A DNA stretch of 64,000 nucleotides from NCBI RefSeq assembly GCF_032118995.1, contig NC_092663.1:5704001-5768000 (forward strand), read 5' to 3'. This stretch comes from Asterias amurensis. Its lineage: Eukaryota; Echinodermata; Asteroidea; Forcipulatida; Asteriidae. How positions within the stretch are numbered: position 1 is the stretch's first letter; every line of letters starts with the position of its first letter. Below, piece after piece: positions 1-64,000 of the stretch. The translations under genes were made by a program, and so were the position numbers. The notes beneath the pieces are model-generated. The model was not told where the DNA came from and ran no database searches. It worked only from the letters and a program-made list of their open reading frames with translations.

Positions 1-222
1 AGCTGCGCCACGCATCTGGAACTCTCCACCACTTAATCTTAGATCTTGTCTCTGTACCACAAAATTCAAATCTCTTCTCAAATGTCATCTTAAGTCACAA
101 GGTTTTCACAGAGTAATTTTGTTTTGTCTGTTTTCTTTTACTGCGCCTTGAACACCCACCAGGGTGGATGAGTGCGCATTACAAGTCTTTATTGTTATTA
201 TTATTATTAATATTATTACTAC
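1..222 (+). mobile_element. CR1/L2-like LINE, 3' end fragment
   Basis: This is the last part of a non-LTR retrotransposon. It matches, with substitutions, the end of the longer copy at 4750-6113: the last codons of the reverse-transcriptase ORF, a short 3' UTR with the block CGCCTTGAACACCCA, then GGGTGGAT, GTGCGCATTACAAGTC and a (TTA)n tail from about 191. It is cut by the window edge and 5'-truncated. It carries no usable coding capacity. Confidence 0.8.
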
Positions 223-437
223 TAAGACAGGATGGATTACCTGAGCCATTCAGGAGTTCTCTCTCTACAATCAGTACATGTTGGATGCTCTTTTTTCTCA
301 TCTTCTTTCTCTTTTGCCTGTGACCGTTGTGCATGAATATGAATATGAACATGAGTGCAAAGGAACTACTTATGTTTCACTGATGTGCAAACTGTATAGA
401 CTATGGGTTAATAATAATAAAGTGCAACCTAGGTTTG

Positions 438-751
438 AAGCCCGGTTCAGACAGGCAACTCCAGTTGATACTCCTGCAACGGGAATGTGGTACAAATTTT
501 ACTTCCTGCGGGCCGGAAGGCGATACAAATTTTGATGTCGCAAATTTTCCAGAAAAAAACTTACATCAGTTGCCCCGTGCTGAACTCCTGCGAAACATTC
601 ACTGCAAAAACAGCTCTGTGAGGTAAACATTTGTATCACATTCCCATTTGAAAAAAAGTATAAACCCGGCTTAAAGTACATGAAAAGTTTGACAACAATA
701 ACAAATTATTTGGTTCGGCGTGACTCTGGATCGCCTGTCTGAACTGGGTTT
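438..751. mobile_element. Small inverted-repeat element (MITE-like)
   Basis: The ends are inverted copies of each other: AGCCCGGTTCAGACAGGC near 438 and GCCTGTCTGAACTGGGTTT near 733-751. The interior has no convincing ORF. Related, more decayed sequence with the words CAGGAGTTGA and TTTGCAG appears near 24700-24890 and 59710-59830. This suits a non-autonomous DNA transposon. The family is not identified. Confidence 0.55.
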
Positions 752-1127
752 ATTTATTAATGTGTGGTTTACCTTATCTTAATGGTCTACATGTATATCA
801 AATACATCAACTATTCTACAAATTTTGCTTTTGTATTTACTTCACATCTCTATTAACTTTTACTTCTCTTTTGTTTTTATCTCAAAGCGCATAGGGACTT
901 CTCTGTGATTGTGATATGCGCTCTACAAAAATGGTTCATTATTATTATTATTACCATCAGTCATGGCACTGACTTATAACACCATAAAGGAACATTCTCA
1001 TATAAATGCATGTGAGTTGAAAATGGAATGACAAGCAGATTTCATCTTCAATGAATCTTTTACTTCTCTTGATCGGGAAGATGAATAATACTACTCTGAT
1101 CTCAAAGTGATTTTTCTCTGTATTTAC

Positions 1128-4100
1128 CTCCATCTTTTCTTGAACATACTTTCTCGCTGCTTCACGATCATCTGTAATAAATAAACAAGAAATTCAGGTA
1201 GTCAAACACATGAGCAGAAACAAACACACACTTATTCCTCTACACATATAGACCAGTCCAACAAAATTAGTAGCGCCATCCATTGATAAAATTTAACAAC
1301 TGCAGTGTCTTTGTGCATAATCTAGGCACGGGAAGACACAGCAGCAATGGCGGGCGCCGTGCTCAACACTTGCATGCCCCTATTGGTGTATTTGATAATG
1401 AAACAAACGGTTATGTAAACAACAGATATGAAGGTATGATAATACAAAATGTAGGGCCTAATTCATGCAATAATGTCACATTGGGGAAAGGATAAAGTAA
1501 GATTCTCTGTGACATCTCGACTGTAAATTTGCTATTATGAAATTGTTTGTTTTACTTAGCCATGAAACATTTAACAATTTGATCATACAGGTTTTCGTGT
1601 CATTGATACCAAAATGTGATTTCAGTATTTTCAAATGTTTTTAATACATTGATCACTTGATTATTTTGACATACATCATCACAGAATAAGATATTCCAAA
1701 GATTATTTTCAGTCAGTCAGTCAATCAGTTGAGCAAGAGGTTGTCTTCAGCCAACGCCTTCTTGGGAAACTCTGCTGGTCGTCTTCCACGCATCCCGGCC
1801 TAGCATCAGCGTCCTAAGCTCAGTTGTTTCTTGTTTTGTTGCGTCCTTCAGCTGATCTAGGAATATTAGTCTCATCCTTTACTTGCCCCCGTTTCCATCA
1901 ATAGTTTCCCAAACATTACAGAAAGTTGCATCAGTGTGGGAATAATAGTAAGAAAAGCATAGCCTCTAGAGTATGAACCAAGAATCAAATCTTACCATTG
2001 TCTTCTGCATTTTTCCAGGCATATTCCGTATTTAAGATGGCATTTACATGAGGAGAGACGTGAGCAACTTTCCCCTGAAAAAAAAATGTTTAACAGTTAT
2101 TTTGGTCAATGGTTTGCAGTCATTGTGTTGCAATTATTTCAACATGCATGTATGATGTATAAATAAAAACTATTTTTGAGAAAGGAATTGCAATCAGTAC
2201 AAAGACCCCTTTGACTTTATACCTTTACATTTGACAAGGCTGTCTGATTATCCAGAACTGGACCCAATTTCATGGCTCTGCTTACCGTGGAATTCTGCTC
2301 TTTTGGCCCATAGCATCGTGCTCTTTATAGGGCTTTGTGTAGAGTTATGTGGTAAGCAGATCCATGTAATTTGATCCTGATCAGTCAAGATCTGTTGTGG
2401 TATGTATTACACCACTGGACTACTGGATCTGTTGTGGTTACTGACAACACTACTGGGCTGAACATTTATAAGAAACACAAACAATAATTAATTGAAACTT
2501 ACCAAGTCAACATAATCTTTAGGTGTAAGATGAGGTCGATATCGATGGACACTGTGAATCCTATTGACAGATACTTGACTCTATTCCAAATAAAACAAAA
2601 CAGTCAAAAAATTACCAAATACCAATCATTACATATTAGTTTTGGTTTTATAGCTTACACTGATGTGTGTTCCAGTAATCTATGACAAAAATCACAGGCA
2701 TTCTACTCAGTGGGATTGGAACCCATGACCTTTGCAACTCTAGAGCAGTGTCTTAGACCACCTGTGAATGCCCGGTCATTGTAAAGGCAGTTTGAATCCT
2801 TTGTTTTAGCAGTGGGTACCGCAGCGACCCTTAGTGTTATTTAAAGACAGTGGCCACTATTGGTAATTGTCAAAGACCAGTCTTCTCAGTTGGTGTATCT
2901 CAACATATGCATAAAATAACAAACCTGTGGAAATTTGAGCTCAATCGGTCGTCGAAGTTGCGAGATAATAATGAAAGAAAAAAACACCCTTGTCACACGA
3001 AGTTGTGTGCCTTTAGATGGTTGATTTCGAGACCTCAAATTCTAAACTTGAGGTCTCGAAATCAAATTCGTGGAAAAATACTTCTTTCTCGAAAACTACT
3101 CCACTTCAGAGGGAGCCGTTTCTCACAATGCTTTTTACCATCAACCTCTCCCCATTACTCGTTACAAAGTAAGGTTTTATGCTAATAATTATTTTGAGTA
3201 GTTACCAATAGTGTCCACTGCCTTTAATAATTCTAGCACTCAATTTTGGGTTGAACAAAGACAAATTGACTAGAATGGGATATGAAACTGCGACCTCCGG
3301 ATTAACATGCCTGGAGGTCGGAGGTCGGATCCTGTTTTAGTAAACATTTCGTTAGTCATATGCAACTTTGATGACCAATTGAGTCCAAATTTTCTTTGAA
3401 TGTATGTTTGGATACACCAAGTGGGAAAACAAGTCTCTGACAATTAAAGGCATGTCCAGTGCCTTTAAAACACAGCAGAACAACAATCTTGACAATATAT
3501 TTGATGATCTTACCATTGTAGTCTCAGCATTCTTTGTAATACGTTCAATCTCGGAACCCTTGACTCTGGACTTCAACTTGCTGTTTTTCTTAATTCTTGG
3601 TGAAAGTTCAGTTTCATTAGACTTGTCCCCATCTTTTGAATTCTGCGCTTCTTTCTTGTCTTGTTTGGTGTCTTGGTTCTTTTGTCTTGTAACTTTCTTC
3701 TTAGCTTTCCATTGTTGTTCTGCAGCTTGAAGGTAGCTTAGCTCCAGCTGCACCTACAAATTAAATTGACCACCCATTGCATTATAAAAACAACATTCTC
3801 ATACATAAAGCCATCATATGATAAGGTGCTCCCTAGGCACTTAAAGGGATGCTGCAGTGAATTCAAATAAAACAGTTAATTTTGCTGTCATTTATTTCTG
3901 ATATATGTGTTGAACATCAATAAAATGTGTTTTGTTTTTTCCCCGATGTATCTCACTTGCGTAATTAGCGAATAAGTCATGCCCCCCTTTTGTGGATTGT
4001 TACCACGGGAATTTAACGTCGGGAATTTAAACATATCGTCGGCAAAAAGAGTCTGGTCCCTAACTACACGCGCCTAGGTACCAGGCCCACAGTGCACACG

Positions 4101-7100
4101 TCTCTATATGCACACAGCCAGGGGGCCCAACGGCGCGGATTCCCGACATGACGTCACATGAAGGCTCCCTTTTAGGGGCGGGTGGGTTCCCCTAATCTCT
4201 TGAAAACCACTTTTAAAATACTTGCGCATTAAAAATATATATATATATATATTTTAGGTTTAAAAAGTCATGTTCAATCGTTTAAATTTTTAAAAAACCC
4301 ATTGCAGCCACCCTTTAAGGAACTGGACGAGTAACTCAACCGATCTGGAGATAAGACTAGTCTTTAACTCTGTATGAAATCCACCCCTGGACTCAATTGC
4401 GATGACGTAACTCTCCTCCCGCCATCGGGAGGAGGGTTACGTTATCGCAACTGCCCTGGACTACAAACACAAAGTGTTAAAAACTGTAAAGAAGAGACAA
4501 TATCTTACTACTAGTGGTGTTGTTGTGTGTATTCCTTTACCAGAGGAATCAAACTCATTCTCTACACGCTGTCTGTTGAAATAGTCCTCTCTGTGAAAAA
4601 AAAAAAAAAATCAAACATGTCAAGTTGTCGGAACAAATTGGAGACTGAGGCTCGTTTCAAATCCATGGCTTCCGCTTTGGATTCGGCTTCAGGCTTCGTT
4701 CTCTCATCTGATGCCCTGATGAGCGTATACGCAAAGCACACTTAATGGTAAAAACAATCACAGGGCCTGAGCCCAATCTGAAGTCAAAGCTGTAGTTTCT
4801 GCAATGGACAATGGTAACCTTACAGCACTGGTCCTGCTAGACTTGAGTGCTGCTTTTGACACTGTTGATCACAACATCCTTCTCTCTCGGCTCCAGAATC
4901 ACCTTGGAATAGAGGACACAGCCCTAGCATGGTGCAAATCGTATCTAGCAATAGAACTCAGCATGTTTGTATTGGCACCGCGGTATCCGACCCTGTTGTT
5001 TTGAACTACTCTGTGCCACAGGGGTGGTCCTGGGCCCGCAGTGGTTTATGCTGTACACTTTACAGATTCGTGACATCATCCTGAAATTTAATCTGAATTA
5101 CCATGTCTATGCAGACGACACTCAGCTATACATCACGTTTAAATCTTCTCAAGAAAAAGCCAATGCATCTATTGCAAGACTTGAGAAATGCATCCAAGAG
5201 ATTCAACGTTGGACACAACAAAACTTCCTGAAATTAAATGATGATAAGACAGAGTTCCTTCTATTTGGGTCACGTCAACAGTTAACTAAGGTTTCAGTGC
5301 CATACATTTCCATCGGTGATGCTCAGCTAGCTCCCTCGCTGCAAGCTCGGAACTTAGGGGTTATTTTTGATTCATCAATGACACTTCAACCACACATCAA
5401 CAACATCGTTCGTCTGTCATCATACCACATCTGGAATATTGGTAAGATTCGTTAGTACTTGGACAAAAGTGCCACTGAAAAGGTCATTCACGCATTTGTT
5501 ACTTCTCGCCTTGACAATGGCAATGCTCTTCTCTACAGTCTTCCTAACAACCAGATTTCCCGTCTTCATTGCCTCCAAAATACTGCTGCTCGCATTGTGA
5601 CAATGTCTAAGAAATCCTGTTCCATCACCCCCATTCTGAAACAACTACACTGGCTCCCTATCTCTCAACGAATCATCTTCAAGCTGATGCTCATTGTCCA
5701 CAAAGCACTTAATGGCAAGGCTCCCCTCTATATTTCTGAACTTCTCCAAGTTTACACTCCATCAAGAAATCTTCGATCAAGTTCCATGCTTCTTCTCATT
5801 GAACCCAAGTCTCAACACTCATGGGGAGACAGGTCTTTTTCTTCAGCTGCGCCACGCATCTGGAACTCTCTACCACTTTATCTTAGAACTTGTCTTTGTA
5901 CCACAACATTCAAATCTCTTCTCAAAACTTATCTAATGTCACAGGTTTTCAAGGACTAATTTTTGTTGTGTCTGTTTTTCTTTGTTTTGTTTTTGTTTTG
6001 TTTTGTTTTGTTTTGTTTGTTGTTGGTTTTTTTAATACTGCGCCTTGAACACCCAGCAGGGTGGATATGTGCGCATTACAAGTCTTATTATTATTATTTT
6101 ATTATTATTATTAAAAGGCCTTTGTAAATATGGATCACTTCTTACAAAATATATCGTAGGAGGTCCTGTTTTCGAGGTGTCCCCAAAATTGTGGCAAATC
6201 TTTTACCTCTCTGTGCACTATGTAAACAGTCCCTAGATAAAAATTGTGTGGTTTTATTTGCCAAGCAAAGAGTCTCCTCTCCCCCTTGAACAAAACTTAG
6301 AAACACGTAAGGCTCCACTGGTTATTTGCACTTGTATTTTGTAAATGCAAAAAGTTTGGTATTTTAGGCATTTCTACAAGGTACAACATTATGTCATAAT
6401 GTTGAGACCATATAAAAATATTTGCCCACCGAAAAAGTTTAATCAAACACTATTTCAATTCACAAATCATGATGATCAAATCATGTGACTGAATATTTTG
6501 CTGAGCATTCTTGAAAAAAAATACAGAGGCTTAAAGAAGCCATGTGCCTCATATAATTTTCTAATTTTTTCGAGTTTTTTATTTTTTAACCATCATATCA
6601 ATATTATTATTAATATTAAAGGAACACGTTGCCTTGAATCGGACGAGTTGGTCAAAACAAAAGCGTTTGTAACCGTTTTTTATAAAATGCATATGGTTGG
6701 AAAGATGTTTTAAAAGTAGAATACAATGATCCACACAAGTTTGCCTCGAAATTGCGTGGTTTTCCTTCTACTGTGCGAACTAACATGGTCGGCCATTTAT
6801 GGGAGTCAAAATTTTGACCCCCATAAATGGCCGACGTGTTAGTTGACGAGGTAAAAGGAAAACCACGCAATTTCGAGGCATGTTTATGTGGATCATTGTA
6901 TTCTACTTTTACAACATCTTTCTACCCATATGCATTTTATAAAAAACGGTTACAAACGCTTTTCAAAGACCAACTCGACCGATCCAAGGCAACGTGTTCC
7001 TTTAAAATTTAAACATCAGCTTGCTGATTCAATTATCACTGTTTATTTATACGCTGAGTTATAAATATTAAGAAAAAAAATGAAAAAAAAAAAAAATCAG

Positions 7101-8690
7101 ATTTGAAAGCCAGTAATTATTCACATTTTTTATTATTATTTTTATTTTTTTTATTTTTTGCAAGTTAACATGGTAATTTTTAAAATTTAATAAAAAAATA
7201 TTGTGAATAAAATGAAGACAACTGCTGGCTATACATGTATAGTCATACACAGAGTCTCAAAGAACACTTGTAGTCTTCCATGTATGGCTTCACCGGGAAA
7301 CCATACTTTTTCGTTTGCCATGAAAACAGGAAAAACTCAAAACAAATGGGGCCAGTTGAAGTCATCAAAGATCAGTGTGTGGTGTGAACATTTCAATGTC
7401 CATCAAGTTTTAATATATGTTTGCATACTTCATATAAACAAATAAAGGTAATTAGGGCATCAGTTGATAATATGGCATTATTATTTTTTTCCCAATTCAA
7501 AGAAAAAGGCATAATTAATAGTACCGTGAAAACTGGTAAGAGGAGGATAAACGAAGTAAACATTAATTTTCTTCTTCTTGCCTATTGTCAATATGAATGC
7601 TGGTCATCTCGCCACCTGACAAGCTCGCCACCAACAAAGTCCCCCCCTGCAAAGTCGCCCCCTACCCGGCTCGCCCCGGGTTGAAACAAAGTCGCCCCCT
7701 GGCAATGTCGCCCCCAACAATGTCGCCCCCTAGCAAAGTCGCCCCCTGACAATGTCGCCCCCAGCCAATGTCACCCCCTAGCAAAGTAGCCCCCAGATGT
7801 TGTTCGGAAAATAATTAAGGCTACAATAATTATGGTAAAAAAATATAGTTAAAACATTTTCAGAAAAAATTCTGTATGAAGTAATGTGCTTGTGGAAGGT
7901 CTAACCCTACTCCTAGAACTATTTCGGTTTCGTCCGGCTATCGTCTCCCTAACCCTAACCCTAACCCTAACCCTAACCCTAACCCTTAACTATTTTCTGG
8001 GGGCGACTTTGCTAGGGGGCGACATTGGCTGGGGGCGACATTGTCTGGGGGCGACATTGTCAGGGGGCGACTTTGTAACAACTCGGGGCGAGCCGGTTAG
8101 GGGGCGACTTTGCAGGGGGCGACTTTGTTGGTGGCGAGCTTGCTAGGTGGCGAGATGACCAGCCCTCGTCAAGATAGCCTCTGAGGCTATAGATAGGCAA
8201 GAGAAGAAGAAGGCTGCACTCAAATTCAATACTATTGAATTTGAGTGCAGCCTTCACAGGGGTCTTTTCGCGCATTGATAGTTTTTATAACAAAAAACAG
8301 GACCTCTCTAACAGTAACATTAACATGTCTAACTCTAACTAGTAACTTTGCTTAGTTTACTTCTTATTTCCATGGTCCTCATGGAGCAATAATATTGAAT
8401 ATTCGATTCGAAGGAGGAAGTAAATTAAAATGGGGTGAGTGTCTTGCTTTTACTTAAAACATTATTAAAAAAACACAGGTGTTAAGACCAGGTCTCACAC
8501 CGACTTTGCTGACCAGATACACCAGAGCTTAAATTAAGTATTTAATATTATTAATATTATTTAGTTACTTTAAAAATTAAGTTAAAAAGCAAAGTGAACA
8601 GGTGAAAGTCTAGAAGAAAAAAAGTTAGTTTACTTACAATTTAAGTTTGACAAGTTTTGCAACTTTATCACTATCAGGATCGCCTGCCAT
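1128..8690 (-). CDS. Unrecognised lysine-rich protein, N-terminal 192 residues (partial gene)
   Basis: Six exons read on the minus strand: 8690-8638, 4590-4509, 3753-3514, 2580-2503, 2074-1996 and 1171-1128. All have AG/GT borders and the phase closes at each junction. Translation starts MAGDPDSDKVAKLVKLK. It continues with an acidic/aromatic stretch (LEDYFNRQRVENEF), a charged Lys/Gln-rich probable coiled-coil in exon 3 (residues about 46-125), then a conserved-looking segment with HRYRPHLTPKDYVDL. The last exon here ends at an open donor in phase 0, so the protein continues to the left of the window. I do not recognise the family. Intron 1 holds the LINE at 4750-6113 and several foldback elements. 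The start lies 412 bp from the divergent shugoshin start, so a shared promoter is likely. The strong basis is exon structure and phase; there is no functional assignment. Confidence 0.78.
2845..3223 (+). mobile_element. TTAA-flanked MITE, family A, complete
   Basis: The terminal inverted repeats begin with variants of AGGCAGTGGACACTATTGG. The element is bracketed by TTAA at 2841-2844 and 3224-3227, as expected for piggyBac-type target duplication. A central palindrome carries TCGAGACCTCAA and its complement. It lies in an intron of the unrecognised minus-strand gene, and other full copies occur at 21231, 22286, 51211 and 58280. It codes for no protein. Confidence 0.85.
4750..6113 (+). mobile_element. 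CR1/L2-group LINE, 5'-truncated, reverse-transcriptase half
   Basis: The remnant holds the middle and end of a non-LTR reverse transcriptase. The early part (4804-5004) has LLDLSAAFDTVDH, RT motif A with its catalytic Asp. After a frame change near 4985 comes the catalytic YADDTQLY motif (about 5110), then FLKLNDDKTEFLLFG. A stop near 5453 separates the C-terminal domain (5459-5959), which has LHWLPISQRI and ends shortly before the 3' UTR. The 3' end has the CGCCTTGAACACCCAGCAGG block and a TTA tail (about 6086-6113). At least one frameshift, one stop and a missing 5' half make it inactive. It sits in intron 1 of the minus-strand gene, opposite to transcription, about 160 bp upstream (in transcript sense) of exon 2. 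Confidence 0.9.
6620..7001. mobile_element. TTAA-flanked MITE, family B, long near-perfect palindrome
   Basis: The two halves (about 6620-6810 and 6815-7001) are nearly exact reverse complements, starting AGGAACACGTTGCCTTG and ending with its complement. TTAA flanks lie at 6616-6619 and 7002-7005. Transcribed, it would form a hairpin of about 190 bp. A partial copy lies at 57625-57727. The paired translations at 6652-6870 and 6827-7012 are simply both arms of the palindrome and are not genes. Confidence 0.9.
7569..8212. mobile_element. Foldback element with arms of short GGGGGCGAC repeats and telomere-like core
   Basis: The outer ends pair (TTCTTCTTGCCTAT at 7571 with ATAGGCAAGAGAAGAAG at 8194). 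Inside these, GCTGGTCATCTCGCCACC (7599) pairs with its complement ending at 8162. The arms consist of about 8-10 degenerate units of GTCGCCCCCT plus 5-6 bases on the left, and the complementary units on the right. The core contains about seven CCCTAA units (7947-7987). The element resembles Foldback/Galileo-type elements in having repeat-built inverted arms. No transposase ORF is visible. Confidence 0.75.
7947..7988 (+). repeat. Interstitial telomere-like (CCCTAA)n run
   Basis: About seven head-to-tail CCCTAA units end in CCCTTAAC. They sit inside the foldback element, with single-copy DNA on both sides, so this is an internal run and not a chromosome end. Confidence 0.9.
8209..8256. repeat. 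Perfect short hairpin
   Basis: AAGGCTGCACTCAAATTC and its exact complement GAATTTGAGTGCAGCCTT are separated by only a few bases, giving arms of about 22 bp. It directly abuts the foldback element and lies in intron 1 of the minus-strand gene. It may be a solo end of another element. Confidence 0.8.
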
Positions 8691-9101
8691 TCTACTTAAA
8701 ATCGGCCAGTTTCAACAAAAATAGCATTCATCACTCTCAGAAAAGTAAAAAAGAAAGAAAAACATCAAAAGTCTTCATTATTTTGATAGAATAGCGTCTG
8801 TTGCGTTGACAACGGACCCCCTAAAAACTAGTTATTTATTAAAAATCACACTTTTGCACGCAGAGACTGCTGTTGGTATCCAGCATGATTGTTGTGTATA
8901 GTTGTGTGCAGTTCTTATAGCTGGTAAACTAAACAGTTGTTTTCTTTTAACATCGCCTTAACCGCACTAGAAAAGAAAGACGCGTGATCTGCGCCTTCAT
9001 CCTCTCTCGTGTTAGATAAAGTAAACAGTGTTCGTAAAAAGAATGCACGAATTTTAAAATTAGACCCAGCGAGCTGCTAGAGTTGTTTATCCGATGATCC
9101 G
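8691..9101. promoter_or_regulatory. Divergent promoter region of the unrecognised gene and shugoshin
   Basis: Only 411 bp separate the start codons of the minus-strand gene (8690) and of shugoshin (9102), so both 5' UTRs and core promoters must overlap here or use unseen upstream exons. No clear TATA box is positioned for either gene. The stretch has no recognisable repeats, unlike its surroundings, which fits a maintained regulatory region. Confidence 0.6.
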
Positions 9102-12100
9102 ATGGACACTACACACACAAAAAAGGTACGCTTGTTTACCAATATTTTGTTGCATTTTTACTGTTATCAAACTTTTTAAAGTGGTCTTACATTTAAGCAT
9201 GAGAAAATGAAGAGGAGCAAAAATATGACGATATTTAAAATACAAAGAGTTACACATTTCGGCAGGTTGCAATCTTTGTGTTGGGCGCAAACTTCTATCC
9301 TTGCACAAACTTCAGCCTCCGCTGAGCGCGCAAACTTGACGGCCTGGTTTAATTATGTGCAGGCAGCAGGTTTAAGCCTGCGCACCAGATATTCCGCGCA
9401 AAGTAATGATTATTTTAAATATTTATATTTTAATTATTACATGGAGGAATTCCTCCATGGTTATTATGAACAAATTGTGACCATACAGGATAACTTTCCG
9501 TATGGCGCCACCACTTTTTCACTCACTCATTTTTACAAAAAGGGATATATCAATCAGGTAATCTAGATAGATACGACTAGTACTAGGCCTATATATTATT
9601 TTATTTCGAATGAAAAAGTGGTGGCGCCATACGGAAACTTTTCCACCAGACAACTCGTCCGTTCGGACAACTCGACGGTTCAGACAACTCGACGATTCGG
9701 ACATTTCGACGGTTCAGACAACTTGACTTTGATTTTGAGGATGAGACAACTCGAGGGATGGATGGCCAAGACAAGTCGACGGTTGAGCGGCCGACCTCCG
9801 TAGTTACTACTAATCATGTTTTTACTATTACACAAAGTTTCCTGTAGTATTCCTGCGATTTCTATAATATAATTTATCATTATTATTTATCAATTAGGCC
9901 TGTTAATTATTATCATCACAAGAAAGTGTGGTGTCCCACTCAAGCCATTCTTTGAAGAAACATCTGTTAGTTAGTGACTGTCCTGGGAGACTTTGTGTAT
10001 GAAAAACAGACTCAGCTAGTACAGTAGCAGTTTGTCTTTAATTTATTCAAAATAATAATAGGTTAAAAAAATATATATATATTAAGTAATTAAAACATTA
10101 TATTATTTATACAGCTCTATAAATTGATGGAAGATTTACTTTTATTTATTTTATTACCACCAACAATAACAACTTGGTCAATGTATGGTAGCCTACAAAA
10201 TAATGAATATGCGGGTCACGTACGGTAAAAAAACTTTAAAAAGTGTGAATTATCTGTTTTTGCCCGGATATTAAACCCCACCAGCATAATAAACCCCACC
10301 ACCTGCCTGGAAACGCACCTGTGCATGTGCCAAGCCCCCCTCCCACCCCAAGGCCGCTATAGTATTAACGTATACGTGACCCCTCCCGCCCCGCGCGTCC
10401 CCATCTTAAGTTCACGGCCATCCGTCCACTTGTATTGACCCCAAGTCGAGTTGTCTGACGGTTGAATAAATCATCCGTCGAGTTGTCTGAACCATAGAGT
10501 TGTCTGAACCAATGAGTTGTCCGAACAGACGAGTTGTCCGACAGACGAGTCAACAAATTCAAGCTTTCTGCATGCCCTTCCTTCCTGCCTGCCATCATAG
10601 TATCGAACCACGAATCAAAAGTCATTCAGCTAAAAAACAAATAGTCCACTCCACATCCTCATAATTTTTCAAAAAGAATCCTTGAGAATATAAAATAATT
10701 TGATTGATAGATGAGTTCATTTTTTCATGTTGAGCTTGACATTAGTGTCATCATTCATGGTCAAGAGTGTGGAGGGGATACATCCGAAAGCTGAACAGAC
10801 CTTCTCTACTAGCTGGGGGGGGTTATATAAATATATCGCAACAAAAATTAACGATGCATGCAGCCCAGTAGCAGGTGGTCAACTTTGAAGAAGTCACCAG
10901 AGTGACAATGACAGTGCATCCTGAGAATTAAAAATTAGTCGCATCTTAAGTGTTGTAGTATCGACTATTTGAATTGAGGTGTGACTACTCGAGGGAGTAG
11001 TAAATTTCATTAGTCTCCCAGGCCTAATTTATGAGCTCAATGGTCTGTAGATTTTGTCAATTAAATCCAATATTTATTAACGTTAACAAATGTAATACTT
11101 TTTTAATAAGTAGAATTATTATTATTAAATTATTATTATCATGTTCTTGTTTAACAAGTATACTTCTTTATTACTGTTTTGTTACAGGGTAAGGAAAGTG
11201 AGTCGAAGATGTTACAACAAGGAGAAGGAAACACCAGTATTGAGATGATTAAAGAGAGGATGAAACAGAAGAGGAGAAAGAAAGCTCTGAATGATAGCAA
11301 TACATCCTGGTCTCGGTCTCGTTCAAAGAAAAAAGGTTTGTCAGTCACTCTGCCTGGTAACAATCATTGGTGCAGTTTAAATTATAAGGCAGTTAAAAAG
11401 CACTGGACACCTGCGCCTTGAACACCCAGCAGGGTGGATACGTGCGCATTACTCAACTCAAAACAATTGTTAGCATAAAAACTTACTTGGTCATGAGCAA
11501 TGGAGAGCTGTTCAAAGTATAAAACATTGTGAGAAACGGCTCCCTCTGAAGTAGCGTAGTTTATGAGAGAGAGGTAATTTCTCACTCAAATAATAAAAGA
11601 CCTCCTTTAGAGACCTTAGTCTTTTATAAATGCGTCTGTAGGAAAAACACACAAATATTGCGATTAGTATTGACGTCGCGTCTATTTGGAGGCGCGACTA
11701 GTCGAGTAGTAAACTTCACTTGTTGCCCAGGCTTAGTTGAGAAAGTCATCCATGCTCTAGTCTCCTCCCGCTTGGACTGTTGCAACTCGCTCTTGGTTGG
11801 ACTTCCAGCTTCATATACTTCTCGTCTGCAACGTGTTCACAATAATGCCGCTCGAGTCGTTGTCCAAGCAAGAAAATACGACCACATTTCGCCAGTCCTA
11901 AGACGCCTACATTGGCTCCCCATCGCAAAGAGGATCACCTTCAAAATCTGCCTCCTTGTGTTCAAAGTTCTGCATGGACAAGCCCCACAGTATCTTTGTG
12001 AACTCATCTTCACTAAGCACAGCAGTCGTGCTCTACGGTCTGCTGGATCTCACTTGCTGGTAGAGCCAAGGTCTAGAACAATTGGTTACGGAGACCGTGC

Positions 12101-12323
12101 TTTCGCCAAAGCTGCTCCTGCCCTTTGGAATAAGCTCCCAGTCTCACTTCGCCAAACAATGTCTCTCAACAACTTTAAGAGGGAACTGAAAACACACTTG
12201 TTCACTTAGACTTTCGTTGGGTTTCATTATGTTTTGTTTATTCTTCATTTTCTATTGTATAATGTTTTCATTTTGTGTAGGCGCCTTGATCGGTTTTCTG
12301 GAAAAGTGCGCATTATAAATCCA

Positions 12324-12396
<73 letters not shown>

Positions 12397-15300
12397 GTCA
12401 CCCTAGTGTTCTTAGGACAGTTAAAAGTCACTGTGTATTTTGCCTCGTTCTTTTGACAAATTATAGGCTCTAGTTCTTCCTTTCTATTTTACATATTGTT
12501 GTTTTTATTGTACAATTCACACTGTAAAACAGTTTTCTCGTTTCTTGAACATGATGTTTATAATGTATTGAATTGAATGTATTTTTGTATCTACTTTACA
12601 GGGGGAACTAATGCATCATTTCTGTTAAAGTCCAGCCTACACTCCAACAACCAAGCACTGGCTAAAGCTTTGTCTACATCTAAGCATGAAGTGCATCAAG
12701 CTAATCAGATAATACTAGACTACCAGAAAGAGCGTCAGTACCTCATACAACAAGCAAATATGAGGAGGCCCTCAGAGAAAGAATGTCTTGTGAGTACTCA
12801 CTCCATCCTGCTTAATTTAACTACTACTACTACTTTATTTCATCAATATTGGAACAAAAAGGTAGCGATGAGTTTATAAACTGCTGTTTAAAAACGGCAG
12901 GGTCACGGCAGTTTAAGAACGTGTCAGTACACTTTTATTCCCATTCATAAATGCCTTTTTTGGTTAAAAGGCGTAATAAAGTAAGAAACTCTGTAAAACT
13001 TATTTGTTTTCCGACGTCCTTGAGCTCTGTACGTGACGCGTGTGTTGCATTTTTATGACTGAGACAGTTTTCATAAAGCCCCAAAACTTGCTTAGCACAA
13101 CAAACTTTTGATTATCAAAAATAGTTTAACAGCCAGAATACTATACAGTTGCTATTGCTGTTACTGGTACCCCTGTCATTTTTTGCTTAGCCAAAAAACT
13201 TGATAAGCAGAATTCTGCTTAAATTACAGCTACACACAATTGAGCCCATACCATTTGTACTGTGAAATCGGTGTTCAGACAACTCGTCCGTTCACACTTT
13301 GCTTTCAATTAAGATTGAGTACACAACTTGGATCAATCTTGGCTCTTTGCGAAATCGGGCCTAGGATCTACATTGTATTATGTCTGTTTTCTTTCGATAT
13401 GTTTTTGGTTTTACTGCACCTTGAACCCCCCAGCAGGGTGGATATAAGCGCATTACAAATCTTTATTGTTATTATTATTTCTGTTTGTATTGTTTTGTTG
13501 ACAGAATCGCTTCCATAACATCAAGTTGGTATTAACCAAAGTGACTACTAGCCTCGGTGATGCTGTGACCTCTCTAAGTCAAGCTCTTGACCTCTGTTCA
13601 TCTTTACCGATACGAGAGAGCAGTTTGGGTATCGGTCGATGCTCAATAACATCGGATGATGACTCCTTCAATATTTTGCCTAAAACTGACAATGGGTAAA
13701 TATGACTCGTGTTTATTGTGGCTAAGTACAGTATGTTGAATTGAATTGAATTGAATTACTATCATAATCTTTGGCATTTATGAATTAACTGCACTACCAA
13801 GGAGTGAGTTCCTAAATTGGTCTCAACGTTTCGACTAGCTTGCTCTAGTCATCGCCAAGAGACTGAAGAGATATGAAAACAGTTTTTCTGAAGTATGTTA
13901 AACAATTGTTACATCTGTTTACAATTTTATAACCGGTGAGCTTTCAAACTGAAACAAACGCACGAAAAACAACCCAGTGCACTTATCAAAAGAGACAGGG
14001 TTCGCCTCTGTGTTCCTGGTTTGATTGGCAGGATATTGCACTACCATTTTGTAAACCATTGCATGGTGCTATGTAAAGAAGTAGGTCTCATAGTTCAAAC
14101 ATAGTCCCACATACCTTGCACTGAGTGCCAAATATGAGTGCTATTTAAGAAGCCACTTATATTATTATTATTATTTGCTGTTTAGATTAACGTTGTGCCG
14201 GAAGGCTGATATAATGTCTAAGGTGATTGAAAGCACATCTTCAGATTTGATGCAAGCAGTGGATTCTATGGCAGTAGCTACCAACCACTTGAAGACACAA
14301 TCTCATGACGGAAATGAAACATCTCATCTTGATCTTGAAGTCACCATGACAGAACATGATGATGTACCGTTAATGTTCACTGATGAACCTTGGCTTAAAG
14401 GTATAGCAATATTTTGTTTTTAAAAAGTACTGGACACTATTTATACATGGTATAGTATCATTACACTACACACCAATGGAGCTACCCAATTGTAGACATT
14501 ACCTCATCAACACGGCCAACCAACTAATGAATAATGCATAGAAGTCACCACCCCTTGCAGTGATTATACCCTCTATAAACAGTTGCCCATTGATAAGCAC
14601 ATTGTACCATACTGTATCACCAAGACATTTGTGGTAAGACAATGTGAGACATTAATAAACCAAGCAACCTTGAAACAACAACAATGGGTGCGTTCGATAA
14701 GCTTCCCTGGGTCGACCCCGCAGTGCTCACTCGGGTGAGCCCCTGACAAGAGCTAATCGAACGATCACACTCGCCCTCTCGTGGTGCCAGCATGCAGCTC
14801 AGGTCACCCCCAAGTGACACACTCCACAAGCACGGCAATGGGGGCTGACCCGGGAGAGCCCAGTCAAAGCTATTTGAACGTACCAGGGCAGACCTGGGTC
14901 GACCCAGGGAAGCTAAATGGACGCACCCATTGTCAAGCTTAAAGGCACTGGACACCTTTGGCAACCGTCAAAGCCCAGTATTTTCACTTGGTTTTTCCTA
15001 TCAAGGTAACAAATCTGTAAACATTTTGTCTCAATTGGTCATCAAAGTTGAGAGAGAATAATGAAAGAAAAAACACCCAACTTTGTGTGCTTTCAGATGT
15101 GTACCCCAAGTGTGGGGCAGCAGATTCACTGATCATCATTAGCTTTTGCTGTCCCTCGCCAATCTTGGAGTATGTTGTCTTGTATTTTGTTTTGTGCTGT
15201 TATGGCAAATAAATAAATAATAAAAATAATAAAATGTTTCAGGCCTGAAGTCTTTTATTATTTAAGTGAGAAATTACCTCTTTCTCAATAACTATGTTAC

Positions 15301-18300
15301 TTTAGAGTTAGCCGTTTCTTGCAATGTTTTATACTATCAACAGCTCTCCATTGCTCAGACAAGTAAGTTTTTATGCTAACAATTAGTTTGAGTAATTGTG
15401 CCAGTGCCAGTGCCTTTAAAGGCAGTGGACACTATTGGTAATTGTCAAAGACTAGCCTCCACAGTTGGTGTATCTCAACATATGCATAAAATAACAAACC
15501 TGTGAAAGTTTGAGCTCAGTCGGTCATCGAACTTGCGAGATAATAATGAAAGAAAAAAACACCCTTGTCACACGAAGTTGTGTGCGTTTAGATGGTTGAT
15601 TTCGAGACCTCACTTGAGGTCTTGAAATCAAATTTGTGGAAAATTACTTCTTTCTCGAAAACTACGTCACTTCAGACAGTCAGAGGGAGCGGTTTCTCAC
15701 AATGTTTTATACCATCAACCTCTCCCCATTACTCGTCACCAAGAAAGGTTTTGTGCTAATAATTATTTTGAGGTCGGGAGAAATATTCCAAGTTATTGAG
15801 ATTAGACTGTTTTAAGCTTTATTGTTTGTTCTTATTTTTCAGATGTCGATGGGAGTGAATCACCACCCTATAAACCCCCCATGAAACGATCACGGACTGC
15901 AACTCTCTTAGATCCTGTTGCTATTAAGAAAGCACTGACTGAACCAACAATCCATGATGAAGGCAGCAATGAACATGTGAATCAACCAAACCAACCACAG
16001 ACTGCAGAGTCAAGTTTGAATCCACCAAACCTACCAAAGGCTGCAACACAAAGTCCTGCCACTCAGAAACAAGCATCAAAGAACGAGCAGTCTTCTGTGA
16101 GGTCATCCGAGTCAACCCCCGTCAAATCTAAGCAGATAATAACTGAAGATACCGAAGTCAATAAACTGTTTCAGCCAATCATTCCAAATAAAGATAGATA
16201 TGTCTTTGTCCATTCCCCATGTAAAGTAACCAACAATTCTGCCGTTGACATGGAATTGACGGACTGCGCAGCCAATAGTGCCGTATCCTCACCACGAGAT
16301 AATCAAAGTAAAACCCAAGACAACAGATCTTTCATTAATCATGACGATCGGGTAATCAGACCCTGGGGAAATATACAACTAGATGACCCATCCGTCAATA
16401 CAAAAACAACAAGCACAAAATCAAGTATGAAGACAACAGAGAGCAGCTCAAAGAACAAGCCACCAAAAGCAAAGAAGGGATCCAAAAATAAAAGTAGTTC
16501 ATCACAATCCTCAAAGCAAATGAAGAAAGACGCAAAGAAAGCCTTTGCTAAATCCAAGAAGAAGACAAGTTGGATGTCCGACTCCTTTAAGAATGACTTG
16601 GCTGTGTTTGATCTCTCTGCTGGAGATAGTTTCTCTCTTCCACCTCCACAACTTCAGCAGATGACGTCAAAACTTTGCGACACAATTATTGCTTCTAAAA
16701 AGGAGCAATGTGTCAAAGAGGTAAATATAACATTCCTTTTACTTCCAAATGGAGATATAACAATAGAAATGGAGAAATAATAACGCCCCAGATTGCAGAG
16801 TACGGCTTTAACAACTAAAGATAAATGTTAATAAATGGGCTTCATGCTGGCAAGTTTTGGCGCTTTGCGCTCGGGAGTTAAATTTGTCTTACTCAAGAGC
16901 CTATGACATCCCAGAAAAGCCTTTGGAGCTCTTTGGTTGTCCAGGTTTTATAATCCCCAGCGAGCTGAGAAAGATTAAAAGAATGGTTTAGTGCACTAAT
17001 GCTAAGAGTATTGAGATGTTTATGCGCTATAAGAACTTTAATATTATTATATTTGTTATCCTGAGACACAGCAAAGTGGGGCGATTTAAAATGAAACGTG
17101 GTTGCCTGGCAGCATAATTACAAGCATTCTTTTTTTTCTTGAATACATTATTTCTGCAGCCATTATCTAATGAGGTGCTATTACTGAAAGACAGCGATTC
17201 TAAAAAGGCAAAGATCTTTCCAGATAATGAAGTTAAATCTAAAGATGAAAAGGTAAATATTCAACAACTATTACAAGGCACTGAACACCTTTGATTGAAT
17301 TGGTCATCAAAGAAGAAAAAAACACCCTTGTTGCACAAACATGTGTGTTTTCAGCTGCCTGAAAAAGGCTTGGCCTAAAGTCTTTTATTGTTGAGTGATA
17401 AATTATCTCTTTTTCAAAAACTTTGTTACTTTATAGGGAGCCTTTTCTCACAATGTTTTATTCTATCAACAACTCTCTATAGCTACTTACCAGGTTAGTT
17501 TTTATACGAACAACAATAATTTTGAGTAATTACCAATGGTGTCCATGCCTTTAACCACGAATATTTAAACCAATGTCATGTCTTTATTCTTTAACTTGTA
17601 TGTGCACAAACGCAAAGCTGTTCTGGTTACAAGAAATAACAGTTTTGGTCTTTGCCCAAAGAGTTTAAAACTGAAAGAAAATTAAAAATTGGTTGTGTAG
17701 TTCTTGAGTTATGGCCCCACTTCCGGTTGACCCGGAAGTTAAGGTCAACCATGGGTCAAGATTACCCCAGGCTAATCTCCAATGCCCAAGGAGTCTCCCA
17801 GCAAACATCTGTATAGACTGTGCAAGTCTCGCGCGCACCGGAGCAAGAAAACACGACAACTGAAGAACTTAATTTTTTTATGAATCAAATCTTTGCCTTA
17901 ATTTATTCTAAATGCCGAATCTAAACAACAAAAATACCCATTAGAGCTTGTGTAAATTAGTTTTAGCTTTTGAAACAAATACACAATTATCGGCTAAAGT
18001 CTATGTATAGACAAAAGTAAAACTCTGGGACAAGGATGTTTGTTTGATCTCAAATTTTTTGAAACCCCTTTTGTAAATCTACGCCCGAATGTGAAACTAC
18101 TCAAAGCTGGTTTATACGCGGACGCACGATGGTCGCAAGGGCGTTAGATGAACGCGTGACGCAGTTTAAAGAGGAAGCCGACGCCTAAACGACCAATGAA
18201 AAGACTTTTCACCCTGCGCGACCAAAACAAGCGTCTGCGTAAGTTTCGTGATCGGAGATGGGCACAAATTCTTAGTTTTTTAAAAGTAACCTGACCTAAG

Positions 18301-21300
18301 GTCAAGTTTAAATATCGGTTTTTCTTCGTTATTTTGTTGACTTTATTTTTACTTTGTTATATGATGTTAATTAGTATTACATTTTTAACAATATATGTCA
18401 TTTTTATGGTCATAAACTACATTTAACTAAAGTAACGGACGAAACAAAATCTCCCCAACGTAAAACTCCATAAGGCTGGGACCACAATGGTCCCGGAAGT
18501 TCAAATCCGCGCGAGACTTGCACAGTCTATTGGGCTCGATACTCCAGGCAACTGGGCCCAATAGACCGTATTGAACATGACGTCGCGTGGCTAAAATATA
18601 TGACCTACAAGATGGCGTCTGTGCATGTGCGTGTGTGTGTGCGTGCATGTGCCGTAGAAATCAAACCGGGAATGTTGCGTGCTGCGTGCTTTGATGATGT
18701 ACGCGTTTAGACGCGCGTAAGGTTTGCCCTACAGGATTGCAACTTTTCGTAGCAAAAAGGGGTTATTCAATATGGTCTATTTCATAAAGCCTGTAAGCAT
18801 AAAACATGCTACGCACAACAACATATTGCTCAACAGAAACTGGTTTACCTGCCAAAATTTCAGTTTACATTGTTGCAACTGGTGCCCCACTCATGTGTTA
18901 CCTTTAAGCGGTATTTTCTGCTTACCAGCTTTATGAAATTGGGCTCTGGTGGGCTGCAAAATTCTCGCCTCCTTTGTCAATAATTGTACAATGCTCAAAG
19001 TAATTTACAAAGAAAACATGTATTGAGTTTGTATTGAATATGTTTGTATTTATTATATAATTTGTTTATCTTGACTACTAGGAAGCTACAGAAGCTCATT
19101 CAATCACTTCTACCGATCCCATCCATCATGTTCACTCGGAGCCTAAAGTAAAAGCAAGTAAACTCCAACGTAAGTCTAAGAAGGCAAAGTCTGTAGTGAC
19201 TCCATGTGTTGATCAAGCAGCTCAGGCTCGTAGTAGAGCAAAACTTACTGCTATCACTTCACCTGTAGAGAATGAAGAACTGGATATCTTTGATGGAACC
19301 TATCAGTTTGATCAACCTCATACCGAAACAACAGCTGCCCTGAAGAAACATTCAGGAAGTAGTCAAGATCCCGGCAAGACGAAACCTGAGAATCATCTCT
19401 CAACCAAAGATAAGCACAAAACCAAGACAGGAAACAATAAAATGACCATACAGAAGGATTCTGTTCAACCAATATCAAACAAAGATTCATCCTCGTCAAA
19501 GATACCATTGCCTTCTCTTACCAAAGACCACTCAAAACCATCAAAGACAAAGACCATCATCCCAAGCGATGAAGGTCACGATCCATCTGACCTCCAAGAT
19601 GACCTAGGTAAAGGTCAATCAGTTAGGGTCAAAGGTGACTTGAAGAAATCCAGTCATAAAGCCTCTCGTAATGCAGCATTACAGCAACCGTCAGTCGCGG
19701 TATGTCTTGATGATGTATCTCATCAACCAGCGAGAGGAATGAAGAGATCTGTCGACGAAGAAAATAAGATAGAGGTCGATGATGAAGAAAATAAGATTGA
19801 GATTGATTATGAGGAGACGGGAAGAAAATCTAGAAGAACAGCTCCGGTTTGCTACAAAGAGCCTTCATTAAATACGTAAGTCAGTTAATAAACATAATAA
19901 AAATAATACTAATACTTTTTTCAACCCCAAAAATCATTTTAAAATTTACCCAGTCAGTTTCCCTTGTGGTTAAGACTTGCTATGCGCACTTATAGTGCAC
20001 ACATATCCACGGGTGAGTGAGATAGTGTGTAGGTGTTCAAGGCGCAGTAAAAAAAAAACCATGAAAAAACAGAAAACAAAAATTAGTCCTTGAAAACCTG
20101 TGACATGAGATAAGCTTTAAGAAGAGATTTGAATGTTGTGGTTCAAAGACAAGATCCAGGCCTGTATGCTTTGTTGGAAAGGACAAGGGCACCAAGGCAT
20201 TTTCTCCTTGATAAAGGGCACCCTATGAGGAAATGGTAAATTTTCTTCTGGAGCATTGCAAGGGCACCAAGGCAATGACCAGGGGGCATGGAGGCAAATG
20301 CCTTCGTTGCCTCCGTGAAGTATCAGGTCTGAAGAGCTACGATTAAGTTGTAGAGAGTTCTAGATGAAGAAAATTCACCCCAGGAGTTATAGTAGTATCA
20401 ACCATGGAGGACTAGGATTTCCCCTTTTAACCGGAAATCTGTTTTTTCTTCATGGGCCACTATCCTAATATAAAACACCCAAGTGTATTATTGTATTCTC
20501 ACAACGACCTTGCTCTTATCTTACGATTTTACGACATGCATGGAACAGTTTGGGACTGCTGATAAACCTTTATTAACTGTGCGTCATGTGTAGATCTTCT
20601 GAGCTTGTTTTAACTAGAGTCGACTATACATTCAAGCATAGGAGCTGCACAGTATTTCCACAGTACTCAACTTTTTAAGAATAAGTGATGGATTATTTGT
20701 TCCTGTAGTTTAATGGAACTTCTCTTTATTACTTTGAAAGCAATTTTGAATTTTCCATTTTCATTCAACTTATTTAGTAAAATGCGCCAACAACATTCAC
20801 CTGACAGGGCTAAGAAGAAGAAAGTTACCAAGAAGGGACAGGTATGTAGAAGAGTAAACCGCACTAACATGGCCAGAGTGTTAGGGGTCTTGGGTTCAAA
20901 TCCCAATCAGCACCATTTGATTTTTCTCTCATCCCATGTTTGGTTATTTCACTTTTATGGTTGACACCATACCAAATGTTGTGTTTGTTACTTTGCCTAG
21001 TTGCGCATCTATGCAGCACGGGGAGAATTATGTGGTTCTTAGGGAAAACCTGATGGGGTATACCACTGTGCCTCAGTTGGTAGAGCATCTGCCCAGAATG
21101 TCAGGGGTCTTGGGTTCAAATCCTAATCAGAACAATTTGATTTTTCTCATATCCCAAGTTTGGTTACTTCACTTCTATGGTGATTAGGCACCATATCAAA
21201 TATTGTGTCTGAAACTGTTTTATTATTTAAAGGCAGTGGACACTATTGGTAATTGTCAAAGACTAGCCTTCACAGTTGGTGTATCTCAACATATGCATAA

Positions 21301-21791
21301 AATAACTAACATGTGAAAATTTGAGCTCAATCGGTCATCAAAGTTGCGAGATAATAATGAAAGAAGAAAACACCCTAGTCACACGAAGTTGTGTGCGTGT
21401 AGATGGTTGATTTTGAGACCTCAAGTTCTAAACTTGAGGTCTCGAAAGTCGAAATCAAATTCATGGAAAATTACTTCTATCTCGAAAACTACTCCACTTC
21501 AGAGAGAGCTGTTTCTCACAATGTTTTATACTGCCAACCTCTCCCCATTACTCTTTACCATGTGAGGTTTAATGCTAATAATTATTTTGAGTAATTACCA
21601 ATAGTGTCCACTGCCTTTAAGTACTAATTATGCAAACACTATTGACATGTCTCAGGGCGCTGAACATGGCACTAGTGAAAAAATAATTGTGTACAATGTA
21701 TAATGCAATGATTTACAAATGAATGTTTTTTTGCTATCTTTGTCAGGGAATCAAACGTACAGCACTTGGTACCGTCACTAATGTGATGTAG
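9102..21791 (+). CDS. SGO1: Shugoshin, centromeric cohesin protector
   Basis: Ten coding exons: 9102-9125, 11188-11335, 12602-12789, 13505-13695, 14186-14400, 15843-16720, 17160-17252, 19082-19875, 20778-20841, 21747-21791. The phase closes throughout, giving 879 aa. Exons 2-3 encode the family's N-terminal basic segment (SIEMIKERMKQKRRKK) and the coiled-coil (LKSSLHSNNQALAKAL, then VHQANQIILDYQKE) that in known shugoshins dimerises and recruits PP2A-B56. A long Ser/Thr/Lys-rich linker follows. The end of exon 8 and exon 9 encode the C-terminal basic shugoshin box (RRTAPVCYKEPSLNTK), which in relatives reads phosphorylated H2A at centromeres. The first exon codes only eight residues (MDTTHTKK). 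An in-frame Met at 11209 is an alternative start. The role in protecting sister cohesion is known for the family and inferred here. SGO1 is used because invertebrates usually have one gene. Confidence 0.9.
9490..10560. mobile_element. Foldback-type element(s) with GACAACTCG repeats, in shugoshin intron 1
   Basis: At 9650-9770 the motif CAGACAACTCGACGGTT repeats five or six times with variation. At 10440-10555 the complement (GAGTTGTCTGAACC and variants) repeats about six times, so the two blocks form inverted arms around about 650 bp of AT-rich DNA. Nested at the left is a second hairpin: CCGTATGGCGCCACCAC at 9498 pairs with its complement at 9616. No transposase is visible. The outer borders are approximate. 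Confidence 0.6.
11411..11452 (+). mobile_element. LINE 3' tail block only
   Basis: TGCGCCTTGAACACCCAGCA plus the GGGTGGATACGTGCGCATTAC block matches the 3' terminus of the LINE at 4750-6113, without the (TTA)n tail and without any coding part. It is joined at 11453 to a family A-like fragment, so a second insertion probably cut it. Confidence 0.6.
11453..11625 (-). mobile_element. Fragment of family A-related MITE
   Basis: Words shared with the TTAA elements (ACTCAAAACAATTGTTAGCA, TGGAGAGCTGTT, CATTGTGAGAAACGGCTCCC) run in reverse orientation relative to the full copies. Only the end part is kept, and the left end was replaced by the LINE tail block. Confidence 0.6.
11640..12397 (+). mobile_element. 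CR1/L2-group LINE, 3' end with long (TTA)n tail
   Basis: The reading frame 11658-12209 encodes the C-terminal region of a non-LTR reverse transcriptase. Recognisable words are VIHALVSSRLDCCNSLL, LRRLHWLPIAKRITFK and PALWNKLPVSLRQT. It is followed by a 3' UTR with GGCGCCTTGATCGG and GTGCGCATTATAA, then about 27 TTA units (12317-12397). It is a different subfamily from the copy at 4750. It is heavily 5'-truncated but has an intact C-terminal frame, so it is younger or better kept. It lies in shugoshin intron 2, same strand as the gene. Confidence 0.88.
13366..13483 (+). mobile_element. LINE 3' UTR fragment
   Basis: TGTCTGTTTTCTTT, CTGCACCTTGAACCCCC, GCAGGGTGGATATAAGCGCA and a short TTATTATTA tail match the 3' end of the 4750-6113 LINE. 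It ends about 20 bp upstream of shugoshin exon 4 (13505), and its T-rich end now forms part of that exon's polypyrimidine tract. Confidence 0.75.
13955..14180 (+). mobile_element. tRNA-derived SINE, body and 3' part
   Basis: It shares GCCTCTGTGTTCCTGG, TTGTAAACCATTGCATGG, TAGGTCTCATA and TAAGAAGCCACTTATATTA with the SINE body at 59830-60165. The tRNA-like head is missing. The TTATTATTA tail runs directly into the acceptor of shugoshin exon 5 (14186). Confidence 0.7.
14681..14933. mobile_element. Small inverted-repeat element, ACAATGGGTGCG ends
   Basis: The left end ACAATGGGTGCGTTCGATAA pairs with the right end, where GGACGCACCCATTGT closes the palindrome. GCTTCCCTGGGTCGACCC pairs with its complement further in. 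It is GC-rich compared with its surroundings and lacks real coding capacity; the 115-codon minus frame across it is a by-product. It is probably hAT-like, but the target duplication is unclear. Confidence 0.75.
14943..15415 (+). mobile_element. TTAA-flanked MITE, family A variant
   Basis: It begins AGGCACTGGACACCTTTGG after TTAA (14939-14942) and ends with CCAGTGCCT before TTAA (15416-15419). About 135 bp between 15103 and 15240, with TAAATAAATAATAAAAATAA, does not match the family and looks like an insertion. Its right TTAA is also the left TTAA of the next element. Confidence 0.75.
15420..15772 (+). mobile_element. MITE family A, right end missing
   Basis: It starts AGGCAGTGGACACTATTGG directly after the TTAA shared with the previous element. 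It follows the family through the central TTGAGGTC palindrome and stops at AATTATTTTGAG, so the last terminal repeat is lost. It lies 70 bp upstream of shugoshin exon 6. Confidence 0.8.
16870..17060 (+). mobile_element. tRNA-derived SINE, 3' part
   Basis: It ends with GAGCTGAGAAAGATTAAAAG, a run about CTAAGAGTATTGAGATG, then CGCTATAAGAACTTTAATA and an AT tail. The same order occurs in the complete SINE at 37687-38035 (GAGCTGAGATAGCTAAAGG, then a GCACTGTATCA tail). It lies in shugoshin intron 6. Confidence 0.55.
17274..17550 (+). mobile_element. Decayed MITE family A copy
   Basis: A degraded left end (CAAGGCACTGAACACCTTTG) and a recognisable right end (AATTACCAATGGTGTCCATG) precede TTAA at 17551-17554. 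It is shorter than intact copies through internal loss. Confidence 0.65.
17811..18532. mobile_element. Inverted-repeat element with CGCGAGACTTGCACAGTCTA ends
   Basis: TAGACTGTGCAAGTCTCGCG at 17815 is complementary to the sequence ending near 18531. The interior has a GC-rich block (18105-18250) with ACGCGGACGCACG and many CG dinucleotides. No ORF is convincing. It lies in shugoshin intron 7, which at 1.8 kb is among the longer introns of the gene. Confidence 0.5.
18776..18957. mobile_element. MITE family with TTTCATAAAGC/GCTTTATGAAA ends
   Basis: TTTCATAAAGCCTGTAAGCA at the left pairs with the complementary GCTTTATGAAATTGGGCTC at the right. The interior includes GTTGCAACTGGTGCCCCACT. Related copies are at 23524-23718, 50106-50286 and 52198-52375. 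All are about 180-195 bp and non-coding. Confidence 0.75.
19981..20400 (-). mobile_element. LINE 3' end, minus strand, interrupted
   Basis: The complement of the 4750-6113 LINE end is seen: GGTGTTCAAGGCGCAGTA near 20032-20049, then GAAGAGATTTGAATGTTGTG. After about 175 bp of foreign sequence (20158-20333, with GGGCACCAAGGCA repeated) the LINE resumes as AGTTGTAGAGAGTTC. This is a nested insertion in shugoshin intron 8. Confidence 0.7.
20862..21187 (+). mobile_element. tRNA-derived SINE, two partial copies
   Basis: Each copy has a B-box-like word followed by the same 3' body: GGGTTCAAATCCCAATCAG at 20891 and GGGTTCAAATCCTAATCAG at 21111, then TTTGATTTTTCTC and GTTTGGTTA..CACTT. The second copy also has an A-box-like TCAGTTGGTAGAGCATC at 21073. 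The acceptor-stem ends do not pair, so these are not tRNA genes. Confidence 0.65.
21231..21616 (+). mobile_element. TTAA-flanked MITE, family A, complete
   Basis: Flanked by TTAA at 21227-21230 and 21617-21620. The inverted ends match AGGCAGTGGACACTATTGG without error. It lies in the last intron of shugoshin, 130 bp upstream of the terminal exon. Confidence 0.92.
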
Positions 21792-22713
21792 AGATCTACC
21801 CCACTGTAGTGTGATGTAATGCCAAAATCAAGCAAGCTATCAACTCAAGCTGAGTACCGGTAACATCATGTATAACTATACCTCATACCTATTGATGACG
21901 ATAGTCAAATTCTCACTGGTCCATTGACATGTGCTAGTTGCTATCTTTGCCGTTAACCAAGCGCGCGCACGAGTAATCACGCATTAAGTGAATACCTAGA
22001 TCAACTAGACCGTCACCCGGACAGCCCATTCTGCGCTTTATGATTATGGAATTGTTCCCTGCGGTATGCAGGCGGAACATCGCTGTAGCGACATCCAACA
22101 CATGACCAAACTATCAGGGTGCGTTTTAGTTAACAGTCATCATTTCCCCTTGCTCCGAATAATATTGTACCAGTAACTGAATATGTATGATGTATAGTCT
22201 TGGTTTATTTTGGTTGAACAGTCAATAATTAGCTCCCCTCGGTATTTGAAAGTAACAAACTAGTTCCCTCTGGGAATTGTGTTAAAGGCAGTGGACACTA
22301 TTGGTAATTGTCAAAGACTAGCCTTCACAGTTGGTGTATCTCAACATATGCATAAAATAAAAACCTGTGAAAATTTGAGCTCAATCGGTCATCGAACCTT
22401 CGAGATAATATTAAAAGAAAAAAACACCCATGTCACAAGAAGTTGTGTGCGTTTAGATGGTTGATTTTGAGACCTGAAGTTCTAAATCTGAGGTCTTGAA
22501 ATCAAATTCGTGGAAAATTACTTCTGTCTCGAAAACTATGGCACTTCAGGGGGAGCCGTTTCTCACAATGTTTTATACCATCAACCTCTCCCCATTTCTT
22601 GTCACCAAGAAAGGTTCTATGCTAAAAATTATTTTGAGTAATTACCAATAGTGTCCACTGCCTTTAACTTCCAATAACTTAGGGATCTAATATCGACTGT
22701 AAAATGAAATAAA
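21792..22713 (+). other. Shugoshin 3' UTR, approximate
   Basis: The stretch from the shugoshin stop codon to the first good AATAAA on this strand (22708-22713) contains the complete family A element at 22286-22663. A second AATAAA is at 23442-23447. Which one is used cannot be told from sequence. Confidence 0.4.
22286..22663 (+). mobile_element. TTAA-flanked MITE, family A, complete
   Basis: TTAA flanks lie at 22282-22285 and 22664-22667, with intact ends and the central palindrome. It is probably transcribed as part of the shugoshin 3' UTR. Confidence 0.92.
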
Positions 22714-23112
22714 CCCATGTTATATTTATATACTGTCATGCAACTAAAATAGTACAGTTATTCATGCATACATTAAACTTTAATTGCATGTCTAATTCAT
22801 GTAAATAGGTTTTTATTTTATTTGTCAAAATGAAAATTGGTTCATAACATGTTGAAATGACAAATTCTGGTTTGACAATTTTGTAATTATTTTGTAGAAT
22901 TTGATAGTTGATTATATTTAATTTGCTCTTTTATTATTATTAATTTTATTTTTGGGAAAAGAAGTATGTGTTGTTTGTTTTTAAAGTATGCACATGATCT
23001 TGTAGTGTATAGTTTACTATAGCTGCTGCACCACCTTGTCTTCAATACGCCATCATTATGGCCTATAATGTATAATACACCACTAATGACCTACAATGGC
23101 CGTACATCATGT

Positions 23113-23265
23113 ACAATAGACCTTATCGCAAATACCAATGCGCAAGCGCAGACTGTTGAATGAGGTGCATTGTGGGATATATATGGATCAAATTTGGATA
23201 CCACAATGCACCTAATTCCAAGCTTTACGCGCGCGCCCCGGTATTTGCGAAAAGGTCTATGTATA
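23113..23265. mobile_element. Short inverted-repeat element
   Basis: ATAGACCTTATCGCAAATACC at the left pairs with GGTATTTGCGAAAAGGTCTAT at the right. Inside, GGTGCATTGTGG pairs with CCACAATGCACC. No ORF. It lies between the convergent shugoshin and MED24 genes. Confidence 0.75.
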
Positions 23266-23523
23266 TAGACACAATACCAAACCGTTTTCAGGAGAATTGA
23301 CACATAAGAACCAGAAACAAGTTATGTTTGTTCTTCATTATCAAGTTGTATTTTATTTGTTTCTGTCATCACAGATTTTTATTAAATAACTAACTGTATA
23401 AACTAAATGGAAATGTTTGCTTTGTAAATAGAATCCTTTAAAATAAAAGAACATACTAGTCAGGAAATGGTAAAACAAAAGTCACCAATGACCAATTTCA
23501 CAATTGGCTAAACCTAAGAATGG

Positions 23524-23718
23524 GCCAAATTTCATAAAGCTATTAAGCAGAAAATATTGCTGAACAAATTTCTTTGCTAAGCAAAAACTTAATGGGGTCC
23601 ACAAGTCACAAAAATTCAAACGTAATGTAATTTTGGCTGGTAACCTGTTTCTGCTAAGCAATCCGTTTCTGTGCTTAGCAAGTTTTTATGGTTACAGGCT
23701 TTATGAAATTGTGCAACC
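23524..23718. mobile_element. MITE with TTTCATAAAGC/GCTTTATGAAA ends
   Basis: Same family as 18776-18957: TTTCATAAAGCTATTAAGCA at the left and ACAGGCTTTATGAAATTG at the right. It lies in the convergent intergenic region. Confidence 0.7.
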
Positions 23719-23922
23719 AAATTTAACATTTAATACACTGTGTGATTTAAACAATGGTCCATTATAAGGCTGAGAAATGCCATGAGAGGGCGTCTACAGC
23801 AGCTTGTCGACTTAACATGACTTTCTGTAAATAAACCCAATTACTTGATTCCCAATGAGCCTTTATGACAACAATATCTTAACTCTTTGTTGTGACACTT
23901 TCACTATTTTTGCAATAATTAA

Positions 23923-24303
23923 TGGCACTGGATGGACACGTTTGGTAATTGTCAAGACCAGTATTCTGACTTTGTGTATCCCAACATATGTATAAAATAA
24001 CAAACCTGTGAAAATGTGCACTCAAACTGGTCATCAAAAATGCGAGAGAATATTGAAAGAAAAAACACGCTTGTTGCACAAATTTGTGTGTTTTCAGATG
24101 CATATTAAAAGGCTTCAGGCTTGAAGTCTTTTATAAATTGAGTCATTGAGAAATAACCTCTTTCTCAAAAACTATGTACTTCAGAGGGAGCTGTTTCTCA
24201 CAATGTTTTATACTATCTATCAACAGCTCTTCATTGCTCAATACCAAGTTTTTGTTTAATGCTAACACTTATTTTGAGTAAAAACCAATAGCGTCCAATG
24301 CCT
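23923..24303 (+). mobile_element. MITE family A variant abutting the MED24 stop codon
   Basis: Flanked by TTAA at 23919-23922 and 24304-24307. The right border lies about 15 bp beyond the MED24 stop (24322), so the MED24 3' UTR begins inside or next to this element. Possible minus-strand poly(A) signals (TTTATT on the plus strand) are at 23352 and 23378. Confidence 0.8.
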
Positions 24304-24321
24304 TTAAACTTGAAGTTGATT

Positions 24322-27300
24322 TTAGAGACGTCCACTTTTACTGTATTGACATAATGCTTTAGCAGCAAGTCTCCGAGCTACAATACTATCAACACGTCCA
24401 ACAGCTAAAGCAAGATCTAGAAGATGTGGACCACTGGAAGTATTCAACATCTGAGTCATCTAAGAACAAACACAAATAAAGAATCAATAAAGCTCCACTT
24501 TAAATGATCATCAATGGGGCTGTGTTGAAAGGTTAGTTGTTTATATATATTATCTTCAATTACATTAGCAGTAGTTAGACTGTAGGATGACTTTCATGCT
24601 TTCATGCATTCATTTATCAATTTTTTTAATTTTAATTTAAAACAACATGAAATTCTTTGTCACGCAGTGTGCAATAAGTTAAAAAGACATTTTTTATTAG
24701 TCCGAGTCCAAACAGTAGGGCTGTTCATACTTCCTGCAAATCCGAAGTTTGGCATTACAGAGCTATTTTTGCAGCAAACATTTTCCCAGGAGTTGAGGCA
24801 CAAGTCAACTGTTGCAAAATTGCTGCAAATTTGTGATGTCCAAATTTGTTTGACCGGTCTTAAGAGTGAAATCCAATTCTGCATTTCTGCGCTAGCTGGG
24901 TAAGCAAAGAACGCCTAGTAACATGGAGTATGCAAGTGCACAAGCAACATTCCCTATCAAACAGTGAAATACCATTGACGTAAGCATGGAATTCCCTAGT
25001 CCAGTAGTAAATTACACTAGTCACCGAGGCCTGGTTCACAGCAATTGACTTACCATAGTAATAGGTGCAAACTGGAGTATGCCTGAACTAATATGTTCAC
25101 CACACTGAGTGATTTCTATCATGAGAGATATAACAAACTCAGTCCTGGGTCCTATCATACTGCTACACATCACTGATGAACATAACTGCAATAACGATAC
25201 TGAAAGGAAACAAACATCAAATGCGATTGTAGCAAAAATTAGTTTCGGTAATGTTTGCCCTTTTTGCTGTCCATCATCTGTTTTGATTACTTGTATTTTG
25301 TTTAGGTGGGTTTGTTTTGCTAGATTTGGCTGCCCATAGCTGCCCAACCAGTTGACCATAGACCTTTTCTTATTGCAACCCTACAGCATTGGTAGTGTGC
25401 AAGAATGTACTACATGTATTCCACACCCCAGAGGAAGTCATGCTTTTGAGTCTACTATGAGTTTGGGTATAAAATCATTGTGCTCAGTTTAGACAGCCAA
25501 TAAAGGATAATCTCAAATATATAGATATTACAGTTTTTTCTAATAGCTGGAGTCCATATGAAACAACAAGTCTCTTACCTCAAGTTAAAACATGGTAAAA
25601 ATGGTTTTTCTACAGAACGCTTCTAGCCAAATTTCTGAAAAACGCGGGGTCAAAAAAACCTGCGCGACAAAGGAATCGTGACGTCAGTGGTGGCTATTTG
25701 GTGTGGAAAATAGCGCCCTCAGTTTGCCAAAGCTGGAGAACTGTGAATATCGTCACTGGCGTCAAGGGGTCATTATAATAGATAAGCCGTTTTTGACTCT
25801 CGGCTGAAAAAGCCGCGCAGCCGGGTGCATTTTTGACTCGAGTTATTTGTTACTAAATGCAAACTTACTAAAATGGTTTTTAACTGGTATCTACGATGCC
25901 TGTTTGGCCATAAAAAGGTAATAGTTGAAATATTGAGAACATCCTTTATTGGCTCTTTTTAACATCAAGGACTTGTGACTGGGGCACCAGAGTGGGAGCA
26001 TCATGTCTGAATTCAAAGTCAGTGTTTTTATGGCTGGGTTTTCATGTGGTGACATACATGTATGCTTGCTTCTACTTGATGATGATATATAGCGTATGCA
26101 CGCTATTCTGGATCCATCTATCCGTTTTTTAAATTGCGCCCTCTATTGACAACAAGTTCATTCATTCAACGAATCACGTTTTATCAATTTTCTGACAAAA
26201 GTTTGTTCCGACATTTTCACACTTTGAGTGACTAGTTTAATCCATCCCAATCTACTGCCTTCTCAGATAATGCCTTCGAGAAGCATTGCCTGTAAGTTTA
26301 TAGCTTTCCTTGCCTTGTTTTTGGACTTAAAAGGGTGCTTTTGTGGGTATTTAGGCCTCGTTAATTCATGGGATTTGTGTACACATTTAGCTTACATATC
26401 GTTTCTGGTTAAGGGGATATGCATGTGGGTTTTTACTGCACGGGTCACGCCCAATTTTCCATTTTGTGAGGTCTAGTTCTGTGTATTATTGCATTTTAGC
26501 TTCAGCATTCTTTTAGCCATTCGTTACAACATGAAGTCATTATAGTTTTCCTATTCTTGTATTACAGTTTTACTCCTTGTTCATCACTGACGTCATATAC
26601 CCCCAGCTTGAGTAAATCACTACAGGAGCTTGGAGGCTATTTCCTGACTCTCATGTCGATTATTTATGGAGTTTGGCTGGCTGTCTATTTTTGGTTTCAA
26701 ACACCTCAAGGAGGACAGTACACACGCCTTGGTTCTGTATGTAAGTTCACATTTGTATTTCTTTCAGCCATTCCATTGCATTTCATAGTGCTTTTTCATG
26801 CTTTTACCTATATTTTTGTAGAGAGCCCTCCAGCCCTATTTACAACTTCTTACCTATTGCTTTAGGAAATGGTTCATTCAATTGTTGTTGAGTCTGAGCA
26901 ACAAGAAATCCAGTGCTGTAACTCACTGACCCTGTGGTTAAACACAATGAACAATCATTATTAATTCATGCTTACATAAAAGTAGCATTAACAGTCTTTT
27001 TTTTCATTGTTGGCTTCTTGTATGGCTTCATATCCATCACTCAGTGACGCTCAAGGCACTTTTAAACATTCACTAGTTTCCTGTTACTATGTTTCAGTTA
27101 TTAGACCTCCTTTTTACATAGCACTGTGTAATGGTTTACAAGGTGCTGTGGCGCTATAGGCCTATACTGCCAATCAAACCAGGAACACTAGGGTAATGTG
27201 ACGGGGGCAGTTTACCATGCATCCCCATTGAATTTAATTTTATCATTCTACATAACAGTCACATTACTTCAACCCCAAAAGTCCATTGGGAACACGGCTT

Positions 27301-30300
27301 TTGACCAAAGACAAAAGTTGGAATAGAAGAAGACTGACCTGTAAGATTACTTCCTGAGCCGTCTTCATCCCCTGGACTCAATAATCGTCTTATCTTTGAT
27401 GGCCTCACTTCATCTTTTAAGACACTTGAATCCTGTACATTAATCAAACAATACAGTAACACATTATTTTTACATCTGAGTAACCTTTTTACGACACAAA
27501 ACACAAACGCCCATAGATTCACATTAAACGTACACAGTTTCTGAGGATAATGATGGTAGAAAGCTTCCCTCATAATAGTACTTGCTGAGGTGCATGAGGT
27601 GCTGTATTTTTTTGAGAAATGAGTAATGAGTCGAACAATTTCCTGAGATAATTTTTATCATGGTGAGAATAGAACATTACGTTCCGCCTTGCAAATCATG
27701 AAAATATTCTCACCACTGGATACTAACCTCTCTATCTAGATCTCCTCTGCTTCTCTTACGACCTCTCAGCATCCTAAATGGACTCTCTTTAGACTTGGTA
27801 TCTATACACAAAAACAAATTGATTAACATCAGTCACAAACACGAAAGCCACATTTCCATTGGATTCTTTCCCCTGCTGCCACCCGGAAAGTTATGACTGG
27901 CTTTTGTGTGATTCAACAAGGTGCTGTGGCGCAATATGCAGCCAATCAAACTAGGAACACCGAGGCAAAACCCCTTCTCTTTTCAATAAGTGCACTGGAT
28001 TCTTTTACGGGCCTTACACAACACACTGGACCAAAGGCTAATAGGAATAGCGACACTGTCTGGTAAGCTTGGGCGATATCTCAATATAATCGAAAATCAC
28101 GATACCATTTCTTAAACGATTACCATATCGTCTTGATTTTTTGTTTATCGAATTATCGGCAAATCGTGGTTTTGTTGAAGTATCATGTCGTCTTCCCTAA
28201 TTGAGACATCTTGCAACCACAACGGGCTGTTTAAAAAAAAAAAAAAGTCCCAGAACCAACCCCAAGATTCCCCAGTTGAAAAAATAACATCAAACACTTT
28301 AGACCCAGGCGGTCTCCCACAGAAGTAACACAATGTATCAATTACCTCCCCTGTGTGGGAGCCTTGTGCGCCGCCTCACCGAACTGCAGACCACAATGGG
28401 ATCATATTACACAAACCACAACCCATCCACAACCAGTGTTATGAATGAGAAGTCACCCCATGTGCATTATGGATGCTTGATGGTTAGCTAGAATGAAATG
28501 GGCAGAATATGCACACATGAAAGAACAGTCATGCGTAGCCTTGCTCAAGGCAGTCGCAATATTCACTCCGAAAAGACGCCGCTGTAAACCCACCCGTATA
28601 CCATGTGCGATCACACCGCATGACCCACCCGGCCTGACGCATGCGGTAGTGTCCGGGGGCATCGTGTCGTGCGATGTTACGCACAGTGAATACGGGTGGG
28701 TTTTTACAGCGGCGGTCTTTTTTCAGTGTGAATAATTCGACTGCCTTGAGCAAGGCTAAGTCATGCGCAGTGGACACTTTAAAAGACACTTTTTGTGTGT
28801 GTAACTCATAGAGCTATAACACCATGGGTAGACAGTACACCTCACAGATCCATACCTCGAATTGGTTAGCTTTTAGAAGTATTAAAATTGGGCATACTAA
28901 AAGGTCAGAGTTTTAGACTTCAAATATAAATCGTGATTTAATCGAATATTGCGATACTTTTTTGACGATTCATCGTGGGAGAATAAAAGCAATATTGCCC
29001 AAGCCTTTCTGGGGTATTTATGAATATTGGATAAGGAATGTTACCTCTTGAGCTTGTATGACTGGTCAGCGTTGCCGCAATACACCACACTGTCAACTTA
29101 GCTAGAGCATGACCTCGAGGATTACTCAACTTCTCAAAGTTGAGTGGATCGGCTAGAATACGTGGCAGAACCTTACGAATCAGCGTCAATGTCAACTGCT
29201 CTATGTCCACTTGGAACAGGGCAAATGCAACTTCAACTGCAAAAGGGAAATTACTCAGTTAAAAACCTGAAATATGTTTTACACCCGTTTCAGACAGACG
29301 TGCCAGAGGGAGCCAATTCTCACAATGTTTTATACTATCAACAGTTCTCTATGGCTCATTTACAAGTAAGTTATAATTATGTTCACAATTATTACATGTA
29401 ATTACTAACAGAGTCCAGTGTCTTAAAGCCATTATACACTTTTGGAACAAACAAAAAAATAAAAGTTCACAGATTTACAAATAAGTTTCAGGGTTTACAG
29501 AAGGTAATGGTAAAAGACTTTTTTAGAAAACATTAAAACAATTATCAATTCTGGACAACGAGAATTACGGACTATAGTATTAAACACATGTCATGACAAG
29601 GTGAAACGTGCGGAAACAAAGGTGGGTTTTCCCGTTATTTTCTCCCGACTCCGATGGATGGCCGATCGAGGATAAATTTTCAGAGGTTTGTTATTTAAGT
29701 TGTGATGCACGAAGTGTGGGCCTTTGGACAATACTGTTTACCGAAAGTGTCCAATGGCTTTAAACAAACAAATAAATAAAAACAATGTTCAGATTTACCT
29801 GCCATAGTAAGCTCATTCTTACAATGTAAAGAACAAATCTCAAGCACCACTCCTCTGCAAAACCACAGAACACCCCCACAATTAATCAACTGATCCACCA
29901 AAGAGAGGGTCCTCCTATCAACACAACCCTTATCCATAATCTCTCTGAAGATGGATGACAACACTTGAGTTGAAGGGGTGGTTAGTGGTAAGGTTGGGAC
30001 GTCTTTGTTGGCATGAGCTAGTGTGTTTGTGCTGGTGCTGCTGCTGCACATTTTCTTGATAATGATTTTCATCATGGCGTTTCTGTGTAAGGATTATAAT
30101 ATCAATTTAAACAACAATTAACTTACTGGAGTCGGTTGGTGCTAAATGTCTAAAGATGTTATTGAAATAACCAACAAATGCATTCAAATTGAATACATGT
30201 AGTCGTGGTAGTTGTACAATTGCAAGTCAAAACCATTCCTGACTCCAAAAAGCATTTGAACATACAACGTCTGTTTGCGCCCTCGTTGTGAAACAAGAAA

Positions 30301-33300
30301 AACCATTAAAATTAAGTGTTTAGAAAAAAATCTTGTTTTTAAATGGACAAAACTTAATAATAATAGCAAATATAAAAAATGTTTTACTCATGCTCACGAT
30401 AACAAAAGTGTTATAAGTGTAACTCTACCAACACAATGAACCTTGACAAAATAATACCATTCCGTTTTGTTATAAGTGTAACTCTACCAACACAATGAAC
30501 CTTGACAAAATAATACCATTCCGTTTTGTTATAAGTGTAACTCTACCAACACAATGAACCTTGACAAAATAATACCATTCCGTTTTGTTATAAGTGTAAC
30601 TCTACCAACACAATGAACCTTGACAAAATAATACCATTCCGTTTTGTTATAAGTGTAACTCTACCAACACAATGAACCTTGACAAAATAATACCATTCCG
30701 TTTTGTTATAAGTGTAACTCTACCAACACAATGAACCTTGACAAAATAATACCATTCCGTTTTGTTATAAGTGTAACTCTACCAACACAATGAACCTTGA
30801 CAAAATAATACCATTCCGTTTTGTTATAAGTGTAACTCTACCAACACAATGAACCTTGACAAAATAATACCATTCCGTTTTGTTATAAGTGTAACTCTAC
30901 CAACACAATGAACCTTGACAAAATAATACCATTCCGTTTTGTTATAAGTGTAACTCTACCAACACAATGAACCTTGACAAAATAATACCATTCCGTTTTG
31001 TTATAAGTGTAACTCTACCAACACAATGAACCTTGACAAAATAATACCATTCCGTTTTGTTATAAGTGTAACTCTACCAACACAATGAACCTTGACAAAA
31101 TAATACCATTCCGTTTTGTTATAAGTGTAACTCTACCAACACAATGAACCTTGAATGTGTTGGAAAGTTACATTGCCTCTTATACGATGGTACACCAAGA
31201 TAAAACGTTAACACTTGTATCTTGTTTTTATACACCCTAGTGCCTTATACACAAGAAGTTTGGGTATTTCATTGATAATGGTTGGTTGTTATAAACTTTG
31301 TAAAATCCAATGGTAACATCATCAAGTGGCTCAAGAGGTGACTATATTCTTTACATGCAGAGTTAATTTGTTCATTTATTTGGGTATTTCGCCCCAGTGG
31401 AGTTGCCCGCTTTCAAAAGGTTTGCCAAGTAGTGAAACTTATGCAAGGAGTAGTGAAATGTATTTGAGGATTAGGCAAATTATATGCTAATGTTCGTTCT
31501 ATGCTCTATGCATGCATGCAATAAGCAGGATTGAGGAATGCATTTGTAAATGGTGTGCATTTTCCTATGATTATCTGAACGTTCAGTTTTATCACATATT
31601 TTTCATCAAGAGTTTTTTTCTTAAGGATTACCAAAAAAATGTAGTCTTTTTAAAATCATAGAAAAAGAAACCAAAAGACAACTTCAAAATTACTATAATG
31701 TTACAAATAAGTTCACTTCAGAAAACAGTTTCAAAAATCACATAAAAATATGCAATAAATGTTCTCGTTATGTTCTCGTAAAGTAGCCAGTATTAAGTAA
31801 TCGAGTAACTTACCGTTCATTGTCATAGATTTGTAGTGGTACTCCAAACTGACTAGTGCTGGGAGAGCAAATAATCTGTAGTAAGCTGAGGGGTCTATTA
31901 CGCTCAGTAGATGCAATCACAGCAATGTGGCTACATAACCAGGCCACACAACAGATGGGAAGACAGCATAACTTACTTTTCAGACTGTCAACTAGTTTCT
32001 GTGGAATAATCAACCAATCATACATCACATTATTGGGAGACCGATCTTTCTCACATGCTACCCCACCAGTATACCCAACACCTATTGTACAAATTGCCAG
32101 CCATAGTAAAATCATCTTTCTTTAAAGGCACTGGACACTATTGGTAATTACTCAAAATAACCGTTAGCATAAAACCTTACTTGGTAACAAGCAAAGGAGA
32201 GCTGATGGTCGTATAAAACATTAAGAAACAGCTCACTGTTAAAAACCCAGCTACACGTATGTCACTACATACCACAACACACAGACAGCATACCTTAAGC
32301 TTTTGAGGATTTTATGTCTGAGGTATTCAAATTCATAACTAAGACTGGTAAATTAACTATAGTAATAAATATCTTTGAATATTCTTTGAATGAATTCCTT
32401 AGAGGTAAATTTGTTACTTACTTGTATTTGATCCACATTAATAGCACCATTCTCCCAGGCAAACAACACTTCTTGCATAATATAAGGCATTGTATCAATC
32501 ACTTCATTCCAACGTGTCTGCCTGAAAAACCAAATCAATCATTGTAGATTAACCATTACCAAGTAATACCTAAATGTCCCAGTATGTAATGTAGTTTATA
32601 TGCCAGTCTTCTCCAGTAGTTTGTTTGTCTGTCTGTCTATTTAGTCTTTGTTTTGTCCTTAGCATGTACCTTTGTTTATGTATTTTGTAAAGGCAAGTCG
32701 CTACACGTCACCTGGCTTATTGCTCTTTTCTTTCTGTCTTTTATATATATCCATTACAATGTACTTCTGTAGTTTGTTGAAATATGTCAGTGAAAATTAA
32801 TGTTGTTTTGTATCAAACTTTCGTATAGGGCTGAATAGCTCAGTTGGTAGAGCGAGAGCACGTTAATCTGGAGGTTGATGGTTCGAGTCCCACTCTAGTA
32901 AATTTGTTTTTTTCAACCCCAAAATCAATTTCTTGTATTGACCAATTGTCTAGTTGTGGTATAGGGAAATACTTACATTGTCATGAGGCCCATACTGGAG
33001 TTATATTGCCCTAGGAGTATATTATAACCAACCATACCCTAATCCTAACTTACATTGTCTTGAGGTCCATACTGGAGTTATATTGCCCTAGGAGTATATT
33101 ATAACCAACCATACCCTAATCCTAACTTACATTGTCTTGAGGTCCATACTGGAGTTATATTGCCCTAGGAGTAGATTATAACCAACCACACCCTAATCCT
33201 AACTTACATTGTCTTGAGGTCCATACTGGAGTTATATTGCCCTAGGAGTATATCTCCCTTTGCTGGGTCAATAGCAGGGAATGAACCGAGAGGTTTAGCT

Positions 33301-36300
33301 CCGTTATCATCCGGTAAACACTGCTGCACCCATGTCTCAAATAGGGAATCGCCACCATTAGATGTCACCATCTACATGATAAAAGACAAAATAATCAACT
33401 ATGTGTCTATTAATACCTAAGATACAATAAGCAATAGTCAAACGAGTATTCTTTAAATAAGAAAAATTATTATAAAAACAAAATTCCTGTGTCACTCCTT
33501 CAAAACTTTTCTCTATGAAGATTTGTGGGATTAACACGGGACTCCCTCTGAAGTAACATAGTTTTGGAGAAAGGCTTCAGGCCTGAAGCCCCTGAAGCCT
33601 TTTTAAGGCATCTGAAAGGTGTTTTTCTTTCAATATTTTATTGCAACTTCCATGACGGATTCAGTCAAAATTTTCACAGATTTTTTATTTTATGCATATG
33701 TTGGGATACACCAAGTGAGAATACTGGTCTTTGTTAAATTGACCAAAGGTGTGCAGTGCCTTTATGCAGAACCTTTCCTTTACAGTGCTCTTTATAATGA
33801 GATCGGACTGTATACTGACTACAAGAGGCGATCAATGTCATACACTGTGAATCAGACGCTGGTTATACTTACCTCTGTTCCATACAGCTGAGCAATATGA
33901 CATAACATCAAGAAGGATATATCAAACAATGCTGCTCGGACTTGGGATCCTTTACTGACCTCTACCAGTGTCTGCTTACAGGCTTGCTCATTGAATCTAG
34001 AAATCAAATCATAGAACAATAACTATAAGATATTGCTTGAGGTGTCTCTATCAGTGTCTGCTTACAGGCTTGTTCATTGAATCTAGAAATCAAATCATAG
34101 AACAATAACTATAAGATATTGCTTGAGGTGTCTCTATCAGTGTCTGCTTACAGGCTTGCTCATTGAATCTAGAAATCAAATCATTTAGTACAATCAATAT
34201 AAGATATTGCCTGAGGTGTCTCTACCAGTGTCTGCCTACAGGCTTGTTCATTGAATCTAGAAATCAAATCATAGAACAATAAATATAAGATATTGCCTGA
34301 GGTGTCTCTACTAGTGTCTGCTTACAGGCTTGTTCATTGAATCTAGAAATCAAATCATAGAACAATAAATATAAGATATTGCCTGAGGTGTCTCTACCAG
34401 TGTCTGCTTACAGGCTTGCTCATTGAATCTAGAAATCAAATCATTTAGTACAATTAAAACAAGATAATATCTGAGGTACGCACAAATCGTTGTGCGTACA
34501 CTAAGGGCATTATGCGACTTACCCTCCACCTATAACACGCTTTATTCTTTTTTGAATAACTACAAAGTGTGTCAATAAATAGCACTGATTTTATTCTTGT
34601 AACTACCCTTAAAAACATCTCTCTTTCATATACTGTAGTGGTTTATGGGTAGGTAAACTCACATGTTGACAAATATGAATACACAATTATTATAATGTGC
34701 ACACAAAAACTTGATCTTGATGAGTGTAATCTTCACATCAGGAAACATCTGTTCAGACCATTAGAATAAGAATTGTGCCCCCCCCCCCCCACTAAACACT
34801 GTTATTTATCCATAACACAATATATACTCCGATCGCATCCAGTGGGCCCAGCAGGTACATTTTTTCAAGGGGCCGCTCAGAGGATTTTAACACACATGCT
34901 GATAATAGGGAATGAATTGTTGACATACTTGATAAGTTTTGCAGTAAACTTTTTGAGTTTTCCAGTGGTAGCTAGAGCAGCAATGATCAATTCAAAACTC
35001 TTTCCAGACATCATGTGACCAAGAACTCCAAGTAAATCATCGGGATTCTTGGAGTAATCCATGTCCATATTCTGCAATATAAAGCATAATGAATTGGGTA
35101 TAAATACACTCATCATGAAAGGTACTAGACACTGTTAACTTCATCAAAATAGTTTTAAGCCTAAAAACTTACTTGGTAACGAGCAATAGAGAGCTGTTGA
35201 TTGATTACATTGTGAGAAACAGCTCCCTCTGAAGCAACCTAGTTTATGAGGGAGATGATAATTTCTCACTCATAATTAAAAGACTTCATGCCTGAAGCCT
35301 TTTATAAGGCATCTGAAAGCACTCAAATTTGTGCACCAGGAATGTTTTTTCTTTCATAATCACTTATTTTCCTATTTGTGTGTTAACTATTTGAGGCGTG
35401 AATAGTCGCCCAGGCTTATTGATGAGTAACTAACCTTCAATATACTAGTTGATGTTGTTTCAGCCCTGATGACTAGTGTCGCATTAGGTAACTGTGGTGG
35501 TGAATCATGAGACACATGACCTGTAGATCGACAATGTACCGATGCTTTACGAGTTACTGATCTGAAATCAATAAGATCAAAATCATATAATCAGGTGACT
35601 ATTGAGTCATACAACCCTCATTCCAATGTATCTGGGCCCGATTTCAAAAAGCTGTTAAAGGATTTGGGTACTTTTTCAAAATTTCCATAGATTTACATTA
35701 AACTTACAGGGTTTGAAGATAATGATAGTGGAAAGCTTCCCTTCAAATCTTACTTACTGAGGTGCTGTAGTTTTTGAGAAATGAGTAAAACAATGTCATG
35801 AAAATACGTTTGTAAATGATCAAAATAATTTTCGTCTCATGAGACGAAAATTATTTTCATTACATTGTTTTACTCATTTCTCCAAAACTACAGCACCTCA
35901 GCACATAGTATTTTCAGGGAAGCTTTCTACTATCATTATCTTCAAACTGTGTAAGTTTAGTGTAAATCTGTGGACATTGTGTTTTTTGTCCTACAAAAGT
36001 TACATAGACCCTTTAATAGCAGAAAATATCGCTTGACAAATTTCTTTGCAAAAGTTTAATGGTGTCCTTTTAACCTTTTTAAAATGTTGTCACAGAATCC
36101 AAACGCAGTGAAGATAACTAATTTTGTTTAAGATGCTTTAGACTTTAAACTGGAAGGGAAACATGAAGTAGCTGAATCTGACCAATCCGGTGAATTCTGT
36201 CATTCTGTCATAAATCAATAGTCCTAAGTTTATAATTGCAAATGCATATAATAATTCTGTGCAAATGTTTGCATTCCCGGTATTCTCTGAGCGCTTTGCA

Positions 36301-39300
36301 ACCTTAGGAAAAGGCGGTATATAAATGGTGTTATTATTATTATTATTATTATTATAAATTTGTGTACCTTGATGCCAGTAACTCTCTGACTTGTGTTTCC
36401 GTTAGTAATCCAAGCTTACAACATTGCGGCAGTAACTGTTGCATACAATCACAGCTAGAAACATCAATGAGAAAAAACCATTATTAGCATCCAGCATTGA
36501 TCTAGCATGATACACATGGTTTGTCACGACTGGGACTTGAACTCATACTCTGCTGATCAGAAACACCAAAGCTTGAGTCCAGTGAACTAGACCACAAAGT
36601 GTCAAGACCAGGACTTGAACCCACACTCTGCTGATCAGAAACACCAAAGCTTGAGTCCAGTGCTCCCGGTGATCTTAACCACTTTGACCAGGACTCACAG
36701 TCATCTTATCTATCAACATTCCAGTTTGTTTTGTATTTTCCTGATTAATCAATTAATCAATATTCGGCATTTCAATGGTTACTCACTTGTGTTTGGTATC
36801 TGCCCGATCAATCAATACATTGAATCTGAGTAACTGCTCAAAGCAACTCAGGAAATGAGTATTGACGTCTGTAGAATCACTGAGTGATGGATTCTGCTTC
36901 AACCGAGTGAGGATCAGGGGTAGCTACAAACAACAATAAAAAGGTATTACTTTTCTGCAAACACCTGAATCCTGTTTTTTCTTTCATTATTCTCTTGCAA
37001 CTTTGATGACCAATTGAGCCTAAATGTTCACAGATTTGTTATTTTATGCATATATGTTGGGATACACTAAGTGAGAATACTGGTCTTTGACAATTACCAA
37101 AGGTGTCCAGGGGTGGATTTCACAAAGGTAGTCCTAACTTAGGACTAGTCCTAGGCAATGCTAAGAGATAGGACTGGTCCTAAGTTAGGATGAGTTACTG
37201 GTCCTAACTTAGGACCAGTCCTATCTCTTAGCATTGCCTAGGACTAGTCCTAAGTTAGGACTACCTTTGTGAAATCCACCCAAGTGTCTTTAATCTTTCA
37301 TTAACTTCATACATCTCCACTCCAAGGAAAGAAAACAAAATTAATATTTACTTGATACCACAAAAGTCACACAAAAGGAAAAAAATGAGATCGCATAAGC
37401 TTTTATAAATAAGTGAATAGTCTCCATGCCATACCTTGATGAATGTAAACGCCAGCCATTTCAGTTCATCACTCGGGTCGGATAGATCAATCAATCCAAG
37501 TAGACTAGCATGACATAACTCAAGGTATATACTAGCTCTAGGTAGATCCTGTACATAAACACAAAGCATCATAAACAGAAAGCCAAACCAATATGTTGTT
37601 TGGTAAGGAATCGTACTTCAGGTGAGGACGTAATGTAAGGAAGCTTGCAACATTGTCATACTTGAGCACTGCTCAATCTGAAACTATTTATGGGTGTCGT
37701 GGCTGAGCGGATAAGAGCACCGAGTTAAAGCTCTGGTGTTTCTGCTCAGCAGAGTGTGGGTTCGAATCCCGGTAGTGACTTTCGTGTCCCTGAGCAAGAC
37801 ACTTAGCTACGATTATTTCTCTCCACCCAGGGGTAAACGGGTACCTGTGAGGGCAGAGATGGTTCTTGTGATCGATTTAGCTTTAGTAGGGCATATTTTT
37901 TGCACAGGTCGTATACTCCCCATGGAGCTGAGATAGCTAAAGGAATGAATTAAATGACATGGGTAATAATGTTAGAAGTGCTTTGAGACGCCCTTCGGTG
38001 TGTAAAGCACTGTATCAAAACCAATTATTATTAATTAATAACAACATGAGGGTGTGGAGGATAAAACATGTATAATTGACTCTAACCTGTAGTTGTTCCA
38101 CTAGTAGTAATTGATCCACGAACGGTTGTAGGTCGCTGGTAACATTAAGAGCTGCTTCCATGAAGGTCATAATACCAATACTAGTACTCATTGACTTCAA
38201 TTCAATGGTATTAGTGTACGCACTGTGATTGGTTTCTAGTTGAGCTATTCTGTAATAATAACATGATAGCCAGTCAGTTATTGAGTCTTCAATTCAATGG
38301 TATTAGTGTACGCACTGTGATTGGTTTCTAGTTGAGCTATTCTGTAATAATAACATGCTAACCAGTCAGTTATTGAGTCGTCAATTCAATGGTATTAGTG
38401 TATGCAGTGTGATTGGTTTCTAGTTGAGCTATTCTGTAATAATAACATGATAACTAGTCAGTTATTGAGTCTTCAATTCAATGGTATTAGTGTACGCACT
38501 GTGATTGGTTTCTAGTTGAGCTATTCTGTAATAATAACATGATAACTAGTCAGTTATTGAGTCGTCAATTTAATGGTATTAGTGTACGCACTGTGATTGG
38601 TTTCTAGTTGTGCTATTCTGTAATAATAACATGATAACTAGTCAGTTATTGAGTCTTCAATTCAATGGTATTAGTGTACGCACTGTGATTGGTTTCTAGT
38701 TGAGCTATTCTGTAATAATAACATGATAACTAGTCAGTTATTGAGTCGTCAATTTAATGGTATTAGTGTACGCACTGTGATTGGTTTCTAGTTGTGCTAT
38801 TCTGTAATAATAACATGATAACTAGTCAGTTACTGAGTCTTCAATTCAATGGTATTAGTGTACGCAGTGTGATTGGTTTCTAGTTGAGCTATTCTGTAAT
38901 AATAACATGATAACTAGTCAGTTATTGAGTCTTCAATTCAATGGTATTAGTGTACGCACTGTGATTGGTTTCTAGTTGAGCTATTCTGTAATAATAACAT
39001 GATAACCAGTCAGTTATTGAGTCTTCAATTCAATGGTATTAGTGTACGCAGTGTGATTGGTTTCTAGTTGAGCTATTCTGTAATAATAACATGATAACTA
39101 GTCAGTTATTGAGTCTTCAATTCAATGGTATTAGTGTACGCAGTGTGATTGGTTTCTAGTTGAGCTATTCTGTAATAATAACATGATAACTAGTCAGTTA
39201 TTGAGTCTTCAATTCAATGGTATTAGTGTACGCAGTGTGATTGGTTTCTAGTTGAGCTATTCTGTAATAATAACATGATAACTAGTCAGTTATTGAGTCT

Positions 39301-41983
39301 TCAATTCAATGGTATTAGTGTACGCACTGTGATTGGTTTCTAGTTGAGCTATTCTGTAATAATAACATGATAACTAGTCAGTTATTGAGTCGTCAATTCA
39401 ATGGTATTAGTGTACGCAGTGTGATTGGTTTCTAGTTGAGCTATTCTGTAATAAAAACATGATAACTAGTCAGTTATTGAGTCTTCAATTCAATGGTATT
39501 AGTGTACGCACTGTGATTGGTTTCTAGTTGAGCTATTCTGTAATAATAACATGATAACCAGTCAGTTATTGAGTCTTCAATTCAATGGTATTAGTGTACG
39601 CACTGTGATTGGTTTCTAGTTGAGCTATTCTGTAATAATGACATGATAACTAGTCATTTATTGAGTCTTCAATTCAATGGTATTAGTGTACGCAGTGTGA
39701 TTGGTTTCTAGTTGAGCTATTCTGTAATAATAACATGATAACCAGTCAGTTATTGAGTCTTCAATTCAATGGTATTAGTGTACGCAGTGTGATTGGTTTC
39801 TAGTTGAGCTATTCTGTAATAATAACATGATAACTAGTCAGTTATTGAGTCTTCAATTCAATGGTATTAGTGTACGCAGTGTGATTGGTTTCTAGTTGAG
39901 CTATTCTGTAATAATAACATGATAACTAGTCAGTTATTGAGTCTTCAATTCAATGGTATTAGTGTATGCAGTGTGATTGGTTTCTAGTTGAGCTATTCTG
40001 TAATAATAACATGATAACTAGTCAGTTATTGAGTCTTCAATTCAATGGTATTAGTGTACGCAGTGTGATTGGTTTCTAGTTGAGCTATTCTGTAATAATA
40101 ACATGATAACTAGTCAGTTATTGAGTCTTCAATTCAATGGTATTAGTGTACGCAGTGTGATTGGTTTCTAGTTGAGCTATTCTGTAATAATAACATGATA
40201 ACTAGTCAGTTATTGAGTCTTCAATTCAATGGTATTAGTGTACGCAGTGTGATTGGTTTCTAGTTGAGCTATTCTGTAATAATAACATGATAACTAGTCA
40301 GTTATTGAGTCTTCAATTCAATGGTATTAGTGTACGCACTGTGATTGGTTTCTAGTTGAGCTATTCTGTAATAATAACATAATAACCAATCAGTTATTGA
40401 ATCTCAATGTGTAGATGTGTAGTACAAGTCTGTATTCATGCAGTATCTGAACAATGTATCAAGACTCACTTTCACTGTGATAGTCTCACTTACAATGTGA
40501 CTTTCTTAAAGGCACTGGCCAAGCACTGGACACTATTGGTGATTACTCAAAACAATTGTTAGCATGAAATCTTTCTTGGAAACGAGCAATAAAGGCTTAT
40601 TTAGGCATATGATAGCGCACAAACTTGTGCAACGAGGGTGTTTTTTCTTTCATTATTCTCATGCAACTTTGATGAACTATTTTTTGTTTTACATGAGGTT
40701 GGCGGCACTAGCTGTTAGCTGCAATGGTAGGATGAGCCTTGGTTGTCAGCTTGTGGCGATGAAAACTGTCAGTTTTGGTGCAAAGGCAAAAGGCTAATTC
40801 TTGTAAATTAAAAAGTAAAAAGAGGTGAGTTAATGTATAGAATAAGAATTACTCTAAGAATACTGACTTAAGAACATCAGTTAGACTCCTCTCCAGCCGT
40901 TCTCGTATTGATTCAGTAGTTGCTCTATCTCCTTTATCTTTCTTATTAGCATTCTGATTGGAGGTTGTCCTTGGAGCATTGAGAAGCTGGTCCACTTGAC
41001 TACTACCACCTTCAAATATCAATCAAACAATTACATATTATTTTATCAACTTCAGATTATACGTTCTTTAAAGCCATTGGACCCTTTCGGTAAACAGCGT
41101 TGTCCAAGGCCCACACTTTGTGTACCACAACTTCTATATCAAATAACAAACCTGTGAAAATTTAGGCTCAATCGGTCATCGGAGTCGGGAGAAAACAACG
41201 GAAAAACCCACCCTTGTTTCCGCGCGTTTCGCCGTGTCATGACATGTGTTTAATTCTCGTTAACGAGAATTTATATTGTTTTGCTGTTTTCTCAAAAAGT
41301 AAAGCATTTCATGGAATAATATTTTAAGAGAAGTCTTTCACCATTGCCTTCTGTAAACCCTGTAAGTTATTTGTAAATCTGTGAACTTTTTTTTTTTTCT
41401 GAACCGAAAGGGTCCAATGGCTTTAAAGGGTGTATGCACTTTTTGAGGGCGAAAAAACACAATGTCCACAGATTTACACTAAACTTACACAGTTTGAAGG
41501 TAATGATAGTAGAAAGCTTCCCTGAAAATATTATGTGCCGAGGTGCTGTAGTTTTTGGGAAATGAGTAAAAAAATGTCATGAAAATAATTTTGGTCTCAT
41601 GAGACCAAAAGTATTTTAAGCATTTACAAACGTATTTTCATGACATTGTTTTACTCACTTCTCAAAAACTACAGCACCTCAGTAAGTTATATTTGAAGGG
41701 AAGCTTTCCAAAATCAGTATCTTCAAACCCACTAAGTTTGATGTAAATCTATGGACATTTTGAAAAAGTACCCAAATCCTTTAAGCAAAAGAACTTCATT
41801 AGAGAGCATTATTGACTTAAATGGCTGAAGCACTCCTAACCTGAACATCTGACGTCACACTTCAAGGCTTAAGAATTACACCAGATCCTGATGTTAGACC
41901 TCGTTGAATATGGGACCCAGAAGCGCTATATTTTTCTGTATTTCACTTGCACTTGTGTGATAACTTATAGTATAAGAAGCCAC

Positions 41984-42020
<37 letters not shown>

Positions 42021-44565
42021 GATTATTACTGTAGGCTGACTCCCTGATGCAATATTTCCTACTCACCTCTAGTTTGTTGTCCTGGTTGTGACTGTGACTG
42101 AGTTGCACTTAAAGTAACTTTGATAGAATCAATAGTCTCTTCCATCTCAGTCCATGTACCTACACCAAATCAAGAAATGTATTCACATCAAATAGTGCAG
42201 GTAGTATCAAGGAAGGATTGTACAGAGGCATTCAGTCCCTACCTGACTGCATAGGTTTTCTCTGGAACAAATATCTGGGGTTTTCCTCCCACATCTAAAA
42301 CTGGATTTTTGTTATTGTCTTCTCTCTTCTCGTTTGGCTCTAATAAGAGCATTGAGAATAAATATATCCAAATCCTAATATAATAACAGTGACAGAAATA
42401 GAAGTAGAATTAGTCAAGTTATTATGGCGGCTGGTAAATCTTACCTTCATCTTCAAGTTTAGCAATAAACAGAAATATCTTATTGACTCGACTCAAACAA
42501 GTAATGCGTAATATTTCGCTGATGATGTCTAGATTGGTGGCCATGACTTGTAGATCTCTTAACTCAGGCATCTTCTCTAGTATGAGGGCAATAGAATGAA
42601 GAAGCCATTGGATGACTTGTAGAAAGGACTGACATAGATTCAAACAATCTTCCATTGAGCCTTGGCAGCTAGATACACAAGCAAGAAAATAAGTGGTAAG
42701 AAAAGAAAGAACACTCCTTTTGCACAAATTTGAGTGCTTTTTAATGCACAATGAAAGGCATCAGGCCTAAAGTCTTTTAATTGAGTGAGAAAGTACCTCT
42801 TTCTCAATAACTATGTGACTTCAAAGGGAAGCTTCTCTCACAATATTTTATAGTATCACAACTTTCCATTGCTTGTTACAAAGCATGTTTTTACACTAAC
42901 AGTTGTTTTGAGTAAATACAATACATCGCCTTCAAGGACCACTATAAGATTGAAAACCAAATGTCATAAAATAAGAATTGGAAATGACAAAAAACATTTA
43001 ATTTGAACAAAGGTCTGTAGTGTGCAGTTTATATCTTACTCTTTAATTTAGGATCAGTCCTGATTGTTGTTTTCACTTTAGTGATTAAGACTAAACTAAT
43101 AATCAAGAAATCTGACTAGAAAATCAGCTGTGATAATAAACCATACTTACTTGATTTTGTTGACACATCCTGAGAAAATCTCCATCAAGCTCTTCATACA
43201 ATACGGCCTTGTTATGCATATTGTGTCATGATCACTGATCGAGTTAAAAACGGCTGAATGGGAGACTACCTGTAAATATAATAAGAGAACATTATTGTTA
43301 ACATGCAGGGTTTTAAATAAGCATTCGCTGGTTAATTTAACCAGGCAGAAATGGGCCATTCTTACTACCCACCGGGTTGGGTAAGTTTCCAGGAGGAAAA
43401 CTTCATGGGTTGTCTGCACTGGACTTCAAATGGTCTAGTTACCCATTTGCTTTTTTAGTTTATCCCCAAAAAGTCCCCTAAATTCTCATTGAGATAGGAC
43501 ATCATCAGGCTCAATGCGAACACAGCTAAATTCTCATGGGTCTAGAAACAGAACTCAAGCTTGTGATTCTTACCTGAGATACTATCACATGTTTGAGATA
43601 GGACATCATCAGGCTCAAGGCGAACACAGCCAAGTTCTCATGGGTCTAGAAACAAAACTCAAGCTTGTGATTCTTACCTGAGATACTATCACATGTTTGA
43701 GATAGGACATCATCAGGCTCAATGCGAACACAGCTAAATTCACATGGGTCTAGAAACAAAACTCAAGCTTGTGATTCTTACCTGAGATACTATCACATGT
43801 TTGAGATAGGACATCATCAGGCTCAGTGCGAACACAGCTAAATTCTCATGGGTCTAGAAACAAAACTCAAGCTTGTGATTCTTACCTGAGATACTATCAC
43901 ATGTTTGAGATAGGACATCATCAGGCTCAATGCGAACACAGCTAAATTCACATGGGTCTAGAAATAGAACTCAAGCTTGTGATTCTTACCTGAGATACTA
44001 TCACATGTTTGAGATAAGACAGCATTAGGCTGTTAGGATTGGGTCCAACAAAAGCCTGGGTCAAGATCATATCTGTAGAGAAAACAAATAATGCATCTTT
44101 TAATAACGATGTATTGACAAAACATGCATACAGTACAATAACCATTAAAACACTGGAGGCCAAATTATCGAAAACACACAATTGAGCCCCAATCGCGACA
44201 CTTGTGTCCTGAAGTAAGACACTTAAACCATTGCTTCATCTTTTAGATTGGACGTAAAGCTGTGTGTTGTTATAAAAACTATCAATGTACCCCAGTACAG
44301 ACTTATTGCAAAGAGAGGTGCACCCTAGTATGTCTGGCAGTGCAACTATCTTCAATCATGAAGGCTGCACTAGAACGAAAGAAAGAGAAGAATGTTTGAT
44401 GAGGTAAGTTGAAAGCCTACCCGCTAGTTTATAATTATCTCCTGACACTCCTGGTGGTAAGATCTGCTTCATTTGTGTACTCCATTGTACATCTGTCCAA
44501 CGTTCTCTCCATGCCTTCAGTAATAGTTCCTTCATTGATAAACATCTTTGCTGTATCGTCTCCAT
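24322..44565 (-). CDS. MED24: Mediator complex subunit 24
   Basis: Twenty-two coding exons on the minus strand: 44565-44421, 44072-43990, 43269-43151, 42668-42445, 42159-42067, 41009-40868, 38249-38087, 37548-37435, 36923-36787, 36454-36368, 35561-35435, 35071-34929, 33996-33873, 33371-33208, 32521-32422, 31998-31814, 30082-29799, 29236-29045, 27801-27728, 27432-27339, 25199-25054, 24459-24322. They sum to 3078 nt with every phase closing: 1025 aa, against about 989 in vertebrate MED24. Matches in order include [71 protein letters not shown] and [13 protein letters not shown]24 is a tail-module subunit linking activators to RNA polymerase II in the nucleus (family knowledge). The family's segment just before the last two exons is shorter here, so an extra small exon in 25200-27338 could be missed. 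Four introns carry tandem copies of their own exon borders. Confidence 0.95.
28066..29010. mobile_element. hAT-like MITE with a nested palindromic element
   Basis: The left end GCTTGGGCGATAT (28068) pairs with the right end, the complement of GGCTTGGGCAATATTGC. Further in, ATCGTGATTT pairs with AAATCACGAT. Nested at about 28529-28767 is a second palindrome with arms of about 100 bp (GTAGCCTTGCTCAAGGCAGT; ACAGCGGCGGTC), GC-rich against AT-rich surroundings. It lies in a MED24 intron between exons 29045 and 27801 and codes for nothing. Confidence 0.7.
29290..29759. mobile_element. Family A fragment joined to a TTAA-flanked MITE of family D
   Basis: 29290-29422 is the end part of a family A-like element (GAGGGAGCC, CTCACAATGTTTTATACTAT). 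TTAA at 29423-29426 is its right flank and also the left flank of a second element (29427-29759), which ends GAAAGTGTCCAATGGC before TTAA at 29760-29763. The latter is an inverted copy of the element at 41072-41422. It lies in a MED24 intron. Confidence 0.7.
30398..31153 (+). repeat. Tandem array, 13 near-identical 59-bp units
   Basis: The unit contains GTTTTGTTATAAGTGTAACT followed by CTACCAACACAATGAACC and TTGACAAAATAATACCATTCC. The start word AACTCTACC recurs at 30421, 30480, 30539 and so on to 31129, exactly every 59 bp, with essentially no substitutions. It lies wholly within the MED24 intron between exons 31814 and 30082 and copies no exon sequence. Such uniformity suggests recent expansion or strong homogenisation. 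Confidence 0.95.
32126..32245 (-). mobile_element. MITE family A variant, one end only
   Basis: After TTAA (32122-32125) the sequence AGGCACTGGACACTATTGG and the subterminal words follow, then the match stops at about 32245. It lies in a MED24 intron. Confidence 0.6.
32829..32905 (+). mobile_element. tRNA-like SINE head
   Basis: A-box-like TAGCTCAGTTGGTAGAGC and B-box-like GGTTCGAGTCCC are at tRNA-like spacing. The first seven bases (GGCTGAA) do not pair with the expected 3' stem (CTCTAGT), so it is not a functional tRNA. A T-rich body follows. Related heads are near 44890 and 56497. Confidence 0.65.
32972..33250 (-). repeat. MED24 splice-donor array, four 77-bp units
   Basis: The exon 33371-33208 ends at its donor at 33207. 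Downstream in the transcript come three more copies of the last 44 or so coding bases (encoding [15 protein letters not shown]) with their GT donors, with exon-end positions at 33131, 33054 and 32977. Period is exactly 77 bp. Units also hold about 30 bp of intron (CCAACCATACCCTAATCC on the plus strand). Confidence 0.92.
33965..34455 (-). repeat. MED24 splice-acceptor array, six units of 86-88 bp
   Basis: The true exon starts at 33996. Identical or near-identical acceptors, each followed by about 35 coding bases ([12 protein letters not shown]), lie upstream in the transcript with exon-start positions 34082, 34168, 34256, 34342 and 34428. Spacing is 86, 86, 88, 86, 86. Each unit also includes intron sequence (ATAAGATATTGCCTGAGG on the plus strand). 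Confidence 0.92.
35659..36012. mobile_element. TTAA-flanked MITE, family C, palindromic
   Basis: TTAA flanks lie at 35655-35658 and 36013-36016. The arms pair through AAAACTACAGCACCTCAG and its complement, with ATTTTCGTCTCATGAGACGA at the centre. A second copy is at 41427-41780, and decayed partial copies lie near 27460-27600 and 55123-55280. It lies in a MED24 intron. Confidence 0.85.
36515..36705 (-). mobile_element. tRNA-derived SINE heads, tandem duplicate, minus strand
   Basis: Two copies, about 82 bp apart, of ACTCTGCTGATCAGAAACAC followed by CAAAGCTTGAGTCCAGTG. This is the complement of the head of the SINE at 37687 (CACTGGACTC, GCTCAGCAGAGTGTGGG). It lies in a MED24 intron. Confidence 0.65.
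37112..37282. repeat. Near-perfect palindrome of about 170 bp
   Basis: GGGTGGATTTCACAAAGGTA at the left pairs with its complement TACCTTTGTGAAATCCACCC at the right. Almost all of the interior pairs too (CCTAACTTAGGACTAGTCCT repeated as complement). It sits inside a family A-like fragment (AAAGGTGTCCAG before, GTGTCTTTAATC after), so it is a nested insertion. It lies in the MED24 intron between exons 37435 and 36923. Confidence 0.9.
37687..38040 (+). mobile_element. tRNA-derived SINE, complete copy
   Basis: The head is tRNA-like: GTCGTGGCTGAGCGGATAAG (A-box-like) and GTGGGTTCGAATCCCGG (B-box). The body has GAGCAAGACACTTAGC, CACCCAGGGGTAAACGGGTA and CTCCCCATGGAGCTGAGA. The 3' end has TTCGGTGTGTAAAGCACTG and an ATTATTATTAA tail. 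Head variable-arm length suggests a type II (Leu/Ser) tRNA origin. It lies in a MED24 intron, opposite to the gene. Confidence 0.82.
38205..40405 (-). repeat. MED24 splice-acceptor array, 24 units of 92 bp
   Basis: The exon 38249-38087 starts with an acceptor and about 52 bases encoding [18 protein letters not shown]. That block, its AG and the adjoining intron recur every 92 bp, with exon-start positions 38249, 38341, 38433 and so on to 40365: one real and 23 decoy acceptors. Units differ by a few substitutions (cgcaCtgtg/cgcaGtgtg, cAagtc variants). The array fills almost the whole intron between exons 40868 and 38249. Confidence 0.96.
40508..40700 (+). mobile_element. MITE family A variant, fragment
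   Basis: TTAAAGGCACTGGCC and ACACTATTGGTGATTACTCA start the fragment. GCACAAACTTGTGCAACGAG and TCTTTCATTATTCTC follow in family order before the match fades. It lies between the 24-unit array and the next upstream MED24 exon. Confidence 0.6.
41072..41422. mobile_element. TTAA-flanked MITE, family D
   Basis: Left TTAA is 41068-41071, right TTAA is 41423-41426. The ends are AGCCATTGGACCCTTTCGG and its complement. The centre has ATTCTCGTTAACGAGAAT. The inverted copy is at 29427-29759. It lies in a MED24 intron. Confidence 0.85.
41427..41780. mobile_element. TTAA-flanked MITE, family C
   Basis: It follows family D directly, with the 41423-41426 TTAA serving both. Right TTAA is at 41781-41784. 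The central palindrome is TTGGTCTCATGAGACCAA. Same family as 35659-36012, partner arm order reversed. Confidence 0.85.
43480..44000 (-). repeat. MED24 splice-donor array, 104-bp units
   Basis: The exon 44072-43990 ends with bases coding [14 protein letters not shown] and a GT donor. Four more copies of this end (coding [14 protein letters not shown]) with the donor GTAAGAATCACAAGC follow in the intron at exon-end positions 43886, 43782, 43678 and 43574, exactly 104 bp apart, plus a partial unit without donor near 43483. Unit-specific changes (Ala/Thr-type SNPs in CAATGCGAACAC) show the copies have begun to diverge. Confidence 0.93.
44180..44345 (+). mobile_element. tRNA-derived SINE fragment
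   Basis: CACTTGTGTCCTGAAGTAAG, ACACTTAAACCATTGCTTCA and TAGATTGGACGTAAAGC match the body of the SINEs at 59860 and 61660. It lies in MED24 intron 1, just upstream of the second coding exon. Confidence 0.6.
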
Positions 44566-45298
44566 GGTGTCTTGCCCCTATCTTAACAACAGTTGTTGTT
44601 GTTGTTTACATTGATTTTAATTAGTTTCCTGTATATAAAACATAAAAAAACAAAATATAGTTAAAAGTGCAAAACTCTCCGTCTTCTACCATTTTGTTGA
44701 AGTTTTGGTGAGTAACAATGTATCGTACTCTCCTCAAATGGCCCTTAGGCCCCTACACTGCAATAATTGCAATCTCTTGATGATGGTCCCCTAAGACATA
44801 GACAAGGAGCAAATGCAATGGGCCATGTGGGGATGTGTGATTGTGTGTAAACAAAATGTTACATTATAAAAGCTAGGAAGCTTGCACGTTAAATCAGAGG
44901 TCGTTGCCTGCTTCAAATCCTACTCTAGTTAATTTTGCTTTGCTCGAACAACCATGGAGGAAGGAAACTTAACCACTGGCTCAACATAATATTGTTTCAG
45001 TTATTTTTGAGTAAGGTAAAAAAGGAGTATACAATTATTTCGCCCGGTTCACAACAAAAGCTTAACAATTTGGCAAAACAACCAACTTCTTTCAACCATG
45101 TTATAATCTTACTAATACTTACTTCTGATTTAATTAGGCTTCCGCCTTTAGTTAGATCCCCGCCTTTAATTAGACCCCATCCAATCCTTTCATATTTTTT
45201 CTTAGTAGAGTTATCGGTTATAAATAGGCATCAATATCAAACCATCAAGATTCAAGCTCTTTCTTCTTAAAACTTGGACACTGTGACTGTCTATGGCA

Positions 45299-45503
45299 TT
45301 AGACGATGTGACCAATGTTTACATTCAAACCGCCCTCTCTAAAACACTGGATACGTCATGTTTCGCCGGGCAAAAAGACTTGTAGTCATGGTAAGATTTC
45401 ATACACTTTCTAGCTGGCGGCCAAAACACAAAGGTTTTGCCCGGCGGTATGCACGCGAATCAAATGGTTTTCAAGTGACGTCAGAGGTCACATCGTCTAT
45501 ACT
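45299..45503. mobile_element. Short inverted-repeat element
   Basis: TTAGACGATGTGACC at the left pairs with GGTCACATCGTCTA at the right. TTCGCCGGGCAAAA pairs with TTTTGCCCGGCGG. Probably TA-flanked (mariner-like). Non-coding. Confidence 0.75.
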
Positions 45504-45593
45504 ATAATTTGTTGTGGCACTGGTGGTAGGTTGTTTGTTCCAATCATTTATACTCAATGACTCAAATGGTTTCCTGGCTTCAGAATTAAACGG

Positions 45594-45728
45594 ATAAGGT
45601 TTATCGCGATTCAGAAACGCAATGCATTTCTATGCAGTTTGTACGACTCGCGCACGCAACGCCTATACCTTTGTGTGGGTTCAACAGCGCCCTCTCTTGA
45701 TATTTTGCTATTCGCGATAAACCTTATT
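45594..45728. mobile_element. Short inverted-repeat element
   Basis: ATAAGGTTTATCGCGA at the left pairs exactly with TCGCGATAAACCTTAT at the right. About 135 bp, non-coding. It lies between the MED24 start and its probable first exon. Confidence 0.8.
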
Positions 45729-45935
45729 ATAAATATAAACAACAACTCTTCTTATCTTATTTTTAAATAATCTTTGTTACCTTAATTAATGTTATTTGTT
45801 AGTGTTAAAATAATTACTTGTGGTGAGACATTGAATTGATTGGGAATCCAGAAACTACTAATGATCGACTCGATCGACTTATCTCATTCTCCCACCAAAG
45901 TAAAGGATAATAGATGATAACATGGGTTAACTTAC

Positions 45936-46015
45936 CGGGTTTGAAGATTGTTGTCACCTGACACTTGTGTGATGATTCTGCTGTCTGCGATGACGAACAG
46001 CGCCACCATGAGCTT
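45936..46015 (-). other. Probable 5' untranslated exon of MED24
   Basis: A good donor (CAAACCCG followed by GTAAGTTAAC on the minus strand) sits at 45936. It lies 1.37 kb upstream of the MED24 start codon, next to the divergent p23 promoter. The acceptor it would join (near 44582) has a weak pyrimidine tract. It contains an ATG of its own, so it could instead add or regulate an upstream reading frame. The 5' limit is a guess. Confidence 0.4.
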
Positions 46016-46778
46016 TAAAACATCAAAGGGGTGCAGGGGCCAGCCGGGGGCGGGGCCTGGGGAGGGGGTCGCTTATTGGCTTGACGTGACTCTACTCTAA
46101 TCTAAATGCCTAACTTTGTTTTTTTTTAGTTAGTAACTACTCACGTTAATCACCTTCTAGTGCAATATTTCAAGAAAAAATTTAAGTTTTTAGTCAGCTT
46201 AGTCATTAATCCTTTGTATCGTTTTCTTTGTTTTATGTTTTCTTGTTCTGTTGTACATCGGCCGCCTGATATCGCCTGATGAACTTCTCCGAAATAATTA
46301 GTTATTGCGCCCTCTATTTTTGACAAGACGTCGTGAACACATGCGCGCGCGCGCCATGCTACGCTTGTGTTTCATCCCAACTTTTGAATTGTCCCAACTG
46401 TAGTTGGGACCAGTCCCATCTTGAGTGGTACAGTTGAGACAACCCAACTATAGTTGGATCCAGAGATATGTAATCAACTAGTCTTAGAGGCAGACCTTAT
46501 TGTGTTGATTTGTCACAATTTTCTAACGTAGAGGGCGCTATCACCCACGAATTGCTCTAACGACGTGTCCGCTCTACGTGAGTGTGAGAGCGTTTAGTTG
46601 GAAAATTGCGACAAATTAACACGAGACAAGACTAGTAGTTGGTTACAGATCTCTGGCTCCCAGCTGTAGTTCTCCGCCCCAACTGTAACGCTCAAGTTGG
46701 GACAATTCTAGAGTTGGGACGAACACATGCATTGCATGCTGCTTGGCTTGCCAAACGAATAATCTAGCAAAAACCAAC
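46016..46778. promoter_or_regulatory. Divergent promoter region of MED24 and p23
   Basis: The region lies between the probable MED24 first exon and the p23 start codon. It holds a GC-rich block next to MED24 (46030-46072, GGGGGCGGGGCC, Sp1-like). A 350-bp inverted-repeat element occupies 46376-46724 and leaves only about 55 bp before the p23 ATG. No TATA box is positioned clearly. Confidence 0.5.
46376..46724. mobile_element. Inverted-repeat element inside the p23 promoter
   Basis: ATCCCAACTTTTGAATTGTC at the left pairs with GACAATTCTAGAGTTGGGAC at the right. Inside, AGAGATATGTAATCAACTAG pairs with CTAGTAGTTGGTTACAGATC and TTGTCACAATTTTCTAAC with its near complement. GTTGGGAC/GTCCCAAC words recur at both ends. 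It is non-coding and directly upstream of p23. Confidence 0.75.
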
Positions 46779-49700
46779 ATGGATGCCTCCACAGCCAGGT
46801 AGTTATTCTTCACGATTATTTGGGGTTTTCAGGATTATCTGGGGTAGAAATAATTATTTAAATCTAACCATCTCATCGCATGTAGTTATGCTTTGTCTCT
46901 TTGCATAAATTTATATTGTGTGTCGTATTCAGGGTGTAATTTCCATTGTTCATTTTGGTTTAAAAAAGACAATCAAACAAACGTCTGGCTGAACGTTCGT
47001 ACTCGATAGTTGACACAGTCGGTACGAACGAAACGGAACTACCTAGTACTACATAAAGTGCCACAGCGAGCCCCACAAAGGGTTGTTTGTGGATAGGTCA
47101 TGACTGCAGCAGTAGCATGTTTTGTGTAGTGCAGCCTGTACTGTAGGTAGTAGGACTTGTGTGTTTTGTGGCTTGGGAAATCCCCCCAAAATTGAGCAAC
47201 ATCCACTGATGTAGTAACTTGAACTTGAATTGATTGAAGTGTAGCTGTATGTTTATATGCAGGAACTGAATAGAATAGACCCTTCCCATGAAATATGTAA
47301 ATTGCACATAGCGCGTGCACACTAACGTTTTGGTTGGCAAAACGAGGGAAAATCGTGCTGTTTTGTACACGGCTAATGGTTGCGTGACGCACACACGATT
47401 GCACGTCTGCTTAGTGCACAACTCTATGGTGTTTGCCAACCAACAGGGTCTGTATTTTTTTCTCAATCTTTCAAAGCGTTTTAACTCAAGTACTATTATT
47501 AGACTAGTGTTTTAGTATAGTAGTAGTAGACCCCCTAAATATGGTATTAAAAGTATCAGTCTCTCAGCAAAGTGCATGCTAAAAAAACAAAGGTAGTTTT
47601 CATACTTCTTCAGGGTGTAATTTTATTAATATTAGGATCAACCATTGAGAAAGGTACTTTCTCAATGGATTAACTAACACCTATGTGTGATAACATTTGT
47701 AATTCGTTGGTTAAAGTAAAACTTGGTGAGATGTTGTTTTTTAAACTTGAATCATAGTTGATGTCAGGTTTCCAAAACAACGATTAAGATGTTCATCCCT
47801 ATTATTTATTACTATTAGTAATTAAGAAATGATGAATTTTGTACCCTTTTGGAAGCTATTTAAATAAAATGTTGTAACAATTGAGTAGTAAAGAATTTGT
47901 GAGATCGGAGGATGAGGGCTGGTGATAGTTTTTGTTTAATAGAAATACAAAATTAATAATAATAAATAATGCTTATAAAGCATGACTGGGCCCCAAGGTG
48001 CTGTACAAATTCAATATCACCAAACAATAGACGTCAATAACCTAAGAGCATAAAAGGATTTCTTAAAATAGAAACCACTCAAATGGACCAGCCAATAATT
48101 AAAATCACGAAAGTTAAAAAGTTATGAAAAGTGTCTCACAATGTAAACATTTGTTTCAGTTTCAATCACCTAAAAAGTGTTTGGGTAGAGGACTAAGTAG
48201 TTGATAATAATATGTGATTTGTCTGTATATTTCAGAGTACAGCACCCCCCGTGTAAGTGGGCTCAGAGAGCAGACACTGTGATTATTACAATCAATGTAG
48301 AAGATATTGAGAAAGAACAGCGAGTTGAAGTGGAGGATAACAGACTTTTCTTTCACTGTAAAGGTGGCCATGAGCACCTTGTGTATGAGCTCGATTTTAA
48401 GTTTTTCAAAGAAGTTGACTCTAAAGTAAGTATTTTGTTAATAAAAGAAGGAAGTAGAGATTTTTTATTTGTAAAAGATATTAACGATTGTTAGGGGTTT
48501 TTAATCAGGAAAAATGTAATTAAGCCATCGATTAAAAAGAAGGTTAAACTAAATTGTCACACTATATTACAAACATAAAGAATAATAAAATACAGAAAAT
48601 AAAATCAGCAACTCAAATAACATTTAAAAAAAAAATGAAATAAATACTTTCTGTTTGGATTAAAAATGCAGTAGTGTATTTCCTTTGATAAGCTCATTTT
48701 TAGTTGTGTGTCAAAATGGGTTAATTTTTCTTTTTGCATACACCACTTCCAAGATTTATAAAATGATCATTCAACCAAATTGTAATTTTTCTTCTTAGGC
48801 TTGTAATTGTCTTGAGATTCACTTAAATTTAATCCTCAATTTATTTCATCAGAGTTTAAGAAAAATGCCAACAGGCAGAGAACTCACATTGGCTCTGAAA
48901 AAGAAAGAACCTGGAACGCCTTTCTGGCCTAGACTTTGTGAATCAAAAGACAAGGTAAGAAGTCGATCAATAGTCAACTAAAACAATAAGTGTCTGAGTA
49001 TACCACACATGTCTAATCATATATTGCTCCCTCTTACAATCGGTGCCTTTTTGTAACAAGTTGGTACACCATTTGAAGTGAATGGTTTTGAATGGTATGA
49101 TAGCTGTGCACACAAGTGGTTCCCCAAATGGTTTTGAATGGTGGTGCAGCTGGTACAGAATACTATGAGGATTGTTTTAAGTGGTGCATCAAGGATGTCA
49201 TGACTGAGTGATACCAGGCGGTGTGGGGGTGACCAATCTGTCCCTGACTATGAGGTTACCATACACTATGTCATAGACACTACAGGCTCTAAACCATCTG
49301 AATGGTTTTGAGTGCTAGTACAGCTTATCATCAACACTGCTCAAATGGTACTGCCTTGTGTGTACAAAAACAATGGGGTTGTAACCATAAGTGAATTTTG
49401 AATGGTTTTGAATGGTGTATCAGTAGGAGGGTTAAAGGCACTGGACACATTTGGTAATAGTCAAGGACCGGTATTCTCACTTGGTGTATCCTAGCATACA
49501 TGTATGCATAAAATAACAAATCTGCGAAAATGTTGACTCAATTGGTCATCGAAGTTGCAAGAGAATAATGCTGTTTATATGTAAACTGTAGGATGTCATG
49601 GCAGATTGGTTTAGAGCATCAAATTCAAGTTCTGGTGGTTTAGTCATTTGAGTGTGGTTTTGAGTCGCGTTCGTGACACTACTCTGTATTGCTTCTCTTC

Positions 49701-51940
49701 ACCCAGGGGTATAAGTGGGTAGAGGTTGACATTGTGTTTTAAAAAGCCTACGGTTGCTTGGGGTTGTATACTCCCAATGGAGCTGAGAAACATTTAAAAG
49801 GGATGTTATTTGCCCAATGACCAGGGCACAAATGTAAAGCACTTTGATATGGTTATTGTAAAATGTGCTATATTAGAGCTTGTGAATTTAAAATCTGTGA
49901 ATGCATGCAGTTTTCCTTGTAGTTTCCTTGGAAGTGTGATGTATCTTTTTGTTTCTATTTTGTTCAGCAACACTGGCTGAAAGTAGACTTCAGTAGATGG
50001 AAAGATGAAGACGATTCAGATGTAGAAGAAGACGGCAGCTTTGAAGATGTAAGAATAGTTTATTCTCTCATTAAAATGTTTCTTTGGTTACATGAATAGA
50101 TTCATCAGAACCCAATTTCATAGAGCTGCTTAACCAATGTTCTGCTATATGCAGAAATGTTGAGCAGGATACCAGTCACAAATTGTACATGTGACATGGT
50201 ATTTGGGCTGTAACCTTATTCTAGTAAGCATAATTTTGTTGTGCTAAGCTACTGTTTGTGCTTAAGCAGCTCTATGAAAGTGGGCCCTGAGCTGAATCTA
50301 GTTACTAGTCTGGTGGAACAAATACTTGTCATGAAAACTAGTCACAATAATATGCAGACTGCAGGCATGAAATTATTCCTTCTTAATTCTGATTTCTTGG
50401 CCCTTAGAAAATGGGTTTTGAGGCATGGTGTGGTGAAGTATCAATATATATTTGGTTTGCAGTAACACCGTGTGTGTGTAGCTACTTGCCAGGCAGATTA
50501 TGCTCTTTTGAGAACTAACTTGTCTTGCTTTATTTTTCTGCTAATGTGGAGTAGATTTCAGATTTCTGGAGAATTCACTACCGTGCTGTGAATTCCTGAT
50601 TGGTCTCAACGTTTTGACTATACCTTTCCCTAGTTATCGTCAGTAGAAACAAGTTTTAATAATGGCATGAAGAGACTATAAAAGCCTCTACCATATAGAC
50701 AGCCCGGGTACTCAATACAAAAAGGTCATTCTTGTTTTCAAGGGCCAATATAAATACCTGGAACTGTTCAAATATAGCAGACTAATGGCCTTTTGTTTGA
50801 TTGTGATGTAGATGATGAAGAAGATGGGAGGAGGTGTACCACAAGAAGAAATGTTAGGAGGTTTAGATGATGAACAAGAAGACAGTGATGATGAAGGTTG
50901 GTATCATTACAAATCATAAATCTTACACGCCCCTAACACTATCCCAGCATACACTGTCGAGTAAAAAATGCTACAGGCTAGGAAACACCACCTCTCAACT
51001 TGACCTGTGAGCTACTAAAAACTGGGCAACCTACTTGTTTAAAATACTCGTATTTTGTTTCCATTCAGATATGAATAATACATTTTTTGAGTTGATAGAT
51101 TAATTTATAAACAGCATGTCCTGGCACAGCAGATAAGAGAATCAAACTCAAGCTCTGGTGTTTCTGTAGAGTGTGGGTTGGTGTCCCAGTCATGACACTA
51201 GTGTCCTTAAAGCCAGTGGACACTATTGGTATTTGTCAAAGACCAGTCTCCTCACTTGGTGTATCTCAACATATGCATAAAATAACAAACCTGTGAAAAT
51301 TTGAGCACGATCGGTCGTCGGTGCTGCGAGATAACTATGAAAGAAAAAAAACACCCTTGTCACACGAAGTTGTGTGCTTTCAGATGCTTGATTTCGAGAC
51401 CTCGAGTTCTAAACTTGAGGTCTCGAAATCAAATTCGTAGAAAATTACTTCTTTCACCAAAACTAGGTCACTTCAGAGGGAGCTGTTTCTCACAATGTTT
51501 TATACCATCAACCTCTCCCTATTACTCGTTACCAAGTAAGGTTTTATGGCAATAATTATTTTGAGTAATTACCAATAGTGTCCACTGCCTTTAAGCAAGG
51601 CACTTTACCATGATGCTTCTTCCTTTGGTTGGGACGTTGTGTAACAGACGTAAACAAACCCAGTGCATTTACTGAAAACAGAAATTGTTCACCCCGGTGT
51701 TTCTGGTTGGATTGGCAGCATATTATACCACAGCACCTTGCAAACAATTACATAGAATATGTAAAAGAATTGGTCTCATACTTCAACACGTAGCTCCACA
51801 TCGCATTGTAGGAAAACACTGACATCACATAGGGACCCCACGGTGATATGCGCTATGTTAAAACGGTTAATTAGTTATATTATTAATATGAATATTGTTT
51901 ATTTGTTTTTTATTGAACAGAGTTACCGGATTTAGAATAG
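46779..51940 (+). CDS. PTGES3: p23-type Hsp90 co-chaperone (CS domain)
   Basis: Six exons: 46779-46798, 48236-48425, 48853-48954, 49968-50048, 50812-50896, 51921-51940. They total 498 nt, 165 aa, all phases closing. Residues 8-105 form a CS domain starting HPPCKWAQRAD, with WPRL at about residue 93 and WLKVDFSRWKDEDDSD. An acidic tail ends DDEELPDLE, like the PDLE end of vertebrate p23. p23 stabilises the ATP-bound closed state of Hsp90 in the cytosol and nucleus; its prostaglandin-E synthase activity is described for vertebrates. The WAQR entry resembles insect (CG16817-type), fungal and plant p23 more than the vertebrate WYDRRDYV form, so synthase activity should not be assumed. The symbol is by family only. 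Intron 1 (1.4 kb) is the longest or near-longest. Confidence 0.9.
49434..49565 (+). mobile_element. MITE family A variant, fragment, in a p23 intron
   Basis: TTAAAGGCACTGGACACATT starts it, then GGTATTCTCACTTGGTGTAT and CAATTGGTCATCGAAGTTGC in family order. The match stops at GAGAATAATG. Confidence 0.65.
49588..49870 (+). mobile_element. tRNA-derived SINE, degraded
   Basis: A worn tRNA-like head (GGCAGATTGGTTTAGAGC), then CTTCACCCAGGGGTATAAG, CCAATGGAGCTGAGAAACAT and GTAAAGCACTTTG in the order of the complete copy at 37687. It lies in the p23 intron before exon 4. Confidence 0.7.
50106..50286. mobile_element. MITE with TTTCATAGAGC/GCTCTATGAAA ends
   Basis: CCCAATTTCATAGAGCTGC at the left pairs with GCAGCTCTATGAAAGTGGG at the right. 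Same family as 18776, 23524 and 52198. It lies in a p23 intron. Confidence 0.75.
51113..51890 (+). mobile_element. tRNA-derived SINE split by a TTAA MITE
   Basis: The SINE head (GCATGTCCTGGCACAGCAGA, CTCTGGTGTTTCTG) runs to TGTCCTTAA at 51210. A MITE occupies 51211-51590. The SINE then resumes as TTAAGCAAGGCACTTTACCA at 51591. The uninterrupted SINE at 59871 reads GTGTCCTTAAGCAAGACACT, which is the empty site. The last part has TAGGAAAACACTGACATCAC and an AT tail. It lies in the last p23 intron. Confidence 0.85.
51211..51590 (+). mobile_element. TTAA-flanked MITE, family A, complete, nested in SINE
   Basis: TTAA flanks lie at 51207-51210 and 51591-51594. The ends are AGCCAGTGGACACTATTGG and its complement. 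The central palindrome TCGAGACCTCGAG/TTGAGGTCTCGA is intact. Comparison with an uninterrupted SINE shows the TTAA is duplicated on insertion. Confidence 0.93.
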
Positions 51941-52501
51941 ATTCCAGAGTGACGAGAGTGAAGCATCGGAACCCAGGAGAGCTGTCTTGATTAATTTCAT
52001 CATTATATGAAGCTCCAAACTACATCCTTTATTCTACTATCCTGGGTGGCAGTCACCAACCACGAGCCATCATTCATCTCATACAATTTCTCATTGCGTC
52101 AATATCCCGGGAGGATTTAAATTTAGGCCAAATAAGTGCATAGAAATAGCTCCTTTAAATCATAAGACTCCATAATTGTTGTGTATAGTCCAGGGCCCAA
52201 TTTCATAAAACCCATAAGCATACAAAATTGCTTAGCACAGACTAATCTCGCAGAAGAGAAACTGGTTACCAGCTAGAAATCTATTTACATTGCTGCAACT
52301 GGTGCCCCACTAAATGTTTACTCAGCAATGAGCAATTTTTTTTTTCTGCTTAACACCTTTATGAAATTGGGCCGCGCTCTTCTGATCTCAATTGGTATTC
52401 ATCGATTGATACTTCACCAGAGTGAATTGCTAGCAATATTTGGTGTACATAAATCACTTCTAAAAAAGACACACATTTGGGCAAGCACTTTCCACAATAA
52501 A
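51941..52501 (+). other. p23 3' UTR, approximate
   Basis: It runs from the stop codon to AATAAA at 52496-52501, which is followed by a GTTTTTTTTTT run suitable for cleavage-factor binding. It includes the MITE at 52198-52375. Other AATAAA words further on cannot be excluded. Confidence 0.45.
52198..52375. mobile_element. MITE with GGCCCAATTTCATAAA ends
   Basis: GGGCCCAATTTCATAAAACC at the left pairs with TTTATGAAATTGGGCC at the right. The interior shares GCAACTGGTGCCCCACTAA with the 18776 copy. It is probably transcribed in the p23 3' UTR. Confidence 0.8.
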
Positions 52502-55320
52502 GTTTTTTTTTAAATTTAGTAGTTTTTTTTTTTAGTGGGAACAAATTAATGTGGATTCTTATTCAAAATGACATTGCATTTTACGTGTACAAGAAGCCAT
52601 GGTTTAAATGAGTAACAGCCAATATTGTATTCCTGATACAAAGTAATTACTTCCCATTCCAATATATGATATAGTGTGACAAATTAAAGACACTAGTCAT
52701 GTTAAGATATCAAACTGTGCAGGTGTTTTATTTGCAGGCATGATATTCAAACTACTTTAGTCTGTTTTGCGATTGTTGTTTTGCCTTTGGGAAAGACATG
52801 GAAAATTGTGATTAAATAGCCCGACCTGTTTACAAGAAGAGCTTACACCATGTTTACATGTGCATTGTAGCTCAGCCAGTGTCCTTTATCAAATATTCCT
52901 ACCTTTTTCCAAGGACCAAATATCATGCCTGTATTTGTTTGGGATACAGAGGCTACAGTAATTCAAGACAAACGACAAATGAAATAGGGTGGAGCATACT
53001 TTGGCGAGTGGTAGAAACGATAATTCCCCGGTCAACCTGGGAAGCTAATTGTATTACAGCACAATCCAACCCACTGCTCTCCTGGGATGTTGTACATTAT
53101 GCATTTTTCTATTTGTGTATTATTTTTTAATGCAATGCATTTGTTTTTCATTTTAATAATGATAATGATGAAGTAGATATTTTGTAATGTACCAAACAAG
53201 ATAAGACTCAATACTGTTCCTTCCCACCAATCACTACAAGTCCATCTTAAAGCAACCATTATGCTAGTCTTGGTGCAAGACGTTGTTATTCACTATCACT
53301 TAACTATCACGTTCCCCGCTCCACTTCTCCTTACCATGCGCATTATTATGAAATGATAGATCACCCCACCACACAACACTCAAAACGAGATCCTTGCTTA
53401 CAGAAACGCCATCTATCGGTGGAATAGACGTGACGCGTGTAGCATTGAGTGTATGGGGTCTATTGACCAACTTGACAAGAACGTCTTGCATTAAGACTAC
53501 CAGTATGCTTGAATCATGACATACAGCAATGCTTTATGTTTTACTAGTACGTTAATTTACCCAGTGGCCATTAAATGGTCGTTCTCTGTTTCATGTAGCG
53601 TGTATGACGTGATTGCATCAGAACTATTCCAACTTGAGATAATATTGATTCCGATGTAGATGCAGACCTGCTAATAAGTGAAATATCCAAATGCTGCTCC
53701 AGCTTCATCCCTTAAATATGAAACTAAATTTCATTACCAACTTTTAGTGTAAGCATGTTGCTTTCAAGACTATAGTGTGAGAATTTGCGATAACAGCAAC
53801 ATTTCAGACAGTATGCTCTTTTGGACAGTAGGGTCTGCACATTTTGTCAGACGGTAGGTTCTGTCAGACAGTAAGCTTTGTTGTCATCAGGACTCATAAA
53901 AGAGATTATTAATCACACTGTATCATTGCAAATTCTTACAATATCATCTTTCCACCATGCAAACCTTCATGTCTTATTCATAAAAAGATTTCTTTTGATT
54001 AAATTGCAAAATGTTAATGTAATATCAATACACCTGCTACATTCATTGGTACAATCGGAATAAAACTGGAAGTGCAAAACTGAAATACAAGTGTAACACT
54101 GAAGTAATCATTGTTTGGTGCATTGCATTGCGTTAATTCTTCCCATGCTATACTGTTCCCTATCCATAGCACATAATGAACCTTTCAAACATTCAGGATG
54201 CCAACTTAAAAAGGTTTTGATACCTTTTGTAGATCAGGTTTTTGATCAAGTAATGTGCCTTAAAGTTTCAGGTTATTCTTAATAGTTCCTTTGAGGTTGA
54301 CATTGATTAGGTTTACTGGAGTGTAGAGGTTTAGACATTCCCTTGTTCTTTTTTTAATCACAGGTATTGAAAGGTATATATATGTTTGGTTATGTAACAC
54401 TAGTTCAGTGAAGTATCCAAGGTGATTAGGCAAAGTAGTTTAACAGCCAGAAGAACATTCCAAGTTTAGGATGTTGACCAGAGAGATCAAGCAAGAGAAG
54501 TAAGGTCACACTGCCCAGCCACTCTGCACTTCCACCTTGAATTCATGATGTGCCAGCAATGCCTAAGATGGAGTTGTGTCGGCACTCTATGCAAATCATG
54601 AGCCATTAAACCAAAAGCAAAGCACAGCGGGGAGAAATTTGTCACCATAACATCTGAACCAGATATTCGGCGGGCAGAACCACCAATGGATTGACTGTAA
54701 GTTAAACAACTTATTTATTGACTATAACTGATATATTTTCATTGCATTTTGTGTGAATAATTCCCACCAAAAAACTGTGTTGTTAAACTAGAGTTAATTT
54801 AGAATGGAGTTATAGGTACAAGAAACTGTTTTATTTGCTTGAGACAATATTGAGAAAGGTGTGATAGAGAAGCGCTGTATTCCAAAACGATTATTATTTT
54901 CAAAGTTTGTTCAGAAGAACCATAGACAATCAGATTATTATGTGTTATTTATTATTACAAACTGTTGTTTAGATGGCACAGAGTATGCACCAAGATGCCC
55001 AGGGACATGAACGCCTAATCACTATGAATGAAGATGTATGGAACATACACCTGCAGAAGTTTCAGCTTTATTTGTCGTCTAGGCCAAATAAGTGCATAGA
55101 AATAGCTTTTTTTAGTTTACATGTAGTTTTTTAGAAAAAAAGGAGAGACACACTGCTGCACATCAGCAAGTAATATTTTAAGGGAAGCTTTCTACCATCA
55201 TTTTCTTTAAACCAAATTAATAAGCTTTCAGTGGACGTGTGTGTTTTGTATCGTACAAAAAGTACCCAAAGCCTTTATTTCTGTTATTTCATAATGTAAA
55301 TCAACAAAGTACTTTTATAG
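52502..55320. other. Intergenic stretch without recognised genes
   Basis: This lies between the convergent p23 and zinc-finger genes. The frames here are short and unsupported. Weak items are GGCAGTAGG/CAGACAGTA-type short repeats at 53805-53880, an AGGCCAAATAAGTGCATAGA word at 55080 that also occurs at 52126 in the p23 3' UTR, and a decayed family C piece at 55123-55280. Confidence 0.5.
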
Positions 55321-55369
55321 GAGACTAGTGGAAAGTGTCTGCAGGCATAAAGGGTATATTGTTACAATT

Positions 55370-55620
55370 TATAAGCAAGTCTGACATTACCTAATGTCCC
55401 TAAAAGTTTCATACTGGAAACATTGGCCCAGAAGCTCTTTGTTGGATATATTGTTACAGTTTGTTTAATAGCTAAGAACAATGGGTTTACTCAGCAAGTC
55501 TGACATTACCTAATGTACCTAATGAACCTAATGTTTTTTCTCAAAATCTTTTTCCTGAAAATTTTATACTGGAAATAATGGCCTAAAAGCTCCTTGTACA
55601 AATAAAAACCTATCGTTGAG
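55370..55620 (+). repeat. Imperfect tandem duplication, about 125 bp
   Basis: AAGTCTGACATTACCTAATG occurs at about 55377 and 55496. Each is followed by a version of TATACTGGAAA, ATGGCC and AAGCTC, with spacers of different length. The two copies have diverged. Confidence 0.6.
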
Positions 55621-55989
55621 TAGACTATACAGAAACCAAATTTCCATTATTAATGAAGTAAGAATTGGGAGTCTCCATCATGACGAAAGCAAATAAAAGT
55701 TGCCTATAAAAGAGGTAATCTTAATATAAAATTGTATAATTGTATAATACACTTGCATAATACACCATATAGGCATGCATTTACAATCATGAACAATACT
55801 TAAATATTTAAAGTGACTTTATCCAAAAGTTTGTTATGGGTCTCTGAGAAGAAAGAAGGTTGTAAGAGATGGACATTCGAGACTGCAAGTGGGTTGCTGA
55901 CAATAAACATTCGGACAATAGCACAAGACAGGATAGAATGGGAAAAGCTTGTGTCCGCTCGCTGTGCAGTCAACTGATGAAGATGATGA

Positions 55990-56325
55990 ATATGTCTCCA
56001 CATTACAAGCAGCATTATGATAGAGAGATGACCCTTGGTAGTTAGGTAGCTTGGTATTATGTCTCCACATTACAAGCAGCATTATGATAGAGAGATGACC
56101 CTTGGTAGTTAGGTAGCTTGGTATTATGTCTCAACATTACAAGCAGCATTATGATAGAGAGATGACCCTTGGTAGTTAGGTAGCTTGGTATTATGTCTCC
56201 ACATTACAAGCAGCATTATGATAGAGAGATGACCCTTGGTAGTTAGGTAGCTTGGTATTATGTCTCCACATTACAAGCAGCATTATGATAGAGAGATGAC
56301 CCTTGGTAGTTAGGTAGCTTGGTAT
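55990..56325 (+). repeat. Tandem array, five 67-bp units
   Basis: The unit contains ATGTCTCCACATTACAAGCA, GCATTATGATAGAGAGATGA and CCCTTGGTAGTTAGGTAGCT. GACCCTTGG recurs at 56030, 56097, 56164 and onward every 67 bp, with one or two substitutions. It lies just downstream of the modelled stop of the minus-strand zinc-finger gene, so it is probably in that gene's 3' UTR. Confidence 0.92.
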
Positions 56326-56359
56326 ATTCACATAATGGACTCGTCACTCATCAAGACAC

Positions 56360-59300
56360 TCATTTCTTTCCTTGGATTTCCTTAAGAAAAACAAAGTTGA
56401 GACAAAATCAAAACATCAGTACAAATGTGAGTGATAAACAATACATAAGATGATGTAAGGAGAGTACAGCATTGATGTGTGATTCTCTTTTAATAGTGAG
56501 GTCGTGGGTTCGAATCCCACTCTAATCAATTCTTTTATTTCAACATGTTCAAGCATATCAAATCTAATTGGCGGCCATGTTGGTGTAGTGGTGTCTTGAA
56601 ATCAAATTACCTACCTTTTTTCGGTTTTATTAGGGGGAGGGGGGGGTCAAGGGATGGAAATGCACTTAAGGTGTACACACTTTGTATTAGCTTATATCAC
56701 TTATTTATAGCACTAGTTTATAGTATTAATGTGCTAGTAATAGTTGCTAGTAATAGTCACTAGTAATAGTTTATAGTACTAGCCTATAGTAGTATACACA
56801 TATTGACTGGCATTGAAGTAACTAGTATTCGTTTATTCCCCCGAGGGACTTTGAGTGACCAGAGAGGGACCCATTTCCCCGAGGCCGAAGGCCAAGGGAA
56901 GTAGGGCCCTCTTCTGGTCACTCACAGGCCCAAAGGGGGATAGACGTACACTAGTTACCGAATTATGCCAGACAATAAATGTTTCATAACACAGCTCGGT
57001 TTTAAATGTGAAATAAGAACAGATATCTGAAAAAGAAAGGACACTTTGTAGTTGCTGTTCATTGTTCAAGTCAAGAGAGGGCGCTGTGCCGGGCACTATT
57101 TTCAAAGACTAGTGCCCGCTCGGGAACTAGTACCCGCAAACTAGCGCGCGCGAGCACTAGACTATATTAGTTCATCCCACATGACCGTGTTTTAGCCAAC
57201 CAGAATGCAGAACAAGCAAGAGGTGTGTTATAATAGTTTATAGTACTAGTTTATCAACCAGGCTGTGGGCCAATAACCAATCTAGTCTAAACACCCTGTT
57301 GTATCGACACATTTGAATAGATGATGATTTGACCATCACTTACCAAACCAGTAAAGTTCTTCTGCTTGAGTCGATACTTAAATGTTGCTTGTGATAACGC
57401 TCTGGTTAGGTCTGTGGCCAAAGCAGCATCTTCTTCAGAATTGACTTCTGGATCCGACTACGAAGAAAGGTCAAGTAAAAAGGGATAATGAGCTTGATCA
57501 AGTTTTACATCATATACAGGTTAAAATTCCAGTTGAACCTAGCTAACTTTGCTTTCTAACATAATTGTCATTTTGTTTTGACTCCATAAATTAGGGTGCC
57601 TTGTTAGTTCACAACGTATACAGAAAATCGTTTAAAAAAAAATCTTTCAAACCATATGCATTTCATAACGGTTTCAAATGCTTTTCATAGACCAACTTGC
57701 CCGATCCAAGGCAACGTTTTCCTTTAAGATAATGCAACTTTTTTATTTCAATTATCAATAAACCAAAAAGGAAACTGAGTACAAATAACTCACAAGGGTA
57801 TTGAGCAATGTATCACCTGATCTGGAACCTCCAGAAAAGACTTTACTGATGCCAATATTGCTTCCACTTGACTGAATAAAAAACAAAGGCAGAAACTAAG
57901 TCAATAATACACAAGCTGAGATTTAGACTTCACAAAAATATGAGGGGAAAATACACCAGACTGAAGGTCTTTTTGTTTTTACTGGACCAGACCAGACTCA
58001 AAATGAGAAAGTGTTTCACATTTGAGCTGTTTATTGAAACAGCACTAAGAGAAGATTGATCTCTTTTAGTGGGAAAACTGTCAATACTCAACGGAATCCA
58101 AAGATATCTGGATTTACCAGTGTTAATTAAAAATGCAGTGATTATTAAAAAGGACTTATACAGTTGGAAGTTTACACAAATTTGTGCAACAAGGTTTTTT
58201 TTTCCATTATTCTCTTGCAACTTCAATGACCATTGAGAATACTGGTAATTGACAATTACCAAAGGTGTCCAGTGCTTAAAGGCAGTGGACACTTTTGGTA
58301 GTTACTCAAAATAATTATCAGCATAAAACCTTACTTGCTAACGAGTAATGGGGAGAGGTTGATAGTATAAAACATTGTGAGAAGTAATTTTCCACGAATT
58401 TTATTTCGAGACCTCAAGTTTAGAACTTGAGGTCTTTAAATCAAGCATCTGAAAGCACACAGTTTCAATGGTGTTTTTTTCTTTCATTAGTATCTTGCAA
58501 CTCCTACGACCAATCAAGCTAAAATTTTCACAGGTTTGTTATTTTATGCATATGTTGAGATACACCAAGTGAGAAAACTGGTCTTTGACAATTACCAATA
58601 GTGTCCGTTGTCTTTTAACTGTTACATGTTCAGTAATTGGGTATCATGTATAGTACTTACCCTAAGATAGTTGCTTAGAGGCATCATTATATCTCCAAAT
58701 CGGCGTTGATGTTCTTGAGCTATAAATACATCACTACAGTAATGTCTGAGCTGGTCATTGGTCAAACATGTAGGTAATGGCATAGGTGAAACCCTGCAAG
58801 AATCAAATACGTCATAATATCACATTACACCTCAAAAAAAAAAAATAGTGGTCTAGTTCAAAGGACTTTAGCATTAAACATCTGACATCACACTTCTAGG
58901 TTTGTGAATCTGCCTTGAGCCTTCAGCTATTCCTATCACCTCTGACCTCGCATTCATTTCACATGGAGATTCACAGTCAAATCCTACAGTATACATATAA
59001 AATACATGCCACTGATGCAGATAACTGATGTACTTCACAAATTTGTATGCTTTCAGATGTCTAATAAAAGGCTACAGAACTGAAGTCTTTAGTGGAGAGA
59101 GAAATTACTTCTTTCTTAAAAAACTTCAGAGGGAGCTGTTTCTTGCATGTTGTACACTGTAAACAGCTCTCCATTGCTCGTTCCCAAGTAAGTTTTTATG
59201 CTAACAATCATTTTGAATAACTACCAATATCATCCAGTGCTTTAATACTATAACAAGTACTCACTGACTGAAAGCTGTGGATGGCATTGTTTTTGAGACA

Positions 59301-60696
59301 TTTGAATGCCTCATTGAAGTGGACTGTTTATCATTTGAGATAGAAGCATCTTGCTGAAACTGACCGACGCCCATCGACGGTTGCTTTGAGATTAATACGG
59401 ATGGAACATCACTTGAAGATGTCTGTAGGTTAGGAGCTACTACCTCAAATGAGAACACTTGGGATGGAAGAGGCGTTGCGTCTGTTGATTTCTTACTTGG
59501 CTGGAAAGTTGCTTTGGATTGATAAGTGAGTTGAGGTGAGGGTTGTGATGGTGTAGCGTCATCCATTGATGGTGTGTCTGGAGATGATGCCTCATCTGTC
59601 TGGCTGTCTGGAGGACTAGCAAAAGGGATCTCAACATCATCTGGTTCATAAAAACACATCAAATCAATCCCATGATTGGATTGGCAAGGTCATTTCCTAA
59701 CATGCCTTAAGCCCAATACATATTTCCTGCCAATCACAGCTCTGTTTTCACTGCAAATGTTTCGCAGGAGTTGAGCACATTTCAACCAATGCAAATCATT
59801 TGTTGCGAATTTGTGACATAAAAACTTGTTCAGCGGAGTACGGGTTGGAGTCCCTGACATGAGACAGACTTGTGTCCTTAAGCAAGACACTTAATCATTG
59901 CTTCATCCTTCGGATGGGACATAAAGGTGTTGGTCCGGTGTGTTGTGTAACGCATGTAAAAAAACTCAGTCCCAATATTCCTGGTTTGATTGGCAGCATG
60001 TTGCACCACAACATCTTGTAAACCATTATGGCACTATGTAAAAGGAGTTGGTCTCATAATTCAAACGTAGTCCCACATACCTTGTAGGAAAAATAGTGCC
60101 AGGGGCATCACTGAGTGACGGATATGCACGCTATATAAGAAGCCACTGATATTATTAGGAAGTGAATCTGAAATCTTTGAAGATCTTACCCATCATATCA
60201 TCTTGCTGCTCATCCTCTACATCACTCTCTCTCTCACTGCTGAGTCTGATGTTTGTCTGACCAGGTCCATCTCTCTTAGCTGCTATCTTGATAATACTAT
60301 TCAATAATACCGCTAAATCAACCGACTCACGCTTCTGTAACTTCTCATTCTGTTTGTAAACGTCTTCCACTGTGCAGTATTGCTCCGCTAAATCAGGCTT
60401 CAGCTTCTTCTAAGAGACCAAAATAAAGACAACAATCATAAGGAAAGTGACAACCACAAATTGTTTTAAAAGGTTTGGGTACTCTTGTTCGACACAAATG
60501 CCACAGATTTACATTAAACTTACAGTCTTGGTTTGATTGTCTGCATATTGCACCACAGCACCATGGTGCTATGTAAAAGGAGTAGGTCTCATAATTCAAA
60601 TTGAGTCCCACGTACCTTGCAGGAAAATACTGTATGTAAAAGAGCCTTGAGCGTCCCTGAGTGATGGATAGGCATGCTATATAAGAAGCCACTATA

Positions 60697-60747
<51 letters not shown>

Positions 60748-63271
60748 AGCAACTCACGATATAAGCCTGCCTGTGTGTTTTTGCCATGACGTGTAGATAG
60801 ATGCGTCTTCTGGATATATCTGATGTATCACATAGGCTGCATTCATAGGTGTCATCATTAGCGTCAGGTGATACCACCCGGGTCACAAAATCAAGACCTA
60901 TCACAGTAATATCAAATCAAATCATTAAGTATTTGCAATTTTACACTTTTGCATGAAAGCAAAGGGGTGTAAATATGTAATCTGCTGAAATTAACAAGGC
61001 CCAAGTACATCTGTTTCTTACCAATGATAGGTCTGTCTTTCTGGTTGTGGCACAATGGGACAAATCCTCCACGTCTTGAGCCATTCCTTTTAGACCTTTT
61101 CTTACAAGCACCAACACTTCCTGTTTAAAAAAAATACAAATACATGTTTATGCCTTTTTTTTTCTTCTGGCTTTTATTTCACTGTTTGCTAAAAGTTTAT
61201 ACAAGTATTACAAAAACAGTATTTACACTTCAGGTCACACTTCATTTGCAAAACAATTGATAGTTTATGCACACAAGCAACATACATCTAAAGTAAAATG
61301 TCAGGTATTTTCACTTTCTGTGGCAATAGTACAATAAAACTTTGTATCCCCAAATAAGTGTAACAATTACTAAGAGTTTCATCAGCAGTTCAAATAAATT
61401 TATCTCTGTTCATTGATTATGAAATGAGTGCAAGCCACAGTTTACACTACCTTGGTTGCATGATGGGTCCTTGGTCTGCAGATTCTACAAATAAAACAAA
61501 ATCAGCAATATTTCAAATTGGAACATGATAAGACAACAATATTATATGTAACAAACTGCATGTTGTGGCCGAGCTGTTAAGAGCACTGGACTCAAATGCT
61601 GGTGTTTCTGATCAGCAGAGTGTGGGTTTGAATCCCGATCGTTACACTTGTATCATTTAGCAAGACACTTAACCATTGCTTCGTCCTTCAGATGGGACTT
61701 AAAGCCATTGGTCCCATGTGTTGTGTAACGCAGCCAGTGCACTTATAGTAAAGAGAAGGGGTAATTGCCCCGGTGTTCCTGGTTTGCGCCAAAGCACCTT
61801 GTAAACCACTACATAGTGCTATAAAAGAATTAGGTCTCATAATTCAAACATAGTCCCACATATCTTGCAGGAAAATACTGAATGTTGAAGCAGCTTGAGC
61901 TTCACTGAGTGATGGATATGAGTGTTATATATGAGGCCATTAATTATGAAATAATGTATGTATTAAATACCCGTTTATGTTTAGCTCCTTTAAGATGCAT
62001 CTTAAGATTGAGAGGTCCACTGCACTCAACATCACATAACTGTCAAGAAAACAACAAAATATCAGTCATTGTGAAATATCAGTGATTTACTGAAATTCAA
62101 AATATTGAAATTCAAAATACAAAGACACTGCTCTAGAATTGAAAAGGTCATGGGACACGCGAGTTCCAATCCCAACGAGTAGTATGCCATTGATTTTTTC
62201 TTCTTTACAGAACTCGGGAAAGTACTGAGTAAACAGTTTTACACTGATAAGTGTAAGGGTCAAACCAAAATTAATATTCTTCATCCCCAATGCAAATTCA
62301 ACTTCTAAAGCATATAGCATGCCTGAGTGTTATATGCCTGTGGTTTTTTTAACAGGACTCTGAAAAGTATTAGTATACAGTGCTAACACACATCGGTGTA
62401 AGGGTCAAACCAAAATTAATATTCTTTATCCCGATGCAAATTCTATGTATTCAAGCATAGAGTAGGCTAAGAAAGATTATTTCACCTTGCAATAGTGACA
62501 TCCATTTTCCTGTGTTTTGTTTGGTGTATCACAGTTCCGATCACCACTAAGGATTACATCACCATTATTAGCCCCTTCTTCAGATCTCATTTCATTTGCC
62601 ACTTTCTCACCAAGTGGCTCTCTATATACTGGATGTGTAACGATTGAACAAGTACTGTAGTATTGTGCGCTTGGTGCAGTAGGCTCACATACATTCTGCT
62701 GAGGTTCATTTTCTTGAGTACTTAATAGTAACTGTTGATTGTTTGGATGTAACGATGGTAGTTGTGGATGCGACAGTGATTGTTGTGCCCATACTGTTTG
62801 ATGCATTGGTTGATGACATGTAGAATGGGTTGTAGGCTCTGGTTGCATATGATGTGTGTAATGAGTAGGTTGTGCCGTTATCTGAGTCATTACAGGTTGA
62901 GATCCGTCGTGTAATGAAGACATTCCTTGGTTTCTTAATGCTTCAGATGTAGTTACACCCATCGGTAATCTTTGATGAGTAGATGTCCAGCCTGGATAGT
63001 CTGACTGATTGTCTTTCCCTTCTGCTGTATTTCTCATCACAGCTGAAGACTCAGTCGGAAACAAGGAATCGTACATATCTATTGCTTGATGGGCTCCGGT
63101 CAGGTTTACATGATGTGGACCACTATAGGTTGGGTACTGCTGGCTTGGGGTAAGGTTTGGATTAGGATTAGGATTAGGGTGATTGTCTGAGAGTCTTTGT
63201 TGGTATGAAGCTTCTGGTGCCATAGATGTTCTCTCGTGTTGCCAATATCTGTAAGCCTGTTGGTAACTCAT
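56360..63271 (-). CDS. U1/matrin-type zinc-finger protein, family not recognised
   Basis: Eleven exons on the minus strand: 63271-62486, 62039-61971, 61484-61451, 61120-61022, 60897-60758, 60409-60190, 59640-59265, 58793-58661, 57871-57794, 57457-57344, 56380-56360. All phases close; 689 aa from the Met at 63271. Residues 1-260 are Gln/His/Pro-rich and disordered. Across the first intron lies a finger of form C-x2-C-x12-H-x5-H (CKLC, then HLKGAKH), typical of dsRNA/RNA-binding U1-like fingers. Exon 5 holds a second module (GLDFVTRVV, YECSLC, YLHVMAKTH, HRQAYIKKLKPDL), which resembles segments of ZNF318-like nuclear proteins. The rest is Ser/Pro-rich with acidic patches. An acceptor 11 bp before the Met means an upstream exon, coding or 5' UTR, is likely. 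The seven-codon last exon (EIQGKK) is the weakest call. Role probably nuclear RNA binding, by inference only. Confidence 0.75.
56838..56945. mobile_element. Short inverted-repeat element
   Basis: GACTTTGAGTGACCAGAGAG at the left pairs with CTTCTGGTCACTCACAGGCC at the right, around a small CCCGAGGCCGAAGGCC core. Flanks contain repeated TAGTAATAGTTTATAGTACT words (56700-56790, 57230-57250). It lies in the last intron of the zinc-finger gene. Confidence 0.55.
57625..57727. mobile_element. Half copy of MITE family B
   Basis: ACCATATGCATTTCATAACG, GCTTTTCATAGACCAACTTG and GATCCAAGGCAACGTTTTCC precede TTTAAG. This matches the right arm of 6620-7001 only, without its partner arm. Confidence 0.75.
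58140..58614 (-). mobile_element. Two adjoining TTAA elements of family A
   Basis: 58160-58275 is the right portion of one element (TGCAACTTCAATGACC, AATTACCAAAGGTGTCCAGT). TTAA at 58276-58279 is shared with a complete copy at 58280-58614, whose right TTAA is 58615-58618. The complete copy is inverted relative to 21231. It lies in an intron of the zinc-finger gene, 45 bp from exon 58793-58661. Confidence 0.8.
59035..59245 (+). mobile_element. MITE family A variant, end fragment
   Basis: ACTTCACAAATTTGTATGCT, CTTCAGAGGGAGCTGTTTCT and AGCTCTCCATTGCTCG follow family order to CATCCAGTGCTTTAA. It ends 20 bp from exon 59640-59265. Confidence 0.65.
59825..60165 (+). mobile_element. tRNA-derived SINE, nearly complete
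   Basis: A worn B-box (GGGTTGGAGTCCC) is followed by TGTGTCCTTAAGCAAGACAC, CATTGCTTCATCCTTCGGAT, GTGTTGTGTAACGCATG, TAGTCCCACATACCTTG and a TATAAGAAGCCACTGATATT tail. It keeps the TTAA site that a MITE has hit in the 51113 copy. It lies in an intron of the zinc-finger gene. Confidence 0.78.
60512..60742 (+). mobile_element. SINE 3' half with (TTA)n tail
   Basis: CTTGGTTTGATTGTCTGCAT, TAAAAGGAGTAGGTCTCATA, GAGTCCCACGTACCTTGCAG and TATAAGAAGCCACTATAATT match the SINE at 59825. The tail has about 17 ATT units (60691-60741) and ends 15 bp before the exon donor at 60757. Confidence 0.75.
61562..61955 (+). mobile_element. tRNA-derived SINE, nearly complete
   Basis: The head GTTGTGGCCGAGCTGTTAAG and GTGGGTTTGAATCCCGATCG keep the A- and B-box order. 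The body is as at 59825 (CATTGCTTCGTCCTTCAGAT, GTGTTGTGTAACGCAGCC, CACTGAGTGATGGATATG). It ends next to exon 62039-61971. Confidence 0.8.
62215..62470 (-). repeat. Duplicated intron segment of about 170 bp
   Basis: GTGTAAGGGTCAAACCAAAA and TTAATATTCTT occur near 62250 and 62397, with similar 3' context (TGCAAATTC, AAGCATA). At 62110-62180 a B-box-like GAGTTCCAATCCCAACGAG suggests a degraded SINE head beside it. Confidence 0.55.
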
Positions 63272-63484
63272 GTTCAGCTCGTCTGCAAGTATGCAAAAAG
63301 AAATTGTTAATAAAAATTAAAAGCACACGGATTTATTGATGATCATTAAGAATTAATGACAGAAATGACTCAATGTCCTATATCTTTAACGCCTCTACGG
63401 ATTGTTATGCTGTATACTCGGTCTTTGACATTACTTGTTCTACCTTTTCAACTTTTAAAAGTACACTGTACTCCTATAGAACTG

Positions 63485-64000
63485 TAATATATAGTGGGTT
63501 TGTTCCGCTACAGTCTCAATATATATAGCTGTAGTGGGTTCATTCCGCTACAGTCTCAATATATATAGCTGTAGTGGGTTCGTTCCGCTACAGTCTCAAT
63601 ATATATAGCTGTCGTGGGTTCGTTCCGCTACAGTCTCAATATATATAGCTGTCGTGGGTTCGTTCCGCTACAGTCTCAATATATATAGCTGTAGTGGGTT
63701 CGTTCCGCTACAGTCTCAATATATATAGCTGTAGTGGGTTCGTTCCGCTACAGTCTCAATATATAAAGCTGTAGTGGGTTCATTCCGCTACAGTCTCAAT
63801 ATATATAGCTGTCGTGGGTTCGTTCCGCTACAGTCTCAATATATATAGCTGTCGTGGGTTCGTTCCGCTACAGTCTCAATATATATAGCTGTAGTGGGTT
63901 CGTTCCGCTACAGTCTCAATATATATAGCTGTAGTGGGTTCATTCTGCTACAGTCTCAATATATATAGCTGTAGTGGGTTCATTCCGCTACAGTCTCAAT
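63485..64000 (+). repeat. Tandem array, 40-bp units, runs off the window
   Basis: About 13 units of TGGGTTCGTTCCGCTACAGT plus CTCAATATATATAGCTGTAG at exactly 40-bp spacing, with T/C changes (CGTTCC/CATTCC) and a G/C change (GTAG/GTCG). CTACAG and CTGTAG in each unit can pair. It lies upstream of the zinc-finger gene's first modelled exon, in its 5' flank or first intron. Confidence 0.93.

Follow-up and report, generated by a model that had tools for sequence, protein, structure and literature searches.

Four tandem arrays across exon-intron borders of a MED24 gene resemble the 'mirage' minisatellites of amphioxus

The original report of 'mirages' is said to be that of Canestro et al. in 2002, and the classic experiment with duplicated splice sites reportedly that of Reed and Maniatis in 1986. 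In amphioxus, mirages are tandem repeats that span exon-intron borders and occur in the Adh3 and globin genes (PMC3087553). Either border of an exon can be duplicated, the splice signals are kept in many, not all, of the copies, and the clusters are unstable in length, between haplotypes or in somatic cells; in the portion of the source drawn on here, the Adh3 data together with RT-PCR of the globin genes suggest that regular splicing is undisturbed (PMC3087553). Mirages are also reported for TnC and PGBD5, again according to an extract of the source (PMC3902484).

Several other systems combine tandem repeats or duplicated splice sites with questions of splicing. In a potato RdRp gene, a tandem duplication across an intron-exon boundary copied the splice signals, and a new intron was gained (PMC4974935). 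The internal tandem repeats of human segmental-duplication genes lie partly at exon-intron boundaries, with 162 alignments before curation and 27 intron modifications after it (PMC2812944). The 38-bp VNTR in intron 6 of TERT is located more than 1 kb from the splice junctions and acts by RNA pairing (PMC3948165). When beta-globin acceptors were duplicated in vitro, the upstream copy carrying 14, 55 or 205 nt of exon, exclusively the distal (downstream) site was used, and splicing was very inefficient (PMC5389562). These four accounts likewise follow excerpts of their sources.

The window, the whole stretch of 64,000 nucleotides that was analysed, has a G+C content of 36-39% and contains a MED24 gene on its minus strand (Table 1). 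The gene model of 23 exons and 22 introns gives an open frame of 1,051 amino acids, in which the Pfam domain Med24_N was found (E 1.8e-255) and which is matched by human MED24 from the solved Mediator structures in the PDB (E 9.7e-188). A 97-bp candidate exon of the first model (42243-42339) broke the frame and was removed. The alignment with human MED24 spans the junctions of exons 2/3, 12/13 and 14/15, and the 6/7 junction falls inside the Med24_N match. Because the conserved protein spans these four junctions, the exon-proximal copy in each border array is taken as the true splice site; normal splicing of MED24 is assumed from the open and conserved frame. The first 436 of the 1,051 residues had no relative among viral contigs, and Rfam at gathering thresholds returned no matches in the window. 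A plus-strand gene at 19082-19879 carries a Shugoshin C-terminal motif (PF07557, E 3.7e-07). By eye, a long inverted repeat at 37115-37280, a MITE-like fold-back element, lies in a MED24 intron, and a tRNA-like stretch, possibly a SINE, adjoins the 77-bp array at 32828-32905; ARAGORN reported no tRNA in the window.

Table 1. The MED24 gene, the exons whose borders are copied, and the tandem arrays within the gene. Positions are those of the window; TRF, Tandem Repeats Finder.
Feature	Position	Strand	Basis	Exonic bases per unit	Splice-site copies
MED24 gene, coding span	24322..44565	-	Spliced model in open frame, Med24_N and human MED24 PDB match
Exon 2, true copy	43990..44072	-	Gene model; human MED24 alignment across junction
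Exon 7, true copy	38087..38249	-	Gene model; 6/7 junction within Pfam match
Exon 13, true copy	33873..33996	-	Gene model; human MED24 alignment across 12/13 junction
Exon 14, true copy	33208..33371	-	Gene model; human MED24 alignment across junction
104-bp array, 5.2 copies, exon 2 donor	43489..44031	-	TRF and copy alignment	42	True donor after base 43990; decoys after 43886, 43782, 43678 and 43574
92-bp array, 24.1 copies, exon 7 acceptor	38195..40408	-	TRF and copy alignment	55	True acceptor with first exon base 38249; 23 decoys, outermost 40365
86-bp array, exon 13 acceptor	33960..34477 (34444 in the 86-bp TRF row, 34477 in the 260-bp row)	-	TRF	37	True acceptor with first exon base 33996; decoys at 34082, 34168, 34256, 34342 and 34428
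77-bp array, exon 14 donor	32971..33253	-	TRF and copy alignment	46	True donor after base 33208; decoys after 33131, 33054 and 32977
59-bp array, 12.6 copies, wholly in intron 16, touching no border	30409..31154	-	TRF, 100% matches

A preliminary description of this DNA had seen four arrays straddling exon-intron borders of MED24, and all four are reported by TRF where they had been placed. Their units of 77, 86, 92 and 104 bp hold 4, 6, 24 and 5 copies of a splice site, respectively, with matches of 95-97%. Two arrays copy acceptors and two copy donors, as had been stated; the 30-52 coding bases then given for each unit have to be corrected to 37-55, counted by the TRF limits. The extra splice sites, hereafter decoys, number 35 (four at exon 2, three at exon 14, five at exon 13 and 23 at exon 7). 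That they all lie on the intron side of the true exon is correct as an observation, but would not be special, as any tolerated tandem copy that spans a border should give this arrangement. The list itself was incomplete: the fifth MED24 array, intronic and with a unit of 59 bp, had been missed. The units of the four border arrays are unrelated in sequence (cross-unit blastn gave short matches only, with a lowest E of 0.16), so the arrays most likely arose separately, in agreement with the independent origin first proposed.

The internal structure of the arrays bears on whether they exist as assembled. In the 92-bp array, 13 copy types were distinguished among 24 units, with shared variants that alternate; the splice-site copies of the 86-bp array are spaced by 86, 86, 88, 86 and 86 bp, and each of the border arrays has its own, distinct outer flanks. 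These copy-specific variants, the 88-bp spacing and the separate flanks argue against the arrays being assembly artefacts of single-copy borders, an explanation that we regard as extremely unlikely. Copy-number errors are common in long arrays, and the 59-bp array, the only one in MED24 with 100% matches, keeps that identity over all of its copies, which is what an artefact could look like; this array is possibly very recent, or possibly an assembly effect. For the border arrays, the copy number may be off, whereas their non-existence is unlikely.

The breakpoints of the 92-bp array lie, by eye, in similar short sequences, ATTGAGATTCAAT in the intron flank and ATTGAAGTCAAT in the exon, which together with the 13 types among its units fits minisatellites that are born by slippage and undergo turnover. 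Mirages of amphioxus are described as evolving in concert within the cluster, with the units at its boundaries excepted. In a copy alignment of the 92-bp array, made without a tree, some variants are shared among copies inside the array, the outermost copy is diverged and the copy at the exon 7 boundary is not; in its exonic part, the true copy is identical to several decoys. In the 86-bp array, one variant is common to the true exon copy and the decoys at 34428 and 34168. The true copy of exon 2 is the most diverged of the 104-bp array in its coding part.

We consider it probable that the four arrays are neutral minisatellites of the mirage kind, a known phenomenon that is unusually frequent in this one gene. 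Short tandem duplications would have arisen separately, each by chance across one exon-intron border, and the arrays may then have grown into the intron by unequal exchange or slippage. The normal mRNA could still be made from the copy beside the body of the exon, while the remaining copies would turn intronic and be tolerated; an array within a coding exon, unlike a border-spanning duplication, would usually not be. The sequence itself shows the anatomy of the arrays, the unrelatedness of their units, the strength of the decoys and the stop codons; the neutrality of the arrays, their route of expansion, the means by which splicing finds the true site and the decay of wrong transcripts are inferred.

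The window is rich in minisatellites, as it holds arrays of 40 and 67 bp in addition to the 59-bp intronic array. The 67-bp array (five copies, 55991-56325) apparently belongs to the 3' untranslated region of a neighbouring gene on the minus strand, within a last exon assigned by eye, and the 40-bp array (12.7 copies, 63492-64000) reaches the end of the window and lies upstream of an exon in the same gene. By eye, this neighbour seems to encode a zinc-finger protein; Pfam searches with three pieces of it gave no accepted match. At 7687-8153, 16-bp C-rich arrays and an inverted G-rich counterpart flank a telomere-like (CCCTAA) run at 7947-7986.

The preliminary description held that four such arrays in one gene look more than chance. 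For an estimate, units of 59, 77, 86, 92 and 104 bp were placed at every position of MED24 with its extra copies collapsed (16,400 bases, 3,156 of them exonic), a position being tolerated if the unit was wholly intronic or spanned one border. At a tolerated position, the five units, in that order, would span a border with probabilities of 0.18, 0.22, 0.25, 0.26 and 0.28. Random placement thus predicts 1.19 border arrays, and four of five were observed, about 3.4 times as many. The probability of at least four of five arrays falling on borders is 0.012, and that of all four units of 77-104 bp doing so is 0.004 (0.009 and 0.003 without the condition of a tolerated position); these values are post hoc and uncorrected, so that the claim is best kept as suggestive. 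Since four of the five arrays lie on borders at this probability, plain chance placement may be an incomplete account. The figures leave room for a moderate bias of arrays towards borders and are suggestive of one, short of proof.

Such a bias could be mechanistic, with minisatellites starting or persisting preferentially at exon edges; for example, an exon copy held by selection might reseed the array by gene conversion, and border arrays would then remain recognisable for longer than intronic ones. This is compatible with neutrality, and we view it as possible, if on the unlikely side. Apart from the excess over random placement, the sharing of variants between true copies and decoys in the 86- and 92-bp arrays fits gene conversion (or plain shared ancestry), and several amphioxus genes have arrays of this kind, as far as the extract of the source goes (PMC3087553). 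On the other hand, the count is post hoc and comes from one gene, the divergence of the true exon 2 copy points to no recent conversion at that border, and the sole array with perfect matches is intronic. Older border copies were also sought by comparing each border with 45 nt on either side against MED24 and 600-nt flanks on the same strand, at E values up to 1 (44 queries). For the other 40 of the 44 borders this gave nothing comparable, and of the weak matches that crossed a border, the one at the exon 17 donor ranked first (40 nt at 75%, E 0.005 per query for 44 queries). The top matches overall came from the exon 10 donor (E 1.8e-8 over 25 nt); they reflect a simple repeat of three bases next to the border and were rejected as border copies. 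The earlier suggestion of a local tendency to form minisatellites at exon edges agrees with a pattern published for amphioxus, in the parts of the sources used here (PMC3087553, PMC3902484), and is mildly favoured at a probability of about 0.01, which is not proof.

The decoys are not weak. Splice-site matrices were derived from those 20 donors and 20 acceptors in MED24 that are free of arrays; by these, 31 of 35 decoys reach or surpass the score of their true site (4/4 at exon 2, 3/3 at exon 14, 3/5 at exon 13 and 21/23 at exon 7). The AG is kept in all 23 decoys of exon 7 and all five of exon 13, and the GT in all seven decoys of the two donor arrays. Since the true site is mostly no stronger than its decoys, it would have to be chosen by exon context. 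We suggest that the full-length exon, exonic enhancers and exon definition, rather than the strength of the site, pick the exon-proximal copy. The beta-globin experiment gives some support to such a choice for the acceptors, since the distal site used there is the downstream one, in the position of the true MED24 acceptors; this comparison extends to the excerpted in vitro results (PMC5389562).

A wrong choice would truncate the protein. Whichever of the 35 decoys is used alone, the reading frame meets a stop codon within the repeat, at a distance of 1,226 nt or more upstream of the last junction, and the resulting early-stop transcripts would be expected targets of nonsense-mediated decay. 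The preliminary description had argued from unit lengths of 2 modulo 3 that use of a decoy would shift the frame. The lengths are right for the main units, and the 59-bp intronic unit is likewise 2 modulo 3; the argument from frame fails, as the stop within the repeat is met regardless of unit length modulo 3, and additions in multiples of three stop too.

These properties could be read as a sign of selection on the arrays as splicing regulators, whose decoys slow splicing or send transcripts to decay and so tune the dosage of MED24. The strength of the decoys and the early stop after every single wrong choice are in line with it, as are two precedents, each taken from part of its source: the very inefficient splicing of duplicated beta-globin acceptors in vitro (PMC5389562) and the control of human TERT splicing by an intronic repeat array (PMC3948165). 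Against it, the splice-site columns of the arrays carry no extra conservation: 3 of 60 splice columns and 20 of 299 other columns are variable (p = 0.78; 31 of the 35 decoys), a comparison of low power because the arrays are young. The four decoys left out were the outermost of the 92-bp array (40365) and of the 77-bp array (32977) and two of the 86-bp array (34168 and 34428); as three of them (40365, 34168 and 34428) differ within the acceptor columns, their omission hid no conservation. Selection for decoys is thus unsupported, the splice columns being no less variable than the others. RNA folds of single units were ordinary as well (z of -1.35, +1.33, -0.42 and -0.81 for the 104-, 77-, 86- and 92-bp units). 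The arrays affect two donors and two acceptors in four introns with unrelated units, and amphioxus mirages are reported, in the part of the account at hand, not to disturb splicing (PMC3087553). Regulation by selected decoys therefore seems improbable to us. The more specific proposal of selection for many weak splice sites is not supported, given that the decoys are not weak, their splice columns are as variable as other columns, the folds of single units are ordinary and the search within the gene found nothing comparable at the other 40 of its 44 borders.

Repeats of the mirage kind are probably harmless, although not of necessity. Because the duplicated beta-globin acceptors were spliced so inefficiently (PMC5389562, in the excerpt considered), the MED24 decoys need not be innocuous and could slow splicing without any selection for slowing. 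The arrays may therefore have a cost in splicing speed.

The 104-bp array has one further property. In four of its units (43574-43957), an acceptor-like site and a donor bound a 72-nt open segment, a candidate cassette exon; the acceptor-like sites score 5.1, 7.8, 7.8 and 7.8 and the donor 13.0, the array-free acceptors of MED24 ranging from 3.5 to 17.5. Any one of these segments, included alone, would leave an uninterrupted frame through the rest of MED24. The intron preceding the candidate measures 32 nt in the unit next to exon 2, which is probably too short, and 136, 240 and 344 nt in the units further away. These frame-preserving segments could mark the arrays as stages in the gain of introns or exons, with units recruited as new exons (exonization). 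A border-crossing tandem duplication did give rise to an intron in the potato gene (PMC4974935), and for the globin genes it has been proposed that mirages are a way by which new introns arise (PMC3087553), both according to excerpts of the papers. We nevertheless think this very unlikely to be what the arrays represent. The conserved protein needs no new intron or exon, and an open frame of 72 nt is not improbable, because 42 of its bases derive from coding sequence. A scan of the 92-, 86- and 77-bp arrays for splice sites found no open cassette: across the entire 92-bp array a single donor-like site scores 3 bits or more, and it yields a 71-nt segment with a stop; no donor in the 86-bp decoy copies exceeds 2.8 bits, and no acceptor of the 77-bp array exceeds 0.0 bits. 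Nor does intron gain by tandem duplication of the Rogers type, where a new intron is spliced out between the two copies and the protein is otherwise retained, describe this locus, as the coding sequence of MED24 is complete without an array-made intron.

The MED24 repeats amount to a set of natural constructs in which 4, 5, 6 and 24 nearly identical splice sites compete, and in each the protein is kept by the exon-proximal site alone. Without any engineering, they could serve to measure how exon context prevails over splice-site strength, and to ask if minisatellites have a preference for exon edges. The dispersed repeats in the introns seem echinoderm-like in character. For a host other than amphioxus, mirage-type arrays would extend past the lineage of the cases described in the consulted parts of the two reports, all of them cephalochordate (PMC3087553, PMC3902484). 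For a non-cephalochordate host, such as an echinoderm, a bolder combination would be that mirage-type arrays are wider in deuterostomes and truly biased towards exon edges, and that the MED24 units are also preparing exons; we hold this combination to be unlikely. Were it true, the 72-nt cassette of the four 104-bp units would repeat a segment of MED24 in a splice variant.

Among the known systems, TERT shares with MED24 an intronic tandem array with splicing at issue; the MED24 units contain splice sites and fold ordinarily as single units, in contrast to a VNTR that, in the source as excerpted, lies more than 1 kb off the junctions (PMC3948165). The repeats of human segmental-duplication genes share the expansion of minisatellites, partly at boundaries; unlike those of MED24, they have shorter units (about 30 bp, in about four copies), belong to recent paralogues and are in half of the cases reported as protein-modifying, as given in the extract of that study (PMC2812944). 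The potato RdRp case, by its partial account, is a single duplication with a new spliced intron (PMC4974935), whereas MED24 has multi-copy arrays and a conserved mRNA without a new intron.

The closest likeness is to the amphioxus mirages of Adh3, BflGb6, BflGb9, TnC and PGBD5, as these are portrayed in the portions of the literature used here (PMC3087553, PMC3902484). As read from a single DNA sequence, the four MED24 arrays are mirages in structure, each unit joining exonic bases, a splice site and intron. Like the amphioxus repeats, they copy a border in tandem on the donor side (exons 2 and 14) or the acceptor side (exons 7 and 13), with the extra copies in the intron; mirage units range from 10 to about 160 bp and keep splice signals in many copies, and the same is true of MED24. 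In amphioxus, 6 and 3 units are described for the haplotypes of BflGb6; MED24 differs in carrying four arrays within one gene, one of them with 24 acceptors.
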